Source: an uncultured Elusimicrobia bacterium
Lineage (GTDB): Bacteria > Elusimicrobiota > Elusimicrobia > Elusimicrobiales > UBA9959
Direction: 5' to 3'
Length of the DNA: 64,000 bases
NCBI GenBank assembly: GCA_903917735.1
Contig: CAIXBR010000092.1
Coordinates: 1 to 64,000, forward strand
Shown: positions 1 to 64,000 of the stretch, in pieces
Numbering within the stretch: the stretch's first letter is position 1
How the letters are laid out: the number at the start of each line of letters is the position of its first letter
Position numbers and translations under genes: made by a program
Notes under the pieces: generated by a model
Told to the model about the DNA's origin: nothing
What the model saw: only the letters and a program-made list of their open reading frames with translations
The model's database searches: none

Positions 1-133
1 AAACTGGGATTCCCGAGCCTAAGCAAACGGCTTTCCTTGGCTGTGGAGCTTTGATGAACCGCCGTATACCGAACGGTACGTACGGTGGTGTGAGAGGACG
101 GCGGGTGAAATAATCACCCGCCTCCTACTCGAT
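1..133 (+). mobile_element. 3' end of a bacterial group II intron (domains V and VI)
   Basis: The segment from about 50 to 92 has the conserved domain V form of bacterial group II introns: an ACCGCCGTA arm pairs with TACGGTGGT around a short internal loop and is followed by TGTGAGAGG. Domain VI follows at about 98-133: GGCGGGTGA pairs with TCACCCGCC, then CTCCTACTCGAT closes the intron with the usual AY 3' end. The reverse transcriptase/maturase ORF and 5' domains would lie left of the window. The intron ends about 35 bp before the start of the next gene, so it sits in that gene's upstream region. Confidence 0.85.
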
Positions 134-168
134 TGCTATTTATGTAAAACAGGTTCAATGGGGGACAT

Positions 169-1505
169 ATGAAACCTGAAGACGTGCAGCTGCTTATCGG
201 CGAGGGGGAAGGCCTTACGGTGGAATTCAAGGAAAGGTATTCCACAAAGATAGACCGTGACATTACGGCCTTCGCCAATTCCCGCGGCGGCGTAATACTG
301 CTGGGCGTACGGACAGCGGTAAGATAACAGGCGAGAGCCTGACGAACCAGATGAAGGCGGAGATTTCATGCCTGGCCCGCAATTGCGACCCGCACATTTC
401 GCTTATGGGCATTTCAAAGATCGGCGAAGTAGTTGCCATTGAGGTCCCCGAAGGCGCGGAAAAGCCATACAGCTGTTCTTCCGGGTATTTTCGCAGGCTG
501 GACGGTATGACGCAGAAGATGACACAAAAAGAAGTGCGGCTTATGTTCAGGACGGCGGCTGACACGCTTTTTGAAAGTTTGCCCTGCCCAGGTTTTACTT
601 TCGGGGACATCCGCCTTTCCAAAGTACAGGCTTTTCTTAAAGAAGCGGGGACTGCGTTGAAAGTGACACACGCTAACATGCCGGCTTTCCTTTCAAGCCT
701 TGGCATCTGCCGCTACGGCGCCGTAACCAACGCGGGCGCGCTTTTGTTCGCCTCGGACATAAATAAATTCATCCCCCAGTCGGAAATTATAATGGGCGCT
801 TTTAAAGGCACCGAAAGGACGTACATCTATGACCGCAAAGATTCCCGGGCGGACCTGTTAACCCAGTTTAACGAGGCGATAGAATTTATTCAGAAACACA
901 TAAATGTGTGCAGCGAAATACGAGGCCTGGATCGTTTTGATATTTATGAACTCCCGCTGGACGCCTTGCGCGAGGCGGTGGTAAACGCCATAGTCCACCG
1001 CGACTACAGCATGCGCGGCACCAGCGTTTATATCAGCGTCTATGACGACAGGGTAGATATTTCAAACCCTCGCGGCCTTTTGCCCGGCCTAACGCCCGGC
1101 AGCTTCGGGAAAGAGTCCGTCAGGCGTAATCCGGTTATAGCTGATCTATTTCACCGGATGGGCAAGGTGGAGCGCATGGGCACCGGCATACGCCGCATGA
1201 AAGACCTCATGCGCGCCGCCGGCCTGGAGGCGCCGGAATTCACTTCAGATTCCTTCTTTCACGCTATTTTCCACAGGTCCCCTGAGTTTTCCTTAAAAGA
1301 GGTTGTAGCCCCTGCTGCCCAGAAAACTACCCAGAAAATTATTGAATACCTGCGGGCAAATCCCCAGGCAAGCAGAGAGTAACTTGCCGGGGTTGTGAAT
1401 ATAACTCCCGACGGAGTAAAGTTCCATTTAGCCAAACTGCAAAAAACAGGCTTATTGCGCCGCATAGGTCCGGACAAGGGAGGGCATTGGGAGGTTCTAA
1501 AGTGA
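169..1505 (+). pseudogene. Broken AlbA_2 (Schlafen-like) / HATPase_c_4 ATP-binding regulator
   Basis: The reading frame opens at ATG 169 after GGGGG and gives an AlbA_2 start (TVEFKERYS, then FANSRGGVILLGV). A one-base loss near 306-310 shifts the frame, and the protein resumes as DSGKITGESL from about 312. The middle and C-terminal parts (about 960-1230: REAVVNAIVHRDY, VDISNPRGL, NPVIADLFHRMG, ERMGTGIRRM) match the HATPase_c_4 family of predicted transcriptional regulators. A TAA at 1380-1382 interrupts the frame, which then continues unbroken for 40 codons of winged-helix sequence (VNITPDGVKFHLAKLQKTG) to a TGA at 1503-1505. Two separate lesions make this a decaying gene. The family often has regulatory or defence roles; no partner is visible. 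A perfect hairpin (CTGCAGCC/GGCTGCAG, 1509-1527) follows. Confidence 0.85.
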
Positions 1506-1639
1506 AAACTGCAGCCGATGGCTGCAGAAATAGCGGTTCGTGATATTAAGCGCCTGACCATATAGACTCTCCCCTGTTCTCCGATGCAGGAAAAAAGCTA
1601 TAAATCCTTTAGGGAATAGACCGGGATGACTTTTTAAAC

Positions 1640-2287
1640 ATGCCGCCAACTAAAATTAATACCTATTTTCTCGGAGACGCCTGCCTTTGCTGGGAACTGG
1701 GTGAGAAGATAGACCGCCTGACCTCGTTGCGGGTGCTTTACGTTTACCGGCAGTTGCGCAAGAGCGGCGAACTGGTGCGCCTTGGCGTGCACGACCTGGT
1801 GCCTTCTTACACCGCGCTGGCGGCCCACGCGGACGCACTGTGCGACTGGGAGGCGGTGCGCCGCATTGTGGATGCGTCCATAGCCGCCATCCCCGCCGAC
1901 GAGGCCGCGCTGAAGGGGCGCTCCGCGCGGCACGTACTGCCGGTCACCTACAACGGCTCGGACCTGCAGCGCGTGGCGGACCACGCCAAGCTTACCACCG
2001 AAGAGGTGATAAGACGCCATATGGCCCCTGACTACCTGGTGGCCATGATAGGTTTCCGTCCCCATTTCCCTTATCTGCTGGGCCTGGACCGCGGCCTGAT
2101 AACGCCACGGCTGGACTCCCCGCGCCTGGCCGTGCCGGCCGGAGCCGTGGCCATAGGCGGCGAGCAGACCGGCATTTACCCGGAGACCTCACCCGGCGGC
2201 TGGAACATCCTGGGCATGACTTCGCCCGAACTGCTTTATGCTATAGAGCCCGGCGACACGGTGGTCTTCAAGAGGGCGGAAGTATGA
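1640..2287 (+). CDS. pxpB: 5-oxoprolinase subunit PxpB (KipI family)
   Basis: PxpB works with PxpC and PxpA to hydrolyse 5-oxoproline to glutamate at the cost of ATP. The 215-residue protein carries the family signatures: MIGFRPHFPYL at about 138-148 and the C-terminal GGEQTGIYPETSPGGW around 169-184. The length is normal for the family. The stop overlaps the next start by four bases (ATGA at 2284-2287), so it is translationally coupled to the fused pxpA-pxpC gene. The name KipI comes from a Bacillus sporulation-kinase inhibitor, but the operon context supports the oxoprolinase role. I see no strong ribosome-binding site for ATG 1640, so the exact start is uncertain. Confidence 0.92.
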   Translation: MPPTKINTYFLGDACLCWELGEKIDRLTSLRVLYVYRQLRKSGELVRLGVHDLVPSYTALAAHADALCDWEAVRRIVDASIAAIPADEAALKGRSARHVLPVTYNGSDLQRVADHAKLTTEEVIRRHMAPDYLVAMIGFRPHFPYLLGLDRGLITPRLDSPRLAVPAGAVAIGGEQTGIYPETSPGGWNILGMTSPELLYAIEPGDTVVFKRAEV

Positions 2288-3861
2288 CGCTGATAAACTG
2301 CGACATAGGCGAACAGGGCCCCCTGCACGAAGGGGATTGCAAACTGATGGATTTCATCCATATAGCCAACCTGGCCTGTGACGGCCACGCCGGGGATCGG
2401 GAAAGCGTGTCGGCCTTCCGCGCGCTGGCCATAGAGCGCGGCGTGCGCGTTGCGGCGCACCTTTCCTACCCGGACAAGCCCAATTTCGGCCGCGCCACCA
2501 TGAAGCTGCCGGAAGCGGAACTGCTGGCGGCGCTGGAGGCGCAGCTGAAGCTGCTGCCCGGCGTGGCGCTGGTAAAGTTCCACGGTGCGCTCTATAACGA
2601 CGCCTGCCGCGACGCCGCCCTGGCCGGGCTGCTGGCTGGCTGGGTTAAGCGCTCCGGCGTGACCGGCCTGCTGGCCCCTGCCGATTCCGAACTGGCCTCC
2701 GCCGCGTACAAGCTGGATGTGACCGTTTTGCGGGAGGCTTTCATAGACCGCCGCTACGCCTGGGACGGGGCTGCCGGCCACCTGCGCCTGGCCGACCGCA
2801 AGGCCGGCGGCGTTATTACGGATCTGGCCGAGGCGCTGGCGCAGGCTGAAGAGATAGTAAAGCGCGGCCGCGTGAGCGTTAGCGTCGCCCCGGCTGCTCC
2901 CGACTGGCACGAGATAAAGGCGGACACCGTGTGTATCCATTCCGACTCGCCCATAGCCCTGGAGCTGGCCGGCGCGTTGCGCGGGGCGTTGGACCAGGCC
3001 GAAAAGGCCGCCGCCGCCGCCGGGGTGAGGGGCAATATACGCCTGGTCAAGCCCGGCTTCTGCGGCACCGCCGGCCTGCCGGCCTACGGCAGGCAGCATA
3101 TAGGCGTTTCCCCGGGCGGGGCCATGGACTGCTTCTCGCTGCGGCGGGGGAACCTGATGTTGGGCAACCCCGAAGGCAGCCCGGCCCTGGAGATACTGGG
3201 GCCGCCGGAGATAGAAATCCTGATGCCGGGCCGTTTTGTGCTGACGGGCGCCAATCTGGAGGCTTTCCTGCACCGCGGCGGCGGCGCTCCCGCCGGGGTG
3301 GTGCACAGCCGGGCCTGCGAGGCCGAGGCCGGCGACAGGCTTACGTTCGGCGGCAAGCGCTACGGCCTGCACACCTATTTCTGCTTCAGGGGCCGCGAGG
3401 GCGGCGGCCCCGCGCCGGTGGAAGCGTTGCCTTATTCCGCCGTCAGCGGCTGGGCCGATCCGCGGGGGCGCATCCGCGTGCTGCCCGGCCCGGAATACCA
3501 CTGCCTGGAACGGCCGGAGCTGTTCTTTATTACACAATGGCGCACTACCTACAAGATGGACAAGATGGGCATACGTCTGACTGGCGAGCCGGGGCTGACC
3601 TGCAGCATGGGCAACATGATCTCCGGGGCCGTGGCCGACGGCACCATACAACTTACGCCTGAATGCCCCATCATTTTGCTGCGCCACCGCCAGACCACCG
3701 GCGGCTACCCGCGCATCTTCAACGTGATCTCGGCCGATATGGACCTGCTGGGCCAGTACGCCCCCAACCAAGCCGTGCACTTCCTGCAGGTCACGCTTGA
3801 GCAGGCCCGCGAATTCGCCCGCCAGAAAGAAGAAGCCCTGGCAAAACTCCGCCGCCCTTAG
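2284..3861 (+). CDS. Fused 5-oxoprolinase subunits PxpA-PxpC
   Basis: One 525-residue ORF holds two proteins that are normally separate. Residues 1-235 are a LamB/YcsF (PxpA) domain: NCDIGE at 5-10, a HAGD motif at 35-38, AAHLSYPDKPNFGR near 57-70, KFHGALYND near 97-105 and IHSDSP near 218. A short Ala-rich linker leads to a PxpC (biotin-dependent carboxylase-like, KipA) domain from about 249 to the end: GPPEIEILMPG, TGANL, GIRLTGEP and the terminal TTGGYPRIFNVISAD block. With PxpB just upstream, all three subunits are encoded by two genes. The fusion should fix the A:C stoichiometry. The PxpA motif here reads ACDGHAGD where the family usually has ACGFHAGD. A fusion caused by sequencing error is unlikely, because the frame is continuous through an unbroken linker. 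Confidence 0.9.
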   Translation: MTLINCDIGEQGPLHEGDCKLMDFIHIANLACDGHAGDRESVSAFRALAIERGVRVAAHLSYPDKPNFGRATMKLPEAELLAALEAQLKLLPGVALVKFHGALYNDACRDAALAGLLAGWVKRSGVTGLLAPADSELASAAYKLDVTVLREAFIDRRYAWDGAAGHLRLADRKAGGVITDLAEALAQAEEIVKRGRVSVSVAPAAPDWHEIKADTVCIHSDSPIALELAGALRGALDQAEKAAAAAGVRGNIRLVKPGFCGTAGLPAYGRQHIGVSPGGAMDCFSLRRGNLMLGNPEGSPALEILGPPEIEILMPGRFVLTGANLEAFLHRGGGAPAGVVHSRACEAEAGDRLTFGGKRYGLHTYFCFRGREGGGPAPVEALPYSAVSGWADPRGRIRVLPGPEYHCLERPELFFITQWRTTYKMDKMGIRLTGEPGLTCSMGNMISGAVADGTIQLTPECPIILLRHRQTTGGYPRIFNVISADMDLLGQYAPNQAVHFLQVTLEQAREFARQKEEALAKLRRP

Positions 3862-3888
3862 AAAAAAGGCACCAGCCTTTGGTGTTTT
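3862..3888 (+). terminator. Weak candidate terminator after the pxp operon
   Basis: AAAGGC (3865-3870) can pair with GCCTTT (3875-3880) around an ACCA loop, and TTTT follows shortly after GGTG. The stem is short, so this is tentative. Confidence 0.35.
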
Positions 3889-4111
3889 CCATTTCATGAT
3901 GGCCTTTTCCTTATGTTCCGTGGCGATGGAAATCTTGCTTGCAGGGGAAAGCTCGCTGACGCTCGCATGTCGCCCGCTCAGGGAAGAGAAGGGGATATCT
4001 TGAAGACATAAGACAGCGAGTTACACCATATGCTCAAAGGCCTTTATCACGGCAACGACACGCCGTAAAATGGCAAAATATGAATATTGGCGGGATTCCG
4101 GGGATATTTAA

Positions 4112-5155
4112 ATGAGCTGGATTATTGAGCAAATATTAAAATTTACCGGCAGCCAAAAATTTTTGAGTGCCCAACTGGATATTACTAACGCTTGTAATCT
4201 CCGTTGCTTGCATTGTTATCAGCCGGACCATGAAGTAAGCGCCGAGCTCGCGATCGGCGAGTGGCGTAAAATATTGGATAAATATGCGCGGCTGGCGGAA
4301 AAGCTATATCTTAAGCCGCACTTCACCATCAGTGGAGGCGAGCCTACCATAAGCCCGCTGTTCTTCCCTCTGGTTAAAGAACTGAACTCAAGATGGCCGA
4401 ATGCCGGAATTTCTTTGCTCACCAATGGGACGCAATTGTCTGAAAGTGTTGTGGCGGAAATGGTATGAGTAAAGGCGGACGTTCAGATTTCTGTCGATGG
4501 CCCCGACAGTGAACGAAACGATTATATTCGTGGAAGGGGAAGTTTCGAGAAGGCAGTAAAGGGCCTCCAGGCGTTGCAGAAGGCAGGGGTTGACACGACA
4601 TTGCAGGGGGTACTTTCGTACAGGACGGCTCCTTGGATAAGTGAGTTTTTTGAAACGGCGCGCCGGTTAAGATCCGAGACAATGAATTTTACGAGGTTTA
4701 TACCACAGGGAAAGGGGATATCTTTGAAGAATAGCGGTGAGGACCGTCCGCTTGCCGGGCTGGAATTGCGGGATGCTTATGCCGCTATCTTGTCCGCATC
4801 CGCAGAAACAGGACTTTCCACCGGAACAAGCGGGCCTTTGTTCGCGCTGATATCTCCAAAGCTCGGGGCACATGGCAAGTTCGGTTTCCAGGGGCTCGTT
4901 ATCGACTATAGGGGGAATCTTAAGGTGAGCAGCCGGACAGATTTCCGGCTGGGGAGTATACTTGAAACCAGTCTCGAAAAATTATTTCTTGAGCATCCTG
5001 TTATGAAAGATCTGAGAGCGGGGAAAATAGAGGGCTGCGGTTCCTGCCGGTTTTATGATAGCTGCGGCGGCGATAGGAACGCTTCGTTCGCCGCTTACGG
5101 AAGTTTTTTAAAGAAAGATCCGGGTTGTTGGCTTTCAGAAATAAAACAGCTGTAG
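4112..5155 (+). pseudogene. Radical SAM/SPASM-like protein interrupted by one in-frame TGA
   Basis: The N-terminal half (4112-4465) has the radical SAM cluster motif in ITNACNLRCLHCYQP (CX3CX2C) and the SAM-binding SGGEPT. A TGA at 4466-4468 stops the frame after EMV. The same frame continues without any shift (VKADVQISVDGPDSERND) to a C-terminal Cys-rich region with CGSCRFYDSCGGDR and a later Cys, typical of SPASM or Twitch auxiliary-cluster domains. The whole frame is 347 codons, a normal length. A single CGA-to-TGA change would explain the break. It lies in the AT-richer island with a small membrane peptide, a solute-binding protein and a kinase, resembling the functional maturase locus at 23 kb. 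Readthrough cannot be excluded, but TGA ends many genes here normally. Confidence 0.85.
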
Positions 5156-5198
5156 TCTTATAGTTCTTGAACTGAAGTTAATTCCCCGGGGGCCCAAA

Positions 5199-5226
5199 GG
5201 CCTAATAACACATAGGTCCAAAGGCC
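5199..5226 (+). repeat. Conserved 28-nt intergenic element, copy 1
   Basis: GGCCTAAT-N4-CAT-N-GGTCCAAAGGCC is shared with 26849-26876; only five positions differ. The ends (GGCC...GGCC) can pair. A related form is on the minus strand at 10274-10301. It lies between the broken radical SAM gene and the small ORF at 5288. Confidence 0.6.
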
Positions 5227-5287
5227 TTGTTGCAAATAAGGATTCGTAGCTAGAATATGTACGTGGCCAGTTCGGTTTAAAGGGATT

Positions 5288-5470
5288 ATGATGAAAAGTG
5301 TTAAACATTACTGTTTGGTCGTACTTGCGATGCTTCCGATCGTCGCGATTTATTTTGCGGCCAAATCCGCTTTAAACGTCGCGCAGATCCGCGCAGGAAA
5401 TGCTTCCGATTCCGATCTGTCAATTTCCAGCCCTGAAAGCAGGGGCAGGCCCGGTGAAGTTAAAGCCTAG
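5288..5470 (+). CDS. Small predicted membrane-anchored peptide, unknown function
   Basis: The 60-residue product has a basic start (MMKSVKHY), one hydrophobic segment (about residues 8-26) and a polar Ser/Asp/Gly-rich tail ending in EVKA. Both ATGs (5288, 5291) follow AAAGGG; the second gives the better spacing. It could be a signal-anchored peptide or the substrate of the adjacent, now broken, radical SAM protein, but no core motif is obvious. The gap to the next gene is 58 bp, in the same direction. I do not recognise a family. Confidence 0.5.
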   Translation: MMKSVKHYCLVVLAMLPIVAIYFAAKSALNVAQIRAGNASDSDLSISSPESRGRPGEVKA

Positions 5471-5528
5471 GTCTGCGTTGGTTCTTCTCAATTCCCATTC
5501 TGATATGTTTCGTTAAAGGTGAAATGCC

Positions 5529-7085
5529 GTGAAAAAATTTCACAAGGCTAAGCTATTGTATTATCCGTTGGCGGCATTGGTTTGTATCAGTATAGGTGTA
5601 ATAGTGTGGAGGGAACGTATGGCTGTCTTAAATGCAATTTATACTGTGGGCGTGCCTGACTACTGGGAAACCTTAACTCCGCCGTTGCAGCACTCACTTG
5701 TCGGTGACGCCGTGATAGAGTATCAAGTCGAGCCGCTCGTTAGAATGGGGGAGCAGGGTGTGATGGAACCCTTGTCGGCAAAATCCTGGGAATTCAGCGG
5801 CGACCGCCGTAAATTAACTTTCAAGATAGATACGACTAGCCGCTTTTCGGATGGTTCATTCCTGTGCGCGGAAGATTTTAAACGATCTTGGGAAGACGGG
5901 CTGCGTATGACCCCCAAATCCAGCAACAGTTCGCTTGCCGACGGATTAGGGAATATTAAAGGGTATGCCGACTTCAAGAAGAAAGGCGGGATCGAGGGAA
6001 TAAAAGTTATAGGGAAAGACACTTTGCTGCTTGAGTTCAACAAGCCTATCCGTCTCGCCCTGAAGTATTTATCAGTCGGCAGGTCCTCTGTTTATAAAAT
6101 GGCCGGGAAAGACATTATCGGCACCGGCCCGTATGTGATAACCGAAAAGAACAAAGAATTGATCTTAACACCCAATGCTTATTACACAGGCGGAAAGCCC
6201 GCCCTTAAAAAAGTAAAGATCATTGTCGTGCCGCCGGAAACTATCAGGTCGGAAATGGAATCCGGAAAGATAGACGCGTATCTTTTCGCCGAAATGGCGA
6301 ACCTCCCGGGTTGTGATGACGGCACAATGGGCTCGATCCGCTGCGCCCGCGGGCAGGAAGCGTCCCACAGTTTTATACAGATCAACGGGCTAAAAGGCCA
6401 CTTTTTCTCAGACTCCAAGCACCGCCTTGCCTTTCAAGCGCTAGTGATAAAACACATACAAGAGGTGGAAAAGAGGTTTAGCGCGCGCGGGTTCATGCGT
6501 GATAACCAAAGTTTTTTAAAATTCCAGGCCGGGCGGGTTTCAGAGGCAGAAGCCCAAGCCATAATTCGCAGCGGGGAGCAATACATAGATCGTCTCACCA
6601 AGGCCACAAAAAAAACTCCGTTATCGCTGGCTTCTACCGCTACGGGGCGCAGCTGGTTAATCGATTCCCTCCAGAAAGACGGGGTGCAGTTCACTAAATC
6701 TTCGCAGAAGGATTATGAATTCAAAGACCTTCTGGCGATGTGTTATAAAACCTCGGCGCCTGATATACTGCCGATGACGGCGTCCGTATCCGATGGGGAC
6801 CCGGACGGACTATATCACCTTATCGGCCGGCACGGGGCAATATTTTCGCCTATGACAGAACGGAAAAAAGTATGCGACGGCATGGAGAGCGGACGACAGC
6901 TCTTGGACATCTCCAAGCTGGCGCCGCATTACCAGCAGGTATCCCGTGATATTCTGAAAGAAGTCCCTTATGTGCATCTTGGCTACTTTTACAGAAGAAT
7001 GGCCTACAATGCGGGTAGATTGCAGGTCAATGAAAAAATACTTGGCCGTAATAATCCCAACATAATGCTTCTTAAGCCACGGTAA
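5529..7085 (+). CDS. Membrane-anchored peptide-type solute-binding protein (SBP_bac_5)
   Basis: The start is a GTG with an AAGGTG-like ribosome-binding site. Residues 1-25 are a basic stretch plus one hydrophobic segment with no lipobox, so the protein is probably anchored by an uncleaved signal. The rest follows the DppA/OppA fold: WEFSGDRRKLTFKI, then the RFSDGSFLCAEDFKRSWEDGL block (edges only quoted: FSDG, DFKRSW), GTGPYVI near residue 200 and NAYYTGGKP near 217. At 518 residues the length is typical. No ABC permease or ATPase follows; a histidine kinase does, 70 bp downstream. It may therefore present a peptide ligand to that sensor rather than feed a transporter. That is inference from gene order. 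Confidence 0.8.
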   Translation: MKKFHKAKLLYYPLAALVCISIGVIVWRERMAVLNAIYTVGVPDYWETLTPPLQHSLVGDAVIEYQVEPLVRMGEQGVMEPLSAKSWEFSGDRRKLTFKIDTTSRFSDGSFLCAEDFKRSWEDGLRMTPKSSNSSLADGLGNIKGYADFKKKGGIEGIKVIGKDTLLLEFNKPIRLALKYLSVGRSSVYKMAGKDIIGTGPYVITEKNKELILTPNAYYTGGKPALKKVKIIVVPPETIRSEMESGKIDAYLFAEMANLPGCDDGTMGSIRCARGQEASHSFIQINGLKGHFFSDSKHRLAFQALVIKHIQEVEKRFSARGFMRDNQSFLKFQAGRVSEAEAQAIIRSGEQYIDRLTKATKKTPLSLASTATGRSWLIDSLQKDGVQFTKSSQKDYEFKDLLAMCYKTSAPDILPMTASVSDGDPDGLYHLIGRHGAIFSPMTERKKVCDGMESGRQLLDISKLAPHYQQVSRDILKEVPYVHLGYFYRRMAYNAGRLQVNEKILGRNNPNIMLLKPR

Positions 7086-7155
7086 GGACATCTGTTATTC
7101 TTGTCTTCAAGCCCAAGCCTGTGTGCAGGCGTCCGGCTCCGGTAAAAACTTTTAA

Positions 7156-8759
7156 ATGATCAGTCTTAACGACTGGGTCAGCCGCCACGCTAAACTGCCG
7201 CTTATCCGGCTTGTGGGGTTGGCTCTTGGGGTGCAATTATTTTATTTCGGCTACCTCACATATAACCGCTACATAAATCAATTGGAACGTATCGAGCAGA
7301 TGGGGGAGTCAATAAGCCTTGGCGTTCAGCAGTCGAACAGGCCGCTTATTGAGTCTACTATGACATCGGCGCTGGTTAATTCCGATGTGGCGCTTGTGGC
7401 CTTATGCTCAGGGCCCGCTGTTAGTATTTCCTACCCCCCATCCGACTATGGTTATTGCCGCCGCCAGGCGCGCAGCTTTTGGAGGTGGTCTGTCAGGCGG
7501 TCACTGGTGGGAGTACAGGAATTTGATCTTTTGGTCGTGTTGTCTGCGCTCCGCTGGCCGCCTTCAGTCATTTGTTCTTTTTGATGTTGATCACGGTCTC
7601 GCTGTTAGCATCGATCATATGGACAATGTCCCGCGTGCGCAGACGCCTGCAAGATGAACTTCTAAATCCGCTCTATGGCGGGTTAACCGGTGACACTTCT
7701 TTGAAAGTCACCGAACTGGAAGATTTAAGGCGCAGAAATCTTGAATATACTCGTTTGGTCCGTGAGCAGGCGGCATCTGAGGCAATGGTCCAGCTAAGCG
7801 CGCAGGTTGCGCATGACATAAGGTCGCCGCTGGCGGCGCTGGGAGCCGCAGCCAAGGGGATGGAGCTTCCCGCTGACCAGTGCGCGCTTATAGACGGGGC
7901 TGTAGGCCGCATTCAGGGGATAGCTGATGACCTCTTACAGCGATACCGTTCTCCATCTGCGGGGCCTGCCAAACCTAAGGTTTCCATTTGCGCGCTTTCA
8001 GGACTTATAGAGCAGGTGCTGTGCGAAAAAAGACTTCAGCATAAGGATAAGGCGGGGGTTAAGATCGTGTTCGGCGGCGGCGGGGACGGGATCAAGGCCT
8101 TCGTAGATCCGAAAGAATTTCAGCGGCTGATGTCCAACCTTGCTAACAACTCGATCGAGGCTTTTGGCGGCCCGGGTACAGTGTCGGTCGCTCTGTCTGC
8201 GCCTGACCGAAAGGTCCTAGTCGAAATAAAGGACAACGGCAAGGGCATCCCGCCCGGAATACTTGCGAAGCTCGGCCAAAAAGGCGAAACCCACGGCAAA
8301 GCCGGAGGCAACGGTCTGGGCCTTTATCACGCCCGCACAACAGTTGAGGAATGGGGCGGCAGCTTCAGGATAGGTTCCGAACCCGGCAAGGGCACCACAG
8401 TAACAATAGAGTTGCCGGCGATAGCCACCGCTGTGAAAACAGAGAACCGCCTGGCCGTTCTGCTGGACAACGACATGCTGGTTCATATGAACTGGAAGAT
8501 GGCCGCCAAGGCCGCCGGCGTGGAGTTTAAGGCCTATAGAACTCCAGGAGAATTTATCGCTGCCGTAGACCCCTTGCCCAAAGACACACCTGTATATATA
8601 GATTCCGAACTCGGAAATAATGTTAAAGGTGAACTCATCGCCATCGACTTGCATGCAAAAGGTTTTACCGCCATAACCATGGCCACCGGCCACGGTCCGG
8701 AGAAATTTGCAAACCTCCCCTGGCTGAAAGTCACTGATAAAGAGCCTCCCTGGGCCTGA
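7156..8759 (+). pseudogene. Histidine kinase with frameshifted sensor region and one atypical receiver
   Basis: The N-terminal ORF (7156-7584) has a transmembrane helix (about residues 14-34) and part of an extracytoplasmic sensor. Between about 7440 and 7572 the coding signal changes frame at least twice: fragments LLPPPGAQLLEVV, EYRNLIF and CAPLAAFSHLFFLM lie in different frames. From 7572 the frame is intact: second membrane helix, coiled linker, DHp box with VAHDIRSPLAALGAA, N box NLANNSIEAF, G1 DNGKGIPPGI, G2 NGLGLYHART, then a receiver-like domain (LLDNDMLVHMNWK ... YIDSELG ... LPWLKVTDK). It is a paralogue of the kinases at 27923 and 36148. A truncated kinase could still be made from ATG 7572. 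Confidence 0.8.
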
Positions 8760-8765
8760 CTGACC

Positions 8766-9102
8766 TTCCCCCGCAATTCCCCTGGTCTTTTACCGGCGAA
8801 ACCTTGCCCAGTACCCGCAGATCGTAATGATCCGGGAAGACTTCGGCGCCTCTTTTGCCGGCCGGGACTATGCTTCTGCCGGTAAGATTCGACGTGTCGT
8901 ATACCGGCGGCACAAAGCCCAGGGAGCGTTCGCCGTCAGGCAGATCATTGTCCTGGGAGTCCCGCGTAAAAGCCTTTATGTAGGGCGCGGGCGGCAAAGC
9001 CGCTCCGGCCAGCGCGTCCGCAAAAAGTAAACTGTCCGCGTCCCTTCCGTCAAAGTCCAGTTTTGTCCCGCCCGCTCCGGCCAGAGAGGCTGCCGCCAGC
9101 AT
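8766..9102 (-). pseudogene. N-terminal stub of a papain-like (C1A) cysteine protease
   Basis: Read on the minus strand, the fragment has an Ala-rich signal-like start, KLDFDGRDADS, a propeptide-like stretch, and then YDLRVLGKVSPVKDQGNCG. The last part is the C1A peptidase signature (…VtPVKDQGxCGSCWAF) that leads to the catalytic Cys. The homology stops exactly before SCWAF; beyond it the frame runs into the antisense of the kinase gene. The catalytic domain is gone, so this is a relic. The true start may have been ATG near 9106 after AAGGATTACT, one frame away. The junction sequence is shared with 33122-33140. Confidence 0.75.
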
Positions 9103-9549
9103 CTCATAGTAATCCTTAATAACGGCAGATAGGGTTCTTCAATTGATGCGGAGCAATTATTGCGCCATCCATCTGTATAGTTCCAGGCGGTAAGTTAATG
9201 GGTAGTTTTTTTATGACGCTGGGGGGGGGATTTGCCTTCTGCTATTTCCAGTTGGTGTTTATATCGTACATCTTCAGCCAGTTTATGGCTGGAGCCCATC
9301 CTTATGGTATAGCAGAATCACCGCCAAAGTTATGGTTTTGGCGTGATTGTTCTGCTTGCGTAAACTGGCTAATATGGTCGGTCCTGTTTTAGTCTATGAA
9401 AGTTAAAAACTCATTATTATATATGCATTATTTAAAAAATAAGCTCGGTCTATAATGGCTGCTTTCTCCGGTAATTAGGGGGTAGGCAAATGCACCGGGA
9501 ATCCCGGTACAATAGGCTTATGAAGCTTTATATCCTCAATAGCGCTTTT
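9103..9549. other. 447-bp non-coding stretch with an imperfect inverted repeat
   Basis: No supported gene. A long imperfect inverted repeat (AGCAGAA...GCCAAA at 9311-9328 against its complement at 9337-9356) may form a hairpin. The 64-codon ORF at 9198 starts in a G9 run and lacks a ribosome-binding site. ACCGGG/CCCGGT at 9494-9508 is a short palindrome. Confidence 0.6.
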
Positions 9550-10044
9550 TTAGGGAACATCAACCCTTTCCTGCACTGAGGAGCAGGTGCGGTTGGGGGC
9601 GGTCTTTTTCATTTCTTCCTGTATGGCCTCCAGGAGGAGCAGGGGTTCGTCGGTGCCTATCATGTAAACGCGGCCGTTCTTCAGTTTAAGCTCTACGGCT
9701 TTCAGGCTGTTTACTGTGTAGAACCAGCCTTTCCCCGTGTACCTTATGCCCCAGCCGCCGTACCAGGATCTCATGGCCAAGGAGGCCTCTTCTATTTCCG
9801 CCAGTTGGAACCGTTTTGTGAACAGCCCTATACCGAAAGAGACACAAACCTCCCCGCTGTCCACGCGGACATAAAGCTTGAATAAATTCAACAACAGCAG
9901 CAGGAACAGCAGCGGCATCAGGAAAGGCAGCCGCGACCCGTGGTTGGCCAGTTGCTGGAAGGCGATAAGTGTGCTGAAGATCGCCGCCGCGGCCATGGAT
10001 ACTATCATCATCCAGCCCGTTTCCGAATGTTCGTATTTTCCCAT
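9550..10044 (-). CDS. Small membrane protein with PH-like domain
   Basis: The start at 10044 (MGKYEHSETGW) is preferred over 10059 because GAGG lies nine bases before it. Two hydrophobic helices come first (about residues 12-32 and 42-58), followed by a soluble part with strand-rich segments (VRVDSGEVCVSFGIGLF, GWGIRYTGKGWFY, VELKLKNGRVYMIGTDEP). That arrangement (membrane hairpin then a PH-like fold) is common in small bacterial membrane proteins of unknown role. It stands alone between intergenic regions with no operon partner. Confidence 0.6.
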   Translation of the reverse strand: MGKYEHSETGWMMIVSMAAAAIFSTLIAFQQLANHGSRLPFLMPLLFLLLLLNLFKLYVRVDSGEVCVSFGIGLFTKRFQLAEIEEASLAMRSWYGGWGIRYTGKGWFYTVNSLKAVELKLKNGRVYMIGTDEPLLLLEAIQEEMKKTAPNRTCSSVQERVDVP

Positions 10045-10377
10045 ATGTTCTGACCTCATATTTTAAATGTGTCCGCGTTTTTCGCTGTCACGCTTATTGG
10101 AGCATTTTTGATGCCAAATATTCCATTTCATCCTGTAGGGAAGAAAACTAAGGACTGGGCTAAGTAAAAAGGCATTGCCGGTATTTTTAAAGGAAAGGAA
10201 TATTTCCATTTAAAAATGTTGTTGTCCTCTCTGATTCAGCGGTCTGTTGTATATGGCCGGGAGATTCCCTTCTGGGCCCTTTGGCCCGGAGGGCCTAGGC
10301 CTTTCTGCCCATGACGATATTGCCGCTCTACACAATAATATATAAGAAGTCGAAAGGCGCGAGTAAGGAAATGCCAA
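10045..10377. other. Intergenic region with a GGCC-rich element
   Basis: No gene seen. It holds a GGCC-rich element at 10274-10301 and AT-rich stretches (AATAATATATAAG at about 10330) that probably contain the promoter of the RNase gene. AAGGAA, eight bases before ATG 10378, is that gene's ribosome-binding site. Confidence 0.5.
10274..10301 (-). repeat. GGCC-rich element related to the 28-nt intergenic repeat
   Basis: On the minus strand it reads GGCCTAGGCCCTCCGG then GCCAAAGGGCCC, matching the GGCCTA ... GGTCCAAAGGCC plan of the copies at 5199 and 26849, with a GC-rich spacer. It lies about 75 bp upstream of the secreted RNase gene. Confidence 0.45.
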
Positions 10378-10992
10378 ATGATCACAAAATATATTAAGTC
10401 ATCCCTGTTCCTGTCGGCTGCCGTTTTATTCAGCGGTCTCTCTTTTGTCTCGGCCGAGATCGCCATCCCCGGCAAAGACGCCGGTGCGAAACAGTCCCTT
10501 GAGGTCTTCGCCAATATTTCCGGAGCCCAGCTTACCGCGGACCTGCCCGCGCCCATCATGCTGGCAGCCGACTTCGACAAGGCCGCTCCTAGCGGCGGCG
10601 GAGCCTGCACCCCCAGCCAGGCGCTGGTTCCCGGGACCTCGTTCTCCCCTACCATAGACGACCCCGTCCGCTTTAAAGCTATAACAGACCTGCTCGGCAA
10701 GATAGCTGCCTGCAAGCCCCTCCCCTATCCGCATGACGGCATCATAAACACTAATACCGAAGGCGGCATGCCCGCGGCCCCCAAAGACTTCTACAAAGAA
10801 TATACGCTGATGGTCCCGGGCCGCAACACCGGCGACCCCGCCGAGCAGATCAGCATCGGCGGCAAGCCCTATATGACCGGTCCCGTGCTGAGCGCCCGCG
10901 GTCCCGAGCGGATCATAATCGGCGGCAGCAAGGAAATATACTACACGATGGACCATTACAAGACTTTCCTGCACCTGACCATAGTGAAGTAA
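10378..10992 (+). CDS. Secreted guanyl-specific ribonuclease of the barnase/RNase Sa family
   Basis: A Sec signal peptide (residues 1-26, ending VSAEIA) is followed by a 90-residue unassigned stretch and a C-terminal microbial RNase domain. Conserved features are NTNTEGGMP, FYKEYTLMVPG with the general base Glu141, ARGPERIIIGG with Arg164/Arg168, and YYTMDHYKTF with the general acid His183. These match the Glu/Arg/His catalytic set of barnase and RNase Sa. About 15 extra residues sit between the Glu and Arg motifs (NTGDPAEQISIGGKPY region). The next gene is a barstar homologue, as expected for an exported RNase that must be inhibited before secretion. It could be a nutritional enzyme or an antibacterial weapon. 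Confidence 0.88.
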   Translation: MITKYIKSSLFLSAAVLFSGLSFVSAEIAIPGKDAGAKQSLEVFANISGAQLTADLPAPIMLAADFDKAAPSGGGACTPSQALVPGTSFSPTIDDPVRFKAITDLLGKIAACKPLPYPHDGIINTNTEGGMPAAPKDFYKEYTLMVPGRNTGDPAEQISIGGKPYMTGPVLSARGPERIIIGGSKEIYYTMDHYKTFLHLTIVK

Positions 10993-11013
10993 AGCCTTAG
11001 TTTGCTAATATAA

Positions 11014-11041
11014 AGATCACGGCCCAGGCCGTGATTTTTAT
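11014..11041 (+). terminator. Intrinsic terminator between RNase and barstar genes
   Basis: ATCACGGCC (11016-11024) pairs perfectly with GGCCGTGAT (11027-11035) around a CA loop, followed by TTTTTATTT. It ends only three bases before the barstar ATG, so it separates the two genes and overlaps where the barstar ribosome-binding site should be. Confidence 0.85.
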
Positions 11042-11043
11042 TT

Positions 11044-11451
11044 ATGGACACAGAATTTCTGAACACCCCGAAGCCGCCCGACATAGCCGACCTCTCCCCC
11101 GATCAGGCCACGGTCCTGGCAGCCGCCGCGCGCGCGGCCGGTTTTGCCGTGTTCGGGCTGGACGGCGCTAAAATGAGCACCAAGCCGGAACTGATGGACC
11201 ATGCCGCCGCCGCCCTCAGTTTCCCCGGGGATTTCGGCAGGAACTGGGACGCCATGATAGACTACCTGGGCGATATGGCGACCGTGCATAAGAACACCAA
11301 AATACTGATCTTAGTGGATAATGTGGCAGGAATGCGCGCCGCGGCCCCCAAACTGTATGACGAGCTGCGCGGGGTATGCGGCCTGGCATGTAACAACGCG
11401 CGCGAGTGGAGCAGAAATACGGTAATTTTAAAATTTGCGTTTGTGGCCTAA
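11044..11451 (+). CDS. Barstar family RNase inhibitor
   Basis: The 135-residue cytoplasmic protein has the barstar core: a first strand and helix (FAVFGLDGAKMSTKPELMDHAA) and the signature FPGDFGRNWDAMIDYLGDM at about 60-78, then ILILVDN and a terminal strand VILKFAF. Barstar binds the active site of barnase-type RNases. The signature and the upstream RNase make the pair convincing. No Shine-Dalgarno is present: the ATG follows the T-run of a terminator, so translation may be leaderless from a promoter overlapping the RNase 3' end, or depend on readthrough. The following gene starts 16 bp downstream in the same direction. Confidence 0.88.
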   Translation: MDTEFLNTPKPPDIADLSPDQATVLAAAARAAGFAVFGLDGAKMSTKPELMDHAAAALSFPGDFGRNWDAMIDYLGDMATVHKNTKILILVDNVAGMRAAAPKLYDELRGVCGLACNNAREWSRNTVILKFAFVA

Positions 11452-11467
11452 AATCAGGGAGTTATTA

Positions 11468-12532
11468 ATGAAAAAAAATACTATCCGTCTGTTCGCCGCT
11501 TTTCTGGCGGCGTCTTTCTTCGGCGGCGCGGCTTTCTGCGCCGACGCGCCCGCTGCGCCCGCCGTGCTCGCTGCGGCTTCCGGCTATCATCTGATCAAAA
11601 AGATCCCGCTAGCCGACGACGGCTTTTGGGATTATCTGTCTATCGACGGCGCGGCCCGCCGCCTTTACATTTCGCGCGGCAACCGGGTGACCGTGGTCGA
11701 CATAGACTCATACACGGTGGCCGGCGAGGTGACGGGTTTGTCCGGCGTGCACGGCGCCGCCATAGCGCCGGAGTTCAGCCGCGGCTTCATCAGCAACGGC
11801 AAGACTAACACCGTTACCATCTTCGACACCGCCTCGCTTAAAACGCTGGGAGAGGTCAAAGCGGGTGAAGGTCCGGACTCGATAATCTACGATCCGGCCT
11901 CGCGCCGCGTTTTCGGCTTCAACGGCAAAAGCAAGGACGCCACCGTTATTGACGCTTCCAGCGGCAATGTGGTGGGCACCGTGGCCCTGGCCGGCCGCCC
12001 CGAATTCGCCGCCTCGGACGGCAAGGGCCGGGTCTATGTCAACCTTGAGGATAAGAGCTCGGTGGCTGTCATAGATTCATTGACGCTGGGGGTTACGGCC
12101 CAGTGGAGCCTGTCTCCCTGTGAAGAACCCTCCGGTATGGCCATTGACGCCCTGAATATGCGGCTTTTCGTGGGCTGTTCCAATAAGATGATGGCCATTG
12201 TTAACGCCGCCACCGGCGTGGTGATCTCCACCATGCCCATAGGCGACCGCGTGGATGCGAACACTTTCGACCCCTGGACGGGCTTCGCCTTCAGCTCCAA
12301 CGGGGACGGCACGCTTACTGTGGTGCATGAGGACTCGCCTGACAAATTCACCGTGGCGGAGAACGTGGTCACCCAAAAAGGCACCCGCACGATGGCGCTG
12401 GACCTCGTAACGCACCGCGCCTTCCTGATGGCGGCCTCTTACGGCCCGGCCCCCGCGCCGAGTCCGGAGCACCCGCGCTCAAAGCCGCAGATCCTGCCCG
12501 GCACAGTCGCTTTACTGGTCTTTGGCCAATAA
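11468..12532 (+). CDS. Exported YncE-like beta-propeller protein
   Basis: The start at 11468 is chosen because AGGGAG lies six bases upstream and the product then begins with a clean signal peptide (MKKNTIRLF ... AAFCADAP). The mature part has at least six repeats of the YVTN/NHL-type propeller pattern: RLYISRGNRVTVVDIDS, GFISNGKTNTVTIFDT, RVFGFNGKSKDATVIDA, RVYVNLEDKSSVAVIDS, RLFVGCSNKMMAIVNA and FAFSSNGDGTLTVVHE. Such propellers are usually periplasmic binding proteins or cofactor-associated lyase-like proteins; no catalytic motif is apparent. It is followed by a strong terminator. Whether it shares a transcript with barstar is unknown. Confidence 0.8.
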   Translation: MKKNTIRLFAAFLAASFFGGAAFCADAPAAPAVLAAASGYHLIKKIPLADDGFWDYLSIDGAARRLYISRGNRVTVVDIDSYTVAGEVTGLSGVHGAAIAPEFSRGFISNGKTNTVTIFDTASLKTLGEVKAGEGPDSIIYDPASRRVFGFNGKSKDATVIDASSGNVVGTVALAGRPEFAASDGKGRVYVNLEDKSSVAVIDSLTLGVTAQWSLSPCEEPSGMAIDALNMRLFVGCSNKMMAIVNAATGVVISTMPIGDRVDANTFDPWTGFAFSSNGDGTLTVVHEDSPDKFTVAENVVTQKGTRTMALDLVTHRAFLMAASYGPAPAPSPEHPRSKPQILPGTVALLVFGQ

Positions 12533-12553
12533 AGCGTTTACTGGCAGATCAAA

Positions 12554-12579
12554 AAAAGCCCGGCGCAGGCCGGGCTTTT
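12554..12579 (+). terminator. Strong intrinsic terminator
   Basis: AAAA-GCCCGGC-GCAG-GCCGGGC-TTTT is a perfect GC stem with flanking A and T runs, 20 bases after the propeller gene stop. The flanking A run could let it work on both strands. Confidence 0.92.
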
Positions 12580-12740
12580 CATTTTAGCCCGTAAACCTGT
12601 GTTTATAATAAGGTCACCATAGAACTATATTTATCTCTACATAGAATAAAGGGAGTTGCCTGAGGCGCCAGCCTGCCCTGGTGAAAAAGATCATTGATTT
12701 ATAAGCGCTTTTTTGTGAGGCCCAGGCCACAGTACCTAAG

Positions 12741-12773
12741 GGCCTACGTTTATAGGCCTACGCCGCGTAGGCC
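12741..12773 (+). repeat. GGCCTACG triple repeat with perfect hairpin
   Basis: GGCCTACG occurs at 12741-12748 and 12755-12762, and its complement CGTAGGCC at 12766-12773. The last two form a perfect 8-bp stem with a CCG loop. It lies about 65 bp before the next gene, so it could be an operator or leader structure. Confidence 0.6.
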
Positions 12774-12840
12774 TTAATAGTTTATTAATTTGGGCACTTA
12801 GCCACTTATGGAAAACCGCCGGGCAAGGTATACTTTAAGT

Positions 12841-15114
12841 ATGAAATCAACCAAAAACCTGGTTCCGGTGTCCGCAGTACTCCTCTCCTTAGCGCTTCTC
12901 CCCGTAAAAGCCCCTGCCCTTGATTTTGACGGTGGCTCCATGAGCTCTTTTTCCGAGAGCATAAGCAGCCTTAAAGCGCAGTCGAAGGACCTCAAGGCCC
13001 CGACCGTCTCTACCGCCACCGCGGATTCCAGCCAGCTCAACAATTTCTGGGAGAACCTTAAAGAGAATACCTCTGACGGCATCTGCAAGAACGCGGCGCT
13101 TAAGCTGAACCAGGACGGCAAACTTGCCGGCGACGCCCTTGTGGTGGGCGGCAAATTCCAGCGCTATATGAAGAAATTCCCCGACAACCGGGTGGCGCTG
13201 GTGGACGTGGTTGGCGTAAGCGTGGGTGGTACCGTAGGGCACAGCGTGGTGGACGTAGCCAACTCGGCCCCGCTGAGCGTCAGCATCTCCGCCAAGATGG
13301 AAGGCACCTCCATGGTGGTGCGCCCGCTGGAGAACGACAGCTACTGCAAGAACCTCGGCACCCTCGTTAAGCTTTACGAAGTCAAAACCATTCTTCCCGT
13401 CAATACGAAGCGCATAACCAATATGGAAGTGGGCGAAATCTGGAAGATGCCCTTCGCGCTGCATTTCGGCTTCGGCCTCGGCGTGGGCGCCACCATAGAC
13501 AACTTGGTCAACGTTTCCGTCTCGGCCGGCGATTCCCGCGACACCAAGCCCGCCGTAAGCCTTTACCGGATGGACCCTAACACCCTGCGCCTGCGCCTCC
13601 GCCTGGACCGCGTGGAAGTGCGCTCCGTGGGGGCCTCTATAAACACCGTGCAGATCCCGATGAGCGACCTGGGACTGATCAGCGGCACCAATATGATCGC
13701 CGCCGCCGCCAACAAAGCGGTCAATAACGCGATCTTCGACCAGATCAATAAAGCCATCTCCTTCCAGCTCTCCTTCGGCCACTCGCAGACCTTCGGCAAG
13801 AAGCTGCTGGTGGAGTTCCTGCTCAACCCCAACGACCCCGAGCAGATGGCCAACCTGGTGAAGTTCATGAACGGCGATTTCGGCATCCTTAAGCGCTTCA
13901 TCGATATGGGCCTGCACTTCAACCACTTTTCCGAGAGCGACGAGGCCTCCAGCGGCGTGGGCGAGATCTCCGGTGTAGCCGCCGAGACCGGCAACGCGCT
14001 CGGCGCCGACTCCAGCTTCGCCGGCAGCGACATCTACCACGGCCACTCCAACAATCTGCACATAGTCGTGCCGATAATCCACTCACACGACACCACCTGG
14101 GCCTCCTCCTACAACCGCTACCAGTCGCTGGACCGGGACGGCGAGACCATACACGTGCAGCAGAAGACCCGCGTTTCCAACGGCAACTCCATCAACCTCC
14201 CCTTCGTCGGCACGGTCATTAAATACAACTCCCAGAAGAACGTCTACGTGATCAACAAAGAAAGCACCAGCGGCACCGCCACCCGCCCGGCCTTCCTGTA
14301 CCAGCAGTACGAAGGCTTCGTGAAGGAAGGCGACGGCACCGCCCGCTATATGATAGAGAAAGCCAACGGCGTGCTGAAGTACGTGGGCGTACACGGCAAC
14401 GGCACGGACGCCGGCAACGTGCTGCCCTCCACGGAGATCTTCCCTCCGCTGCCGGAAGAAACCGTCAGCTACCAGGGGAACGAGGCGACCAGCCAGCCCA
14501 CCAAGACCTACAAAGACGCCGTGATGAGCTTTAAACTGATGATCAATGACGGCGGTGTGCAGGAGATCATAATGGCTCCCGTGGAAGCTATCATGAAGGC
14601 CTATATGAACGCGATGCGCGAGACCGAGGCCGCCATAATAAACAAGATAATGGACCTCTTCACCTTCGACAAAAAAGGCGCCGTGACCTACGACCAGCGG
14701 GCCGTAGAGACGCGCCTCGGCGTCAGTTCCTCCCCCGGCCAGGACGAATATAACCCGATGGACACCGTGCGCCAGCTGGCCAATACGGCCACGCAGGTGA
14801 TACGCGACATCGTTTCCATAAAAAATGCCGGTAACTGGAAGGCTCAGTCCGAGCAGTTCTCCAAGGTGGCTGCGGGCAGCTCCAAGAGCGGTCTGTCCTA
14901 CGAGAACTTCCTGAAGGTGGCGGTGCAGCTGGTGGACTCGAAGGACGTTTCCGCCGCCGTGTACATCCACACCGACAAGCACGTGAAGGGCGAGGCCGAC
15001 GTGACCCAGACCTACAACTTCTTCAACAGCCGCGACAACAGCTTCGACAACACCCTGTCCGAAGTGACCCAGATGCAGAACCGCTTCAACGACCCCGCGG
15101 AGCTTACCGACTAA
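12841..15114 (+). CDS. Large exported protein of unknown function with DFDG motif
   Basis: The ATG at 12841 gives a good signal peptide (MKSTKNLVPVSAVLLSLALL ... APA); the in-frame ATG 33 bp upstream adds a non-signal extension. Neither has a clear ribosome-binding site. The mature protein begins LDFDGGSMSSFSES, echoing LDFDGRDADS in the protease stub at 8.8-9.1 kb and IDFDGKRVDS in the protein at 31308. The 757-residue product is rich in polar residues, with a beta-rich middle (VVRPLENDSY ... RLRLRLDRVEVRS), a His-rich stretch near 400-420 and a helical C-terminus. I recognise no family. It is monocistronic and ends in a strong terminator. Confidence 0.7.
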   Translation: MKSTKNLVPVSAVLLSLALLPVKAPALDFDGGSMSSFSESISSLKAQSKDLKAPTVSTATADSSQLNNFWENLKENTSDGICKNAALKLNQDGKLAGDALVVGGKFQRYMKKFPDNRVALVDVVGVSVGGTVGHSVVDVANSAPLSVSISAKMEGTSMVVRPLENDSYCKNLGTLVKLYEVKTILPVNTKRITNMEVGEIWKMPFALHFGFGLGVGATIDNLVNVSVSAGDSRDTKPAVSLYRMDPNTLRLRLRLDRVEVRSVGASINTVQIPMSDLGLISGTNMIAAAANKAVNNAIFDQINKAISFQLSFGHSQTFGKKLLVEFLLNPNDPEQMANLVKFMNGDFGILKRFIDMGLHFNHFSESDEASSGVGEISGVAAETGNALGADSSFAGSDIYHGHSNNLHIVVPIIHSHDTTWASSYNRYQSLDRDGETIHVQQKTRVSNGNSINLPFVGTVIKYNSQKNVYVINKESTSGTATRPAFLYQQYEGFVKEGDGTARYMIEKANGVLKYVGVHGNGTDAGNVLPSTEIFPPLPEETVSYQGNEATSQPTKTYKDAVMSFKLMINDGGVQEIIMAPVEAIMKAYMNAMRETEAAIINKIMDLFTFDKKGAVTYDQRAVETRLGVSSSPGQDEYNPMDTVRQLANTATQVIRDIVSIKNAGNWKAQSEQFSKVAAGSSKSGLSYENFLKVAVQLVDSKDVSAAVYIHTDKHVKGEADVTQTYNFFNSRDNSFDNTLSEVTQMQNRFNDPAELTD

Positions 15115-15131
15115 GTCTAGGCTCAGCTTCG

Positions 15132-15169
15132 AAAAAAAACATCCCCCGGAATGCCGGGGGATGTTTTTT
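15132..15169 (+). terminator. Strong intrinsic terminator
   Basis: An A run, CATCCCCCGG (15140-15149), loop AATG, CCGGGGGATG (15154-15163) and TTTTTT: a perfect 10-bp stem directly after the large exported protein gene. Confidence 0.93.
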
Positions 15170-15204
15170 GCCGTGCGCGAGCCTTTAAGGCTTTTTAGGA
15201 GGAG

Positions 15205-15410
15205 CTACAGGGATCGGTCTTCCTGACCCGGCTGCACCGCGAGGAAATACTCGGGCCAGACCAGCAGGTCGGCGTAGCTGGTTTCCGGTTTTAGGCTGAA
15301 CCCGACCAGGGCCTAGCGGGCCAACGGTGAGAGCTTGTTAATGGATATGTCCTCCGGGAACGCTCCCGCTTTGCGGAGCGTCCCCGTAAAAATTCCTTCC
15401 GGGCGCCGGA
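15205..15410 (-). pseudogene. Possible C-terminal remnant of an unknown gene
   Basis: On the minus strand one frame reads GTLRKAGAFPEDISINKLSPLAR, a TAG, then ALVGFSLKPETSYADLLVWPEYF and a few more residues to a TAG at 15205-15207. The composition looks coding (GC-rich third positions, amphipathic residues), but there is no start and there is an internal stop. It lies directly downstream of pyrB on the same strand. I cannot name the family. Confidence 0.35.
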
Positions 15411-16472
15411 CTATTTTATTTTCCTGTCCACGCCGAAGATGTAGGCCATCAGCGCCGCGCGGGCCCACATGCCGTTGCGTTCCTGGCGCCAGAACACCGC
15501 GCGCGGGTCCTCGTCCACGGACACCTCTATCTCGTGGCGGCGGGGCAGCGGGTGCATTATAATGCAGGTTTTTTTGATGTTCTTCAGGTGCTCAGCCTTG
15601 AAGTAGAAGGGGGAGTAGTCCACGCCTTTGGACTCTCCGGACTTGTCGTGCTCGTCCTGTATGCGGGTCATGTAGATGGCGTCCGCGGTCTTCATCACGC
15701 CCTGGAAGTCCTCGGTCTCCTGGAACGGGATATTGTGCCGTTTCAGGAATTCCAGGATGTCGGCCTCCATGCGGAACTCTTTCGGCGAGACGAAGGAGAG
15801 GGAGACGTTCTTGTAGTTCTTCATCAGGTAGCTGAGGGAGCGCACCGTGCGGCCGCGCTTCAGGTCGCCCACCATGACGATGTGCTTGTTATCCAGTTCG
15901 CCGTCGAAGCTGCGGTACAGGGTATAGGTGTCCAGCAGCGCCTGCGTGGGGTGCTGGTCCTTGCCTGAGCCGCCGTTGACTATGGGCACCGGGCGGCCGG
16001 TGCGGTTCATCAGCCAGGCGGTCTTCTCCACGAAGCCGGGAGCGGGGTGGCGCATGATAATCATGTCTACATAGCTCGAGAAGGTGCGCACGGTGTCCTC
16101 GGGGGTTTCGCCTTTCACTTCGGAGGAGGTGGAGGTGTCGCGTATTTCCGAGGTCTTTATGCCCAGGATGTGGGCCGCGTTCAGGAACGACATGAACGTG
16201 CGGGTGGAGGGCTGCACGAAATAGAGCATGGCGCGCTTGTCGGAGAGGAGGCTCCCGATGTGGTCGGCCCCGTCCTTTTTCTGCGTTACCGCGCGCAGGC
16301 TGTCGGCGGTCTTAAAGAGGTGCTCAAGCAGCTCGCGGTTGAGTTGCTGGGCGAACAGGCAGTCGTACAGGCGGCCGTTATTCGAGAAGTAAGGTATTTT
16401 TTCGGAGATGGGACGGGGATAGAAATTCTCCCAATCCGGCTGCACGCTGGTCATTTCCTGCGTTCTTTGCAT
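15411..16472 (-). CDS. pyrB: Aspartate carbamoyltransferase (catalytic chain type)
   Basis: The enzyme joins carbamoyl phosphate and aspartate in pyrimidine synthesis. The carbamoyl-phosphate loop is QPSTRTFMSF; HPTQALLDTYTL and HPLPRRHEIEVSVD are the other family signatures, with the latter's Arg pair binding aspartate. At 353 residues it is longer than the usual 310; the extra length is an N-terminal lead of about 40 residues, with internal insertions. This longer form resembles the class found without a regulatory PyrI chain. The start has AGGAGG six bases upstream. Ornithine carbamoyltransferase is less likely, because the C-terminal motif is HPLPR rather than HCLP. No other pyr genes adjoin it. 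Confidence 0.88.
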   Translation of the reverse strand: MQRTQEMTSVQPDWENFYPRPISEKIPYFSNNGRLYDCLFAQQLNRELLEHLFKTADSLRAVTQKKDGADHIGSLLSDKRAMLYFVQPSTRTFMSFLNAAHILGIKTSEIRDTSTSSEVKGETPEDTVRTFSSYVDMIIMRHPAPGFVEKTAWLMNRTGRPVPIVNGGSGKDQHPTQALLDTYTLYRSFDGELDNKHIVMVGDLKRGRTVRSLSYLMKNYKNVSLSFVSPKEFRMEADILEFLKRHNIPFQETEDFQGVMKTADAIYMTRIQDEHDKSGESKGVDYSPFYFKAEHLKNIKKTCIIMHPLPRRHEIEVSVDEDPRAVFWRQERNGMWARAALMAYIFGVDRKIK

Positions 16473-16535
16473 GGTCTTCCTCCTGGATTTAAAATGCGTT
16501 ATGATCTTTTTGCCGGACGGACTGGTCAGGACGGT

Positions 16536-16675
16536 CCGGTGGAGGGCAAGGGTATGGGCCTGTCGGGCACGGGCTCTCGCACACCGTGCTCGGCCCTCCT
16601 CTCTCGGCCTCCGCGCTTACGCAAGCGTCGGCCTCCGACAGGGCCCGCCGAACCCACACCCTTGCCCTCCACCGG
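16536..16675. repeat. 140-bp nested palindromic element with 23-bp terminal arms
   Basis: The outer arms 16536-16558 and 16653-16675 are inverted repeats (CCGGTGGAGGGCAAGGGT... against ...ACCCTTGCCCTCCACCGG) with one mismatch. Inside them CCTGTCGG/CCGACAGG and smaller hairpins (GCACGG/CCGTGC, GCTTACGCAAGC) continue the fold. The element lies between pyrB and a convergent-side gene and encodes nothing. The form resembles non-autonomous palindromic mobile elements. Confidence 0.7.
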
Positions 16676-16738
16676 AGAGTTTTGTTGACCTTCTTAGTAT
16701 TAAAGAGCTAAATTAAGTTTTAAAACCACACGTCAGGG

Positions 16739-17245
16739 CTAGATCTTTTTTACTAGGTCCAGGAGGATTAGCTGGTTGTTATGGCCGAGTTTTACTTTGG
16801 CTATTACGGAGCCGGAGCGCGCGTCTTTGAGCGGGTTGTCCTCGTTAAGGAAGAAGCGCTCTATGCCGTATCTGGCCGAAGGGCGGAAACCGTACCCTTT
16901 CTCGGCCCTGGCCCAATTGCCCTCACCGGCCGGAGGTGTCACTGCGCAATCGGTCGCTTCATACACAGGTAACGGGCCGCTTGCGGAGTTGAAGGTCTTA
17001 CCCCTGTTCTCCAGCTTCACGAAGAACACGCTGTTCTTGGTTAAGGCGGGGCAGTTCCCGGCCTGCGGGTCCCCGATATTGTAGGAGAGCGCCACGAAGG
17101 TCCCGCTTATCAGGTCGCGCGGGTCCACGGGGCGGGTCTCAAGGTAGAACTCCGGAGAGGCGGCGCCTTTTGAAGAAAGCAGATAGCCGCCCCAGGCTAT
17201 GAATATGACGAGCTGCAGGCCGAGCACTATCCTTAATTTGTTCAT
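16739..17245 (-). CDS. GDYXXLXY-domain membrane-anchored protein
   Basis: A single N-terminal hydrophobic helix (RIVLGLQLVIFIAWGGYLL) anchors a 168-residue protein. Its mature part begins with the family block FYLETRPVDPRDLISGTFVALSY, matching the GDYXXLXY domain family (function unknown). It overlaps the end of the upstream DUF2157 gene by four bases. These two families commonly occur as a pair, which supports both assignments and a shared membrane complex. Confidence 0.8.
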   Translation of the reverse strand: MNKLRIVLGLQLVIFIAWGGYLLSSKGAASPEFYLETRPVDPRDLISGTFVALSYNIGDPQAGNCPALTKNSVFFVKLENRGKTFNSASGPLPVYEATDCAVTPPAGEGNWARAEKGYGFRPSARYGIERFFLNEDNPLKDARSGSVIAKVKLGHNNQLILLDLVKKI

Positions 17246-18561
17246 TTCTTCACCGACTCTATCAGGGCTTTACGGCCCCTGTTTATAAAATAAGCCAGCG
17301 CGGCAAAGGCCAGGCCGGTCGCGATAAAGGCCAGCCCGCTCTTGAGCAGCCCGCCGAAGATGTCTACGAAGCGCGTTACAGCGGTAAGGGTTATTACGGC
17401 CACGCCGCGGTTTATCAGTTTCTCGTCGGAGTTCTTAGCGCCGCTTATTATGCAGCCGGTGCCGAAGGCGGCCAGTATCAGGTTCGCCAGCACGGCCAGC
17501 ATCTTGGCCGAGCCGGTATTGGCGTCGAAAAGCAGGAAGGCGCAGAGCATGGAGAGTCCTAGCAGGCCTTTCGCCAAATAGTCTTCCAGCCTGCCTTCGG
17601 GCAGCACGTGCTGTTTGCGCAGGGCCAGGGTGGCCGCCGCCGCCGCGAATACCGCCCATGTGACTACCGCGCCGGCGGGGGTGTCGGTATGGCCGAAGAC
17701 GTTGTAGCTGTCCGGCCTGTAATGCCAGAAGAAGGTCATGGCATAGACCGCGCCGACCCAGAGCGTAAGTGGGGTGCCGGCCTTGCCGTTCTCGTCCCCG
17801 TCGTCCCACTCCAGCCACAGCACCGCCAGCGACATGCCGGCCAGCAGCACCAGCGCTTCGGAGCGGACTTTTATGGCGGTGTCTGCCACAAGCATGAAGA
17901 AAAGCCAGACGGCGCCGGCGCCGAGCGGTTTGTCCAGTTTCTTTCCGGGGTAAAGGGCGAAGCCGGCGGCCAGAACGCCCAGGGCCAGCGCCCAATGCCA
18001 CAGCGGCTGCGCGGACTGGTTATAGTGTATGGTCAGGGAAAGGATGCTCTGGGCGCCCAGCGTGCCCCAGTAAAGCGCGGCGAAAAGCAGCACCGAGCAA
18101 AGGTAGGCGGCCAGGGGCCTTTTCGAGAGCAGGGCCAGCGGGGCTGAAAGGGCGGCCCAGGCCAGGTACGGCTTCACCGGGTCCCCGCTCAGGTTGAAGA
18201 TCTGCGCGTAAAGGCCTATGCCCAGCACCGGCATGAAAAACCAGAGCGTTTCCAGCGGTATGGCGGCGGCCGGTTTTTCTTCAAAGCGGATGGAGGCCTC
18301 GGCCGCGCCTGCGAAGAGCAGCAGGAAGGCGCCCATCTTGGCTATGGCGCCTATCTTGTCCCAGTTGTGGGCCGCTATAAGTATAACGCCCATGGCTATG
18401 AAAAGTCCGGAGGCGGCGGCTATCCAGTGGACCGCTTTGAAGGAAGCGAAGGCGCGGCCGGAGTAGGCGCGTTCCCAGACGCGGTCGGCCTGCTCGGGCG
18501 TAATAATACCCGCGGACGCCGCCCCGGCGAGGTCCGCTTTAAGTTTTTTGTAATAGGCCAT
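17242..18561 (-). CDS. DUF2157 multi-pass membrane protein
   Basis: The 439-residue protein starts with a short soluble helix pair (LAGAASAGIITPEQADRV) typical of DUF2157 and continues with about 12 hydrophobic helices, including WIAAASGLFIAMGVILIAAHNW. No enzymatic residues are recognisable. It is cotranscribed with the GDYXXLXY gene, and diverges from the GT-C-like gene at 18622. The role is unknown; a membrane assembly or stress function would be a guess. Confidence 0.8.
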   Translation of the reverse strand: MAYYKKLKADLAGAASAGIITPEQADRVWERAYSGRAFASFKAVHWIAAASGLFIAMGVILIAAHNWDKIGAIAKMGAFLLLFAGAAEASIRFEEKPAAAIPLETLWFFMPVLGIGLYAQIFNLSGDPVKPYLAWAALSAPLALLSKRPLAAYLCSVLLFAALYWGTLGAQSILSLTIHYNQSAQPLWHWALALGVLAAGFALYPGKKLDKPLGAGAVWLFFMLVADTAIKVRSEALVLLAGMSLAVLWLEWDDGDENGKAGTPLTLWVGAVYAMTFFWHYRPDSYNVFGHTDTPAGAVVTWAVFAAAAATLALRKQHVLPEGRLEDYLAKGLLGLSMLCAFLLFDANTGSAKMLAVLANLILAAFGTGCIISGAKNSDEKLINRGVAVITLTAVTRFVDIFGGLLKSGLAFIATGLAFAALAYFINRGRKALIESVKK

Positions 18562-18621
18562 GTTATCCCCGTACTTAATTATATTAAAAAAACGGGGGTG
18601 CCTATTTTATAGAATTGATAC

Positions 18622-20376
18622 ATGCTTGACCGTGACAGGATGCTGAATATCGCCGGCTGGACTGCTTTCGCCCTGGCCTGCTCGGCGTTCTTTCTGCCGG
18701 TCATAAACCCCGACATTTTCTGGCATTTCTCCGCCGGCAGGTACACGCTGGCGCATCTGGGCCCGCCGCGCGCCGATTTTCTCTCCTGGCCGCTTTACGG
18801 GAAGGAATGGGTGGATTTTGAATGGCTGCCGCAGGTTTTTTATTACCTTATATATAAGGCCGGCGGTTTTACCGCGCTGCTTTTCTTAAAGGCGCTGCTG
18901 CTGGCCCTGACGCTGCTGGTTTTCCGCGCCGCGGCCCTGCTTTACGGGCGGCGGGAGGCCCTTATAGCGGCGCTGCCGTTCTTCTCCGCCGCTATTATAA
19001 CCAACAGCGACCTGCGCCCGGAAAATTTCAGCCTGCTTTTTTTCGCCGTTACGCTTTATTTCCTTGAGCGGACCCGGCTGTACGGGTTTCCGGAAAGGCG
19101 GCTGGCTTTGCCCACGGCCGCGTTTTTTTTCGCGCTGTGGGCCAATCTCCACGCCGGCTACCTTTACGGGCTGGCGCTGGCCGGGCTTTACGCCGCCGGG
19201 GAATTCTTCGAGGAGGAACTGCCCTGCATCTACGGCAAAGCGCCTTTCGCCCGGCCGACAAAGAGCCTCCGGTATCTGGAGCTCTTCTTCGCCGGCCTGG
19301 TCTCGAGCCTGGCCAACCCTTACGGCTGGAAGATCTATTCCGTCATCGCCAACCACCAGAAATACGCCGCCGTGCTGCAGGAGTACATCCAGGAGTGGAA
19401 CACTTTTGACCTGCTGAACGTCTACCAATGGCCCTACGTGGCGGCGCTGCTGCTGGTGCTGGGCAGCCTGGCGTTCTTTCTGCTGCGGCGCAAGCATATA
19501 CGGTACACCCACCTCGCAGCCCTGCTGTTCTTCGCCTGGGCCTCGGCCGGCCACGCCCGGCACATTCCGTTCTTCGTGATGACCGGGCTGGTATTCACGC
19601 TGGCGCTGCCCTGGGAGGAACTCCGGGTCTCCGGCCTGAAACGCGCCGCCGCGGCCGGGCTTTCTCTCGTCCTCATTTTCTTGTTCTACGGCGCTTACAT
19701 CTGGCCCCAGTATACCGGCAAGGCCACCGGCTTCAGGTGGGGCTCGCAGGGGCTGGCGTCCTTCCTGCGGGCTAACAAGACGGAACTTTCCGGCCTGCGG
19801 CTCTACAACCCCTGGGGCTGGGGCGGCTGGCTGGGCTGGGAGCTGGGGCCGGAGTATAAGGTCTTCATCGACGGGCGTTATCTTTTCCACGACAAGATAG
19901 AGGAAGTGTCCGAACTGCGCGAAGGCACTGGGAAATGGCAGGCGCTCGAGGCGAAATATTCTTTCGGCCTGGCGCTGATAACGCTGGACGAGCCGAAGGT
20001 GCCGGTGCGCCAGAAGCTGGCCGGAGGCGGCGAAACCATGTACTGGCGGCCGGCGTACCTGTTCGCCCTGCCGCGCCGGGACTGGGCCGTGGTCTACTGG
20101 GACAACAGCGTGGCCGCGCTGGCGCGGCGGACGGCCGTGCCCGCCGCTTGGCTGGCGGAGCATGAATACAGGTACCTGCGCCCCGACGACACGCTGAACC
20201 TTGTGGAGCCGGTGCTGGCCGGGGATATCCCGCTGTCGGCGCTGAGGACGGAGATGCAGAGATATCTGAAGAACCACCAGGCCGGCAACGAGGACTCTTT
20301 GAGCTCCGGGGTAATAAGGTTCGTGCGCGAAATGGAGAAGCTGTGCGCGCGCAAGGGGAGCAAATGCGCGAAATAA
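18622..20376 (+). CDS. Polytopic membrane protein resembling GT-C glycosyltransferases
   Basis: The 584-residue protein has about ten hydrophobic helices followed by a soluble C-terminal part from roughly residue 400. The first luminal loop, NPDIFWHFSAGRYTLAHLGPPRADFLSW, has the acidic/aromatic pattern (D.fWH...G) seen in GT-C-type and related membrane proteins; RPENFSLLFFAVTLYFLERTRL is another recurring block. GT-C enzymes use lipid-linked sugar donors outside the membrane. No specific substrate can be read. The next gene overlaps its 3' end by 13 bases, so an MFS exporter is coupled to it. Confidence 0.6.
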   Translation: MLDRDRMLNIAGWTAFALACSAFFLPVINPDIFWHFSAGRYTLAHLGPPRADFLSWPLYGKEWVDFEWLPQVFYYLIYKAGGFTALLFLKALLLALTLLVFRAAALLYGRREALIAALPFFSAAIITNSDLRPENFSLLFFAVTLYFLERTRLYGFPERRLALPTAAFFFALWANLHAGYLYGLALAGLYAAGEFFEEELPCIYGKAPFARPTKSLRYLELFFAGLVSSLANPYGWKIYSVIANHQKYAAVLQEYIQEWNTFDLLNVYQWPYVAALLLVLGSLAFFLLRRKHIRYTHLAALLFFAWASAGHARHIPFFVMTGLVFTLALPWEELRVSGLKRAAAAGLSLVLIFLFYGAYIWPQYTGKATGFRWGSQGLASFLRANKTELSGLRLYNPWGWGGWLGWELGPEYKVFIDGRYLFHDKIEEVSELREGTGKWQALEAKYSFGLALITLDEPKVPVRQKLAGGGETMYWRPAYLFALPRRDWAVVYWDNSVAALARRTAVPAAWLAEHEYRYLRPDDTLNLVEPVLAGDIPLSALRTEMQRYLKNHQAGNEDSLSSGVIRFVREMEKLCARKGSKCAK

Positions 20377-21587
20377 TAGCCGAGGTAAGAGCGCACCCGC
20401 TGGCGCTGTTCGCCGATTTTAGGCGGCTTTTTCTGGGCCGGGTCATTTCCGCCGTGGGGGACAAGTTCTTCTCCATCGCCATAGCCTGGTGGGTGCTTTC
20501 CACCGCGGGGGAGAACTCCAAATTTCACCTGGGCCTGATTATGGCCGTGAACGTGCTGCCGGTGATCGTGTTCGGCCCTCTGCTGGGCACGCTTTCGGAC
20601 CGGTCCAATAAAAGGCGCGTGATGCTGGCCGCGGACGCGGCCCGGGGGCTCCTGGTGCTGACGCTGGCCCTGCTGCTGTGGAGCGGCCGCCTCAACCTCT
20701 ACTGGCTCTACTCTATCTGCTTCCTTATTTCCGGCTTCGGCCCTCTTTTTGAGTCGGCGGTGGCGGCGTCCATAGCCCGCCTGACCTCGCCGGAAAAAAT
20801 GCCCCAGGCCGTGGCGGTAGACTCCTCCGTGCTGCAGCTCTCCAATGTCGTAGGTTCGGCGCTGGGCAGCGTGCTGATGGCCGTGGTGGGTGTGGCCGGG
20901 GCTTTCCTTTTCAACGCCGCCGGCTACGCGGCGTCCTTCGCCGCAGTCTGGGGGATACGGACGGGGCTGGAACCCCAGGAGCGCGTGGATAGTTCTTTTA
21001 TAGAGGAATTCAGGGAGGGGCTGGCCTATACTTTCGGCAATAGGCCGGTGCTGTGGCTGATACTGAGCTTCGCCACCTTCAATTTCTTCGTGTCGCCGAT
21101 ACTGATACTGATACCAATGATAGTGAAGTTCACGCTGAAGGAATCCGTGACCTGGCTGGCCGTCTTCGAAACCTTCTTCGCGCTGGGCTCGGCCGCGCTG
21201 GCGGCTTCGTTGAGCTTTAAAAAAGCGTACGTTAATATCTACGGGTGGCTCTTCGGCTCGTTGCTGCTGATGGGGGTAAGTTTCGGCGGGCTTTATTTCG
21301 CCGGCAACAAGTACGCGGTTTGCGCGCTGCTTTTCGCGGCCGGGGCCGCCCTGGGCGCCGGCAACACCGTGGCCATTACACTGTTCCAGTCCATAGTGCC
21401 CGACGAGATTAAGGGACGCTTCTTCTCCGTGCTGACCACCCTAGCCTACGCGGTGATGCCGCTGGCGTTCATGGTCAACGGCATGCTGGCCGAAAAATTC
21501 TCGGTGAATTTCTGCATAGCCATGAATTCTTCGGCCGTGCTCGCTCTCTCCTTCCTCATCCTGCTGCTGCCCCGCGTGGAACGTTAA
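20364..21587 (+). CDS. MFS transporter, EntS-like (MFS_3)
   Basis: The ATG at 20364 is preceded by AAGGGGAG at good spacing and is preferred over 20343. The protein has 12 predicted helices. The MFS loop 2-3 motif appears as GPLLGTLSDRSNKRRVML, and FRRLFLGRVISAVGDKFFSIA is the usual N-terminal block of the MFS_3 group, whose members include enterobactin and drug exporters. Substrate unknown. It overlaps the GT-C-like gene and is the last gene before the sigma-54-controlled cluster. Confidence 0.82.
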   Translation: MREIIAEVRAHPLALFADFRRLFLGRVISAVGDKFFSIAIAWWVLSTAGENSKFHLGLIMAVNVLPVIVFGPLLGTLSDRSNKRRVMLAADAARGLLVLTLALLLWSGRLNLYWLYSICFLISGFGPLFESAVAASIARLTSPEKMPQAVAVDSSVLQLSNVVGSALGSVLMAVVGVAGAFLFNAAGYAASFAAVWGIRTGLEPQERVDSSFIEEFREGLAYTFGNRPVLWLILSFATFNFFVSPILILIPMIVKFTLKESVTWLAVFETFFALGSAALAASLSFKKAYVNIYGWLFGSLLLMGVSFGGLYFAGNKYAVCALLFAAGAALGAGNTVAITLFQSIVPDEIKGRFFSVLTTLAYAVMPLAFMVNGMLAEKFSVNFCIAMNSSAVLALSFLILLLPRVER

Positions 21588-21634
21588 AACTAAAGGTTTT
21601 GTTTTCAGGGTCATAGTTGCTCACTTAAAGACTT

Positions 21635-21713
21635 TCTCATTTTGAGATCGTATTCTTCCCATTCATCCCATTGTATAATTCTCAAAAAGACAACTAACCA
21701 TCTCAAAATGAGA
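21635..21713 (+). promoter_or_regulatory. Upstream activator sites: three TCTCA-type inverted repeats
   Basis: Perfect inverted repeats TCTCATTTTGAGA (21635-21647) and TCTCAAAATGAGA (21701-21713) flank a half-conserved site TCTCAAAAAGA (21680-21690). The last two are spaced 21 bp, two helical turns, exactly as at 31101/31122. The proximal site ends about 90 bp before the sigma-54 promoter, the right range for an enhancer-binding protein. Confidence 0.82.
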
Positions 21714-21803
21714 GGCATTTTCTTTGTTTATACATCACACAAAGATTTAAAATTTATAAATCTCCCAATGAAAAAGGCCCAAAATCATGTATTTAACCCC
21801 TTT

Positions 21804-21819
21804 TGGCATAAAAATTGCT
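21804..21819 (+). promoter_or_regulatory. Sigma-54 (-24/-12) promoter of the peptide cluster
   Basis: TGGCATAAAAATTGCT has GG at 21805-21806 and GC at 21817-21818 with exactly 10 bases between, as sigma-54 requires. Transcription would start near 21830, 38 bp before the peptide ATG. Confidence 0.88.
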
Positions 21820-21867
21820 ATGTAGCGGGCACAAGCTGGGAAAGTAAAACTCTTGGAGGAAAATAGC

Positions 21868-22062
21868 ATGAACGCGACACATATAATCAAATCACTTAAT
21901 ATGACCTGTGGAGAAACTCTGACCCTGGAAAAAGCCAAAGACCGTATGGAGTTTGAAGCGCTGCCTATCCTGGATACAAATAAAGGCATCTGTAGCACCG
22001 TGAATTTCTGTTACTGCCCATCAGAATGTGAGGGGTACTTCAATTGCCGGCCATTTAAGTGA
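21868..22062 (+). CDS. Small Cys-rich peptide, candidate RiPP precursor
   Basis: ATG 21868 follows GGAGGA at seven bases, a strong site. The 64-residue product has a charged, helix-prone first part (MNATHIIKSL ... LTLEKAKDRMEFEALP) and a short Cys/aromatic tail, from Cys42 to the end: CSTVNFCYCPSECEGYFNCR. One further Cys is at 14. This leader/core layout, the strongest promoter in the region and the radical SAM maturase two genes downstream make it the best precursor candidate. There is no signal peptide or double-Gly. A 203-bp gap follows, containing a CTGACATTT inverted repeat (22110-22155), which could lower downstream expression. It could instead be a small metal-binding protein. Confidence 0.7.
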   Translation: MNATHIIKSLNMTCGETLTLEKAKDRMEFEALPILDTNKGICSTVNFCYCPSECEGYFNCRPFK

Positions 22063-22265
22063 TTGGTGCCTGAAATTTCCAGTTGAGGGGGGGATCTGTC
22101 CTATAGAGACTGACATTTCGGGTCTAATTAAAAAGTGAGTTCGGTTAAATGTCAGCCTTATAAGCAGATTTCCCTTCCAACTCGGGAATCAGGGCTAAGT
22201 TCAGGCAGTGGCTGTGAATATAATTGGATTAGTAATATCCTGAAAACGGTGGTGGAGGGTAATAT

Positions 22266-22994
22266 ATGAAACAACTCCTTATTATGATGTTCTTTGTTGT
22301 GCCATTATCTGCTAATGATGCGAATCCTGTTCCGGCTGTCCCCGGTTTGGATATCTCCGTAAATGTGGGGGGATTTGAGGATGATATTGCCAGCGTGTCT
22401 GCAAAATTGAGAGATGAAATAAAGAAAAACCGCATAAAAAGTGTGGCGGCTAAAGTTAGCGAGGCGATAAATAAACATGACCCGGACTCAGCTCAAAAGG
22501 CGCTGGACCAGATACTTAATGAGCTCCCTGAGCTGGTCAGCAGAGAAAGTGCGGGTGTCTGGCGTTACCAAGGCTTGATCCATCTTTGGAAAAACAATTT
22601 TGACGAAGCCTACGGCGATTTTGACCGCATTGTTAAACTTATTGAGAAGGTTTACCCCGGTGGAATACAGACCAGCAGTGATAATTTTTCCGAAGTCGTT
22701 TTTATATCAAATGCGTACTTCAACCGTGGCTCAACGGCGCTTCAAAAAAATCTTTACGCGGCGGCCGTGAAGGATATCGACATCGCAATAAGCCTCCGTC
22801 CCGCCTTTTTCATGTATCACGAGAAAACCCAGGCGCTTATAGGCCTGAAGAAATATAAGGAAGCTGCGGAAGCATATGATCTGGCGTACAAAATGAATAA
22901 TCAAGTTGTTGAAAGCCCGGATAGTACGTACATTTGCGGAGAACTGGCCAAGAATGGGATTTCCTCCAAAGCTTGTTCAGTTAAAAAACTGTAA
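22266..22994 (+). CDS. Exported protein with tetratricopeptide repeats
   Basis: GGAGGG precedes the ATG. A short signal peptide (MKQLLIMMFFVVPLSAN) leads to a helical 242-residue protein. TPR-like units are visible at WRYQGLIHLWKNNFDEAYGDFDRIV (about residues 98-122) and in the following NAYFNRGSTALQKNLYAAAVKDIDIA and ALIGLKKYKEAAEAYDLAYKMN blocks. TPRs bind peptides or proteins, so a role in holding or guiding the product outside the inner membrane is possible. It ends 12 bp before the maturase gene. Confidence 0.72.
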   Translation: MKQLLIMMFFVVPLSANDANPVPAVPGLDISVNVGGFEDDIASVSAKLRDEIKKNRIKSVAAKVSEAINKHDPDSAQKALDQILNELPELVSRESAGVWRYQGLIHLWKNNFDEAYGDFDRIVKLIEKVYPGGIQTSSDNFSEVVFISNAYFNRGSTALQKNLYAAAVKDIDIAISLRPAFFMYHEKTQALIGLKKYKEAAEAYDLAYKMNNQVVESPDSTYICGELAKNGISSKACSVKKL

Positions 22995-23006
22995 GGAGGC
23001 CTCCCT

Positions 23007-24386
23007 ATGAATGAATATTTTACAAGTCAATATCTGAACGTTATCGATCTTGGAGAAACATCCCTGCTGTTTAACGGCACCAATGGCTGCCTTGATGAGG
23101 TGTCGAAAGAGCTTGGGGGGCGGCTGTCGGATAAAAAAAGTATTAAGGATTTTTCTTTCCTTGGAAAAGACGATATCTCTTTTTTGGCGAAGCGCGGGCA
23201 TATAACCCACCTGGCGCCCGAGGTGGAGTGGAAACGTTTCCGCGATTTGGCCGCCGCCATCCACAATAAAAAGGCAGCAGGGCGGTCTTACGCGATGATA
23301 AAGTTGTTGATGAGCTACAACTGCAACCTGGACTGCAAATACTGCTATCAGCGCATGCACCGCCCGGGCAAGTCACATGCAGTAATGAGCGAAGCTCTTT
23401 TGGACAGTCTTTTCGAAAATCACCTTCCATCCCTTTTTCCGGGAGTGGATATCAAGAACACCAAAATATCTTTTTATGGCGGCGAGCCTTTTCTGTCATC
23501 AAACGAGAAAATAGTACGCAAAGCACTTTTTCACGCCAAGAAGCACGGGATGCAGTCTGGCGCCATAACTAACGCTACAATGGTAGACAGTATGCCGGAT
23601 ATTTTCGGGACCGAACCCGGAACAGTTAGTATGGTCCAGGTGTCGCTGGACGGCAACCGCGAGGAACATGACAATTCACGGGTCCCTATTTCAGGCGGAA
23701 AAACCTTCGACCGGATAATTGAAAACATAAAAATGCTTCTTGAGCGTGGAACCAAGGTGAATGTCCGGTTGAACCTTGATAAACGCACAATTGAGTCCAT
23801 TCCTCCCTTGCTTGAAGAGCTTAAAAGCAGGAAAGTGATCGGGCAGCCCAACTGCCTTATATATGCCAGCCCGCTTCAGAATAACATGGGAAGCGTAGAT
23901 GATGCCAACTTTATGGATGTTTACTCCCTTTCCACCCGCATGGCTAAGCTGGGTGTGGATATGGAACATCCCGTAAGTCTGCGGGCTAACGAGATGAGTC
24001 ATCTGTTCGGGATGGAAAAAGGCCTGGGCCTAAACAGGACTGCGTATTGTATGCAGAGCACCCAGAGCGCGATAATAGTGGACCCTTTCGGTGACCTTTA
24101 CTCTTGTTTCGAAGAGGCTGGTCACCCGGAGTACAGGATAGGCAGTATCTCCGCAGGGAAGGTTAAGTTCTATCCGCTATTGGAAAAGTACCGGACCCGC
24201 CATATAGCCAACATGGAAGAGTGTGTTAAATGTTCGGTCGCGTTGGCTTGCGGGGGCCAATGCGGCGCCAAGGGCCGGACTGAGACAGGGGATTTATTGC
24301 GGCCTTATTGCCCTGACTTTAAGGCTACAATACTTGAGTCTGTGAAGTGCGCCTACATGAAAAACAAGAAAGAGTCAAAAGATTGA
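23007..24386 (+). CDS. Radical SAM/SPASM peptide maturase
   Basis: AAGGAGG precedes the ATG. The 459-residue enzyme has an N-terminal region of about 95 residues (SLLFNGTNGCLDEVSKEL) resembling peptide-recognition winged helices of RiPP maturases. The radical SAM core carries CX3CX2C at Cys106/110/113 (YNCNLDCKYCYQ), the SAM-binding FYGGEP and QVSLDGN. The SPASM domain near the C-terminus holds Cys406, 409, 415, 419 and 435 (ECVKCSVALACGGQCG ... YCPDF) for extra 4Fe-4S clusters. Such enzymes install thioether or C-C crosslinks, or epimerise residues, in precursor peptides. Anaerobic sulfatase activators share the fold, but no sulfatase is present. The likely substrate is the peptide at 21868. 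Confidence 0.9.
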   Translation: MNEYFTSQYLNVIDLGETSLLFNGTNGCLDEVSKELGGRLSDKKSIKDFSFLGKDDISFLAKRGHITHLAPEVEWKRFRDLAAAIHNKKAAGRSYAMIKLLMSYNCNLDCKYCYQRMHRPGKSHAVMSEALLDSLFENHLPSLFPGVDIKNTKISFYGGEPFLSSNEKIVRKALFHAKKHGMQSGAITNATMVDSMPDIFGTEPGTVSMVQVSLDGNREEHDNSRVPISGGKTFDRIIENIKMLLERGTKVNVRLNLDKRTIESIPPLLEELKSRKVIGQPNCLIYASPLQNNMGSVDDANFMDVYSLSTRMAKLGVDMEHPVSLRANEMSHLFGMEKGLGLNRTAYCMQSTQSAIIVDPFGDLYSCFEEAGHPEYRIGSISAGKVKFYPLLEKYRTRHIANMEECVKCSVALACGGQCGAKGRTETGDLLRPYCPDFKATILESVKCAYMKNKKESKD

Positions 24387-24413
24387 GAACTCTCGATTGC
24401 CTTCCTGGGATCT

Positions 24414-25538
24414 ATGGCCGCCACTGACACCATATACCAAAACCATCTGAAAAATGGATATCCCGTTCAAAGGGATGCAGGGGCGCTTATAATTACCGAT
24501 ACTTCCTGCTATCAGTTGAGTGAAGAGACCACTTGGTTGATAGCGGGTTTGCCGGACAACGGCGGGAAGGAATTGTATTTTAATGCTCTGTCCGGCCTTG
24601 GTCTCAATGAGCCTCAAAAAATATTTGACAAGCTTGTTGCGCTGGGGGCGTTGCGTGAAAAAGAGAAACGTTCCTGGAAAGATATATTAGGAATGATCCT
24701 GACGCCAAAGATAAAGCTGTTTTCTGCGCAGTTTCAGGAAAAGTTTTTCCAGTTTTTCGAAGTCCGCGCCGTAGAAATTAATAAAGTTGTGCAAATTCTC
24801 GCTGTTATTTCAGTTCTTGGGCTGTCATGGGGGGCGGCGCTATTGATCGCCGGGCCTAAAAATGTGCTCCCGATTTCTTTGACCGGAGAAGCGAATGGTT
24901 TTGTAGTGTTCCTTCTGGTAATGGCTGGCAGTCTGATACATGAATTGGGGCATTCATTCGCCGCTATGGTGTCAGGTATCGGGCTAAGGCCAATAGGTTT
25001 TTCGGTTTATCTTATCTACCCTGTCTTTTATACCAATGTTTCAGGCATTGAAAAAGTCAGTCTTTGGAAAAAAGTGCTTATCGACTGTGGAGGATTCGTT
25101 TTTCAGGGAGTGTTTTTGTTCATGCTTTTGCTGTTGTGTACCTTTACCGGGAGCTCTACCGTTGCAGAGTCTGCGCGCTGGATAGTTGTTATAGTTCTAT
25201 TCAACCTTAATCCGTTTTTTCGGACTGATGGATACTGGCTTTATAAAGACGTATACTCTGAATTTAATACACGGCAATGGGCGCGTACCACGCATTACCT
25301 TTATTTGGCGGCATTTGCCGCATTCTCAGGTTATTTCCTATGGCGGATCTGCGGTAGGGTTGGATATATCTGGCACGGCCTGAACATGTTAATGCATTCG
25401 CCACGGTATTTCTTTTCCGGGGGTTACCGTATAGTTTTATGCGCCTATTTTATTCTTGTTGGGTTTGCCGGCGGCTTGGGGCGTTTTAAAGAAGGTCATC
25501 AGGAGTGGAAAGACCTTACAAATAGTCAGGGTGAATAA
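24414..25538 (+). CDS. PqqD-like domain fused to M50 intramembrane metalloprotease
   Basis: Residues 1-90 form a PqqD-like unit (YPVQRDAGALIITDTSCYQL ... DKLVALGAL), the fold that RiPP enzymes use to bind leader peptides. Residues 120-365 are a multi-helix M50 protease with the zinc motif HELGH at 176-180 and the second conserved block NPFFRTDGYW near 265-275. M50 proteases of this kind process modified peptides: YydH of the Bacillus yyd epipeptide locus follows a radical SAM enzyme in the same way. The start at 24414 has only a weak GGGAT site, and the gene lies 27 bp after the maturase. A leader-removal role is inferred. Confidence 0.87.
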   Translation: MAATDTIYQNHLKNGYPVQRDAGALIITDTSCYQLSEETTWLIAGLPDNGGKELYFNALSGLGLNEPQKIFDKLVALGALREKEKRSWKDILGMILTPKIKLFSAQFQEKFFQFFEVRAVEINKVVQILAVISVLGLSWGAALLIAGPKNVLPISLTGEANGFVVFLLVMAGSLIHELGHSFAAMVSGIGLRPIGFSVYLIYPVFYTNVSGIEKVSLWKKVLIDCGGFVFQGVFLFMLLLLCTFTGSSTVAESARWIVVIVLFNLNPFFRTDGYWLYKDVYSEFNTRQWARTTHYLYLAAFAAFSGYFLWRICGRVGYIWHGLNMLMHSPRYFFSGGYRIVLCAYFILVGFAGGLGRFKEGHQEWKDLTNSQGE

Positions 25539-25594
25539 AAATTTTGCGCAGGATATTTGTTCTGCTTAAATAGCAAGAGTGATACGGAGGAAAA

Positions 25595-26434
25595 ATGAGG
25601 ATATGTTTAGGTTTGGTTGTTTTGTTCTCTCTCTCGTCGGTTTCGGGGTATTGCGCTGAAAAAGAACAAAAAACTTTTTCCTCCGCTGGTTTGAACCGGC
25701 TTTATGTGACGACTGAAACCGGGGCGATAACCGTGGACGGGACCTCCCGAAATACCGTACTGGTAGAGATCTCCGGTAATGAACAGGATAAATGCATTCT
25801 GACTATGAATGTTGCGGCCGGCCGTCTTGTTCTAACTGCGGAGGGCCGCTCTTATACGCCCCCAAAGGGCTGGAAAAATATCTTTGGTCTCTTCAGGGGA
25901 GGAGAACGGCGTGTGGATTGCCCCGCAAGCTTCAATGTCTCTGCGCCTTCTTTTCTTGAACTTGAGGCGAAGGCTGGGACTGGTGATGTAAATGTGGCGG
26001 CAATGAGCGCCCATTCGTCTATCGAGGCCGGTACCGGCGATATTCTGCTCCGGGGGATTTCCGGCAGCCTTGCTGTGCAAAATGGGACAGGCGCTCTGAC
26101 AGGATCGGCCTGTCCAAAGAATATGGTCATTAAAGGCGGCACCGGTAAAATACAAATTACAGGGCTTTGCGGTCCGGCTATTGTGCAGTCAGGGGGCGGC
26201 GGCGTAAATTTGGAATGGGATAGGGTTCCCAGTGAAGGCGATGTGCGTATTCAGACAGGTACTGGTTCGGTTCGCCTTGTTTTCCCTGATGCTGCGAAAC
26301 TTAGCACGTCTTTATCAAGCGGTTTGGGGAGGATAACCAACGAGTTCGAAAACAGTAACGGTTTCCCGGTCTCCGTACAATCCGGTACAGGAAGCGTTTC
26401 AGTAATAAAATCCAAGGGGAATAAGACTTTATAA
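25595..26434 (+). CDS. Exported DUF4097-type beta-helix-like protein
   Basis: CGGAGGAAAA precedes the ATG. A signal peptide (residues 1-20, ending SGYCAE) precedes about 250 residues of short Gly/Thr-rich strands: ETGAITVDGTS, KAGTGDVNVAAMS, EAGTGDILLRGIS, QNGTGALTG, KGGTGKIQITGL, QTGTGSVRLVF and QSGTGSVSVI. The regular xGTGxhxh repeat is that of DUF4097/DUF2807 (adhesin-like) proteins, which form surface-exposed beta solenoids. It closes the peptide operon; it may bind the product or be a cell-surface sensor or immunity factor. Function is not known. Confidence 0.78.
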   Translation: MRICLGLVVLFSLSSVSGYCAEKEQKTFSSAGLNRLYVTTETGAITVDGTSRNTVLVEISGNEQDKCILTMNVAAGRLVLTAEGRSYTPPKGWKNIFGLFRGGERRVDCPASFNVSAPSFLELEAKAGTGDVNVAAMSAHSSIEAGTGDILLRGISGSLAVQNGTGALTGSACPKNMVIKGGTGKIQITGLCGPAIVQSGGGGVNLEWDRVPSEGDVRIQTGTGSVRLVFPDAAKLSTSLSSGLGRITNEFENSNGFPVSVQSGTGSVSVIKSKGNKTL

Positions 26435-26468
26435 TAAAGAATGCCTTATGTCGGCGTGGCCTTTATGC

Positions 26469-26800
26469 ATGGAAGTTGTGGGCGACAATTGGAATGTGGT
26501 CTCTCACGATAAACCCCGCGGGATTTTAATAAAGGACGGGAGAATCATTTTCAAAGAGAGTTTAAGCATGGGCAATTCTAAATATAACAAAGGCACACAA
26601 TCGGCGGAATTGCTGGGGCAATCTTAACACTTATCTTGTTCTGGAGCAGAGGCGATGCGCCCCGCAAATTCCTGCCAATGCTGTTGCTGGTGCTTATTTG
26701 CCTCATCCCATGGACCAGCGCTTCTCTTGGTAATTATGTGTATAAGAAGTGCGTTTCAAACCCGAATGGCATAAAGGATGAGGCTAATCCCAAAAAGTAG
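26469..26800 (+). pseudogene. Frameshifted duplicate of the small two-helix membrane protein
   Basis: From ATG 26568 the DNA is close to 90 per cent identical to 32847-33080, but one base is lost near 26596 (GGCACACAATCGG against GGCGCAGCCATCGG), so the frame closes after SAELLGQS. The remaining coding sequence to TAG 26798 is otherwise intact (KFLPMLLLVLICLIPW). An in-frame extension upstream from ATG 26469 (MEVVGDNWNVVSHDKPRG) has no counterpart at the intact copy and may be an older fusion partner. Confidence 0.8.
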
Positions 26801-26848
26801 GTCTGTTGTGTCGCAGTTCTTACGCTCAATCCTTTATCCGCGAGAAGG

Positions 26849-26876
26849 GGCCTAATCGTTCATTGGTCCAAAGGCC
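26849..26876 (+). repeat. Conserved 28-nt intergenic element, copy 2
   Basis: GGCCTAAT-CGTT-CAT-T-GGTCCAAAGGCC; matches 5199-5226 at 23 of 28 positions. It is the only recognisable structure in the 26801-26942 gap. Confidence 0.6.
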
Positions 26877-26942
26877 CTTCCTTGGAACGGAATTCTTTGC
26901 AAGACTATCAGTGTAAGTTTCCTTGTAATTTGGGGGATTGAG

Positions 26943-27173
26943 TTATTTCTTTTTTCCCAACTCGGCCAGGTGTTTCAAGATGTCCAGCGCGGCCTCTTTC
27001 ATAAACACGAGCATTTCCTGCTGTTTCTGCTCGGTGTAGCCCGGAACAAGCTCCGTAGCGCCTTTAGGCTTGTGCATCTTGAACGGATTAAAGATTCTTT
27101 CGCCGTGTCTCAGCAAATTCTTCCGGCCATTAATATATAATTTGGAAATGATTTTCAAAGACGCCGGAGACAT
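26943..27173 (-). CDS. Short helical protein, paralogue of the ORF beside the sigma-54 regulator
   Basis: The C-terminal 45 residues (KGATELVPGYTEQKQQEMLV, then FMKEAALDILKHLAEL) match the product of 38840-39034 almost residue for residue. The ATG at 27173 is only three bases from the divergent methyltransferase start, and a TATAAT for that gene lies inside this ORF at 27136-27141. Translation is therefore more likely from Met 27077, or the gene is a relic of a lost regulator operon. Predicted as two amphipathic helices; function unknown. Confidence 0.5.
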   Translation of the reverse strand: MSPASLKIISKLYINGRKNLLRHGERIFNPFKMHKPKGATELVPGYTEQKQQEMLVFMKEAALDILKHLAELGKKK

Positions 27174-27176
27174 AAA

Positions 27177-27926
27177 ATGACCGAAGCAAAAAATATTCCC
27201 CTTTCGATGCCCAATCCAGACGAAAACGGCTTATTCCGCACACTCAACAGCATGGGGACCATGACGCCCTGCCCCGACATCTTCTCCAGCGCTTTCATCG
27301 AGTTCGCACCAAACGCTCCTGGCCGCTGCCTGGATATCGGCGCCGCCTACGGCGTATCGACTATTCCTGCTCTCGCGAAAGGGGCTTATGTCGTAGCTAA
27401 CGACATAGACGAAAGGCACCTCCGGATACTTGTTTCGCGGGTCCCTGCGGAAGACCGCGCCCGCCTTGAGCTAGTGCCAGGAAACTTCCCCGATGAAATG
27501 GTTTTCCAGCCCGGCAGTTTTGGCGCGGTTCTTGTTTGCCGTGTTATGCATTTCTTTGACGGCCCACGGATAAATCGAGCTGCGGCCAAGGTTCTGGAAT
27601 GGCTGGCCCCCGGTGGTAAAGTGTTCGTAGTAGCAGAGACGCCTTTTATCGGCACAGCCCGCGCCTTCTTCCCCACCTATGAAGCCAGACTTAAGGCAGG
27701 GAATCTGTGGCCAGGCGTGGTTGAGAACGTCTCCGCTCACGACCCGAATCGCGCGGGTTCGCTCCCAAGCCTTTTTCATCTGCTTGACGACCGCGTATTA
27801 AGCCGAGTCTTCACTTCCGCCGGTTTCACCATAGAGCGCCTGACGTATTTCGCGCGTCCGGATTACCCTGCCGACATCCGCTTGGATGGAAAGGAAAGTA
27901 TCGGAATGATAGCAATAAAAAAATGA
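27177..27926 (+). CDS. Class I SAM-dependent methyltransferase
   Basis: GGAG lies eight bases before the ATG. The 249-residue protein shows motif I CLDIGAAYGVSTIPAL (about residues 50-65), an acidic motif II at VVANDIDERHL, and a post-motif region VLEWLAPGGKVFVVAETPF, the usual order for the Rossmann-fold methyltransferases. The substrate cannot be read. Its stop overlaps the start of the kinase gene (ATGA at 27923-27926), so methyltransferase and kinase are cotranscribed. A small-molecule or quinone methylase fits as well as a peptide-tailoring enzyme. Confidence 0.78.
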   Translation: MTEAKNIPLSMPNPDENGLFRTLNSMGTMTPCPDIFSSAFIEFAPNAPGRCLDIGAAYGVSTIPALAKGAYVVANDIDERHLRILVSRVPAEDRARLELVPGNFPDEMVFQPGSFGAVLVCRVMHFFDGPRINRAAAKVLEWLAPGGKVFVVAETPFIGTARAFFPTYEARLKAGNLWPGVVENVSAHDPNRAGSLPSLFHLLDDRVLSRVFTSAGFTIERLTYFARPDYPADIRLDGKESIGMIAIKK

Positions 27927-30034
27927 AGCCCTTCCGTGCAGTACGCTCACTTGGCTGGGCGCTGTTAATCTCGGTCACGACAGCAGTGTCCTTACACGCC
28001 TCGATAACACAATCCCCGTTGTTGACGCTTGAGGGCGGAAAACACGTATACACAGTGCGGAACATCCAGGTGATACTGGACCCGGCGCACTCCCTATCCA
28101 TCGAGGAGATACTCCGCCTGGAGAGCGCTGGCAAAGCCCCGTGGAACTCCGCCAATAAGCTTAATTTCGGTTATTCAAAGGCCAGGTATTGGCTAAAACT
28201 AGAGATTGAGAACAAGTCCGCCGAAGAGTACAACTGGCTGCTGGAATTCGGCTACCCGCTTATACAAGTCCTTCACGTATACCGCTATTCCGACGCTGCG
28301 AAGCCTGAATATTGGCAGACCGGCAAGCTTGCCCCATTCGACAGCCGCCCTATAGCGCACCGCAACTTCCTCTTCAATTTTACATCCCGGAAAGGTGGCC
28401 GGACCATCTTTTATTTCATGTTGGAAAGCTCCGGCACACTACTTGCGCCGATAACAGTATATTCACAAAAGGAATTCCTGGGCCATAGCGCCGGGGTAGC
28501 GGCCGGGATAGGGATATATTGCGGCGTCATCTTGGCAATGGTCTTATTCAATTTCTTCTTGCTGGTCACCACGCGCGACAGGAACTACCTCTATTATATA
28601 GGGTACGCGCTATCATTCTGCCTGCTGATGAATACACTCAATGGGATGACCTACCAGCATCTCTGGCCGGAATTACCGAAATGGAACAACATCAGCGTTC
28701 CTGTGCTGGCAGGGATTTCTTATCTATTCCTCGCGCTCTTCACTCGCTCGATACTTGACACGCGCAGATACGCCCCACGCATGAACGCCGGGCTATACGC
28801 TATAACCGCCGGAGCCGTGTTCTTGGTATTAGGGGGCATATTTCATTATGGGTTGCTGGTAAGTAAATTCACTAGCTTCTTTATTTCAGCCGCGCCGCTC
28901 ATCGTGCTCCCGATTTCACTCTGGTGCCTGCGCAAAGGCTCGCCGACCGCCGGCTACTATTCCCTCGCCTTAGGCTTCTTTCTCTTAGGGGCCGCGGTGC
29001 GCGCGGCCAGGGACTTAGCCTGGATACCGCAGAACCTGTTCGCGGACTACGGACCTTATTATGGGTCGGCAGCAGAAATGTTGCTGCTCTCTCTGGCCCT
29101 GGCCGTCCGAATCAGGCTGCTTAAGGAAGATAAACTTAAAGCTGAACTGCACACTCTTAAATCCGAACGCAGTCTGGCTGCCAGCCGGAATGAACTTGAA
29201 AGGCAAACGGCCATCGCCTCGATGGCCGCCCAGGTCGCCCATGACATCCGCTCCCCGCTCGTCGCCCTGGACGCCGCGCTCAAACACACGGAACAGTTCC
29301 CCGAGAAACAGCGGACTATTGTGCGCCACGCCGTCAACCGCATACGCGATATCGCCAACAACCTTCTTGAAAAGAACCGACAACAGTCGGGCACCGCGTC
29401 CACCACTGTAGCCGGCGAGCCCCCGGCCGTTCACCTGCTCTCAAGCCTGCTGGATCCGGTTATCACGGAGAAACGCCTTTCTTTCGAATCAAAGCCCGGG
29501 ATCAACATTGATTTTAAACTGACACAGGAATCCTACGGTCTGTTCGCCAGGCTCCAGCCGGTTGAATTCAGGCGCATGATCTCTAATCTGGTCAACAATG
29601 CTGTTGAAGTGCTGGGCGATAAGGGTGCGGTCAATGTGGGTTTAACTCATGAAAACGGAAATATCATTTTAACCGTAGCCGACAACGGCAAAGGCATCCC
29701 GCCTGAAATATTGCTCAAACTTGGTCAAAGGGGAGAAACGCACGGCAAAACTGGCGGTTCGGGGCTGGGTTTGTATCATGCCAGGACCACGGCGGAAAGC
29801 TGGGACGGAAGTCTGGTTATCACCTCGGAATTAGGCAAGGGTACTACTGTTACAATACAACTTCCCAAGGCCGAAGCCCCGACGGAATTTATGCCGTTGT
29901 TGGAACTTGCCCCCGGCAGGCCGGTTGTGGTGCCGGTCCCTGCCACCGCTACAGGTGCTCGCGCCGCCTCCGTCGCCTTCAGAAATCGCACGGGGTCGGC
30001 CACCACCTGCGCCCACACAGACCGACGCCCATAA
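27923..30034 (+). CDS. 7TMR-DISM histidine kinase, C-terminus replaced by mobile-element DNA
   Basis: Signal peptide, an extracytoplasmic 7TMR-DISMED2 domain (about residues 30-170, with YSKARYWLKLEIEN), seven membrane helices of the 7TMR-DISM type (about 185-400), a short coil, then DHp with VAHDIRSPLVALDAA (near 440), N box NLVNNAVEVL, G1 DNGKGIPPEI and G2 SGLGLYHART. The DNA from about 29220 to 29932 closely matches the kinase at 36148. After PGRPVVV the similarity ends abruptly near 29933; the last 35 residues are translated antisense to a ParB-like gene. The kinase core is intact, but the receiver domains of its paralogue are missing. It may signal by transfer to a separate regulator. 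Confidence 0.85.
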   Translation: MKPFRAVRSLGWALLISVTTAVSLHASITQSPLLTLEGGKHVYTVRNIQVILDPAHSLSIEEILRLESAGKAPWNSANKLNFGYSKARYWLKLEIENKSAEEYNWLLEFGYPLIQVLHVYRYSDAAKPEYWQTGKLAPFDSRPIAHRNFLFNFTSRKGGRTIFYFMLESSGTLLAPITVYSQKEFLGHSAGVAAGIGIYCGVILAMVLFNFFLLVTTRDRNYLYYIGYALSFCLLMNTLNGMTYQHLWPELPKWNNISVPVLAGISYLFLALFTRSILDTRRYAPRMNAGLYAITAGAVFLVLGGIFHYGLLVSKFTSFFISAAPLIVLPISLWCLRKGSPTAGYYSLALGFFLLGAAVRAARDLAWIPQNLFADYGPYYGSAAEMLLLSLALAVRIRLLKEDKLKAELHTLKSERSLAASRNELERQTAIASMAAQVAHDIRSPLVALDAALKHTEQFPEKQRTIVRHAVNRIRDIANNLLEKNRQQSGTASTTVAGEPPAVHLLSSLLDPVITEKRLSFESKPGINIDFKLTQESYGLFARLQPVEFRRMISNLVNNAVEVLGDKGAVNVGLTHENGNIILTVADNGKGIPPEILLKLGQRGETHGKTGGSGLGLYHARTTAESWDGSLVITSELGKGTTVTIQLPKAEAPTEFMPLLELAPGRPVVVPVPATATGARAASVAFRNRTGSATTCAHTDRRP

Positions 30035-30315
30035 ATATACTGCCGATATAATAACCCCGTTTCACGACTGCTTAAACCAAGCCCCGCTACCTTCCCGGCC
30101 AGCGCCTCGCAATCGCCTGCGTTGGCGCGCGCCAACGGTAGCAAATACCGCGCCGCCGCATACCCGCCACCAGTTGCTCCCGCTACGATTATCGGCTCCT
30201 GCTGGCCGTGCTCTTGCAACGACGCCAATAGCCGACGCTCAACCGCACGGCTTCGGATTCTAAGCCGTGCGTAATCAAGCTTCAACTCCTCCAGGTTAAG
30301 AACTATCGCCGCCAT
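29937..30315 (-). pseudogene. Truncated ParB N-terminal-domain protein
   Basis: MAAIVLNLEELKLDYARLRI and SLQEHGQQEPIIVAG match the start of ParB/Spo0J-type domains, which hydrolyse CTP or act as nucleases in partition and mobile-element proteins. Recognisable sequence runs to YGRRSVWAQVVADPVRFLKA; after that the frame is antisense kinase sequence. The start overlaps the end of the zinc-ribbon gene by 20 bases. Truncated, probably inactive. Confidence 0.65.
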
Positions 30316-30814
30316 TACTAAGTTTTACCATCTCCCGGCCGGATTTGTCAGGATAGCACTGGTTTGCAAACATTTCTCGGCCTATCAGGTAATCGCATAC
30401 GCCGTCGAGCTGGGCAGCCAATGAGTACTGGTTTGCAAACATTTCGCCAGATAGACCCTGTTCAGGGCACTTGAGCCCCTCAAGGTACGCTATTGGGTTC
30501 TTCTGTGGCGCCGCATATTTTGCCTGCGCCGCTCGCAGTCGCCGCATCCGCTCACGGGTCTGTTCGCGGTTGCGCGCCGTGTATTCAGGGTTGTTTTTAC
30601 GGGTGGTGCTCCAGTAACCGCACGCTTTTGCCCAGGCCCGCTTCTTTTTGTGGCGCTCAGATAGACCGTCGGGATTGTTTTTCCACCAGACGCGCGCCAT
30701 TTCCTGCTTCTTGCTCTGCCGGCATTCCCGCCGGCCGCAGAGGATCTGCCTGGAGGCATTGCGCGAATATGGTTGGAAATATCGGCCGCAGATTGCACAG
30801 CGTTTTGCTTTCAT
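30296..30814 (-). CDS. Zinc-ribbon protein of a mobile element
   Basis: Cys6, Cys9, Cys26 and Cys31 (CAICGRYF ... ILCGRRECR) form a probable zinc ribbon, followed by a very basic stretch (KKRAWAKACGYW, RNREQTRERMRRLRAAQAKY) suited to nucleic-acid binding. Such proteins accompany ParB-like genes in IS-type elements of several phyla. The last 50 residues contain an internal duplication (EMFANQ twice), encoded by a 19-bp direct repeat, suggesting an altered C-terminus. Its role in transposition is not established. Confidence 0.6.
   Translation of the reverse strand: MKAKRCAICGRYFQPYSRNASRQILCGRRECRQSKKQEMARVWWKNNPDGLSERHKKKRAWAKACGYWSTTRKNNPEYTARNREQTRERMRRLRAAQAKYAAPQKNPIAYLEGLKCPEQGLSGEMFANQYSLAAQLDGVCDYLIGREMFANQCYPDKSGREMVKLSNGGDSS
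30358..30445. repeat. 19-bp perfect direct repeat, two copies
   Basis: ACTGGTTTGCAAACATTTC occurs at 30358-30376 and 30427-30445, 69 bp apart, inside the 3' part of the zinc-ribbon gene. Each copy holds the palindrome GTTTGCAAAC. It could be an element end or a binding site. Confidence 0.7.
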
Positions 30815-30838
30815 GGAAATGCCTCCAGTTATAAGGTA

Positions 30839-31100
30839 GCATCCGCCAAGAGAAACACAAAGGCCGTTACGGCGGTTTAGGGCCGCCTAAAGCCATTACT
30901 GATGAAGTCTGCGTTGGGTTTGTAAGGGTTAACGATTTGGCTGATCAATTCTGATTAGCAGAGGGTGGTCAAATCTGGCTAGCGCTCAAGAACCTGTCCG
31001 ATTTTTTGACGGTCAGCCGGCTGCTCTCATAGGGCGGGATGAATCCACGAGACCCCAAAAGCGGACAAATTACAAGGGGGCTATGTCAGGAGGTCTGGAT
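30839..31100. other. Intergenic region between mobile remnant and sigma-54 promoter
   Basis: No gene seen. A GGCGG/CCGCC-containing inverted repeat at about 30868-30895 (GGCGGTTTAGGGCCGCC) may be an old element end. The rest is unstructured, leading into the activator sites at 31101. Confidence 0.45.
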
Positions 31101-31134
31101 TCTCAAAAAGAAAATCTAGCCTCTCGGAATGAGA
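31101..31134 (+). promoter_or_regulatory. Upstream activator sites, second sigma-54 operon
   Basis: TCTCAAAAAGA (31101-31111) and TCTCGGAATGAGA (31122-31134), 21 bp apart. The first is identical to the site at 21680-21690; the second is a near match to 21701-21713. The pair ends about 89 bp before the promoter, against 91 bp in the first operon. Confidence 0.8.
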
Positions 31135-31222
31135 TGCATTTTCTCTATTCTTAAATTCCCAAGAAATCTGCAAGTTTATGGTTCTCCAATGAAAGACCAA
31201 AAACAATGCATTTAGCCCCTCA

Positions 31223-31238
31223 TGGCACAAAAATTGCC
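31223..31238 (+). promoter_or_regulatory. Sigma-54 (-24/-12) promoter of the second operon
   Basis: TGGCACAAAAATTGCC fits the sigma-54 consensus fully: GG at 31224-31225, ten bases, GC at 31236-31237. The start would be near 31249, about 60 bp before the ATG at 31308. Confidence 0.92.
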
Positions 31239-31307
31239 CTGTGGTGGGTGTAGGCAAAACCGGCGGGGGAAAGTTCTACCGGTGATTTTAAAAGAACGGA
31301 GAAATAA

Positions 31308-31994
31308 ATGAAAAGATTAATGATAGTGGTGGCGGCGGTAGTAGGACTGGGTATTAGTTTTGCCCATGCCGGGGAAATGAAAATAGACTTCGACGGTAAA
31401 CGTGTTGATTCAAGAAGTTTTATGGAGGCAATTAAGAGTGTTGCTTCCTACCAAAATGATAGTATAGGCAATGTAGAACCAGTCCAAGTGGGGATTGCGA
31501 GACCGGTTCCTTTGCTAACTCTGACTTCAGCGGGGAAAAAACCAAAAAGCAAACAGCAATTGATAAAAAGCATTTTGCACGATTATAATACTCAGATATT
31601 ACATAACGAAGGGGTTGAAAGAAGTTTACAAGACGACGGAGTCATTGTCGCTTTTAAATTGCCCGGCGACATGTTAATCACAAAAAATGGTGAGACCTTA
31701 TCCACTATTAGCGATCCGGCTCTGCAAGAAACGATACGCCTTGCCCTTTTGGAAAATGACAACATTATTATAGCTCCAGTGCGTGGGAGTTGTACTGAAT
31801 GGGTTGCCCAGCAGGTCTGGCAGTATGTTTTAGGAAAGCTCGTCGAGAAAACAGTACAGGTTTGCGCTCACTATGCGGAAGAGGCTATAAACAATCATCC
31901 ACCTGTTGTGCCGGAAAATCACCCATATCCGCAGGCTTCCGGTTATTCCCCGGGGTGCTACACCCATCCCAATGGCCAAGTTGTTTGTGAGTGA
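31308..31994 (+). CDS. Exported protein with DFDG motif, sigma-54 controlled
   Basis: A clear signal peptide (MKRLMIVVAAVVGLGISFAH, cleaved near AHAGE) is followed by MKIDFDGKRVDSRSFMEAIK, the same DFDG opening as two other exported proteins in the window. The 228-residue protein has four Cys late in the chain (CTEW, VCAHY, GCYTH and the terminal VVCE), suggesting disulfides, and a Pro/His-rich tail (NNHPPVVPENHPYPQ). No family recognised. It is the first gene behind a perfect sigma-54 promoter with the operators of the peptide cluster, so it is probably made together with that cluster. AACGGAG precedes the ATG. Confidence 0.72.
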   Translation: MKRLMIVVAAVVGLGISFAHAGEMKIDFDGKRVDSRSFMEAIKSVASYQNDSIGNVEPVQVGIARPVPLLTLTSAGKKPKSKQQLIKSILHDYNTQILHNEGVERSLQDDGVIVAFKLPGDMLITKNGETLSTISDPALQETIRLALLENDNIIIAPVRGSCTEWVAQQVWQYVLGKLVEKTVQVCAHYAEEAINNHPPVVPENHPYPQASGYSPGCYTHPNGQVVCE

Positions 31995-32012
31995 TTATAA
32001 TAATTAGGATGG

Positions 32013-32040
32013 GATACGGCAGGGTTTTCCCTGCCGTATC
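32013..32040 (+). other. Perfect intercistronic stem-loop without T run
   Basis: GATACGGCAGGG pairs with CCCTGCCGTATC around TTTT, a 12-bp perfect stem. GTAAAAAC follows, not a T run, so on this strand it is more likely an mRNA stabiliser or partial attenuator than a terminator. It ends eight bases before the CPBP protease ATG. Confidence 0.7.
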
Positions 32041-32048
32041 GTAAAAAC

Positions 32049-32768
32049 ATGATTGCAGAAAAGAAAACATTAAGCCAGTCAGATTTCGGACAAATTATTT
32101 GGGGGGTAATTGGTGTCTATTTGGCGGCAGTTATCCTGTTTCATTCAGCTCCGCCAGAGATCCTTGAGTTTGTGTATCATGTCGGAGTTTTATTAATACT
32201 GGCGTTTTTTTTAAGAAAACTTGGGATTAAGCGAATTGATTTAGAAAAATACACTTTAATCAATCTCAAGATAGATTTTATTAATGCGGTAAAATATTTT
32301 GCTCTTATAGCTTTAGGCATCGTTGCATTGCTTTCAGTTGCCGCTGGTTTCCTTTTGCTTGCTTCCAATTTAAACCCAGTAGTTGCGAATTTTTATAAGG
32401 GCGTCACAAATACTGCGAGTATTATGTCTCCGACGCAAATATTTCCACAAGCATTCAGTTCTCCTACAAGAACTTTTTTTTATCTGACCACTGTTTGTGC
32501 TATTGCCCCAATTGCGGAAGAGATATTTTATCGAAGATTTTTATTTGTTTTCTTGCGTAAGAAATATTGCAAGGTTACTGCAATAGTTGTTTCCGGCATA
32601 ATTTTCGGGATTGGACATTTTGAGGGGTTTATTGTGGCAACATTAATGGGGATTATTCTTGCATATGTTTACGAAAAGGAAGATAAGTTGACAATCCCTG
32701 TGTTGATCCATATATTCAAAAATGTAACCGCCGTTCTGGCCGGCCTACTGTATGCTTATGTCGCGTAG
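32049..32768 (+). CDS. CPBP family intramembrane glutamic protease
   Basis: The 239-residue protein has about seven membrane helices and the three CPBP (CAAX protease/bacteriocin-processing) motifs: EEIFYRRFLF with the Glu pair near residue 158, FGIGH (FxxxH) near 185 and IHIFKN (HxxxN) near 220. Prokaryotic members often sit in bacteriocin operons for processing or immunity. Here it follows a sigma-54-driven exported protein and precedes a small two-helix membrane protein. No strong ribosome-binding site is visible; a perfect stem-loop lies directly upstream. A processing or self-protection role is inferred. Confidence 0.85.
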   Translation: MIAEKKTLSQSDFGQIIWGVIGVYLAAVILFHSAPPEILEFVYHVGVLLILAFFLRKLGIKRIDLEKYTLINLKIDFINAVKYFALIALGIVALLSVAAGFLLLASNLNPVVANFYKGVTNTASIMSPTQIFPQAFSSPTRTFFYLTTVCAIAPIAEEIFYRRFLFVFLRKKYCKVTAIVVSGIIFGIGHFEGFIVATLMGIILAYVYEKEDKLTIPVLIHIFKNVTAVLAGLLYAYVA

Positions 32769-32846
32769 CATTGTGTAATTAGCAGTCGCCTAAAAGCTTG
32801 GGGAGATTAAACTTTTTAAGTCACTTTGAGGGGAGCTATGTTGAGT

Positions 32847-33080
32847 ATGGACAATTCTAAATACAACAAAGGCGCAGCCATCGGCGGAATTACTGGGGCG
32901 ATCTTAACCCTTATCTTGTTGTGGAGCAGAGGTAATGCGCCCCGCAAATTCCTGCCGATGCTACTACTAGTGCTTATTTGCCTCATCCCATGGGTCAGTG
33001 CTTCTCTTGGCAATTATGCGTATAAGAAGTGTGTTTCAAAACCGAATGACATAAAGGATGAGGCTAATACAAAAAAGTAG
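32847..33080 (+). CDS. Small two-helix membrane protein
   Basis: GAGGGGAG precedes in-frame ATG 32838, TTG 32841 and ATG 32847; the last is chosen because similarity to the duplicate at 26568 begins there (MDNSKYNKG). The 77-residue product has a Gly-rich first helix (AAIGGITGAILTLILLW), a basic loop (SRGNAPRKF) and a second helix (LPMLLLVLICLIPWVSASL), then a charged tail. That form suits an immunity or channel-like peptide, but no family is recognised. A frameshifted copy follows the other sigma-54 cluster, so the gene was linked to both loci. Confidence 0.65.
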   Translation: MDNSKYNKGAAIGGITGAILTLILLWSRGNAPRKFLPMLLLVLICLIPWVSASLGNYAYKKCVSKPNDIKDEANTKK

Positions 33081-33165
33081 GTTTTAGTCGAAACAGTTTC
33101 CTGCAACATCTACCTGCGCAAGGCGGGGGGAAGGTCAGTATCGGCAGATTTTGAATTGGATTTGG

Positions 33166-33948
33166 CTACAACTTTTCGAAAATTAGCACTATGTCGTAGT
33201 AATCAATCTGACATGTGTTACTGTGCAGGCATTTCAGTTCTTCCTGGAGGGAGCCAATGGCGTTCAAGTTCTGGTTGCTGGTTATCGCTTTAACCACCCC
33301 GGCATTAAATAGCATTTTCCCAAAGTTCTCTTTTTGGATTTTTGAATGCGTGGGAAGTTTGAGCAGTTCTCGATGCGCGAGCCGGAAACCGGAGTCGATA
33401 AAAGCTCTGGTCGTATGTCTTTCCAATTCCGAACTTGGTCCCCTTTTGTAAAATTTTACAAATTGCTCGCTAATATAGGCATATGACTTTATCACCGGAT
33501 TCGTTTGTATGGAAAAGGACTCGACTACGATAACGATGCCTTTTTGCGGAAGTAGTCTGGAGGCCTCGCGGCATAACTGGTCTTTCTCGGGATAGTGCTG
33601 GAAAACAAAACGGAAAAACAGGCAATCGGTGGTCTTTTTATATGTCGCTAACGCGATATTAATAAAGTTAACATCCGAATTGGGAAATTTCGCCAATGTT
33701 TTGTCATAAAAATATTTCTCCGGTTCCAACCCATCGACGCTGAACGCGGAATCCTTTTTTAAGGCTACAGTCAAGTCTCCCGACCCAAACCCAACATCGA
33801 CGAGATGTCTGACTTTGAAATTGGAAAGGTATTTTTGGATGGCCTCTACTTCAAAAGGGTTAATGACGCCAAATTGAAGTTCGAAAAGCTTATACCACTC
33901 ATTGAGAATGTTCTCATCGTTCGTTGCGCGTTCAAACATTGATTTCAT
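33166..33948 (-). CDS. Class I SAM-dependent methyltransferase
   Basis: The 260-residue protein has motif I HLVDVGFGSGDLTVAL (about residues 48-64), an acidic loop in VDGLEPEKYF, and a post-I strand CLFFRFVFQHYPEKDQL with the usual LLPQKGIVIVVES block near 135. The substrate is unknown. It is transcribed away from the MFS/ATP-grasp/kinase operon, with starts about 90 bp apart, and a shared AT-rich promoter region between (TATAAT at 34020-34025). It is not closely similar to the methyltransferase at 27177. Confidence 0.75.
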   Translation of the reverse strand: MKSMFERATNDENILNEWYKLFELQFGVINPFEVEAIQKYLSNFKVRHLVDVGFGSGDLTVALKKDSAFSVDGLEPEKYFYDKTLAKFPNSDVNFINIALATYKKTTDCLFFRFVFQHYPEKDQLCREASRLLPQKGIVIVVESFSIQTNPVIKSYAYISEQFVKFYKRGPSSELERHTTRAFIDSGFRLAHRELLKLPTHSKIQKENFGKMLFNAGVVKAITSNQNLNAIGSLQEELKCLHSNTCQIDYYDIVLIFEKL

Positions 33949-34040
33949 TTTATAATTAGGGGTTGGAGACGATTCCGGGATAAGAGCCGCAGCTTTTCGT
34001 ATACAATTATTTAATTATATATAATACTTTGATTTCGAAA

Positions 34041-35219
34041 ATGAAAAATAAAACTATTTTTCTGTCCACAGCGGCGAATATGCTTGCCGGCGGGATGTTC
34101 TTCCTTTTGCTGCTCATTGCGGTTGAGCCTGCGTATAAAAACACGTTGGGGAATGCCCTGGCGCTATCGTCTCTTCTTGTTACGCTCACTCAGGTCGGCA
34201 GATTATTGTCGTCTTCTATCGCCGCGGCGTTTTCCCGCTCAAAGCAGCCTCTGGGGCTTTTTTGCGCCTTTCTGTCCCTGGGTCTGGCGTTTTTCCTGTT
34301 ATACCTCTCAATTCACATGAAGTTGCCTATGCTTATCCTAGTAAGCGCTATTTTTATGGGGCTTGGGCATTCCTTATCAAATATAGAACTGAGGACTATC
34401 GCCACAACAAGTACCCCTGCGGTCTCCTTAAGCGAGTTTACCGTCTATTCTTTTATCGGGTGGTTTTTGGGTTTAAGCGCCGTCGGAGCGTTTTCGGCTC
34501 GTTTTAGTTTCGAAACTATCTCCCTTCTTGCGGCCATAGTCCCAGCGCCGCTTATGGTTATAATAAGCAAAACTCGGCACACAGCGGCGGATCCCGGTGA
34601 CAAAGGCCTCTCTTTAATAAATCTTTCCGGCCTGACAAAAATAGACCGCGGCAATATGTTCTGGATCTGGATGGGTGCTTTCCTCAATTCGCTGCAGGTC
34701 ACATTGTTCAACGCGTCGATAGTAGTTTTCATCAAAGCCAATCTGAGCCTGAGCAATATAGGGTTAAGTCTAGTGTTAGCGCCCGTTTTCTTTGCCGGTC
34801 TTTTTCTGCTTCCTGCCAGAGTTAGAAAACAATTTGAACCGATCCCCAACAAATCGCTTTGGCAAAGTGTGCAGGGTTTTAGACTCTTGTCGACTTTGAT
34901 CGTGCTTACGACCACTTCGCTTTGGGTCGCGCTTGCCGCCCTTCCATTCTTCGGATTACTGATGAATATGGGAGCGATCTGTCAGTTAAGGGCGGCAAGG
35001 GAGATGCTGGGCAAGGAACATCAGAAAATAACGCACTCAGTTATGGAAATTGCTGTCGTCGCGGGGGGATTTGCCGTTACGATGCTGAATTTTACCGGCC
35101 TATCCACCCGTGGTTTGATCTCGCTTATCGCGCTTATGATTGCGGCTTGGTTCATAGTCCCAAAGCTGGGTGGCGGTTTTAAGGACCTTAGGTTGGAAAA
35201 AACCGATATGGGGAGCTAA
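34041..35219 (+). CDS. MFS-type transporter
   Basis: The ATG at 34041 is preferred over an upstream TTG; neither has a clear ribosome-binding site. About 12 hydrophobic helices are visible in 392 residues, beginning IFLSTAANMLAGGMFFLLLL. The loop 2-3 motif is weak (RLLSSSIAAAFSRSKQPLG), so the subfamily is unclear. Only two bases separate its stop from the ATP-grasp start. MFS plus ATP-grasp pairs occur where a small peptide is made and exported (for example BacD/BacE of bacilysin); that parallel is inference. Confidence 0.72.
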   Translation: MKNKTIFLSTAANMLAGGMFFLLLLIAVEPAYKNTLGNALALSSLLVTLTQVGRLLSSSIAAAFSRSKQPLGLFCAFLSLGLAFFLLYLSIHMKLPMLILVSAIFMGLGHSLSNIELRTIATTSTPAVSLSEFTVYSFIGWFLGLSAVGAFSARFSFETISLLAAIVPAPLMVIISKTRHTAADPGDKGLSLINLSGLTKIDRGNMFWIWMGAFLNSLQVTLFNASIVVFIKANLSLSNIGLSLVLAPVFFAGLFLLPARVRKQFEPIPNKSLWQSVQGFRLLSTLIVLTTTSLWVALAALPFFGLLMNMGAICQLRAAREMLGKEHQKITHSVMEIAVVAGGFAVTMLNFTGLSTRGLISLIALMIAAWFIVPKLGGGFKDLRLEKTDMGS

Positions 35220-35221
35220 TA

Positions 35222-36151
35222 ATGAAATTCTACTGGATAGATGCTCTTAATGAATACGAAAATACGATAACAAACGGCGTCCTGAGGGTTTTTGAAACAA
35301 TCTATAAGCCGTATGCCAGAGAAAATGGTTTTGAGTTCGAATATATTGATGCGGCCGGCATCGTACCGGCCTCCTCCGGTAAAAACATGATCTTGTATGA
35401 GGGGAAGGATATCCTGCAAAACCAAGCCTCCGTGTTTATTTCTTATGCCAATGCGCAGCCTCAACTGGAAAAAATCCTGGAATCTGTCACGCGCATTGCG
35501 TATCAGAGCAACACTTGGACCATAGCGAACCGTACAGGGAAGGGGATATTCCTGGACAAGGACAAATTCGCCGGGATTTCAATGGCAAGAGAACTGGGGG
35601 TGCCGGTGCTTCCTACGGTCATTATTCCATCCAATAAAAAAAGCCGCACTTTAATAAAAGATATAGAAGCTGTTTTGGGGGCCTATCCATATATCGTAAA
35701 GCCTAAAGAGATGCTGGCGGGGATAGGCATTATTAAAATTGACAGTGCTGAATCGTTTAAATCAATTCTTGATATCGTGGGGCAATCCGCCAAAGATTAT
35801 ATCGCCCAGCCATTTATTGGGGATGCGCGGGATTACCGGGTGTATACGGACTGCGGCAAGGTCATCGCCTGCCTGCAGCGGCAGCCCGCAGATGGGGAGT
35901 ATCTTGCCAGCATTTCTCGCTCCGGGAAAGGGGCGGGAGTCACGGCCCCCGAAAACATCGCGGCTTTAACGGAGACAATAGCGGGGGCTTTCGGCGGCGA
36001 TTATTTATGCGTTGACTGGCTGGCGGCCGGAGATAAATTCTGGTTTTCAGAAATTGAGAGCGGTGGTGGTTTCTCGGCCTTACCGGAGCCCGAAAGGGGA
36101 CGGGTGGCTAAGGCTTTTTTCAACTCGAATAGGAAAGGAAGCGTTAAGTGA
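35222..36151 (+). CDS. ATP-grasp ligase (RimK-like)
   Basis: The 309-residue protein has the ATP-grasp order: N-terminal Rossmann-like part, FLDKDKFAGISMARELGVPV (about 112-131), the ATP-binding strand and loop YIVKPKEMLAGIGIIKID (about 158-175), YIAQPFIGDARDYRVYTDCG (about 195-214) with the RxY/DxR pattern, and the metal-binding end VDWLAAG ... WFSEIESGGGF where Glu and Ser replace the usual EVN. These enzymes join a carboxylate to an amine through acyl phosphate. Candidates are dipeptide, peptide-tail or graspetide-type ligation. It overlaps the kinase start (GTGA). Confidence 0.82.
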   Translation: MKFYWIDALNEYENTITNGVLRVFETIYKPYARENGFEFEYIDAAGIVPASSGKNMILYEGKDILQNQASVFISYANAQPQLEKILESVTRIAYQSNTWTIANRTGKGIFLDKDKFAGISMARELGVPVLPTVIIPSNKKSRTLIKDIEAVLGAYPYIVKPKEMLAGIGIIKIDSAESFKSILDIVGQSAKDYIAQPFIGDARDYRVYTDCGKVIACLQRQPADGEYLASISRSGKGAGVTAPENIAALTETIAGAFGGDYLCVDWLAAGDKFWFSEIESGGGFSALPEPERGRVAKAFFNSNRKGSVK

Positions 36152-38838
36152 TCTCCAATGATATTGTGGAGGCAAGGGAATTAACCAACAATCTTGCGGT
36201 ATCCTTCCTGATAATCGGCATATCTGTTTTTGTCTTGCTGGTGTATGCGTCATACAATCCCAAATTCGACACTACGTTGGAGGATAATATTTCCAAAGTC
36301 ACTATCATTGGGGATAATGACAGGGTAATAAAACAAGGCGGGCTGGAAATACTCTCAAATATCCCGCCAAACGGAAAAATACTTTCTTTTGTCGTCAATA
36401 ATCCAGCCAATACCGGAGAATTAGGTTCCTCACAGGCTTTATACCTCACCCCGATGCAAAGCCCCTTCCGGATAAAAAGCAAAAATTCCGTATTGCTGAG
36501 CGACGGTGATTTCGACAATAATATCCCGCCAAAAGCCCTTGATATACTTTATTCTTTAGCTCCTTTGGAGACAAATCCTTCGATGATAGTGGAAACCAGG
36601 CTTTCCTCGTTGAGCGGAAGTCATTTGGTATTTATGAAGCGGTCGGGTTTTGGCAGATATGAGCGCTTGGCGATAACTAGGTTCGCCAAAACTTTCCTTA
36701 CCAATACAGGGAATTTAACATTGGCAGCGGCTTTCCTGGCCTTTGCCGCGATTTTGTTTTTGTCCTGGCTCAATATGGGAAAAAGCAAAAAGTTGTTTTT
36801 TCTGATGACGGCAACTGTTTTTCAGTCCTGGATAGCGATGTGGTTTAGTCGCGAGATCTATAGTATCCTTACTGATGCCAACTACATACATAAGATAAGC
36901 TTTGTGGTATATTTTTTGTTCTTTTCCGCTTATGGCTTTTTCCTTAGGGAATCAGCCACGGGGAAAATATTGAACAGAGTATATTTGGTTTTTTCCACCG
37001 CTGGCATTCTCGCCGCAGTCATCCTGGTTGGTTCGGGTTTGTTCTGCCCCCTGGCCACAGGATTTCAGATTTATAAATACTTCCTGTGCCTTGCGCTCCT
37101 GGGTTATTTTGCGTTTGCGATTATGGGGACGTTGTCAGCCTGGAGAGAGAAGACAAAATCGTCTACTTTTTATGTTTTGCTGCCAACCGCCGCCTGGATT
37201 ATCGCAATTGGACATGGAAATGATATTTTAAGGGTTTATTCTTTGGCTTTGTCTCCATACAATCTCGGGCCATACTCGTTTTTTCTCGCGCTTAATCTTT
37301 ACATGACAAACATGGCATATTACATCTACATGCATCATCAGCAGACATTAATAAGGGAGCGGGACAACTCCCGGCTTGTCGCGATAGGCGAACTCTCCGC
37401 GCAGGTGGTTCATGATATCCGCTCGCCGCTGGCCGCGCTGGACGCGGCGTTGAGGAACACAACCCAACTACCGGAAAAGCAGCGTGTTATCGTACGGCAT
37501 GCGGTCAACCGCATACGTGATATCGCCAATAACCTTCTCGAAAAGAACCGGCAGCAAACGCGGGGCGCGAGCGCCGCAGATTTCGCTACCGGCGGTCATG
37601 TCGCCGGAGAGTCTCGAGATGTGTACCTGCTTTCAAGCCTGATGGATCCGGTTATCACAGAAAAACGCCTCTCATTCGAATCAAAGCCCGGGATCAATAT
37701 CGATTTTAAACTGACACCGGAATCCTACGGTCTATTCGCCAGGATCCAGCCGGTTGAATTCAGGCGCATGATCTCTAATCTGGTCAATAATGCCGTTGAA
37801 GTGTTGGGCGATAAGGGTGCGGTTAATGTGGGCTTAACTCATGAAAACGGAAATATCATTTTGACCGTAGCCGACAACGGCAAAGGAATACCGCCTGAAA
37901 TCCTGGCAAAGCTCGGGCAAAAAGGTGAGACCCATGGTAAAGCCGGCGGCTCCGGGCTGGGTTTATTCCATGCCAGAACCACTGCGGAAAGTTGGGGCGG
38001 CAGCCTGGTAATTACTTCGGAACTGGGCAAAGGGACCACTGTTGCAATAGAACTGCCCAAAGCCGAAGCTCCGGCAGAATTCGTACCGTTATTGGAGCTT
38101 GCCCCAGGCAGACCGGTTGTAGTGCTGGACGATGACGCGAGCATTCATCAGGTTTGGCAGGGCCGGTTTGAATCGGCGAGGGTTAAGGAACATGATATTG
38201 AAGTAATCAATTTCAGCGATCCGGATAAACTGCGCGAATGGGTAAGACGCAACACGGCAAAGGCTGAACATGCGGTTTATCTGTTTGATTATGAACTTGT
38301 GGGGTGTAAAGAAACCGGGTTAGGCCTGGCTGAAGAACTGGGATTATGCCGCAGAACGATATTAGTGACCAGCCGCTGTGAAGAAGATCGGATAATTAAG
38401 GAGTCCAAGCGGCTTAAAATGCGGATGATCCCCAAAGGACTGGCAAGTCTGGTGCCGATAACAATTCAGGAATCCACAGAAGAAGTGAAAATAATCACTT
38501 CTGCCGGTCCTGTGGACGCGGTTTTGGTAGATGACGATGTTCTGGTCCGTATGAATTGGGAAGCGTCAGCGGAATTGAAAGGCATAAAACTTAAAATATT
38601 CAAGGATCCCGCTGAATTTGTGGCACAGGCCGGGCAATTCCCGAAAGAGACGGCCATTTATCTGGATTCGGAACTGGGTGAAGACAGTGAAGGCGGCGAG
38701 ATCAAAGGCGAAGATATCGCCCAAGATCTTCATGCTAAAGGGTTCACCAATATAACTCTTGAAACAGGGCGCCTGCCGGAAAAATTCGCGCATTTGCCCT
38801 GGCTTAAAGTAACGGACAAAGATTCGCCCTGGAGCTGA
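36148..38838 (+). CDS. Hybrid histidine kinase with membrane sensor and two receiver-like domains
   Basis: A GTG start overlaps the ATP-grasp stop. An N-terminal helix, a periplasmic domain (about residues 35-185) and seven or so helices (190-400) form the sensor. The DHp box VVHDIRSPLAALDAAL lies near 420, N box NLVNNAVEVL, G1 DNGKGIPPEI and G2 SGLGLFHART follow. Two receiver-like domains end the protein: about 655-775 (VVVLDDDASIH ... VYLFDYELVG) and about 788-896 (AVLVDDDVLVRMNWE ... IYLDSELGED ... LPWLKVTDK). Both keep an acidic pocket and a central Asp. The adjacent convergent sigma-54 regulator is the likely partner. This is the complete paralogue of the kinases at 7156 and 27923. Confidence 0.87.
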   Translation: MISNDIVEARELTNNLAVSFLIIGISVFVLLVYASYNPKFDTTLEDNISKVTIIGDNDRVIKQGGLEILSNIPPNGKILSFVVNNPANTGELGSSQALYLTPMQSPFRIKSKNSVLLSDGDFDNNIPPKALDILYSLAPLETNPSMIVETRLSSLSGSHLVFMKRSGFGRYERLAITRFAKTFLTNTGNLTLAAAFLAFAAILFLSWLNMGKSKKLFFLMTATVFQSWIAMWFSREIYSILTDANYIHKISFVVYFLFFSAYGFFLRESATGKILNRVYLVFSTAGILAAVILVGSGLFCPLATGFQIYKYFLCLALLGYFAFAIMGTLSAWREKTKSSTFYVLLPTAAWIIAIGHGNDILRVYSLALSPYNLGPYSFFLALNLYMTNMAYYIYMHHQQTLIRERDNSRLVAIGELSAQVVHDIRSPLAALDAALRNTTQLPEKQRVIVRHAVNRIRDIANNLLEKNRQQTRGASAADFATGGHVAGESRDVYLLSSLMDPVITEKRLSFESKPGINIDFKLTPESYGLFARIQPVEFRRMISNLVNNAVEVLGDKGAVNVGLTHENGNIILTVADNGKGIPPEILAKLGQKGETHGKAGGSGLGLFHARTTAESWGGSLVITSELGKGTTVAIELPKAEAPAEFVPLLELAPGRPVVVLDDDASIHQVWQGRFESARVKEHDIEVINFSDPDKLREWVRRNTAKAEHAVYLFDYELVGCKETGLGLAEELGLCRRTILVTSRCEEDRIIKESKRLKMRMIPKGLASLVPITIQESTEEVKIITSAGPVDAVLVDDDVLVRMNWEASAELKGIKLKIFKDPAEFVAQAGQFPKETAIYLDSELGEDSEGGEIKGEDIAQDLHAKGFTNITLETGRLPEKFAHLPWLKVTDKDSPWS

Positions 38839-38839
38839 G

Positions 38840-39034
38840 CTATTTCTCTTCTAACTCGGACAGGCAGTTTAAAATGTCCTGCGCGGCTTCTTTCATAAAA
38901 ACGAGCATTTCCTTTCGTTTTTGTGGGGTGTATCCCTGAAAGAGTTCCGCCGCGCCTTTCAGGCTTCCGCATCTTGAACGGATCTTGTGAAGCGGCTTTT
39001 CCAGTTTATTGTTTGGTTCCATCCGGATCGCCAT
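38840..39034 (-). CDS. Short helical protein overlapping the regulator gene
   Basis: The ATG lies inside the 3' end of the response-regulator gene (29-base overlap), so it is cotranscribed with it. The 64 residues end in a conserved helix-turn-helix-like pair (KGAAELFQGYTPQKRKEMLV, FMKEAAQDILNCLSEL) that recurs at 26943-27173. Conservation of the amino-acid sequence in two loci supports translation. It may be a small partner of the kinase or regulator; no family is recognised. Confidence 0.6.
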   Translation of the reverse strand: MAIRMEPNNKLEKPLHKIRSRCGSLKGAAELFQGYTPQKRKEMLVFMKEAAQDILNCLSELEEK

Positions 39035-40373
39035 CCTTGTTCATCGGCTCAAACTTCTTCAGTCTGGCATAAAGCAGATTTGTGGATATCTTAAGCCCGG
39101 CCATGGTCTTGCTTTTATTGCCGCTGTTCTCCCGTAGATTGCGCCGGATAATTTCATAACTGAAAAGTTCCGCGGCGCTATCCAGACCGTTGTCCACGGC
39201 ATAGCGGTACTGTGTATCCGTAAGGAAGCCGCCTGCGGGCAGGGCTTTGATCTCCTGATTAAGATGTTTGCGGACGGTTTCAAGCGTCACACGGGTTTCC
39301 GCGCCTGAAACAAGCAGTTCAACCAGCTTTTTTAATTCACGCGCGTTGCCCGGCCAGGCATACTTAAGCATAAAAGCTTTTGCGTCCGGCGCGAATGAAA
39401 GCTGCATTTCTCCACGCATAAAGCGCCGTATGAGCGGGAAAATATCGTTATTTCTGTCCGCCAATGGTTTTAGATTCACAGTCAAGCCGTGTATCCTCTG
39501 GAAAAAGTCCAGCCGCAGCCTGCCCTGTGTTATGAGCGTTTGAAGATCTTCCAGTGTGGCGCTTATGATGCGAAAATCCGAATGCTCGGGCTTGTCCGCG
39601 CCCAGCGGGTAAAACGAGTGTTCCTCGATGGCTTTAAGCAGCTTGGCCTGCATATTAAGGCTCATGGAGCCTATCTCATCAAGGAACAGAGTCCCGTTAT
39701 GGGCCTGTAACAGGCGGCCTTTTCTGGCTTCAGCCGCCCCGGTGAAAGCGCCTTTCTTGCAGCCAAACAACTCGGCCTCCAATAAGTCCTCGGTGTATGC
39801 CGAGCAGTTCAGGGCGACAAACTCTCCGGCGCGGCCTGAATGGTTATGTATTATTTCAGCCAGACAGGTTTTGCCTGTGCCGGTTGGACCCAAAATTAAA
39901 ATGGGAGAGCCGGAAGCCGCATATTTAAGCGCTTCAGACACATTTGCGCGCGTAGCGGGGTCTTCGGTTATAAATTCTTCGGAGAACACCTTGCCAATAT
40001 TTCCGCTTTTTCCGCGTTGTAAATATTTGGCGATAACCGCGCTGATATTGGCCTTTTCGTTGCCTTTGATATAGAAGTCATCGCACCCTAATGCGTATGC
40101 CTTATTTATTATCTCGTCGGAATCGGAACTGGTCATCACTACCGAATATAAACATTTTGCCTTGGCATCAGCGATCAATTTGAGGCCTGAATAATTGTCG
40201 TCAGAGCCCAGCATCAGGTCCAGGAAACACAGGTCGTAAGAGCCTGAGGCTAGTTTCTTCCTGGCGGTCTTTTTGTCCTTAGCGAAGTCCACGCTATGGC
40301 CGGTTAAGTGGCTAGCCATAACTTCACGCGCCAGATTTTCATCCTCAACCAAAAGGATCTTCAATTCATTCAT
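39006..40373 (-). CDS. Sigma-54-dependent response regulator (NtrC type)
   Basis: Residues 1-118 are a receiver: Asp11/Glu12, phosphoacceptor Asp52 (CFLDLMLG), Thr81 and Lys103. Residues 130-360 are an AAA+ enhancer-binding domain with Walker A GPTGTGKT (162-169), the sigma-54 contact loop GAFTGA (208-213), Walker B GTLFLDEIGS (227-236) and an Arg finger region. The C-terminus (about 400-445) is a Fis-like helix-turn-helix (SKTMAGLKISTNLLYARLKK). It is the only sigma-54 activator seen here and is next to the hybrid kinase, so it probably binds the TCTCA-N3-TGAGA sites at 21.6 and 31.1 kb. The Nif3-like gene ends 11 bp upstream. Confidence 0.93.
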   Translation of the reverse strand: MNELKILLVEDENLAREVMASHLTGHSVDFAKDKKTARKKLASGSYDLCFLDLMLGSDDNYSGLKLIADAKAKCLYSVVMTSSDSDEIINKAYALGCDDFYIKGNEKANISAVIAKYLQRGKSGNIGKVFSEEFITEDPATRANVSEALKYAASGSPILILGPTGTGKTCLAEIIHNHSGRAGEFVALNCSAYTEDLLEAELFGCKKGAFTGAAEARKGRLLQAHNGTLFLDEIGSMSLNMQAKLLKAIEEHSFYPLGADKPEHSDFRIISATLEDLQTLITQGRLRLDFFQRIHGLTVNLKPLADRNNDIFPLIRRFMRGEMQLSFAPDAKAFMLKYAWPGNARELKKLVELLVSGAETRVTLETVRKHLNQEIKALPAGGFLTDTQYRYAVDNGLDSAAELFSYEIIRRNLRENSGNKSKTMAGLKISTNLLYARLKKFEPMNKDGDPDGTKQ

Positions 40374-40384
40374 GGATTTTCTGC

Positions 40385-41140
40385 CTATGCCGGGTTCGGG
40401 ATGTCTATGAACTCGGTCTTCACTTTGAATTTCTTCTCAAGCAACGCGGCCAGCGCTATCACTCCGGGCTTTTCGCTGTTGTAGTGGCCCGCGGCTATGA
40501 AGTTGGAGCGGGTTTCCCTGGCGTATTCCTGCGTCGTCTCATGTACTTCCCCTGTAATATAGAGGTCGAGTCCGGCCTGCACGGCCTGGTCGAACATGCG
40601 GGCGCCGCCGCCGCTCACCACACCTATGGTACGTATCTTGTCCGCGCCGAAGCGGAAGCACAGCGGTTCTGCGTCAAGTTTTATGGCGAGCGCGGCGGCT
40701 ATGTCGCCCATTCCTGCGGCCTTGGGCAGGGCACCGCGGCAGCCTATGGTTTCCCCGTCGAAGTGTCCGAACGGCTTAATGTCGCGGGCTCCGAGCAACT
40801 TGAGCAACTGGGCGTTATTGCCTACCGCCAGGTGCTTGTCCAGCGGCAGGTGCCAGGCGCAGAAGGAAAGGTCGTTCTTGACCAGCGTCTCCAGTTTGCG
40901 TTTGAACGGGCCAGTGAAAGGCTGGGAGCGGCCCCAGAGCAGGCCGTGGTGGACTATCAGCATGTCCGCCCCGCAGGCGGCGGCGCGCTTTATGCATTCC
41001 AGCGAAGCCGAGACGCCGAAGGCTATTTTCTTCACTTCGGGGCGGCCCTCGAACTGTAGCCCGTTCTGCGACGAGTCCTTGATCTTCCCGGAATCCAGGT
41101 AGGAATCAACAAAAGAAACTATCTTATCCCTGTCGGCCAT
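40385..41140 (-). CDS. Nif3-like dinuclear metal-centre protein
   Basis: The 251-residue protein carries the metal-binding motifs of the Nif3/YbgI (DUF34) family: HHGLLWG near residue 64, WHLPLDKH near 96 and the C-terminal GHYNSEKPG near 215. The family forms hexamers with two metal ions per subunit; the reaction is not settled (it is often mislabelled GTP cyclohydrolase I type 2). The insert-free length indicates the short bacterial form. CTCC-rich upstream sequence gives an AGGAGGGG ribosome-binding site. It may share a transcript with the regulator downstream. Confidence 0.88.
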   Translation of the reverse strand: MADRDKIVSFVDSYLDSGKIKDSSQNGLQFEGRPEVKKIAFGVSASLECIKRAAACGADMLIVHHGLLWGRSQPFTGPFKRKLETLVKNDLSFCAWHLPLDKHLAVGNNAQLLKLLGARDIKPFGHFDGETIGCRGALPKAAGMGDIAAALAIKLDAEPLCFRFGADKIRTIGVVSGGGARMFDQAVQAGLDLYITGEVHETTQEYARETRSNFIAAGHYNSEKPGVIALAALLEKKFKVKTEFIDIPNPA

Positions 41141-41162
41141 AACCCCTCCTTGAACAGCTTAG

Positions 41163-42848
41163 TTAGCGGACCCTGACCGCGTAAATATAGCCGTTGGAGA
41201 TCTCGGAGGCTATATAGTCGGTCAGGGTAAATGTGGTTTCGTCTTTGGGCGCCAGCAGAAGCGCCGCGTAGCCCCACAGCAGCGGGTTGCCCGGCAGCGC
41301 CGCGCGCGGCACGCTCAGGGTGACGGCGCCGTTCTCGGCCCTGGGCTGGAAAGTCCCGGCCGCGACCGGACCTTTTTGCGTGGCCTTGTAGAGGACGGCC
41401 TTCGCCGGGGTTATCTCCAGCGCGTACTCCCAGGCGTCTTCCGGGAACATCCTGAACGGGCGGCCGTCCAGCAGGCGGCTCATGCCGGCGCGCGCCCTGT
41501 GGTTTATGTCTATATAAAGGTCTATCCTGATGTGGCCGAAGCCCGAGGGCAGCTTGCGGGGGTTGTCCAGCTGCAGCGGAGAAAATGAGAAGTTCACGGT
41601 GTCGGTGGTAGAGTCGGACGCCACTTTGAAAGAGGAAAGTTTCCAGACTTTGTACGGGTCCGCGTCCTTGGAAAGCTGCGGTGTCTGGGCGGGTATTTCC
41701 GGCTTGCGGCTTACATTGATAAGCTCAAATCCGGAACTCCCTTTTTTTACCTGTATCTTCTCGGTTTCTTCCGGGGCGGCGGCCGCGTCGGCCAGGCTTG
41801 AAAAAACCCAGGAGGGCGGCGGCTTCTGCATTATGCGGTAGGCGTTGGCCAGGGTGTTGCGTATCTCTATTTCCGCCTCACTGGCCGAGTCCGGGTCGCC
41901 AGCGGCCACGGTCAGGAGTTTGTCGCCTTCTTCGGCGGAAAAATATTCGTCAAAGGCGGGTTTCGCGGCCTTGTAATCGCCCTGGGCGTAGTTTAGGTAC
42001 AGCATAAGGTCGGAGCGGGTCTTGGAGAAGGCGGCCAGCGCCCCGGCCTGCGCGGGCGAAGACGCCCAGGCCGTGTAGTCTCCGCTCCACGGCTGCACCA
42101 GGCCGGAGATCTCTTGCGCGGAGGCCCGGGTGGAAATCGCCAGTTTCAGCGCCTCGGAAACGGTCAGCAGCCTGCGCGGCCCGGGGGTTTTTAGTTGCGC
42201 CGCCAGCGCGGCCCGCAGTCTGGCCGGGTCAGCTTCGGCCGTTTCGTCGAAAACCAGGAAAGGGGCGTTAAGCGCGGAGGTGGAGAACCGCACGAAAGGC
42301 ACGGCGTAAACCCCGTCGGCCTCGAAGACCGCGGCGGCGGTGGAGGCGGCCGGGCCGGTCGCCAGCCACTTAAATCCCAGGGCTTTGGCCAGGGGAAAAT
42401 AATCGGCCGCCAGCCCGCCGGGAGGGGAAACGAAGCCTTCCGGATTTTTTTTGAGAGCTTTATAAGCGGCCTCTTTGGCCATGCCCAGGCGCGCCGCCAG
42501 GAAATACCGGTCGCTGGTGAAAGCCGCGGTGGAGGCTTTGCCCTGCCAGCGCACTTCTGGCGAGGCGGGGTAGTAGAGCAGCGGCAGCGGGGGATCGCCG
42601 GCCGGGCGCAGCGCCAGCTCCAGGCGGCCGTCCTTCTCCAACTTTTTTATTCGCTCCTCCAGGCCTTTCGGGAGTTCGTCAAAAGCGGCTGTGAGCCGCA
42701 GCTCCCTGCCGGTCTCCAGCGCGGTTATTATTTCTCCGGCGCCCTGCGGGTCGTAAGGTATCCAGAGCAAAGCCTGCTGCGCCGCGCAGGGCAGCGCCGC
42801 CAGAAAGAACAAGGCCGAAGCCGCGATGGATCCGTAGATGGTTCTCAT
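41163..42848 (-). CDS. Exported protein with GH57-like and glucodextranase C-terminal-like regions
   Basis: A signal peptide (residues 1-23, ending PCAAQ) precedes a region resembling GH57-family alpha-glucanase fold segments (VSPPGGLAADYFPLAKALGFKW in pieces, SDLMLYLNYAQGDY), though no catalytic Glu/Asp pair can be named, so it may be inactive. Residues 390-561 resemble the DOMON-like glucodextranase C-terminal domain: VNFSFSPLQLDNP, GHIRIDLYIDINH, and AWEYALEITPAKAVLYK. The neighbour at 42853 has a glycogen-binding domain, so the pair may handle alpha-glucan outside the cytoplasm. The start has only a weak ribosome-binding site, four bases after the previous gene's stop. Confidence 0.65.
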   Translation of the reverse strand: MRTIYGSIAASALFFLAALPCAAQQALLWIPYDPQGAGEIITALETGRELRLTAAFDELPKGLEERIKKLEKDGRLELALRPAGDPPLPLLYYPASPEVRWQGKASTAAFTSDRYFLAARLGMAKEAAYKALKKNPEGFVSPPGGLAADYFPLAKALGFKWLATGPAASTAAAVFEADGVYAVPFVRFSTSALNAPFLVFDETAEADPARLRAALAAQLKTPGPRRLLTVSEALKLAISTRASAQEISGLVQPWSGDYTAWASSPAQAGALAAFSKTRSDLMLYLNYAQGDYKAAKPAFDEYFSAEEGDKLLTVAAGDPDSASEAEIEIRNTLANAYRIMQKPPPSWVFSSLADAAAAPEETEKIQVKKGSSGFELINVSRKPEIPAQTPQLSKDADPYKVWKLSSFKVASDSTTDTVNFSFSPLQLDNPRKLPSGFGHIRIDLYIDINHRARAGMSRLLDGRPFRMFPEDAWEYALEITPAKAVLYKATQKGPVAAGTFQPRAENGAVTLSVPRAALPGNPLLWGYAALLLAPKDETTFTLTDYIASEISNGYIYAVRVR

Positions 42849-42852
42849 TTTT

Positions 42853-43317
42853 TTATTTTACGGTGAGCAGCGAAACTTTGCGGCCTGCTTCCAGTTCCGT
42901 GTCGGGGTTAAGCGGGTCCAGCACGTCCTGCCCGTCCACCCGGCACAGGTATTTGTAGCGGCCGGGAGGCAGCGGGATAAGCGCCTCCCAGAGGTTCTTG
43001 TCCTTTTTGACCAGCGGCAGCGCGTCGGGGTTCCATTTGTTGAAGTCCCCGGCTATCTTCACTTCTTTGGCGCCGGTTATCTTCACCGAAAATTTCACGA
43101 ACCGCAGTTCCGGCTGGGGCGGCTCGTCCGGCCGCTCGTAGCGGGGGCGCGTCGGCGGGATAATGCCGTTCCTGGAGGGTTTTATATTGGCCACGTCCCA
43201 GTGGCCTACGAAGTTGAAGTACTTCTTTATGGCGTTGTTAAAAAGCACGCTGGGCACGCTCACCAGCGCAAAGGCGGCGGCCGCTGCCAGCATCAGCATC
43301 GCTTTTTTTTCTATCAC
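42853..43317 (-). CDS. Membrane-anchored CBM48 (glycogen-binding) protein
   Basis: One N-terminal helix (MLMLAAAAAFALVSVPSVLF) and a Pro-rich spacer (IPPTRPRYERPDEPPQPE) lead to a C-terminal CBM48/AMPK-type module, about residues 70-150: RFVKFSVKITGAKEVKIAGDF (edges FVKFSV, IAGDFNKWNP), LWEALIPLPPGRYKYLCRVDG and the final DPLNPDT. These modules bind alpha-1,4 glucans. It overlaps the radical SAM gene upstream by four bases and is followed at four bases by the exported glucan-related gene. Confidence 0.82.
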   Translation of the reverse strand: MIEKKAMLMLAAAAAFALVSVPSVLFNNAIKKYFNFVGHWDVANIKPSRNGIIPPTRPRYERPDEPPQPELRFVKFSVKITGAKEVKIAGDFNKWNPDALPLVKKDKNLWEALIPLPPGRYKYLCRVDGQDVLDPLNPDTELEAGRKVSLLTVK

Positions 43318-43970
43318 TGCCCCGCCTCCGCTTCCAGTCTCGGTCTCACCCGCGGTTCCGCGCCCAGCTGGCGGGCCAAAGCGGTGAACTTTTCAATATC
43401 CACGCCGTTGCCTTCCACGGCGCTGGCGAAAGTTTCCGGCAGCAGCAGCGAGGCTTCGCGGATGAATTCCTTCACTTTTTCAAAGCCGGTGGCGGCCCAG
43501 GGGGCCATGGGCCGCATGATGGCCGCCCACTGCGCTGGGTCCGAAGTGTTGAGGCTTACGTGCACGGAATCTATCAGGCCTTTCATCTCCGGCACGACGT
43601 TGCGCCCCCAGACGGCGTTGGCCAGGCCGTTGGTGTTCAGCCTTATGCGTATATTGCGGGGGATCGGGTCGGCGCGGCTGTTCCTTATAAGGCGGGCGGT
43701 CGCGAGCAGCGCCTCTAGCCGCATAGTGGGTTCGCCGTAGCCGCAGAAAACGAATTCGTCGAAAGGCTGCGCCGCCCATTGTTCTTTAGCGAGGGCGATG
43801 ATCTCCGCGGGGGAGGGTTCGACTCCGCCCAGGTCCAGGTTGCTCCCGCGGTAGTCCATCTTCCAGGAGTTCTTCACGCAGAACGAGCAGGCCGTAGGAC
43901 AGCGGTTGGTCAGATTGACGTACAGGCCAGTCTTATAGCGGTAGACTATTGTGGTTTTAAAATTTTCCAT
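43314..43970 (-). CDS. Radical SAM protein of the TatD-associated type
   Basis: The 218-residue protein opens TIVYRYKTGLYVNLTNRCPT and has CX3CX2C at Cys24, Cys28 and Cys31 (CPTACSFC), then FCGYGEPTMRLEAL for SAM binding and VHVSLNTSDPAQW. These match the small radical SAM family often linked to TatD DNases. No TatD gene is next to it here. There is no SPASM domain, so it is not a peptide maturase of the kind at 23 kb. The reaction is unknown. It heads a three-gene minus-strand operon. Confidence 0.75.
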   Translation of the reverse strand: MENFKTTIVYRYKTGLYVNLTNRCPTACSFCVKNSWKMDYRGSNLDLGGVEPSPAEIIALAKEQWAAQPFDEFVFCGYGEPTMRLEALLATARLIRNSRADPIPRNIRIRLNTNGLANAVWGRNVVPEMKGLIDSVHVSLNTSDPAQWAAIMRPMAPWAATGFEKVKEFIREASLLLPETFASAVEGNGVDIEKFTALARQLGAEPRVRPRLEAEAGQ

Positions 43971-44038
43971 TTATTGATAAGGTCTGTCCGTCCGCTTATT
44001 ATTCGCCAGCGGCTACCTGATTATTCTATCATTTAGAA

Positions 44039-45136
44039 ATGAGGATTTTGATAGCCTCCAACGCTTTCAAGGGAACGCTTACCGCCGCGCAGGCCTGCTC
44101 CGCCATAGCCGCGGGCGCGCGCAAGGTTTTCCCCGGGGCCGGCTTTGAAGAACTTCCGGTGGCTGACGGCGGGGACGGCCTGCTGGAGGCGCTGGCGCCG
44201 GCGCTGGGCGGCAGGATAGTGACCAGCCGCGTGGAAGGCCCGCTTGGGGCCGCGGTCGACGCCCGCTGGCTCCTGTCCGGCCGGACGGCCGTAATAGAAA
44301 TGGCCGAGGCTTCCGGGCTGCGCCGCCTGGGCGCGGACGAGCTCCGGCCGCTGGACGCTTCCACGCGCGGCGTGGGGCAGCTGATCCTGGCCGCGGCCGC
44401 CGCCGGCGCCTCCGAGATAATAGTGGGGCTGGGCGGCAGCGCGTCCAACGACGGGGGGGCCGGCTGCGCGGCCGCTTTCGGTTTTTCGCTGGTGGCCGGG
44501 TCGGGCCGCTCTATCGTTCCCGGCGCCAGGGGGCTGGCGGAGCTGGAGGCCATCTTCCCGGGGCGGGCCAGGGAGCGGCTGCGCGGCGTAAAAGTAACGG
44601 GCCTGGCCGACGTCAAGAACCCGCTTTGCGGGCGGCTGGGTTCGGCCCGGGTTTTCGGGCCGCAGAAGGGCGCCGGCGCGCGCGAAGTAAGATTTATGGA
44701 GAAGGCCCTGCTCAATTATGCGGGAGTGGTCAGGGAATGTCTGGGAATAAGCGTGGCGCGCCTGCGAGGCGGGGCCGCGGCGGGCGGGCTCGGGGCGGGA
44801 CTGGCGGCTTTCTTCGGGGCTGAACTGGACGACGGCTCCGCCTATGTGCTGGGGCGCCTCGGCTTTGAGAGGCGGCTGGCCCGGGCCGACCTGGTGATAA
44901 CCGGCGAGGGCTGTTTTGACAGCCAGACTTTTTACGGGAAAGCGCCCGGAGCGGTGATTGCGGCCGCCCGCAGGCTGGGGAAGCCGGTAGTGGTGGCCTG
45001 CGGCCGTTCCCTCATAAGCCGCAGGGCCGGCGTCCTGAAAATAATAGAAGCCGGAGCCGCCGCGTCCCCGGGGGCCGCGCTGAAGCTGGCGGTGGAAAAA
45101 GGGCTTCGTCAGGTTGAATTAGGACTTTATTTTTAA
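44039..45136 (+). CDS. Glycerate kinase (GarK/GlxK type)
   Basis: The 365-residue protein has the type I glycerate 2-kinase features: MRILIASNAFKGTLTA at the start, the conserved PVADGGDGLLEAL near 44, GLGGSASNDGGAG near 140 and ITGEGCFDSQTFYGKAPGAV near 286. It phosphorylates glycerate to 2-phosphoglycerate, feeding lower glycolysis. No ribosome-binding site is visible (TTTAGAAATG). It is followed by a hexose-phosphate mutase gene after a 59-bp gap with its own AGGAGA site. Confidence 0.88.
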   Translation: MRILIASNAFKGTLTAAQACSAIAAGARKVFPGAGFEELPVADGGDGLLEALAPALGGRIVTSRVEGPLGAAVDARWLLSGRTAVIEMAEASGLRRLGADELRPLDASTRGVGQLILAAAAAGASEIIVGLGGSASNDGGAGCAAAFGFSLVAGSGRSIVPGARGLAELEAIFPGRARERLRGVKVTGLADVKNPLCGRLGSARVFGPQKGAGAREVRFMEKALLNYAGVVRECLGISVARLRGGAAAGGLGAGLAAFFGAELDDGSAYVLGRLGFERRLARADLVITGEGCFDSQTFYGKAPGAVIAAARRLGKPVVVACGRSLISRRAGVLKIIEAGAAASPGAALKLAVEKGLRQVELGLYF

Positions 45137-45195
45137 TAGTATATATATATCTTCGTTTAAGTTATGAAAGCCCATACGGGACCAGGAGAGGCTAA

Positions 45196-46608
45196 ATGAG
45201 TTCCCACCAGTCAAACCATATTTCTTTCGGCACTGACGGTTTTCGCGGCATCATAGCCAGGGATTTTACCTATGACGTGGTAAGAAAGACCGCCCAGGGG
45301 ATGGCCGATTACATAGCCTACAAGTATATGCGCACCGAAAAGCCCAGCGTGGCCGTGGGCTATGACCGCCGTTTCATGTCGGACCGTTTTGCCAGGACCA
45401 TGGCGGAGGTGATGGCCGCCAACGGGCTTGATGTCACGCTTGCCGCGGGCCCTCTGCCCACCCCGGCCGTGAGCCTGCTCACCTCCACCGGCTACGGGCT
45501 GGGCGTAATGATAACCGCCAGCCACAACAGGCATTATTATAACGGCATCAAGGTCAAGCAGGGCGGCCGCTCCGCCCCTCCTTCCGTCACCGCCGAAATA
45601 GAGAATTATGTGGCTAAGGCCGTGCCGATGAAGCCGACCGGCGTCCCAGTGCCGGTGAAGGATTTCCGGCCGGCCTATGTTGAATACATCAATTCCAAGG
45701 TGCCGGCCTCCAAGGTGCTGTCGAAGCTGCCCGGGCCGGTGGTCGTGGACTTCATGTACGGCGTAGGCGCCGAGACCGCCGACGGGGTTTTTAACTCCAA
45801 GAACGTGATACGGCTGCGCGACAGGCACGACCCGCTGTTCGGCGGCATGGCCCCCGAGCCGGTGGAGAAGAACCTGGCCGAACTGGTGGCCGAAGTGAAG
45901 AAACGGCGTGCGATGTTCGGTGTAGCCCTGGACGGGGACGCGGACCGCTTCGCGCTGGTGTCCGACAAGGGCCAGTATATGACCCCCTGTCAGATCGCCC
46001 CGCTGATACTGGAATACCTGCTTTCCAAAGGAAAATATAAGGGCAAGATAGTACAGGCCGTCTCTATGGGCTACCTGACCAAGCGCATAGCGCGCGCGGC
46101 CAACCTGCCCTTCGACGAAGTCCCGGTAGGTTTTAAATATATAGCCGAGAAGATGCTTTCCGAGGACGTTACTTTCGGAGTGGAAGAATCCGGCGGCTAC
46201 GCCTGGAAAGGCAATCTGCCGGAGCGCGATGGGTCGCTGACCGCGCTGTTCGTGATGGAGATGGTGGTGAAGACCGGCAAGTCCGTCTCCGCCCTGTACG
46301 CCGAAATAGAAAAAAAATACGGCAAGTCCTTCTTCACCCGCCGCGATTTCAGCCTGGAGAAGGCCATCCCCAATAAGCACTCTTTCGCGGTGAAGATAAA
46401 GAAGAAGCTGCCGAAGCTCCTGCTCGGCCACAAGATAACCGAGACCAACACCATAGACGGCCTGAAGATAATTCTGGATAACGACTGGTGGGTGCTGATG
46501 CGCCCCTCCGGCACCGAGCCGCTGCTGCGCACCTACGCGGAGACCGACAGCCAGGAGAACACCAAGAAGTTCCTGGACCTGGCCTTCAAGTTCGTGGAGC
46601 AGAAATAG
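45196..46608 (+). CDS. Phosphoglucomutase/phosphomannomutase
   Basis: The four domains of the alpha-D-phosphohexomutase family are present in 470 residues: GTDGFRGIIARDF at the start, the catalytic serine loop GVMITASHNRHYYNG near 100-114 (phosphoserine in TASHN), the metal loop LDGDADRFALV near 247-257, the sugar-recognition GVEESGGYAW near 325 and the phosphate-binding RPSGTEPLLRTYAE near 438. Whether glucose or mannose phosphate is preferred cannot be told. AGGAGA precedes the ATG. Confidence 0.9.
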   Translation: MSSHQSNHISFGTDGFRGIIARDFTYDVVRKTAQGMADYIAYKYMRTEKPSVAVGYDRRFMSDRFARTMAEVMAANGLDVTLAAGPLPTPAVSLLTSTGYGLGVMITASHNRHYYNGIKVKQGGRSAPPSVTAEIENYVAKAVPMKPTGVPVPVKDFRPAYVEYINSKVPASKVLSKLPGPVVVDFMYGVGAETADGVFNSKNVIRLRDRHDPLFGGMAPEPVEKNLAELVAEVKKRRAMFGVALDGDADRFALVSDKGQYMTPCQIAPLILEYLLSKGKYKGKIVQAVSMGYLTKRIARAANLPFDEVPVGFKYIAEKMLSEDVTFGVEESGGYAWKGNLPERDGSLTALFVMEMVVKTGKSVSALYAEIEKKYGKSFFTRRDFSLEKAIPNKHSFAVKIKKKLPKLLLGHKITETNTIDGLKIILDNDWWVLMRPSGTEPLLRTYAETDSQENTKKFLDLAFKFVEQK

Positions 46609-46682
46609 GCGCCCGGGCAAGCCGAACGCGGATGGCCGGCAACTTTGTATAATTTGTTTAAATAAACAGGGAGGAAGATAAC

Positions 46683-47879
46683 ATGAACTTCAAGGGTAAA
46701 AGATACGTCAGCTCAGAGTCGGTGACCGAGGGTCACCCCGACAAGGTGTGCGACCAGATTTCAGACGCGGTGCTTGACGAGATAATGAGGAAAGATCCCG
46801 CCGGCCGCGTCGCCTGCGAGACCTTCATAACCCGCGGCATGGTGGTGGTGGGCGGCGAAATAACCACCAAGATCTACGTGGACGTGGACACCCTTGTCCG
46901 CCAGGTAGTGAAGGACATCGGTTACACCCACACCAAGTACGGTTTCAACTATGAGACCTGCGCGGTGATCAACGTGATCGGCCGCCAGTCCCCCGATATC
47001 GCCCAGGGCGTGGACACCGGCGGCGCCGGCGACCAGGGCCTGATGGTGGGCTATGCCTCCGACGAGACTCCCGAACTGATGCCGCTGCCGCTGCAGTTGG
47101 CCCAGCGCCTTTCCATGCGCCTGGCGGAAGTGCGCAAGAAGAATATCCTCCCCTACCTCGGCCCCGACGGAAAGACCCAGGTCACCGTTGAATACCACGA
47201 CGGAAAGCCCGTGCGCATAGAGACCATAGTGGTCTCCTCCCAGCACACCGAGGAGATCCTGGATAAGAGCGGCCACCAGATAACCGAGAAGTCCCGCCGC
47301 GAGATCATCGAAGCCGTCATCACCCCGGTGGTGGACCGTAAGATGATAGACAAGGACACGAAGATATACATTAATCCCACCGGCAAGTTCCTTGTCGGCG
47401 GGCCGCAGTCAGACACCGGCGTGACCGGCCGCAAGATCATAGTGGACACCTACGGCGGCGTGGCCCCGCATGGCGGCGGCGCGTTCTCCGGCAAGGACTC
47501 CACCAAGGTGGACCGCTCCGCTGCCTACATGGCCCGCTACATAGCCAAGAACATCGTGGCGGCTAAGCTCGCAAGAGAGTGCACCGTGCAGCTGGCCTAC
47601 GCGATAGGCGTGGCCGAGCCCGTCGGCCTCTACGTGGACACCCACGGCTCCGGCGTGATAGCCGACGAGAAGCTCGCGAAGATCGTGCGCTCCAGCTTCG
47701 ACCTGACGCCCCGCGGCATCATAAAGATGCTGAAACTGCGCCAGCCCATCTTCAGGAAGACGGCTTCTTACGGCCATTTCGGCCGCCCCGGCTTCGAGTG
47801 GGAAAAGACCAACGCGGCCGAGATGCTGAAAAAGAAGGCCGCCGGGCAGCCCAAGAGCGAGTGCGCCTGCTGCTGCTAG
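46683..47879 (+). CDS. metK: S-adenosylmethionine synthetase
   Basis: MetK makes S-adenosylmethionine from methionine and ATP. Signatures are [17 protein letters not shown] (residues 12-29), [12 protein letters not shown] near 117, and [19 protein letters not shown] near 265-283 (P-loop-like). 398 residues is normal. The C-terminus is odd: it ends KSECACCC, four Cys in the last six residues, which is not usual for MetK and might bind a metal. GGGAGGAAG precedes the ATG; a TATAAT at 46648-46653 puts the transcript start about 25 bp upstream, leaving no room for a SAM riboswitch. The enzyme would supply SAM to the many radical SAM and methyltransferase genes here. Confidence 0.95.
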
Positions 47880-47952
47880 CTCAATAGAACGGAACGCGCC
47901 GCTGGCAAGCGGGGGTTTGCACGCGGCGCGTGCGGTAGATCAGGGGGGAAAT

Positions 47953-48306
47953 ATGAGAGTACTATTGGTAGAAGATAACGCCCTTATGAGATACACCATC
48001 AAATCCCTGCTGGATAAGCTGGGGCATGAGGTGGTGGCCGAGGCCGAGGACGGCCCCAGCGCGGTGAAGTTCTTCAAAGAATTAAGGCCGGACGTGGTTT
48101 TTCTGGACCTGATCCTGCCAGGCAGGTCCGGAGTGGAGATACTCGGGGACCTGCGCGCCGTGGACCCCGCCGCCAGGGTGGTTGTGGTTACCGCGGTGGA
48201 ACAGGATGAGATAGATAAGAGGCTGGCGGATAAGGGCGTGAACGTCATACTGCGCAAACCGTTCTCTTATGATGATTTTAAAACGCTGATGAAGTCCCTC
48301 GCCTGA
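47953..48306 (+). CDS. Single-domain response regulator (CheY-like)
   Basis: The start at 47953 follows AGGGGGG. The 117-residue protein is a bare receiver: Glu8/Asp9, phosphoacceptor Asp52 (VVFLDLILPG), Thr80 in VVVTAVE and Lys102 in LRKPFSYDD. There is no output domain. The next gene, two bases downstream, is a CheC-like phosphatase, so the pair forms a small signalling unit. No chemotaxis kinase or receptor is nearby. Confidence 0.9.
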   Translation: MRVLLVEDNALMRYTIKSLLDKLGHEVVAEAEDGPSAVKFFKELRPDVVFLDLILPGRSGVEILGDLRAVDPAARVVVVTAVEQDEIDKRLADKGVNVILRKPFSYDDFKTLMKSLA

Positions 48307-48308
48307 CT

Positions 48309-48911
48309 ATGGATGAAAAAGCAAGCCGTATACTGGAGAGCATAGCGCTTATCAGCCTTGAGAAATGCGCGGTCAAGCTTTCCCGCATTTCAGCCGGAAA
48401 GTGGACCGTCGCGGATGTTCATGTTTCCAGCCGCGGCATGGAGGAGACCGTAAAGGAACACTCTTCCAGGCCCAGCGGCAACGGCGCGGCGGTGTATTTC
48501 GAGATACTGGGCGAGTACCCGTTCACGGCCATGGTGGTTTTCAGGCCGGAGGATATAGAGACTATCTCCCGGGGATTCCTCGGTTTTTCCTTCTCGAAGC
48601 TCCACGGCCTGAGCCAGGCGCAGGAACTGCTGCTGTCCGAGCTGGGCAATATTATCCTCAACTCCATAGTAAGCTCTCTTTCCAACGCCCTGAAGCACGC
48701 TTTCCTGCCGTCGGCTCCCAAGTGCGTGCAGGGCGAGTTCCGGTTCCTGCTGGAGGCGCTCTGGGCTACGGTGGATAAGAAACTGCAGCACCGCCTGGTA
48801 ACGGTGACGCTGGACCTGGAGTACGATAAGACCGTTACCCGCAGCGAGGTCCTGGTCCTTATCCCTGAAAGTATAGAAAAAGCTCTCTCTGGCGCTTCCG
48901 AAGCCTACTAG
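48309..48911 (+). CDS. CheC-like phosphatase-type protein
   Basis: The 200-residue protein has the CheC/CheX-fold pattern: a beta segment FEILGEYPFTAMVVF near 63-77 and the active-site helix LSELGNIILNSIVSSLSNAL near 110-129, where the Glu and Asn (E-x-GN) act in CheY-P dephosphorylation. A second such helix is not clear. Located directly after the CheY-like gene, it probably dephosphorylates that protein. The first part (about 1-55) is weakly conserved. Confidence 0.72.
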   Translation: MDEKASRILESIALISLEKCAVKLSRISAGKWTVADVHVSSRGMEETVKEHSSRPSGNGAAVYFEILGEYPFTAMVVFRPEDIETISRGFLGFSFSKLHGLSQAQELLLSELGNIILNSIVSSLSNALKHAFLPSAPKCVQGEFRFLLEALWATVDKKLQHRLVTVTLDLEYDKTVTRSEVLVLIPESIEKALSGASEAY

Positions 48912-48938
48912 GTTTACTGTCAATAACGGAGAAAACCC

Positions 48939-49472
48939 ATGAAAACAGCCTGCTTATCCGCTTTGTTCGCCGGCGCTGTCCTGCTGGGCGGCGCGGCCGC
49001 CGCCTGCGCGCAGACCGAGATTTCCGGCATTGGTTGGGAACTGTCCAAGATAGAAGGCAAGACCCGCCTGCCTTTCGCCCCCGTGGCGGAACTGCATATC
49101 TCGCCCGAAGTTAATTTTTCCGACAACCTGCGCGCTATATTGACGCTGCGCAATCCTTCGCCCAAGCCGGTGGAGGGGCTGGTGCTGCGCTACGCGCTGA
49201 GCCTGCGCCTGCTCAGGAAAGGCGACGCTCCGGAGAAGGCTTTCTGGGGCGTGCCGTTCTACGTGGAGGAAGTGCGCGTTTCCAGGATAAACCCCTCTTC
49301 CGAGCGCCAGGCGAAAGTTATACGTTTTGAGCTGCAGGGCCAGCTGCGCCAGTTGCGCAGCTCCGGCTTCTTCCCGTCCGCCCTGAAGCTGGAAGTGATG
49401 CTGTGTCCGCGCCAGGGTGACGAGCCCGCGGCGATAATGCGCTCGGCCATCATTGAAATACTGAACCAGTAG
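48939..49472 (+). CDS. Exported protein of unknown function
   Basis: A signal peptide (MKTACLSALFAGAVLLGGAA ... ACAQ) precedes about 150 residues with beta-rich segments: AELHISPEVNFSDNLRAILT, PVEGLVLRYALSLRLL, and VIRFELQGQLRQLR. The pattern (a paired-strand domain with NPSPKPVEGLVLRY) suggests an immunoglobulin-like fold with no catalytic motif. AACGGAG lies about 10 bases before the ATG. It lies 27 bp after the CheC-like gene and may share its transcript. Confidence 0.6.
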   Translation: MKTACLSALFAGAVLLGGAAAACAQTEISGIGWELSKIEGKTRLPFAPVAELHISPEVNFSDNLRAILTLRNPSPKPVEGLVLRYALSLRLLRKGDAPEKAFWGVPFYVEEVRVSRINPSSERQAKVIRFELQGQLRQLRSSGFFPSALKLEVMLCPRQGDEPAAIMRSAIIEILNQ

Positions 49473-49581
49473 GCCGCGCGTTCCCGCGGGCGGTCCTTTA
49501 ACCACAGCCTGTGGACTAAAAAACGTACAGATACTTATTCATCCCGCCCCGGAGCGTGATGAAAATGAATGGAGTAATCTA

Positions 49582-50853
49582 ATGCTCGATATAAACCTCA
49601 TCAGGACCAGTCCCGAAAAAGTGAAGCAGGCGCTGCTAAAAAGGCTTGACTCCGTGGACCTGGACGCTATACTGGACCTGGACCGCAAAAGGCGGGAGCT
49701 TATAGTAGAAAGCGACGCTCTGAAGATGCGCAAGAACACGGTTTCTTCCACCGTCCAGAAACAGCCCAAGGAGGCGCAGCAGGCGCTGTTCGCGGAAATG
49801 AAAGAGATCTCGGCGAAGATAAAGACCCTGGACGCCGGGGCCGCCCTGGTTGAAACAGAGCTGGGCCAGCTGATGGCGGAGCTGCCGAATATGCCTGCCG
49901 AAGACGTGGTGGCGGGCGGCAAGGAGAACAACGCTGTTCTGCGCGAATGGGGGACCAGGCCGGACTTCAAGTTTGAGTTGAAAAGTCATCTGGACCTTTC
50001 AAAGAGCCTCGGGCTTATAGATTATGAGCGCGGAGTAAAGCTGGGCGGTACGGGTTTTTGGGTTTACAGGGACATGGGCGCCAGGCTGGAATGGGCGCTG
50101 CTGAATTTCTTCGTCGAGACGCATCTCGCCAAAAATTATTCTTTCGTGCTGCCGCCCCACGTCCTTAACTACGAGTGCGGCTACACCGCCGGCCAGTTCC
50201 CCAAGTTCAAGGACGACGTGTTCCTGCTCGCTTCCGGGGACGACAAGAAGGTGCAGTTCCTGCTTCCCACCGCCGAGACCGCCCTGATAAGCCTGCACAG
50301 GGACGAGATCGTGAAAGAGGACGAACTCCCAAAGAAATATTTTGCCTACAGCCCCTGCTACAGGAAAGAGGCCGGCGGCTACGGCGCCAATGAGAGAGGA
50401 ATGATACGCGGGCACCAGTTCAACAAGGTGGAGCTGATACGGTTCACCCGCCCCGAGGATTCCCCGGCCGCTTTCGAAGAGATGGTCGCCGACGTGGAAA
50501 GCGTGATGCAAAAGCTCGGCCTGCATTACAGGGCCGTAAAGCTGGCGGCTAAGGACGTCAGCGCCTCGATGGCCCGGACCTGCGACATTGAGGTCTGGAT
50601 CCCGAGCATGAAGGGCTATAAAGAGGTCAGCTCCGTCTCCAGCGCTAACGACTACCAGGCCCGCCGCGGCAATATGCGCTTCAAGCGCGCCGCCACCGGC
50701 AAGAATGAATTCGTCCATACGCTCAACGGCTCCTGCCTGGCCACTAGCCGCCTGTTCCCCGCCATAATCGAACAGTTCCAGCGCGAGGACGGCTCCGTTG
50801 TGGTGCCGGAGGCGCTGCGCAAATTTATTGGGACCGACGTCATAACCATATGA
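49582..50853 (+). CDS. serS: Seryl-tRNA synthetase
   Basis: The 423-residue enzyme has the N-terminal coiled-coil tRNA-binding arm (residues 1-100; LIVESDALKMRKNTVSS, LVETELGQLMAELPN) and the class II core: motif 2 YRKEAGGYGANERGMIRGHQ near 266 and motif 3 GSCLATSRLFPAIIEQFQ near 387, with LPTAETALISLHRDEI between. It charges tRNA-Ser (and tRNA-Sec if present). The stop overlaps the next ATG (ATGA at 50850). The gap upstream, about 109 bp, is too short for a normal T-box leader and shows none. Confidence 0.95.
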   Translation: MLDINLIRTSPEKVKQALLKRLDSVDLDAILDLDRKRRELIVESDALKMRKNTVSSTVQKQPKEAQQALFAEMKEISAKIKTLDAGAALVETELGQLMAELPNMPAEDVVAGGKENNAVLREWGTRPDFKFELKSHLDLSKSLGLIDYERGVKLGGTGFWVYRDMGARLEWALLNFFVETHLAKNYSFVLPPHVLNYECGYTAGQFPKFKDDVFLLASGDDKKVQFLLPTAETALISLHRDEIVKEDELPKKYFAYSPCYRKEAGGYGANERGMIRGHQFNKVELIRFTRPEDSPAAFEEMVADVESVMQKLGLHYRAVKLAAKDVSASMARTCDIEVWIPSMKGYKEVSSVSSANDYQARRGNMRFKRAATGKNEFVHTLNGSCLATSRLFPAIIEQFQREDGSVVVPEALRKFIGTDVITI

Positions 50854-52046
50854 AAAAACTGATATTACCTGTCCTGCTGTGCTTTTGCGCGGCCGCTGCG
50901 GCGGCCGGCACTCCGAAGAGCGAGCCGCTGCCGGACGACCTGCGCCTCCTCTCCAAAAAAGGCATAGACGCCATCTATTCAGTGGATATTCCCGAGGCCA
51001 GGAAGAATTTTGACGAGGCGCTCTCCAAGTATCCCGACCACCCGTACCCGCATTTCGGCCTGGCCATGGCCAAATGGGCCAGCCTGGAATACCTGGAAGA
51101 CGAGTCCGACCCCAAGCTTTACAAGGAATACGAGGCTATGACCGACAAGGCCCTGAACGTGGGCCTGGCCTGGGTAAAGAAGCACCCGGGCGACGCCAAC
51201 GCCTATATGTGCCTGGGCGGCATGTACGGCCTCAGCGCCCGCCTGGCCGTGCTGCAGCACCGCTGGATATCGGCCTATTTCGAAGGCAGGAAAGCGATCT
51301 CCAATACCAAAACCGCGCTGAAGATAGACCCTGAGATGTACGACGCCTATCTCGGCCTCGGCCTGTACGAGTATTACGCCGGCACGCTGTCGGGGGTGGT
51401 CAAGATACTGGCCAAGTTCTTCCTCAGCGGCGACGCGAAGCACGGCATAGAGCTGCTGACCATCTGCAAGGAGAAGGGCTATTTCAACTCGATGGCAGCC
51501 AAGCTGATGCTGATAGAGATCTACACCACCACCGGCAGCCCCTACGTTAACCGCGAGCTGGCGGTGAAATGGTCGCACGAACTGCGCGAAGCCTACCCCG
51601 AGCATCCGCAGATGCAGTTCGTGGAGATAGTTTCTCTCTATGAGAACAGGCAGTACGAGGATTGCCGGAAAGAGGCCTTGGAATACCTGCATGCCATAAA
51701 TGACGGCAAGCCCGCTTACCGCCGCCGCTATCTGCCGCGCATCCTTACGGCCATGGGCACCACTTACCTGGTGGAAAAGAAATACGACCAGGCCGAGGAA
51801 TATTTTGCCAAGGCGGCCGCCACGCTTAAAGAAGACCCGGCCGCCCACCCCGCGCGCTGGGGCGTGTGGGCCATAGTGCGGCTGGGCAATGTTTATGATC
51901 TGAAAGGCCTGCGCGCCAAGGCCCTGGAGTATTACAAAGAGGCTAATTCCTACAAGGACGAGTGGGGCTTTTCCGAATCCATAGGCAACTATCTTAAGAA
52001 GCCTTTTGCGGAGACGCAGCTGCCCGGGCAGATGCCCCCGCCGTAA
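50850..52046 (+). CDS. Exported TPR-type protein
   Basis: A signal peptide (KKLILPVLLCFCAAAAAAG) is followed by about 375 helical residues with TPR-like units: IYSVDIPEARKNFDEALSKY near 45-64, a central region with DAYLGLGLYEYYAG, and later YLVEKKYDQAEEYFAKAA and RLGNVYDLKGLRAKALEYYK. The ends are polar (GQMPPP). It is translationally coupled to serS, which is unusual for an exported protein and may be incidental. The role is unknown. Confidence 0.75.
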   Translation: MKKLILPVLLCFCAAAAAAGTPKSEPLPDDLRLLSKKGIDAIYSVDIPEARKNFDEALSKYPDHPYPHFGLAMAKWASLEYLEDESDPKLYKEYEAMTDKALNVGLAWVKKHPGDANAYMCLGGMYGLSARLAVLQHRWISAYFEGRKAISNTKTALKIDPEMYDAYLGLGLYEYYAGTLSGVVKILAKFFLSGDAKHGIELLTICKEKGYFNSMAAKLMLIEIYTTTGSPYVNRELAVKWSHELREAYPEHPQMQFVEIVSLYENRQYEDCRKEALEYLHAINDGKPAYRRRYLPRILTAMGTTYLVEKKYDQAEEYFAKAAATLKEDPAAHPARWGVWAIVRLGNVYDLKGLRAKALEYYKEANSYKDEWGFSESIGNYLKKPFAETQLPGQMPPP

Positions 52047-52138
52047 GCGGGCCTGAACGGTTCGCCGGCACCCTCCTCCTCTCCGGTGGGACATGTTTAT
52101 TTCCGACTAACCGCGGCTGTCAGGGGGGCGGCTGAACT

Positions 52139-52495
52139 ATGACCCTAGAAGAATTCGAAGAACTGGCGGCAGAGGCCCTTAAGGGGCTGCCGCTGGAATT
52201 CCGCGCGCGGCTGGATAACGTGGTAGTAATAGTGAAAGCCGCTCCGGATAAGGCGCAGGTCCGCAGGTTCGGCCGCGGGTTGCTTGGTTTATACGAAGGT
52301 ATACCGCTGTCGGAGCGGGGCCGGTCCTACAGCGGGGCCATGCCGGACAAGATCACTCTTTTCAAGGAAAACATAGAAGCTTCCGCCGGGGACGGCGGGG
52401 ATGCGGGAGCGAAGATACGGCATACCGTCATGCACGAAATAGCCCACCACTTCGGCATGGACGACGAGGAGTTGCTGAGAAAGGGGCTTTACTGA
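52139..52495 (+). CDS. Minimal zincin metallopeptidase family protein
   Basis: The 118-residue protein ends with the zinc-binding motif HTVMHEIAHHFGMDDEEL near 97-114 (HExxH with a downstream acidic residue), the hallmark of the short PF06262 (DUF1025) family. A first part (FRARLDNVVVIVKAAP) and the loop KITLFKENIE are also conserved. Members adopt a minimal metalloprotease fold; substrate unknown. AGGGGGG precedes the ATG by about 10 bases. Confidence 0.85.
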   Translation: MTLEEFEELAAEALKGLPLEFRARLDNVVVIVKAAPDKAQVRRFGRGLLGLYEGIPLSERGRSYSGAMPDKITLFKENIEASAGDGGDAGAKIRHTVMHEIAHHFGMDDEELLRKGLY

Positions 52496-52510
52496 ACCGG
52501 CCGGGCCGCG

Positions 52511-53809
52511 CTACACCGCGGTCCCGCGCCGCACATAGCCGGCCGCGCCGGTAATTTCAACCTTCAGAAGATCTCCCGCCTTAAGTGCGGGGCCGGGCCC
52601 GCTGGCTACTTCCACCCGGCCGTCTATCTCCGGCGCGTCCCGGTAGGTGCGGCCGAATAGCGGGGAGTCCATAAGGACTTCAGTGGTCTTGCCCTTCAGC
52701 TCGGTGTTGAAGACGTCCAGGACCCGGCTCTGGGCGGCTATAAGCGCCTGCGCCCTCTCTTCCTTTACATCCTCGGGGACCTGTCCCGGGAAACCGGCGG
52801 CCGGGGTTCCGGGCTCCCTTGAATATTTGAACACCCCGACGTTGTCGAAGCGCGTCTTTTTCACAAAACCCAGCAGCCTGCTGAAATCCTCGCCGGTCTC
52901 GCCGGGGAAGCCGACTATAAAATTAGTGCGGATAGCTATGTCCGGCATGGCGCGTCGAAGTTCCGCTATCTTCGCCTTTATGGACTTCTCGGTGGAGGCG
53001 CGGTTCATCCGCTTAAGCACCCTGTCCGAGATGTGCTGCAGGGGCATGTCCAGGTAGCGGCACACGCTTTTATTGGCGCGCATAATCTCGATAACTTCCG
53101 GGGTGAGGCGCTCGGGGTAAACGTACATCAGCCGCCACCACTTCACGCTTTTTATCCTCAATAGCGTATTCAGCAGCCACGCCAGGCGGGACCTGCCGTA
53201 AATATCCACGCCGTAAGAGGTTGTGTCCTGCGCTATCAGGGAGATCTCCACCGCGCCGCTCTCGGCCAGATTGCGCGCTTCTTGCGCAAGGGCTTCCACC
53301 GGTTTCGACCGGAAGGGGCCGCGTATCGACGGGATAAGGCAGTAGGCGCAGTGGTTATCGCAGCCGTCGGCCACTTTCAGGTAGGCGCTGTGCGGGGCCG
53401 TCAGGCGCGCCTTTAGCTTAGGCGACTCCAGCGGGCCCGCGGCCGACAGGATGTAACTGCGGCCTTCGTCTAAAGCTTTCGCGGCAAGGCCCAGGGCGTG
53501 TATCCCCACCACGGCGTCCAGGCCGGGGAAACGCGCGGCCAGTTCTTCTTTTTCCCGCTCCACCAGGCAGCCGGTCACCATCACTTTGGCCAGTTTGCCG
53601 CGGGCTTTCAGGGCCAGCAGGCGTTTTATTTCCTTCTCGGATTCTTTCACCGCCGAGCCCAGGAAAGCGCAGGTGTTCACCAGCGCCGCGTCGGCCCCGT
53701 CCTCCTCCCCGGTCAGTTCCCAGCCGGCCGCGGCCAGTTCCCCGGCCATCACCTCCGCGTCTGAAAGATTCTTCGGACAGCCGAGTGAAACGATGAAGAG
53801 TTTAGGCAT
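52511..53809 (-). CDS. rimO: Ribosomal protein S12 methylthiotransferase RimO
   Basis: RimO adds a methylthio group to an aspartate of ribosomal protein S12. The order is that of the MiaB/RimO family: the N-terminal UPF0004 domain with Cys11 (SLGCPKNLSDAEV), NTCAFLGSA and GCLVERE for the first 4Fe-4S cluster; a radical SAM core with CDNHCAYCLIPSIRG for the second; and a C-terminal TRAM domain (LFGRTYRDAPEIDGRVEVAS). The CPKN pattern marks RimO rather than MiaB. 432 residues is normal. No ribosome gene is adjacent. Confidence 0.95.
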   Translation of the reverse strand: MPKLFIVSLGCPKNLSDAEVMAGELAAAGWELTGEEDGADAALVNTCAFLGSAVKESEKEIKRLLALKARGKLAKVMVTGCLVEREKEELAARFPGLDAVVGIHALGLAAKALDEGRSYILSAAGPLESPKLKARLTAPHSAYLKVADGCDNHCAYCLIPSIRGPFRSKPVEALAQEARNLAESGAVEISLIAQDTTSYGVDIYGRSRLAWLLNTLLRIKSVKWWRLMYVYPERLTPEVIEIMRANKSVCRYLDMPLQHISDRVLKRMNRASTEKSIKAKIAELRRAMPDIAIRTNFIVGFPGETGEDFSRLLGFVKKTRFDNVGVFKYSREPGTPAAGFPGQVPEDVKEERAQALIAAQSRVLDVFNTELKGKTTEVLMDSPLFGRTYRDAPEIDGRVEVASGPGPALKAGDLLKVEITGAAGYVRRGTAV

Positions 53810-53864
53810 AATATTTTTACCACAGGCCGTATTCCGGCCTAGGGCTTAGGGCGTATAACTGCGC

Positions 53865-54794
53865 TTATCCGTGCTTTTCCAGGCGCTTTATCAGGATGAA
53901 GGTGGCGGCTCCCGCGATGGCCATGGCCAACAGGAAGATCGGGTAGGCTACCTTCGGGTTGGTTATCCCGGTTATGGCGTACAGTTCCGACATCCCGCCC
54001 ACCCCGGCGAAGAAACTCGGTATTGCCACGGCTATCACTATGGCGTTGAGGTTCTTCATCAGGATGTTCAGGTTGTTGCTGACTATGGACGCGCGGGCGC
54101 CCACCAGTGAAGCGAAGATGTTGGAGTAAATGGCGGCCTGCCGGTAGCACTGCTGGTTCTCTATCATGATGTCGTCGATGAACTCCACGCTGCGCGGGCT
54201 GAACCCGGCCTTTTCCGCGCTGTGCTTTAGGCGCTCTATCACACTGGAGTTGGCGTTTATCGCGTTCAGGTAGTAGACCAGGCTTTTCTCCAGGGTGAAC
54301 ATGTTTATCAGGTGCTTGTTCTCCATGGAATAGGTGATCTTGCTCTCTATCTCGTCGGCGATCATATTGATGATCCTGAGGTGCTCCATGAAGTGGAAGA
54401 TGGCGTTGTAGATGAGCTTGAGGAACACTTCGCGTATGCCGCCCACCTGCTTGAAGTATTTCCCGGAGAACATCGGGATATCCTCGGACAGCGCCAGTAT
54501 CAGCTGATCCTTGAGCAGGAACAGGCCCATGGAGGAGACCTTGAACATGAAGTGGTCTTTAGAGGAATAGTTCTTGGGCCGTTTGAAGATCAGGTCAATA
54601 TTGTCTTCCCCGATCTCTATGCGGGACGGTTCTTCGGGGTCGAAAGCGGAGATGAAATTATGTTCGTCCAGGGAAAAATTTTCTATAAGCCACTTCTTTT
54701 CGTCTTCGGAAGGGCTTATTACCACCCAGATGTCCGGCTTCGCCGCTTCGGTCGCAACGATCAGGTGGTTCTCTATTTTATAGCGCTTTATCAT
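53865..54794 (-). CDS. CorA-family divalent metal channel with variant GMS motif
   Basis: The 309-residue protein has a soluble N-terminal funnel domain (about 1-240) with a long helix (VFLKLIYNAIFHFMEHLRII) and two C-terminal membrane helices (LNAIVIAVAIPSFFAGVGGM, PKVAYPIFLLAMAIAGAATF). The pore loop after helix 1 reads GMSEL where classical CorA has GMN. The selectivity Asn is therefore replaced by Ser. The C-terminus is basic (KRLEKHG), as usual. It may carry Mg, Co or another cation. It is in the same direction as rimO and sucD. Confidence 0.82.
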   Translation of the reverse strand: MIKRYKIENHLIVATEAAKPDIWVVISPSEDEKKWLIENFSLDEHNFISAFDPEEPSRIEIGEDNIDLIFKRPKNYSSKDHFMFKVSSMGLFLLKDQLILALSEDIPMFSGKYFKQVGGIREVFLKLIYNAIFHFMEHLRIINMIADEIESKITYSMENKHLINMFTLEKSLVYYLNAINANSSVIERLKHSAEKAGFSPRSVEFIDDIMIENQQCYRQAAIYSNIFASLVGARASIVSNNLNILMKNLNAIVIAVAIPSFFAGVGGMSELYAITGITNPKVAYPIFLLAMAIAGAATFILIKRLEKHG

Positions 54795-54808
54795 CCGCTT
54801 TTATTTTA

Positions 54809-55723
54809 CTACTTCCGGGCCGCCCTGGGTCTGGTTTTTCCGCTCAACTTCGCGGCCACGGCGGCGCCTATTTCGGATAGATTGTCCACCACCACAGCTC
54901 CCGCTTCTTTCAAGGCTTCAACTTTCGACGCGTGCGTGCCGGAGCCGCCTTCCACAATGGCTCCCGCGTGGCCCATGCGGCGGCCGGCGGGGGCGGTACG
55001 GCCTGCCACGAAGCAGAACACCGGCTTGGTCATCTCTTCCCTTATGTAGCGGGCCGCGTCCTCTTCGGCCGAGCCGCCTATCTCGCCTATCATGATGACG
55101 GCCTCGGTCTGACGGTCCGCCTGAAAGAGTTTCAGCGTGTCCACGAAATTCATCCCCTGCACCGGGTCGCCGCCTATGCCCACCACAGTGGACTGGCCGA
55201 GCCCCTGGCTGGTTACCTGCCACACGGCCTCATAGGTCAGCGTGCCGGAGCGCGACACCACTCCCACAGAGCCCTTGCGGTGTATGTAGCCCGGCATAAT
55301 GCCTGCCTTGCATTCTCCGGGGGTTATCACGCCTGGGCAGTTGGGCCCCACCAGCGTGATGTCGCGGCCTTCGGCCCGCATGGCGTTCAGGCGTTTCTTT
55401 ACGCGGGCCATGTCCAGCACGGGTATGCCCTCCGTAATGCAGATTATCACCGCTACGCCGGCGTCCGCGGCTTCCAGTATGGAGTCCGCGGCGTAGGGGG
55501 GGGGCACGAAGATAAGCGAGGCGTTGGCTCCGGTCTCTTTTACCGCCTCGCGCGCCGTGTTGAACACCGGGCGGCCCAGGTGCTCGGTGCCGCCCTTGCC
55601 GGGGGTGACGCCGCCCACTATATTGGAGCCGTATTCTATGCACTGCTGGGAGTGAAAAGAGCCCTGCGCGCCGGTCAGGCCGTGTACTATAATTTGGGTC
55701 TTCTTGTTCAAAAGTATGGACAT
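54809..55723 (-). CDS. sucD: Succinyl-CoA synthetase alpha subunit
   Basis: The ATG at 55723 ([18 protein letters not shown]) follows GGAG at nine bases; the longer upstream extension has no similarity and runs through a palindromic element. The 304-residue protein has the CoA-binding [29 protein letters not shown] near 150 and the phosphohistidine segment [20 protein letters not shown] near 245. With SucC it converts succinyl-CoA, ADP or GDP and phosphate to succinate and NTP. The 281-bp gap to sucC holds a nested palindrome, so coupling of the two genes is looser than usual. Confidence 0.93.
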
Positions 55724-55753
55724 ATTGTCGTCTCCAGTTAATCTGTTCTGCCG

Positions 55754-55999
55754 GCGGAGCGCCCGGGGCTTTGCTCCGCTCACCCGGGCAGAGGGAACCG
55801 TTGCGCGGCTCCCCCCTGAAGCGGGGCCGCCACGCATAAACCGCATAGCGGTTTTGCGCGGCCCCGGCTCGGCGGTTTTGCTAACGCAGAAAACCGCCTC
55901 CGCCCTTGCGGCCCGGGCGCGAAGCATAATTATGCTTCGCTCTAAAGCCGGGCCTCACCTCCCCAACGGGTGCTCGGAGCAAAGCCCCGGGCGCTCCGC
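55754..55999. repeat. 246-bp nested palindromic element with 24-bp perfect arms
   Basis: 55754-55777 and 55976-55999 are perfect inverted repeats (GCGGAGCGCCCGGGGCTTTG... and ...CAAAGCCCCGGGCGCTCCGC). Inside, GCGAAGCATAATTATGCTTCGC (22 bp, read as GCGAAGCATAA/TTATGCTTCGC at 55919-55940) is a perfect palindrome, and GGCGGTTTT/AAAACCGCC forms a hairpin. Located between sucC and sucD; non-coding. Confidence 0.8.
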
Positions 56000-56004
56000 T
56001 GGTG

Positions 56005-57168
56005 TTAGTTCGCTTTCGCCGCGGCCACCGCTTTCTGCGCGGCTTCCCAGAGCGAGCTGGCCTGCGCTATCTTTATGCCGGACTTGGCCAGTATTTCCCT
56101 GCCTTCCTTGACGTTGGTGCCTTCCAGCCGCACTATCAGCGGCACGTCTATTTCCACTTTTTTCGAGGCTTCCACCACGCCGGAGGCGATGTTGTCGCAC
56201 TTCATAATGCCGCCGAAGATGTTCACCAGTACGGCTTTCACCTTCGGGTCCTTGAGTATTATCTGGAAAGCGCGGGTTATCTGGTCCACGCTGGCGCCGC
56301 CGCCCACGTCCAGGAAATTGGCCGCGTCGCCGCCGGCCATTTTTACGGTGTCCAGCGTTGCCATGGCCAGCCCCGCGCCGTTGACCATGCAGCCGATGTC
56401 GCCATCCAGGCCTATGTAGTTTATGCCGATGGCCTTGGCCTCTTTCTCTATCTCGGTGGCTTCATGGTCGGGCCTGGCGGCCTGGTCCTTATGGCGGAAC
56501 AGCGCGTTGTCGTCGGTAACTATCTTCGAATCGATAGCCAGCAGCCTGCCCTCGGAAGAGATGACCAGCGGGTTCACCTCCACCAGGCTGGCGTCGTTCT
56601 CCAGAAAAACCTTAACTAGCTGCCTGGAAAATTCGGTGAACTCACGGAAATTCTTCTGCGGTATCTTCAGGTCGAAAGCCAGCTGGCGGGTCTGAAAGTC
56701 CAGCAGCCCGACTTCAGGGTCCACCGGCACCTTTATTATTTTTTCAGGGTGGGTATGGGCCAGTTCCTCTATGGACATGCCGCCTTCCGCGGAGGCTATT
56801 ATGGCCGGGGCGGCGGCTTTGCGGTCCAGCACAACGGAGATGTATATCTCGCGGGCAATGCCGCAGGCCTCCTCCACCAGCACCTCTTCCACGGTCAGGG
56901 CCTTGCCCTGGGTCTGGTGGGTGATCAGCTTCATGCCCAGCATCTGGCCGGCCAGTTCGCGGGCTTCGGCGGGGGTTTTGGCCAGTTTAACGCCGCCGGC
57001 CTTGCCGCGGCCCCCGGCCAGTACTTGGGCCTTTACCACCCAAGGCCCGGGGCCTTCCATATGCAGACGCTCCGTGCTGTCGCCTATCCTTATTACCCCG
57101 CAGCGCGGCAGCATGGGAATGCCGTAGCGCTCAAAAATTTCTTTACCCTCGTATTCTAGGAGTTTCAT
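56005..57168 (-). CDS. sucC: Succinyl-CoA synthetase beta subunit
   Basis: The 387-residue ATP-grasp protein starts MKLLEYEGKEIFERYGIPML and carries GGRGKAGGVKLAKT near 45-58, a magnesium site around VEVNPLVISSEGRLLAID near 197-214 and the C-terminal ligase domain GGIMKCDNIASGV near 318. Together with SucD it makes ATP or GTP from succinyl-CoA. GGAAGG precedes the ATG. The korAB operon diverges from it, so the two steps of 2-oxoglutarate conversion to succinate are adjacent. Confidence 0.95.
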   Translation of the reverse strand: MKLLEYEGKEIFERYGIPMLPRCGVIRIGDSTERLHMEGPGPWVVKAQVLAGGRGKAGGVKLAKTPAEARELAGQMLGMKLITHQTQGKALTVEEVLVEEACGIAREIYISVVLDRKAAAPAIIASAEGGMSIEELAHTHPEKIIKVPVDPEVGLLDFQTRQLAFDLKIPQKNFREFTEFSRQLVKVFLENDASLVEVNPLVISSEGRLLAIDSKIVTDDNALFRHKDQAARPDHEATEIEKEAKAIGINYIGLDGDIGCMVNGAGLAMATLDTVKMAGGDAANFLDVGGGASVDQITRAFQIILKDPKVKAVLVNIFGGIMKCDNIASGVVEASKKVEIDVPLIVRLEGTNVKEGREILAKSGIKIAQASSLWEAAQKAVAAAKAN

Positions 57169-57236
57169 GTGCCTTCCTGCCCGGTCTGTTTGGTATTAAA
57201 TTTACTAAAAATGCGTATTCCAGCAACTTATACCGT

Positions 57237-57268
57237 TTGAACCACCTGAATATAATTTGTAGTATAAT
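57237..57268 (+). promoter_or_regulatory. Candidate promoter of korAB
   Basis: TTGAAC (57237-57242) and TATAAT (57263-57268), spaced 20 bases, or TAGTAT at 17 bases. It lies 70 bp before the korA ATG in the divergent gap with sucC. Tentative. Confidence 0.4.
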
Positions 57269-57337
57269 TCTCGGCTTCAAGTCCAGCCGAAAAAACGGGG
57301 TTTTGGGCCGAAAAAAGTCCGCGTTCAGGGGATAACG

Positions 57338-59194
57338 ATGAGCAAACCCGAAAAAGACAAGAATGTCCATGTTAGCGAGCATAGCTCGGTGACGGTGCGC
57401 TTCGCGGGCGACTCGGGCGACGGCATCCAGCTGGTGGGCAGCCAGTTCGCCAACGCCACCGCTGTGGCCGGCAACGACCTCAGCACCCTTCCGGACTACC
57501 CCGCCGAGATACGCGCCCCGGCCGGGTCGCTGGCGGGGGTGAGCGGCTTCCAGATAAGCTTTGGCGACGAGTCCGTGATGACCCCGGGCAACAAGCCCAA
57601 CGTGCTGATGGTTATGAACCCGGCGGCGCTGGCGGTCAACCTCAAGAACCTGGACAAAGGCTCCGTCATCATAGCCAATACCGACGCCTTCACCCCGGCC
57701 GCGCTCGAAAAAGCCGGCTACAAATCCAACCCCCTCGAGGACGACGCCCTTTCCAATTACCGCCTGCTGGGCGTGGCGGCCTCTACTTTGACCGAGAGCA
57801 CGCTGAAAGATTCCGGCCTTACGCGGGAGCAGATGCTGAAGTGCAAGAATTTCTATCTGCTGGGCATCATGTTCTGGATGTACGGCCTGCCGCTTGCTTC
57901 CACCAGGGAGCGGATAAAGAGCAAGTTTGCCAAAGCCCCGGCGCTGGCCGAAGCCAATGAAAAGGTGCTGCTGGCCGGCTACTACTACGCGGACGTCACC
58001 GAGATCTTCGACGCCAGATTCCAGCTGAAAAAGAGCCCGGTGGCCCCCGGCAAGTACCGCAACCTGACGGGCAACGAGGCGGCCGCCTACGCGCTGATAA
58101 CCGCCGCAAAGCTGCTGAAGAAAAAACTTTTCTACGGCTCGTACCCCATAACCCCGGCCTCCGAGATCCTGCACACCATTTCCAAGCATCGCTCCAACGA
58201 TGTGGTGGTGTTCCAGGCCGAGGACGAGATAGCCGCCGTCTGTTCCGCTATAGGGGCCTCTTTCGGCGGCGAACTTGCCGCCACCGGCACCAGTGGCCCC
58301 GGTCTCTCCCTTAAAGCGGAAGCGCTGGGCCTGGCCGTTATAGCCGAGCTGCCGCTGGTGGTGATAGACGTGCAGCGCGGCGGGCCTTCCACCGGCCTGC
58401 CCACGAAGACCGAGCAATCCGACCTGCTGCAGGCGGTGTTCGGACGCCATGGGGAATGCCCGCTGGTAGTGCTGGCCGCCTCCAGCCCGGCCGACTGCTT
58501 CACCACCACCCTTGAAGCTGCGCGCCTGGCGGTAAAGTACATGACGCCGGTGATAGTGCTTTCCAACTCCTATCTTTCGAACGGCTCCGAGCCGTTCCGC
58601 ATTCCCAAGCTTTCCGAGCTGCCCAGGTTCCAGACTACACCTCTGCCGCTGCCGGAGGATTTCAAACCCTTCATGCGCGACCCGGACACGCTGGCGCGGC
58701 CCTGGGTCTGGCCCGGGCTTAAAGGCTACGAGCACCGCATAGGCGGCCTGGAGAAGGCCGACGGCACCGGCGCCATCAGCTACGACCCGGAGAACCACGC
58801 GCTGCTGACCAGCCTGCGCGCCGAGAAGGTTAACCGGGTGACGAAGGAGATCCATCCCACCAAGATCTACGGGGTGGCCGAAGGAGAGCTGCTGGTTGTA
58901 GGCTGGGGTTCCACCTACGGCGCCATCACCTCCGCCGTCACCGAGGCCCGTAACGCCGGCCTGAGCGCGGCCTCCGTGCACATACGCAATATCCACCCGC
59001 TACCGCCCGACCTGGGCGCCATCATGCGCCGTTTCCGCAAAATACTGGTACCGGAGGAGAACTCCGGCCAGCTCAGGATGCTGCTGCGCTCGGAATATAT
59101 GTGTGAGCCGCTGGGGCTGAACAAGGTGCAGGGCCAGCCGCTCAACTCCGACGAGGTGCTGGCCAAAATAAAGGAGGTCCTGCTGGGGAACTGA
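57338..59194 (+). CDS. korA: 2-oxoacid:ferredoxin oxidoreductase, fused gamma-alpha subunit
   Basis: The 618-residue protein joins a gamma domain (residues 1-190; VRFAGDSGDGIQLVG, ALAVNLKNLDKGSVIIANTD) to an alpha domain (from about 225; NEAAAYALITAAKLLKKKLF, FYGSYPITPASEILHTISKH, GTSGPGLSLKAEALGLAV, VVDVQRGGPSTGLPTKTEQSD). This layout and the following beta gene fit the 2-oxoglutarate:ferredoxin oxidoreductase type. It oxidises a 2-oxoacid to acyl-CoA with reduced ferredoxin, or runs in reverse. No separate ferredoxin-type delta subunit is present. sucCD next door argues for 2-oxoglutarate as substrate. Confidence 0.9.
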   Translation: MSKPEKDKNVHVSEHSSVTVRFAGDSGDGIQLVGSQFANATAVAGNDLSTLPDYPAEIRAPAGSLAGVSGFQISFGDESVMTPGNKPNVLMVMNPAALAVNLKNLDKGSVIIANTDAFTPAALEKAGYKSNPLEDDALSNYRLLGVAASTLTESTLKDSGLTREQMLKCKNFYLLGIMFWMYGLPLASTRERIKSKFAKAPALAEANEKVLLAGYYYADVTEIFDARFQLKKSPVAPGKYRNLTGNEAAAYALITAAKLLKKKLFYGSYPITPASEILHTISKHRSNDVVVFQAEDEIAAVCSAIGASFGGELAATGTSGPGLSLKAEALGLAVIAELPLVVIDVQRGGPSTGLPTKTEQSDLLQAVFGRHGECPLVVLAASSPADCFTTTLEAARLAVKYMTPVIVLSNSYLSNGSEPFRIPKLSELPRFQTTPLPLPEDFKPFMRDPDTLARPWVWPGLKGYEHRIGGLEKADGTGAISYDPENHALLTSLRAEKVNRVTKEIHPTKIYGVAEGELLVVGWGSTYGAITSAVTEARNAGLSAASVHIRNIHPLPPDLGAIMRRFRKILVPEENSGQLRMLLRSEYMCEPLGLNKVQGQPLNSDEVLAKIKEVLLGN

Positions 59195-59195
59195 T

Positions 59196-60191
59196 ATGGA
59201 AAACAAACCGACCGCCAAGGATTTCTCCTCAAACCTGCCAGTCAAATGGTGCCCCGGCTGCGGGGACTTCGCCATCCTGAACATGCTGCAGAAGACGTTC
59301 GCCAACATGGGGCTGCCGCACGAAAAGTACGCCGTCATCTCCGGTATAGGCTGCTCCAGCCGCCTGCCGTATTACCTCAACACCTACGGCTTCCACTCCA
59401 TCCACGGCCGTGCGGCGGCGGTGGCCACGGGCGTGAAGCTGGCCAACCCGGACCTGGCGGTGTGGGTGATCACCGGCGACGGCGACGCATTGTCCATCGG
59501 CGGCAACCATATGATGCACGCCATCCGCCGCAACATAGGGCTGAAGATAGTGCTGTTCAATAACCGCATCTACGCGCTGACCAAGGGCCAGGCCTCGCCT
59601 ACCACCCTTCCCGGTACCAGGACCAAGAGCACCCCCGCGGGGTCGATAGACTACCCGTTCAACCCGGCCCGCTTCGCGGTGGGGCTGGACTGCACCTTCG
59701 TGGCGCGCGGCATAGACAACGATATAGCCGGCACCTCCGCCATCTTGGAGCGTGCGGCCAAACATAACGGCACCGCTTTCGTGGAAATACTGCAGAAATG
59801 CGTGCCTTTCTCCGACAAGGAATTCGACCCGATAAAGGACCCGGCCACCCGCGAAGACGTGCTGCTGCGGGTGGAGCACGGCAAACCTCTGGTGTTCGGT
59901 AAGAACAGGGGCAAGGGGATAGTTTTCAGTGGTTTCAGGCCCGCAATAACAGAATTCTCCGGCGCGGTCCCGGCGGAAGTGGCCGTCTATGACGAGACCA
60001 GCGCCGAGATGGCCTACCTAATAAGCGGCTTCACCCAGCCGGAATTACCGGTGCCGCTGGGCGTGTTGCGCGCCGCGCACAAGCCCTCCTACGAGGAACT
60101 GTATTACGACCAGGTTAAGGCCGTGGGCGATACCAAAGAGCACGAACTAGAAGCCCTCCTGAGCGGCCCCGACGTGTGGGAGATTAAATAG
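59196..60191 (+). CDS. korB: 2-oxoacid:ferredoxin oxidoreductase beta subunit
   Basis: The 331-residue subunit binds thiamine diphosphate and an iron-sulfur cluster. WCPGCGDFAILNML (Cys19/22 region) and GIGCSSRLPYYL provide cluster ligands, and VITGDGDALSIGGNHMMHA is the ThDP/Mg motif (GDG ... N), with FNNRIYALTKGQASPTT next. The order and length match KorB. Its ATG lies one base after the korA stop. Substrate assignment to 2-oxoglutarate is from context, not from a residue that I can point to. Confidence 0.92.
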   Translation: MENKPTAKDFSSNLPVKWCPGCGDFAILNMLQKTFANMGLPHEKYAVISGIGCSSRLPYYLNTYGFHSIHGRAAAVATGVKLANPDLAVWVITGDGDALSIGGNHMMHAIRRNIGLKIVLFNNRIYALTKGQASPTTLPGTRTKSTPAGSIDYPFNPARFAVGLDCTFVARGIDNDIAGTSAILERAAKHNGTAFVEILQKCVPFSDKEFDPIKDPATREDVLLRVEHGKPLVFGKNRGKGIVFSGFRPAITEFSGAVPAEVAVYDETSAEMAYLISGFTQPELPVPLGVLRAAHKPSYEELYYDQVKAVGDTKEHELEALLSGPDVWEIK

Positions 60192-60294
60192 GCCTCCGGC
60201 CGCGGGGCCCTCTTCTTATATCTATATCGGCGGAGGCGTTCAAATTTATATAATTATCCTGTTAGTCAACTAATGCTGGGTCAGGGAGAACTTA

Positions 60295-61650
60295 ATGAAG
60301 AATATAGCCGGATTATTGCTTGCGGTCCTGTTTTTTTCTGTCACCGACGCCCGGGCGATGCAGGGGTATAGCTTTTTCCAGATAGACGAGATGGTGGAAT
60401 ACAATAATCCCACCTTGAGAAGCGATTTCTTCCAGTATATGGTCAGGCCCTACCGGGACCGGACCGAGCGCTTCCAGAGTTCCAGGACGGACGCCCTGCA
60501 GATGAGCCTGGCCGTGGACGACGAGAGCGACCAGCTTACCCTCGAGAACTGGGGCGATAACCGCGCCGACATCCGCTCCGGCTCTTCAATGGTGAAGGTG
60601 GAGGGGAGCGGTATTACCGGCAATACCTATAATGCCGACGGGACCAATGACCAGAAATATTCAGGCAACCTGGCCGGAGTTTACGGCCGCTTCGGGACTT
60701 TCGAAGCCGAGGGTTCCCAACTGAGCCAGGAGGCGCAGACTTACAACAGTTCCACTAAAAATAAATACGAGAAGACCAGTGCCGGCGCCGGTTTTTCGTT
60801 CGGCGGCGACGGCGTCCGCCTGGGGCTGCACGGCAACATGAACTCCGGGAAAGATCCCGACGCTAACCTGGAGCTGCCGAACAACGCGGGCGGGGCCGCG
60901 CTGGCCCTGCGCACCGGGGTTTTCGAGCTGGGCGCCACGGCCGATTATGTGGACAGGGGCGTAAAGGATCCCGATTCGAACTTGCAGGTAACGCGCAGCG
61001 GCCCGCAGTTCGGCGCGCAGGCCCTGATAAAGCCCTTCGGCGGCTTTACGGCGGCCCTCAGGGCTTCCATTGCGAAGCTGTCCGGCACCTATGATCACTC
61101 CGGCAACAACGCGGATTTTACCGGAGACAACTCCGAACTGGGCGCGCGCGTAGAATGGAAATTCAAGGCTGTTCCCCTTACCGTGGCCGCCTCCTACGAC
61201 AAACTGATGATGACCCCGGAATATAAGAGGTCCGGTTTCAGCCAGAGGGTGGAGACAGAGAACAGTAGGAAAGCCGCCGGCGCGGCTTTCCATTTCTTCG
61301 GCGGCCGCTTCCTGGTGGGCGCCGAAGCGCAGGAGCTGAAAATGAAGTACACCGAGTACGTTAACAACTCTTTATACAATTACAATTCCGACGAGATGAC
61401 GGGCAATACCATTACCGGCGGCGCCGAGCTGTGGCTGCTGCCGGGCTTCGGCCTGCGCGCCTCGTACCAGCGGTTGGACTGGAAGAATCCCGGGAACGAG
61501 TCCTTCGAGAATACCATGGCCGCAGGAGCCGGCCTGAAAGGGAAGAAGCTGTCCCTGGACTTCTCCGTCCGCAAAATAAGTTCAGACAATCAAGTGGCCA
61601 AGCAGGACGAGATCACCGAGATGAAAGCCATGCTCGGGTATAAGTTCTAA
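60295..61650 (+). CDS. Outer-membrane beta-barrel protein
   Basis: A signal peptide (residues 1-22, ending ARAMQ) and about 430 residues of alternating strands with Gly/aromatic turns (GVYGRFGTFEAEGSQL, SAGAGFSFGGDGVRLGLHG, ALRTGVFELGATADY, GLRASYQRLDW) end in KAMLGYKF; a terminal Phe is the usual signal for outer-membrane insertion. Roughly 16-18 strands could be drawn. It is monocistronic, with a TATAAT at 60249-60254 and a terminator behind. This gene is a good sign that the organism has an outer membrane. Confidence 0.75.
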   Translation: MKNIAGLLLAVLFFSVTDARAMQGYSFFQIDEMVEYNNPTLRSDFFQYMVRPYRDRTERFQSSRTDALQMSLAVDDESDQLTLENWGDNRADIRSGSSMVKVEGSGITGNTYNADGTNDQKYSGNLAGVYGRFGTFEAEGSQLSQEAQTYNSSTKNKYEKTSAGAGFSFGGDGVRLGLHGNMNSGKDPDANLELPNNAGGAALALRTGVFELGATADYVDRGVKDPDSNLQVTRSGPQFGAQALIKPFGGFTAALRASIAKLSGTYDHSGNNADFTGDNSELGARVEWKFKAVPLTVAASYDKLMMTPEYKRSGFSQRVETENSRKAAGAAFHFFGGRFLVGAEAQELKMKYTEYVNNSLYNYNSDEMTGNTITGGAELWLLPGFGLRASYQRLDWKNPGNESFENTMAAGAGLKGKKLSLDFSVRKISSDNQVAKQDEITEMKAMLGYKF

Positions 61651-61663
61651 ATACCAGCCGTTA

Positions 61664-61699
61664 CAAGAAAAAAGCCCCGGAGACGGGGCTTTTTTCTTG
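61664..61699. terminator. Bidirectional intrinsic terminator
   Basis: CAAGAAAAAAGCCCCG (61664-61679) pairs perfectly with CGGGGCTTTTTTCTTG (61684-61699) around GAGA. With A and T runs on both sides it should end both the barrel gene and the convergent SpoIID-type gene. Confidence 0.94.
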
Positions 61700-61711
61700 G
61701 CAGGGCCGGAG

Positions 61712-63778
61712 CTATTTCTTCTTCACGTATTTTATGCGGCGGATGTCGGTGCCGGGAAAATAGAACTCCAGGATGGCCTTGTAGTCCAGGTTGTATTTGC
61801 CGGCCAGGCCCGCCGCGCCGCTCTGGCACAGGCCTATGGCGTGGCCCCAGCCGCCGCCGTAGATCCAGTAGTTGCGCACCTTCCCGTTCTTGAAGCGGTT
61901 CACCTCTATCTCGAACAGCGTGCTCTTCAGCGAGGTGAACCCCAGGATGTTCCTTATCAGGTGTTCCTTGGTCACCGTCACCGATCTTTTCTTTCCCACC
62001 AGCATCAGCGAGTTCACGTTGCCGGAGGGGCTGCGCCGCAGCGGCCTGATATCCATCAGCTCGCCTATGGCGTAATCCTTGTTCACGCGGAAGGTCATGT
62101 CCTTGTGGCGTATTATCTTCATCCAGCGGAATTCCGCGGCGCGCACGCGGCCCGGGTAATTGCAGTTGGCGGCCGGGTTGCCGGTTATCCACAGCTGTAA
62201 ATCCCACGGGTCCAGCGGGTCCTGGGGCTTGCCGGGCTCAATGTCGGGCTTGGTCACCAGGTAGGGGGAGTCGCCCCAGCCGGTGACCTCTTTTGAGGCC
62301 TGTATCCAGCCGCCGCAGTTGGAATGATAAAAGGTGTAGGCCGGGCGGCCGTGGTAGGTAAGTATCTCGCCCTCGGTCTCCACCACCGCGCGGGTGGTAG
62401 TGTTGGCCTCGTTGGATTTGCCCTTGTAGGCCTGGCAGTGCTCGCCGTCGCAGAGATGGTAGCCTTCGCTCTTGTGAATGCCGCCGCGGGCGCGCCGTAT
62501 AAGCACCTGCGTGCGGGCTATCACGGCCTGGGCCTTCAGGGATTCATACGGCCACTGCGGCGCCACTTCGCTGGGCACCACGCCCAGCAGGTAAAGCTCG
62601 TTCTCGATAACGTTCACCACGCCTATGCCCCGCCCCGCTATCGGGTAAAGCTCCATAAAGCCGCGGTACTGCCTGTCCGCGCCCCTGAAAAAAGGGTTCT
62701 TTATTTTAGAGGACGCTTCGAAGATGACCGAGCCGTCCTTCCCGGCGGGCTTGAGCAGTATGGGGCCGGTGAAGCGCCCGTAAACCGTGCCGTCGGGGCT
62801 TTTAAGGACAACATTCCCGTCCTCGTACAGCGCTGTCCAGATCTCGTCGGGGGGGATGGCCGCGAAAACCTTGCCGCTGGCCTTGCCGGACACCTCGATC
62901 CCTTCGAAAGACCTGAACCGCAGGAAGTTATTGCGGCCCTGCTTGCCGGTATTGGTGGCGCCTATGCCCACCCGTATCTTTACAGAGGAGGAAAGTTTCT
63001 TCAGCGCGTCCACCGGTTCCATCACCAGCGGCTTGGTTATCTTGAAGGGCGGGCGTATCTCTTCCGGCTGTTTGGTCAGCTTGCCTTCCAGCACCTTCAT
63101 CATCTTGGAAGCTATGGGGTGGCCCGGGGCGTAATCCAGCACGCGGTAGTACTGGTTCCAGGCCTCGTTGAACTTGCCCTGCCGGGCGTAGATGCCGGCC
63201 AGCGGCAGGCGGGCCTCGGTGAAGGAAGGGTCTTTGCGCAGCGCCTCTATCAGCGCCTCCTCGGCCTCCTTGGCCATCTTGAAATTCATATAGTTCCAGG
63301 CCAGGATGTAGTCCACTCCGGCGAAGTCCGGGCGGAGAGCCCGGTACTTCTCCAGGTGTTCCAGCGCTTTATCTTTTTCCTCCAGGTTGGCGTAGACGCT
63401 CGCCAGGCCCAGCTCGGCGCGTGAGTGCAGCGGCTGCAGCCTTATCGCCGTCTCAAAAGCGGACCGGGCCCCGGCGTAATCCGCCTGGTGGAACCTCAGC
63501 CAGCCCAACTCGGAGTAAATGTCGGCGCTGCTCGGGGCGCGCTCTATCGCCTTTGTCAGGGTGCTGGCGGCTTCGTTGTAGCGCCCTGCCTGCCTCAGGC
63601 ACATGGCAGCGTTAAGCAGCGGTTTGGGCTGCTCCGGTTCGGCCGCGGCCAGGCCCATATAGGCCGACGCGGCCTGGAGCAGGGCGCCTTTCAGGTAAAG
63701 TTCATAGGCGCCGGGTGCGGCCAGCGCGGGGCAGGATTGAAAGAGGGAGCATAAAAGAATAAGATAACATCTTCGCAC
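61712..63778 (-). CDS. TPR protein with SpoIID/LytB peptidoglycan domain
   Basis: GTG at 63778 is chosen because a signal peptide begins there (RRCYLILLCSLFQSCPALAA). A GTG near 63862 would overlap the divergent sigma factor start. Residues 25-260 hold about six TPR units (AAMCLRQAGRYNEAASTLTK, EKDKALEHLEKYRALRPDFA). From about 360 to the end is a SpoIID/LytB domain: YRGFMELYPIAGRGIGVVN, LKAQAVIARTQVL, GRPAYTFYHSNCGGWIQAS and the last GGWGHAIGLCQSGAAGLAGK. SpoIID enzymes are lytic transglycosylases acting on denuded glycan; LytB is an enhancer of amidases. The organism need not sporulate. No good ribosome-binding site is visible. Confidence 0.85.
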   Translation of the reverse strand: MRRCYLILLCSLFQSCPALAAPGAYELYLKGALLQAASAYMGLAAAEPEQPKPLLNAAMCLRQAGRYNEAASTLTKAIERAPSSADIYSELGWLRFHQADYAGARSAFETAIRLQPLHSRAELGLASVYANLEEKDKALEHLEKYRALRPDFAGVDYILAWNYMNFKMAKEAEEALIEALRKDPSFTEARLPLAGIYARQGKFNEAWNQYYRVLDYAPGHPIASKMMKVLEGKLTKQPEEIRPPFKITKPLVMEPVDALKKLSSSVKIRVGIGATNTGKQGRNNFLRFRSFEGIEVSGKASGKVFAAIPPDEIWTALYEDGNVVLKSPDGTVYGRFTGPILLKPAGKDGSVIFEASSKIKNPFFRGADRQYRGFMELYPIAGRGIGVVNVIENELYLLGVVPSEVAPQWPYESLKAQAVIARTQVLIRRARGGIHKSEGYHLCDGEHCQAYKGKSNEANTTTRAVVETEGEILTYHGRPAYTFYHSNCGGWIQASKEVTGWGDSPYLVTKPDIEPGKPQDPLDPWDLQLWITGNPAANCNYPGRVRAAEFRWMKIIRHKDMTFRVNKDYAIGELMDIRPLRRSPSGNVNSLMLVGKKRSVTVTKEHLIRNILGFTSLKSTLFEIEVNRFKNGKVRNYWIYGGGWGHAIGLCQSGAAGLAGKYNLDYKAILEFYFPGTDIRRIKYVKKK

Positions 63779-63845
63779 GGTTTTAATATCGTATGAAATT
63801 ATCAAGTGCGAATAGAAGCGCGTATATCTGAAGGCCGCGATTATA

Positions 63846-64000
63846 ATGCCGGATAATCCCACCGATGCCGAACTTGTCGCCGCCTACAAGGCGGGAGACC
63901 CGGAGGCATTGGGCGCGCTGATGGAGCGGCACAAAGCCGCGGTCTACGGCTACCTGCTGCGCCTGACCGGCCGGGCCGACGCCGCGGACGACATTTTTCA
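63846..64000 (+). CDS. ECF-type RNA polymerase sigma factor, 5' part
   Basis: The ATG at 63846 follows GAAGG. The visible 51 residues, starting MPDNPTDAELVAAYKAGDPE then ALGALMERHKAAVYGYLLRL and ADAADDIFQ, match sigma-70 region 2 of extracytoplasmic-function factors (core-binding helix and start of the -10 recognition helix with D-A-D-D). The gene runs off the right end. It diverges from the SpoIID-type gene with a gap of under 70 bp, so an envelope-stress role is possible but not shown. Confidence 0.88.
   Translation, partial: MPDNPTDAELVAAYKAGDPEALGALMERHKAAVYGYLLRLTGRADAADDIF

Follow-up and report, generated by a model that had tools for sequence, protein, structure and literature searches.

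The cluster analysed here raises the question of whether a small Cys-rich peptide is the substrate of the radical SAM enzyme and the membrane protease encoded next to it and, if so, what kind of product the set would yield. It lies on a stretch of 64,000 nucleotides (hereafter the window) of contig CAIXBR010000092.1, from an uncultured Elusimicrobia bacterium. A preliminary description, made from the sequence of the window, had read it as a RiPP system under sigma-54 and two-component control. We therefore examined the precursor, its enzymes, its promoter and its occurrence in other genomes.

Organization of the cluster and host genome

All five open reading frames (peptide, TPR protein, radical SAM maturase, M50 protease and DUF4097 protein) were found on the forward strand between positions 21868 and 26434 at the coordinates noted earlier, confirming the initial account of a 64-residue peptide with a Cys tail and four co-directional genes (Table 1). 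A Shine-Dalgarno-like ggagg is present just 5′ of the peptide ATG. The GC content of the cluster is 44–49%, compared with 55–65% across the 9 kb upstream, which suggests horizontal acquisition. The host, an uncultured groundwater-type bacterium, is represented by an assembly of 3.59 Mb in 132 contigs. This genome contains a second copy with the order peptide-TPR-rSAM-M50 on contig C104, whose maturase is 51% identical to that of the window.

Table 1. Features of the window discussed in the text.
Feature	Positions	Strand	Remarks
Palindrome TCTCATTTTGAGA, putative upstream activator site 1	21635..21647	.	Exact TCTCANNNTGAGA match; placed like TTTTCAWWTGAAAA palindromes at homologous promoters
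Palindrome TCTCAAAATGAGA, putative upstream activator site 2	21701..21713	.	Exact TCTCANNNTGAGA match
Sigma-54 (-24/-12) promoter TGGCATAAAAATTGCT	21804..21819	+	64 bases 5′ of peptide start
RiPP precursor	21868..22062	+	64 aa: leader residues 1-32, 32-aa core with 5 Cys
Exported TPR protein, optional accessory	22266..22994	+	Two invariant C-terminal Cys (224, 237)
Radical SAM/SPASM maturase	23007..24386	+	Predicted RRE-like N-terminal domain ~1-91; CX3CX2C 106/110/113; seven SPASM Cys
M50 (site-2) intramembrane metalloprotease	24414..25538	+	HELGH 176-180, NPxxRTDGY; predicted N-terminal RRE-like domain ~1-80
Exported DUF4097 (toastrack; weakly LiaG-like) protein, optional accessory	25595..26434	+	
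7TMR-DISM sensor histidine kinase, candidate, possibly damaged	27923..30034	+	C-terminal receiver-like part lost; 1.5 kb downstream of cluster
Second histidine kinase, candidate sensor	36148..38838	+	Same kinase core, C-terminal part intact; convergent with response regulator
NtrC-type response regulator	39006..40373	-	Receiver and sigma-54 interaction domain; 57% identical to regulator beside locus L031

A precursor family with constant leaders and variable cores

We collected 3–20 kb around each maturase homologue and searched these regions for precursors with a Hidden Markov Model (HMM) of the 32 N-terminal residues. Precursors adjoin nearly every homologous maturase, with one to three per locus. 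The 25 sequences share the leader consensus IIKSLNLTxGExLTLEKAxDRMEFEAL, in which N11, L20 and R26 are invariant. Their cores range from 19 to 76 residues, and mean pairwise identity is 0.57 for leaders against 0.26 for cores. Cys accounts for 149 of 1213 core residues (12.3%) versus 2 of 796 in the leaders (0.25%), so that the Cys-rich character of the tail is a property of the family and the RiPP reading was not refuted by this check. A short precursor with a conserved leader and a variable core is what defines a RiPP substrate and, judged from these alignments, the constant leader followed by a hypervariable Cys-rich core is a RiPP precursor pattern.

Several types of core can be distinguished: CN repeats (L024, L025), a tail of the form CDCxGPxGYInCxPyk (L018, L026–L028, L030, L031, L035), to which the C-terminus of the window precursor, CEGYFNCRPFK, is related, and a Pro-rich tail (L023, L033, L034, L036, L039). 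NCBIfam and Pfam scans assigned the precursors to no family. The residues around the core Cys follow no one acceptor rule of the CX3D kind. Relative to Cys, an excess of Tyr is seen at +3 (z 5.8) and of Asn at +1 (z 4.8), the z-scores being inflated by the relatedness of the sequences, since redundancy weighting barely lowered their number (effective n 26). An assignment of the chemistry from this enrichment was dropped because the signal is not clean enough.

Distribution and co-occurrence with the maturase

Close homologues of the maturase were found in 13 of 295 genomes of the phylum, together with one distant match. A scan of a genome collection added further Elusimicrobia MAGs, UASB270, and single MAGs labelled Holophagaceae, Oligoflexia and Hydrogenedentota, although the taxon labels of these outlying MAGs may reflect binning. 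Among plasmid records, maturase relatives are only distant, below 60% identity, the best matches reaching 28%. The leader search, extended to 341 genomes of the phylum, gave 14 genuine matches; a fifteenth, in genome G320, was discarded because it falls inside a 448-aa ORF.

Of the 295 genomes searched with both leader and maturase, 12 of the 13 maturase genomes and 1 of the 282 others have the leader (Fisher p = 2e-19, a value that overstates independence because the genomes are related). There are two exceptions. G115, the thirteenth maturase genome, has no detected leader, and its maturase sits on a contig of 8.8 kb, at position 7195. G222, the one leader genome outside the set, carries a truncated maturase that the search missed: the gene comes immediately after that of the TPR protein, and its similarity ends at about residue 64. 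One more genome with both leader and maturase (G331, locus L059) was outside the first genome sample. A few orphan precursors occur in genomes whose maturase lies elsewhere (G291, G231 and contig C5 of the window's genome). A modifying enzyme that both adjoins and co-occurs with the precursor, as required of a RiPP system, was thus found, and the check proposed at the outset, that peptide and maturase travel together, came out in favour of the proposal. The family, well supported as one of RiPPs, is found mainly in Elusimicrobiota.

The radical SAM/SPASM maturase

The CX3CX2C motif of the window maturase and seven SPASM Cys (348, 367, 406, 409, 415, 419 and 435) are invariant in 17 homologues and form the canonical SPASM pattern, as expected of a ranthipeptide maturase. 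Cys106, Cys110 and Cys113 had been recognized before; the five C-terminal Cys first counted are to be replaced by the seven conserved ones. HMM comparisons gave 121 bits for CefB, 119 for the PapB family (NF047865, cut-off 340), 114 for TIGR04463, 108 for the geopeptide maturase (TIGR04280), 86 for the sulfatase maturase (TIGR03942, cut-off 349) and 80 for SCIFF (TIGR03974, cut-off 425), all scores being well under the curated cut-offs. Lower values were obtained with YhhB (60) and FxsB (46), which are cyclophane models, and with the sactipeptide model StsB (58). The possibility that the enzyme would group with sulfatase activators was thus not borne out.

The nearest solved structure is that of CteB, both by sequence (E 3e-23) and by fold (E 1e-16, nearly full-length). 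The fold of EpeE matches only distantly (E 2e-7), and the enzyme does not qualify as an EpeE/YydG-type epimerase. The anaerobic sulfatase-maturating enzyme anSME is also among the closest solved structures. The structural model (pLDDT 81) opens with three strands and three helices, which is the arrangement of an RRE, and an RRE-like domain that may bind the leader is predicted from it at the N-terminus.

The M50 protease

In 20 homologues of the M50 protein, H176, E177 and H180 (HExxH) as well as N266, P267 and D272 (NPxxxxD) are invariant. The protein thus displays HExxH and a distal NPxxxxD in a multi-helix membrane domain, the features of an M50 site-2 protease, and scores 24.8 bits with Pfam M50, slightly under the gathering score of 27.2. 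Its best NCBIfam match is the daptide protease model (39 bits against a cut-off of 300), which matches 20 of 20 homologues and aligns residues 73–300 with positions 70–303 of 379. The YydH/LiaK model gives 37 bits, below its cut-off of 225, and matches 19 of the 20.

The structural model (pLDDT 84) opens with a beta3-alpha3 unit. The top fold match is the RRE of PbtF, with a weak E-value (0.76) and a probability of 0.63, and TigE and ThcOx structures are also among the matches. This topology, with structures of RiPP enzymes as the top sensible matches, leads us to predict an RRE-like N-terminus, which agrees with the PqqD-like part that had been proposed to precede the HELGH protease, the fold-search E-value being weak. 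The RRE-like domain makes up about one fifth of the fold-search query.

Modular composition of homologous loci

The core set common to homologous loci is peptide-maturase-M50. About half of the loci encode the TPR protein, which has a signal-like N-terminus and invariant Cys at 224 and 237; the window protein matches Pfam TPR_1/TPR_2. DUF4097 proteins occur in about six loci, after M50 in the window, L024, L025, L060 and L063 (the latter on the same contig as L038), and the one in the window has a weak LiaG match. A similar-looking exported protein, which Pfam does not recognize, stands between two precursors of L059. The two extra exported proteins seen at the outset are therefore real but optional, and not part of the core. 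The complete five-gene order, which the preliminary description had suggested looking for in related genomes, was found in the window only among the loci compared. The exact set, for which no described system had been known, is one combination of a modular family.

A sigma-54 promoter and the regulon to which it probably belongs

The strong sigma-54 promoter and operators announced in the preliminary description were recovered (Table 1). Exact TCTCANNNTGAGA matches in the window are limited to the two palindromes; with one mismatch allowed there are 5 against 0.98 expected, a number that no shuffle reaches. A close match to TGGCATAAAAATTGCT is located 62–96 bases before 13 precursors in 12 loci (the window, L024, L025, L026, L027, L018, L030 twice, L031, L032, L035, L036 and L039), at scores attained by 0.05–1.6% of random 350-base windows. 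Related palindromes precede other precursors at L018, L026, L027, L030, L032, L033 and L035.

In the genome of the window, TGGCAYN4ATTGCW occurs 12 times, whereas its reversed control gives 2 matches. The 3.59 Mb contain 11 perfect TTTTCAWWTGAAAA palindromes, every one of them 53–105 bases upstream of such a site. This pairing, as read from the genome sequence, defines a sigma-54 regulon with putative activator sites that is rich in exported products, which fits the link of sigma-54 to the control of the bacterial exterior (PMC3162934). One member encodes a compact 358-aa sigma-54; no other sigma-54 gene was detected in the assembly. Behind it come the genes of a DUF4097 protein and of the proteases TldD and TldE. 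The regulon further includes two peptidases of the clostripain family, a TolC/HlyD/MacB exporter and a gene for a Tat-signal peptide, after which radical SAM genes follow. In front of a TPR protein with a TlpA/ResA-like thioredoxin, the promoter element is present and the palindrome is missing. A dedicated peptide exporter was sought within the cluster and none was found, the sole candidate lying elsewhere in the regulon.

The window palindromes cannot be counted as TTTTCAWWTGAAAA motifs, their arm spacing being different (13 versus 14 bases). Because they are of the variant type TCTCANNNTGAGA, the cluster only probably belongs to the same regulon, and the difference in spacing also makes it uncertain which regulator uses them. 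We rejected a specific tie of the compact sigma-54 to RiPP clusters: most of the family has close relatives of this protein, whether or not a genome contains RiPP genes; the regulon thus appears general, with the RiPP cluster as a sporadic member.

In sequence, every part of a sigma-54 unit was found: -24/-12 elements at fixed spacing, upstream activator sites, and both sigma-54 and an NtrC-type activator in the genome. The response regulator of the window is about 13 kb from the cluster, not adjacent to it; kinases and NtrC-type regulators of one family adjoin clusters L024, L025, L027, L030, L031 and L059. The sigma-54 part of the control first proposed is hence upheld by promoters conserved at homologous loci, and its two-component part is plausible, the pairing of kinase and regulator being inferred.

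Proposed pathway and alternative explanations

The leader/core architecture and the linkage and co-occurrence with the maturase across the phylum bear out the original RiPP proposal, and we are nearly certain that this is a RiPP cluster. Our preferred explanation, which we consider probable, is an unnamed RiPP family combining thioether chemistry with release of the peptide by the M50 protease. An envelope signal would act through a 7TM-type histidine kinase on an NtrC-type regulator bound to the palindromes, and the sigma-54 promoter would thereby be opened. The RRE-like domain of the maturase would bind the conserved leader while the SPASM enzyme joins core Cys to nearby residues as thioethers. 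The RRE-like domain of the M50 protein would then hold the leader, and the protease would cut near its EFEAL end at the membrane, setting the core free on the outer side. Such a release is a reasonable inference, since other RiPPs are processed by M50 proteases, namely EpeP, TglG and TmoG, the first of which may also export its own product (PMC10885120). The exported TPR and DUF4097 proteins may serve as optional envelope partners in reception, immunity or anchoring. From the sequences, the product is likely a thioether-bridged peptide freed by the M50 protease, with Cys cross-links most likely of the ranthipeptide or sactipeptide type.

Within the thioether explanation, it is doubtful that the bonds are made at alpha carbons (sactipeptide) and not at other carbons (ranthipeptide). 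In both subclasses, Cys-rich cores are modified by RRE-SPASM enzymes, and the title of the CteB structure paper speaks of sactipeptide biosynthesis, but the best HMM matches are CefB, PapB and TIGR04463, StsB being far behind. Chemistry away from Cys, for instance a cyclophane or a modification of Tyr or Asn, with core Cys serving for disulfides or metal in an extracellular peptide, would account for the residues enriched near Cys (subject to the kinship noted above), for the exported TPR partner with its two invariant Cys and for the TlpA/ResA-like thioredoxin in the regulon. We find this unlikely, as the cyclophane models score well under those of thioether maturases. An epipeptide-like system, where the maturase epimerizes as YydG/EpeE does, the M50 protease frees a D-amino-acid peptide and Cys form only disulfides, is quite improbable: the M50 protein does match the YydH/LiaK epipeptide protease model, the DUF4097 protein weakly matches LiaG and YydF triggers the Lia response (PMC7026026), but the maturase has a full SPASM set and a fold closer to CteB than to EpeE, and the cores are 12% Cys. 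Hardest of all to credit is a role outside RiPPs, with an enzyme that activates another one as sulfatase activators do and an incidental small ORF. The structural proximity of anSME is in its favour; the phylum-wide linkage of peptide and maturase, the low sulfatase-maturase score and the leader/core evolution of the precursor are against it, and no sulfatase was recognized among the window genes scanned.

Beyond thioether chemistry with M50 release, a wider proposal can be made tentatively, and we think it rather less than probable: one leader would be passed between two RRE domains, on the SPASM maturase and on the site-2 protease, making up a separate class of Cys-rich RiPPs. This class would be embedded in an envelope regulon of an NtrC-type regulator and the compact (~358 aa) sigma-54, with TldD/TldE, the TolC/MacB exporter and further radical SAM genes for peptide modification.

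Relation to known systems

A precursor family, an enzyme pair and a promoter are now defined for a RiPP lineage that is mainly found in Elusimicrobiota, few members of which have been cultured. Hypervariable cores behind a constant leader amount to a natural library, and the enzyme that would cross-link their Cys may be permissive. If the RiPP protease does have an RRE-like domain of its own, this would bear on how membrane proteases recognize modified precursors, and the link to the regulon makes the role of the peptide (envelope stress, competition or signalling) directly testable. No earlier description of the family, or of a RiPP of this kind from the phylum, was found in the open-access literature searched.

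The nearest relatives of the window maturase, by HMM and by structure, are those of the PapA/PapB, SCIFF/CteB and CefA/CefB systems, in which a SPASM maturase likewise modifies a short, Cys-rich precursor whose leader is conserved. The window system differs from them by scores far under the cut-offs, by its leader, by irregular Cys spacing and by its coupling to an M50 protease and a sigma-54 promoter. The geopeptide (TIGR04280) and TIGR04463 enzymes are also peptide SPASM maturases, the latter named for Cys-rich targets, and match 17 of 17 homologues; the window protein reaches 108–114 bits against cut-offs of 400–525, and its precursors are missed by all NCBIfam models. On the protease side, the daptide model has room for a similar N-terminal domain; to our knowledge, daptides are not made by SPASM maturases. 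Among the enzymes compared, PapB makes Cys thioethers (PMC9413430).

The Bacillus subtilis yyd/epe epipeptide locus likewise combines a radical SAM enzyme with an M50 protease for peptide release (PMC7026026, PMC10885120). That locus has an epimerase, a sigma-A promoter and the ABC transporter YydIJ (PMC7026026), whereas the window enzyme is of the SPASM type and its protease has a predicted RRE-like N-terminus beyond the part that aligns with the YydH/LiaK model of 246 residues. In pearlin systems, a membrane M50 protease (TglG/TmoG) also acts on a modified precursor (PMC10885120), but single C-terminal amino acids are released there, in contrast to the 19–76 residue Cys-rich core of the present family. 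We regard the family as a previously unnamed variant within the radical SAM RiPPs and not a categorically new kind.

A second sigma-54 unit and other loci of interest

A second sigma-54 unit was observed in the window at 31223-33080, and a unit resembling it, with a promoter of the same type, occurs elsewhere in the assembly (G000:C79, locus L120). Each of the two sigma-54 units is followed by a copy of one and the same small membrane-protein gene, which suggests a segmental duplication; copy 1 appears frameshifted relative to copy 2. The MFS-like transporter and RimK-like ATP-grasp genes could be a separate peptide-ligase system.

Coordinates of the features (window positions unless a contig of the window's own assembly, G000, is given)
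Feature	Position	Remarks
Small membrane-protein gene, copy 1	26569-26800	After first sigma-54 unit (RiPP cluster)
Palindrome	31122-31134	Upstream of second sigma-54 site; resembles those of RiPP cluster, one mismatch
Second sigma-54 site	31223-31237	TGGCACAAAAATTGC
Exported protein	31308-31994	Family unknown; downstream of second site
CPBP-like membrane protein	about 32050-32767	Downstream of second site
Small membrane-protein gene, copy 2	32838-33080	After second sigma-54 unit
MFS-like transporter, then RimK-like ATP-grasp gene	34029-36151	Upstream of second histidine kinase
Orphan precursor (L151)	G000:C5:45912-46007	Core CTGRIPEPPPPTCV
Compact sigma-54	G000:C28:46835-47908 (L116:6836-7909)	358 aa
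L118 promoter	G000:C30:44738-44753	Sigma-54 + palindrome, as in regulon

The compact sigma-54 is the only sigma-54 detected in the window's assembly. Most of the family's genomes carry relatives of it, often with a more distant paralogue alongside; in loci L027 and L059, relatives are found close to the RiPP cluster as well. The L027 cluster (G231:C88) is probably in decay, since the third codon of its precursor is TAG and its TPR gene appears frameshifted. The core of the orphan precursor is a near-repeat of the core CSGRIPEPPPPTCV encoded by the C104 copy, the genome's second RiPP locus; no maturase was found nearby, and the orphan is a possible in-trans substrate.

Two further loci, L037 (G267:C15) and L062 (UASB270), encode divergent maturases, precursors of other families and a common large protein ahead of the maturase, which together suggest a sister RiPP lineage. 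The L037 precursor, with leader IIESVEFLAADDLLVAELDKRLSFTAL, is present in three copies, and that of L062 is a CDSD-repeat peptide. Finally, L118 is possibly a second peptide-modification system: its Tat-signal peptide ends in a tail rich in Tyr (QNGYTQYGKYADYVNDGNCK), and radical SAM genes come next, one of them nearest to DynA/DarE-type maturases.
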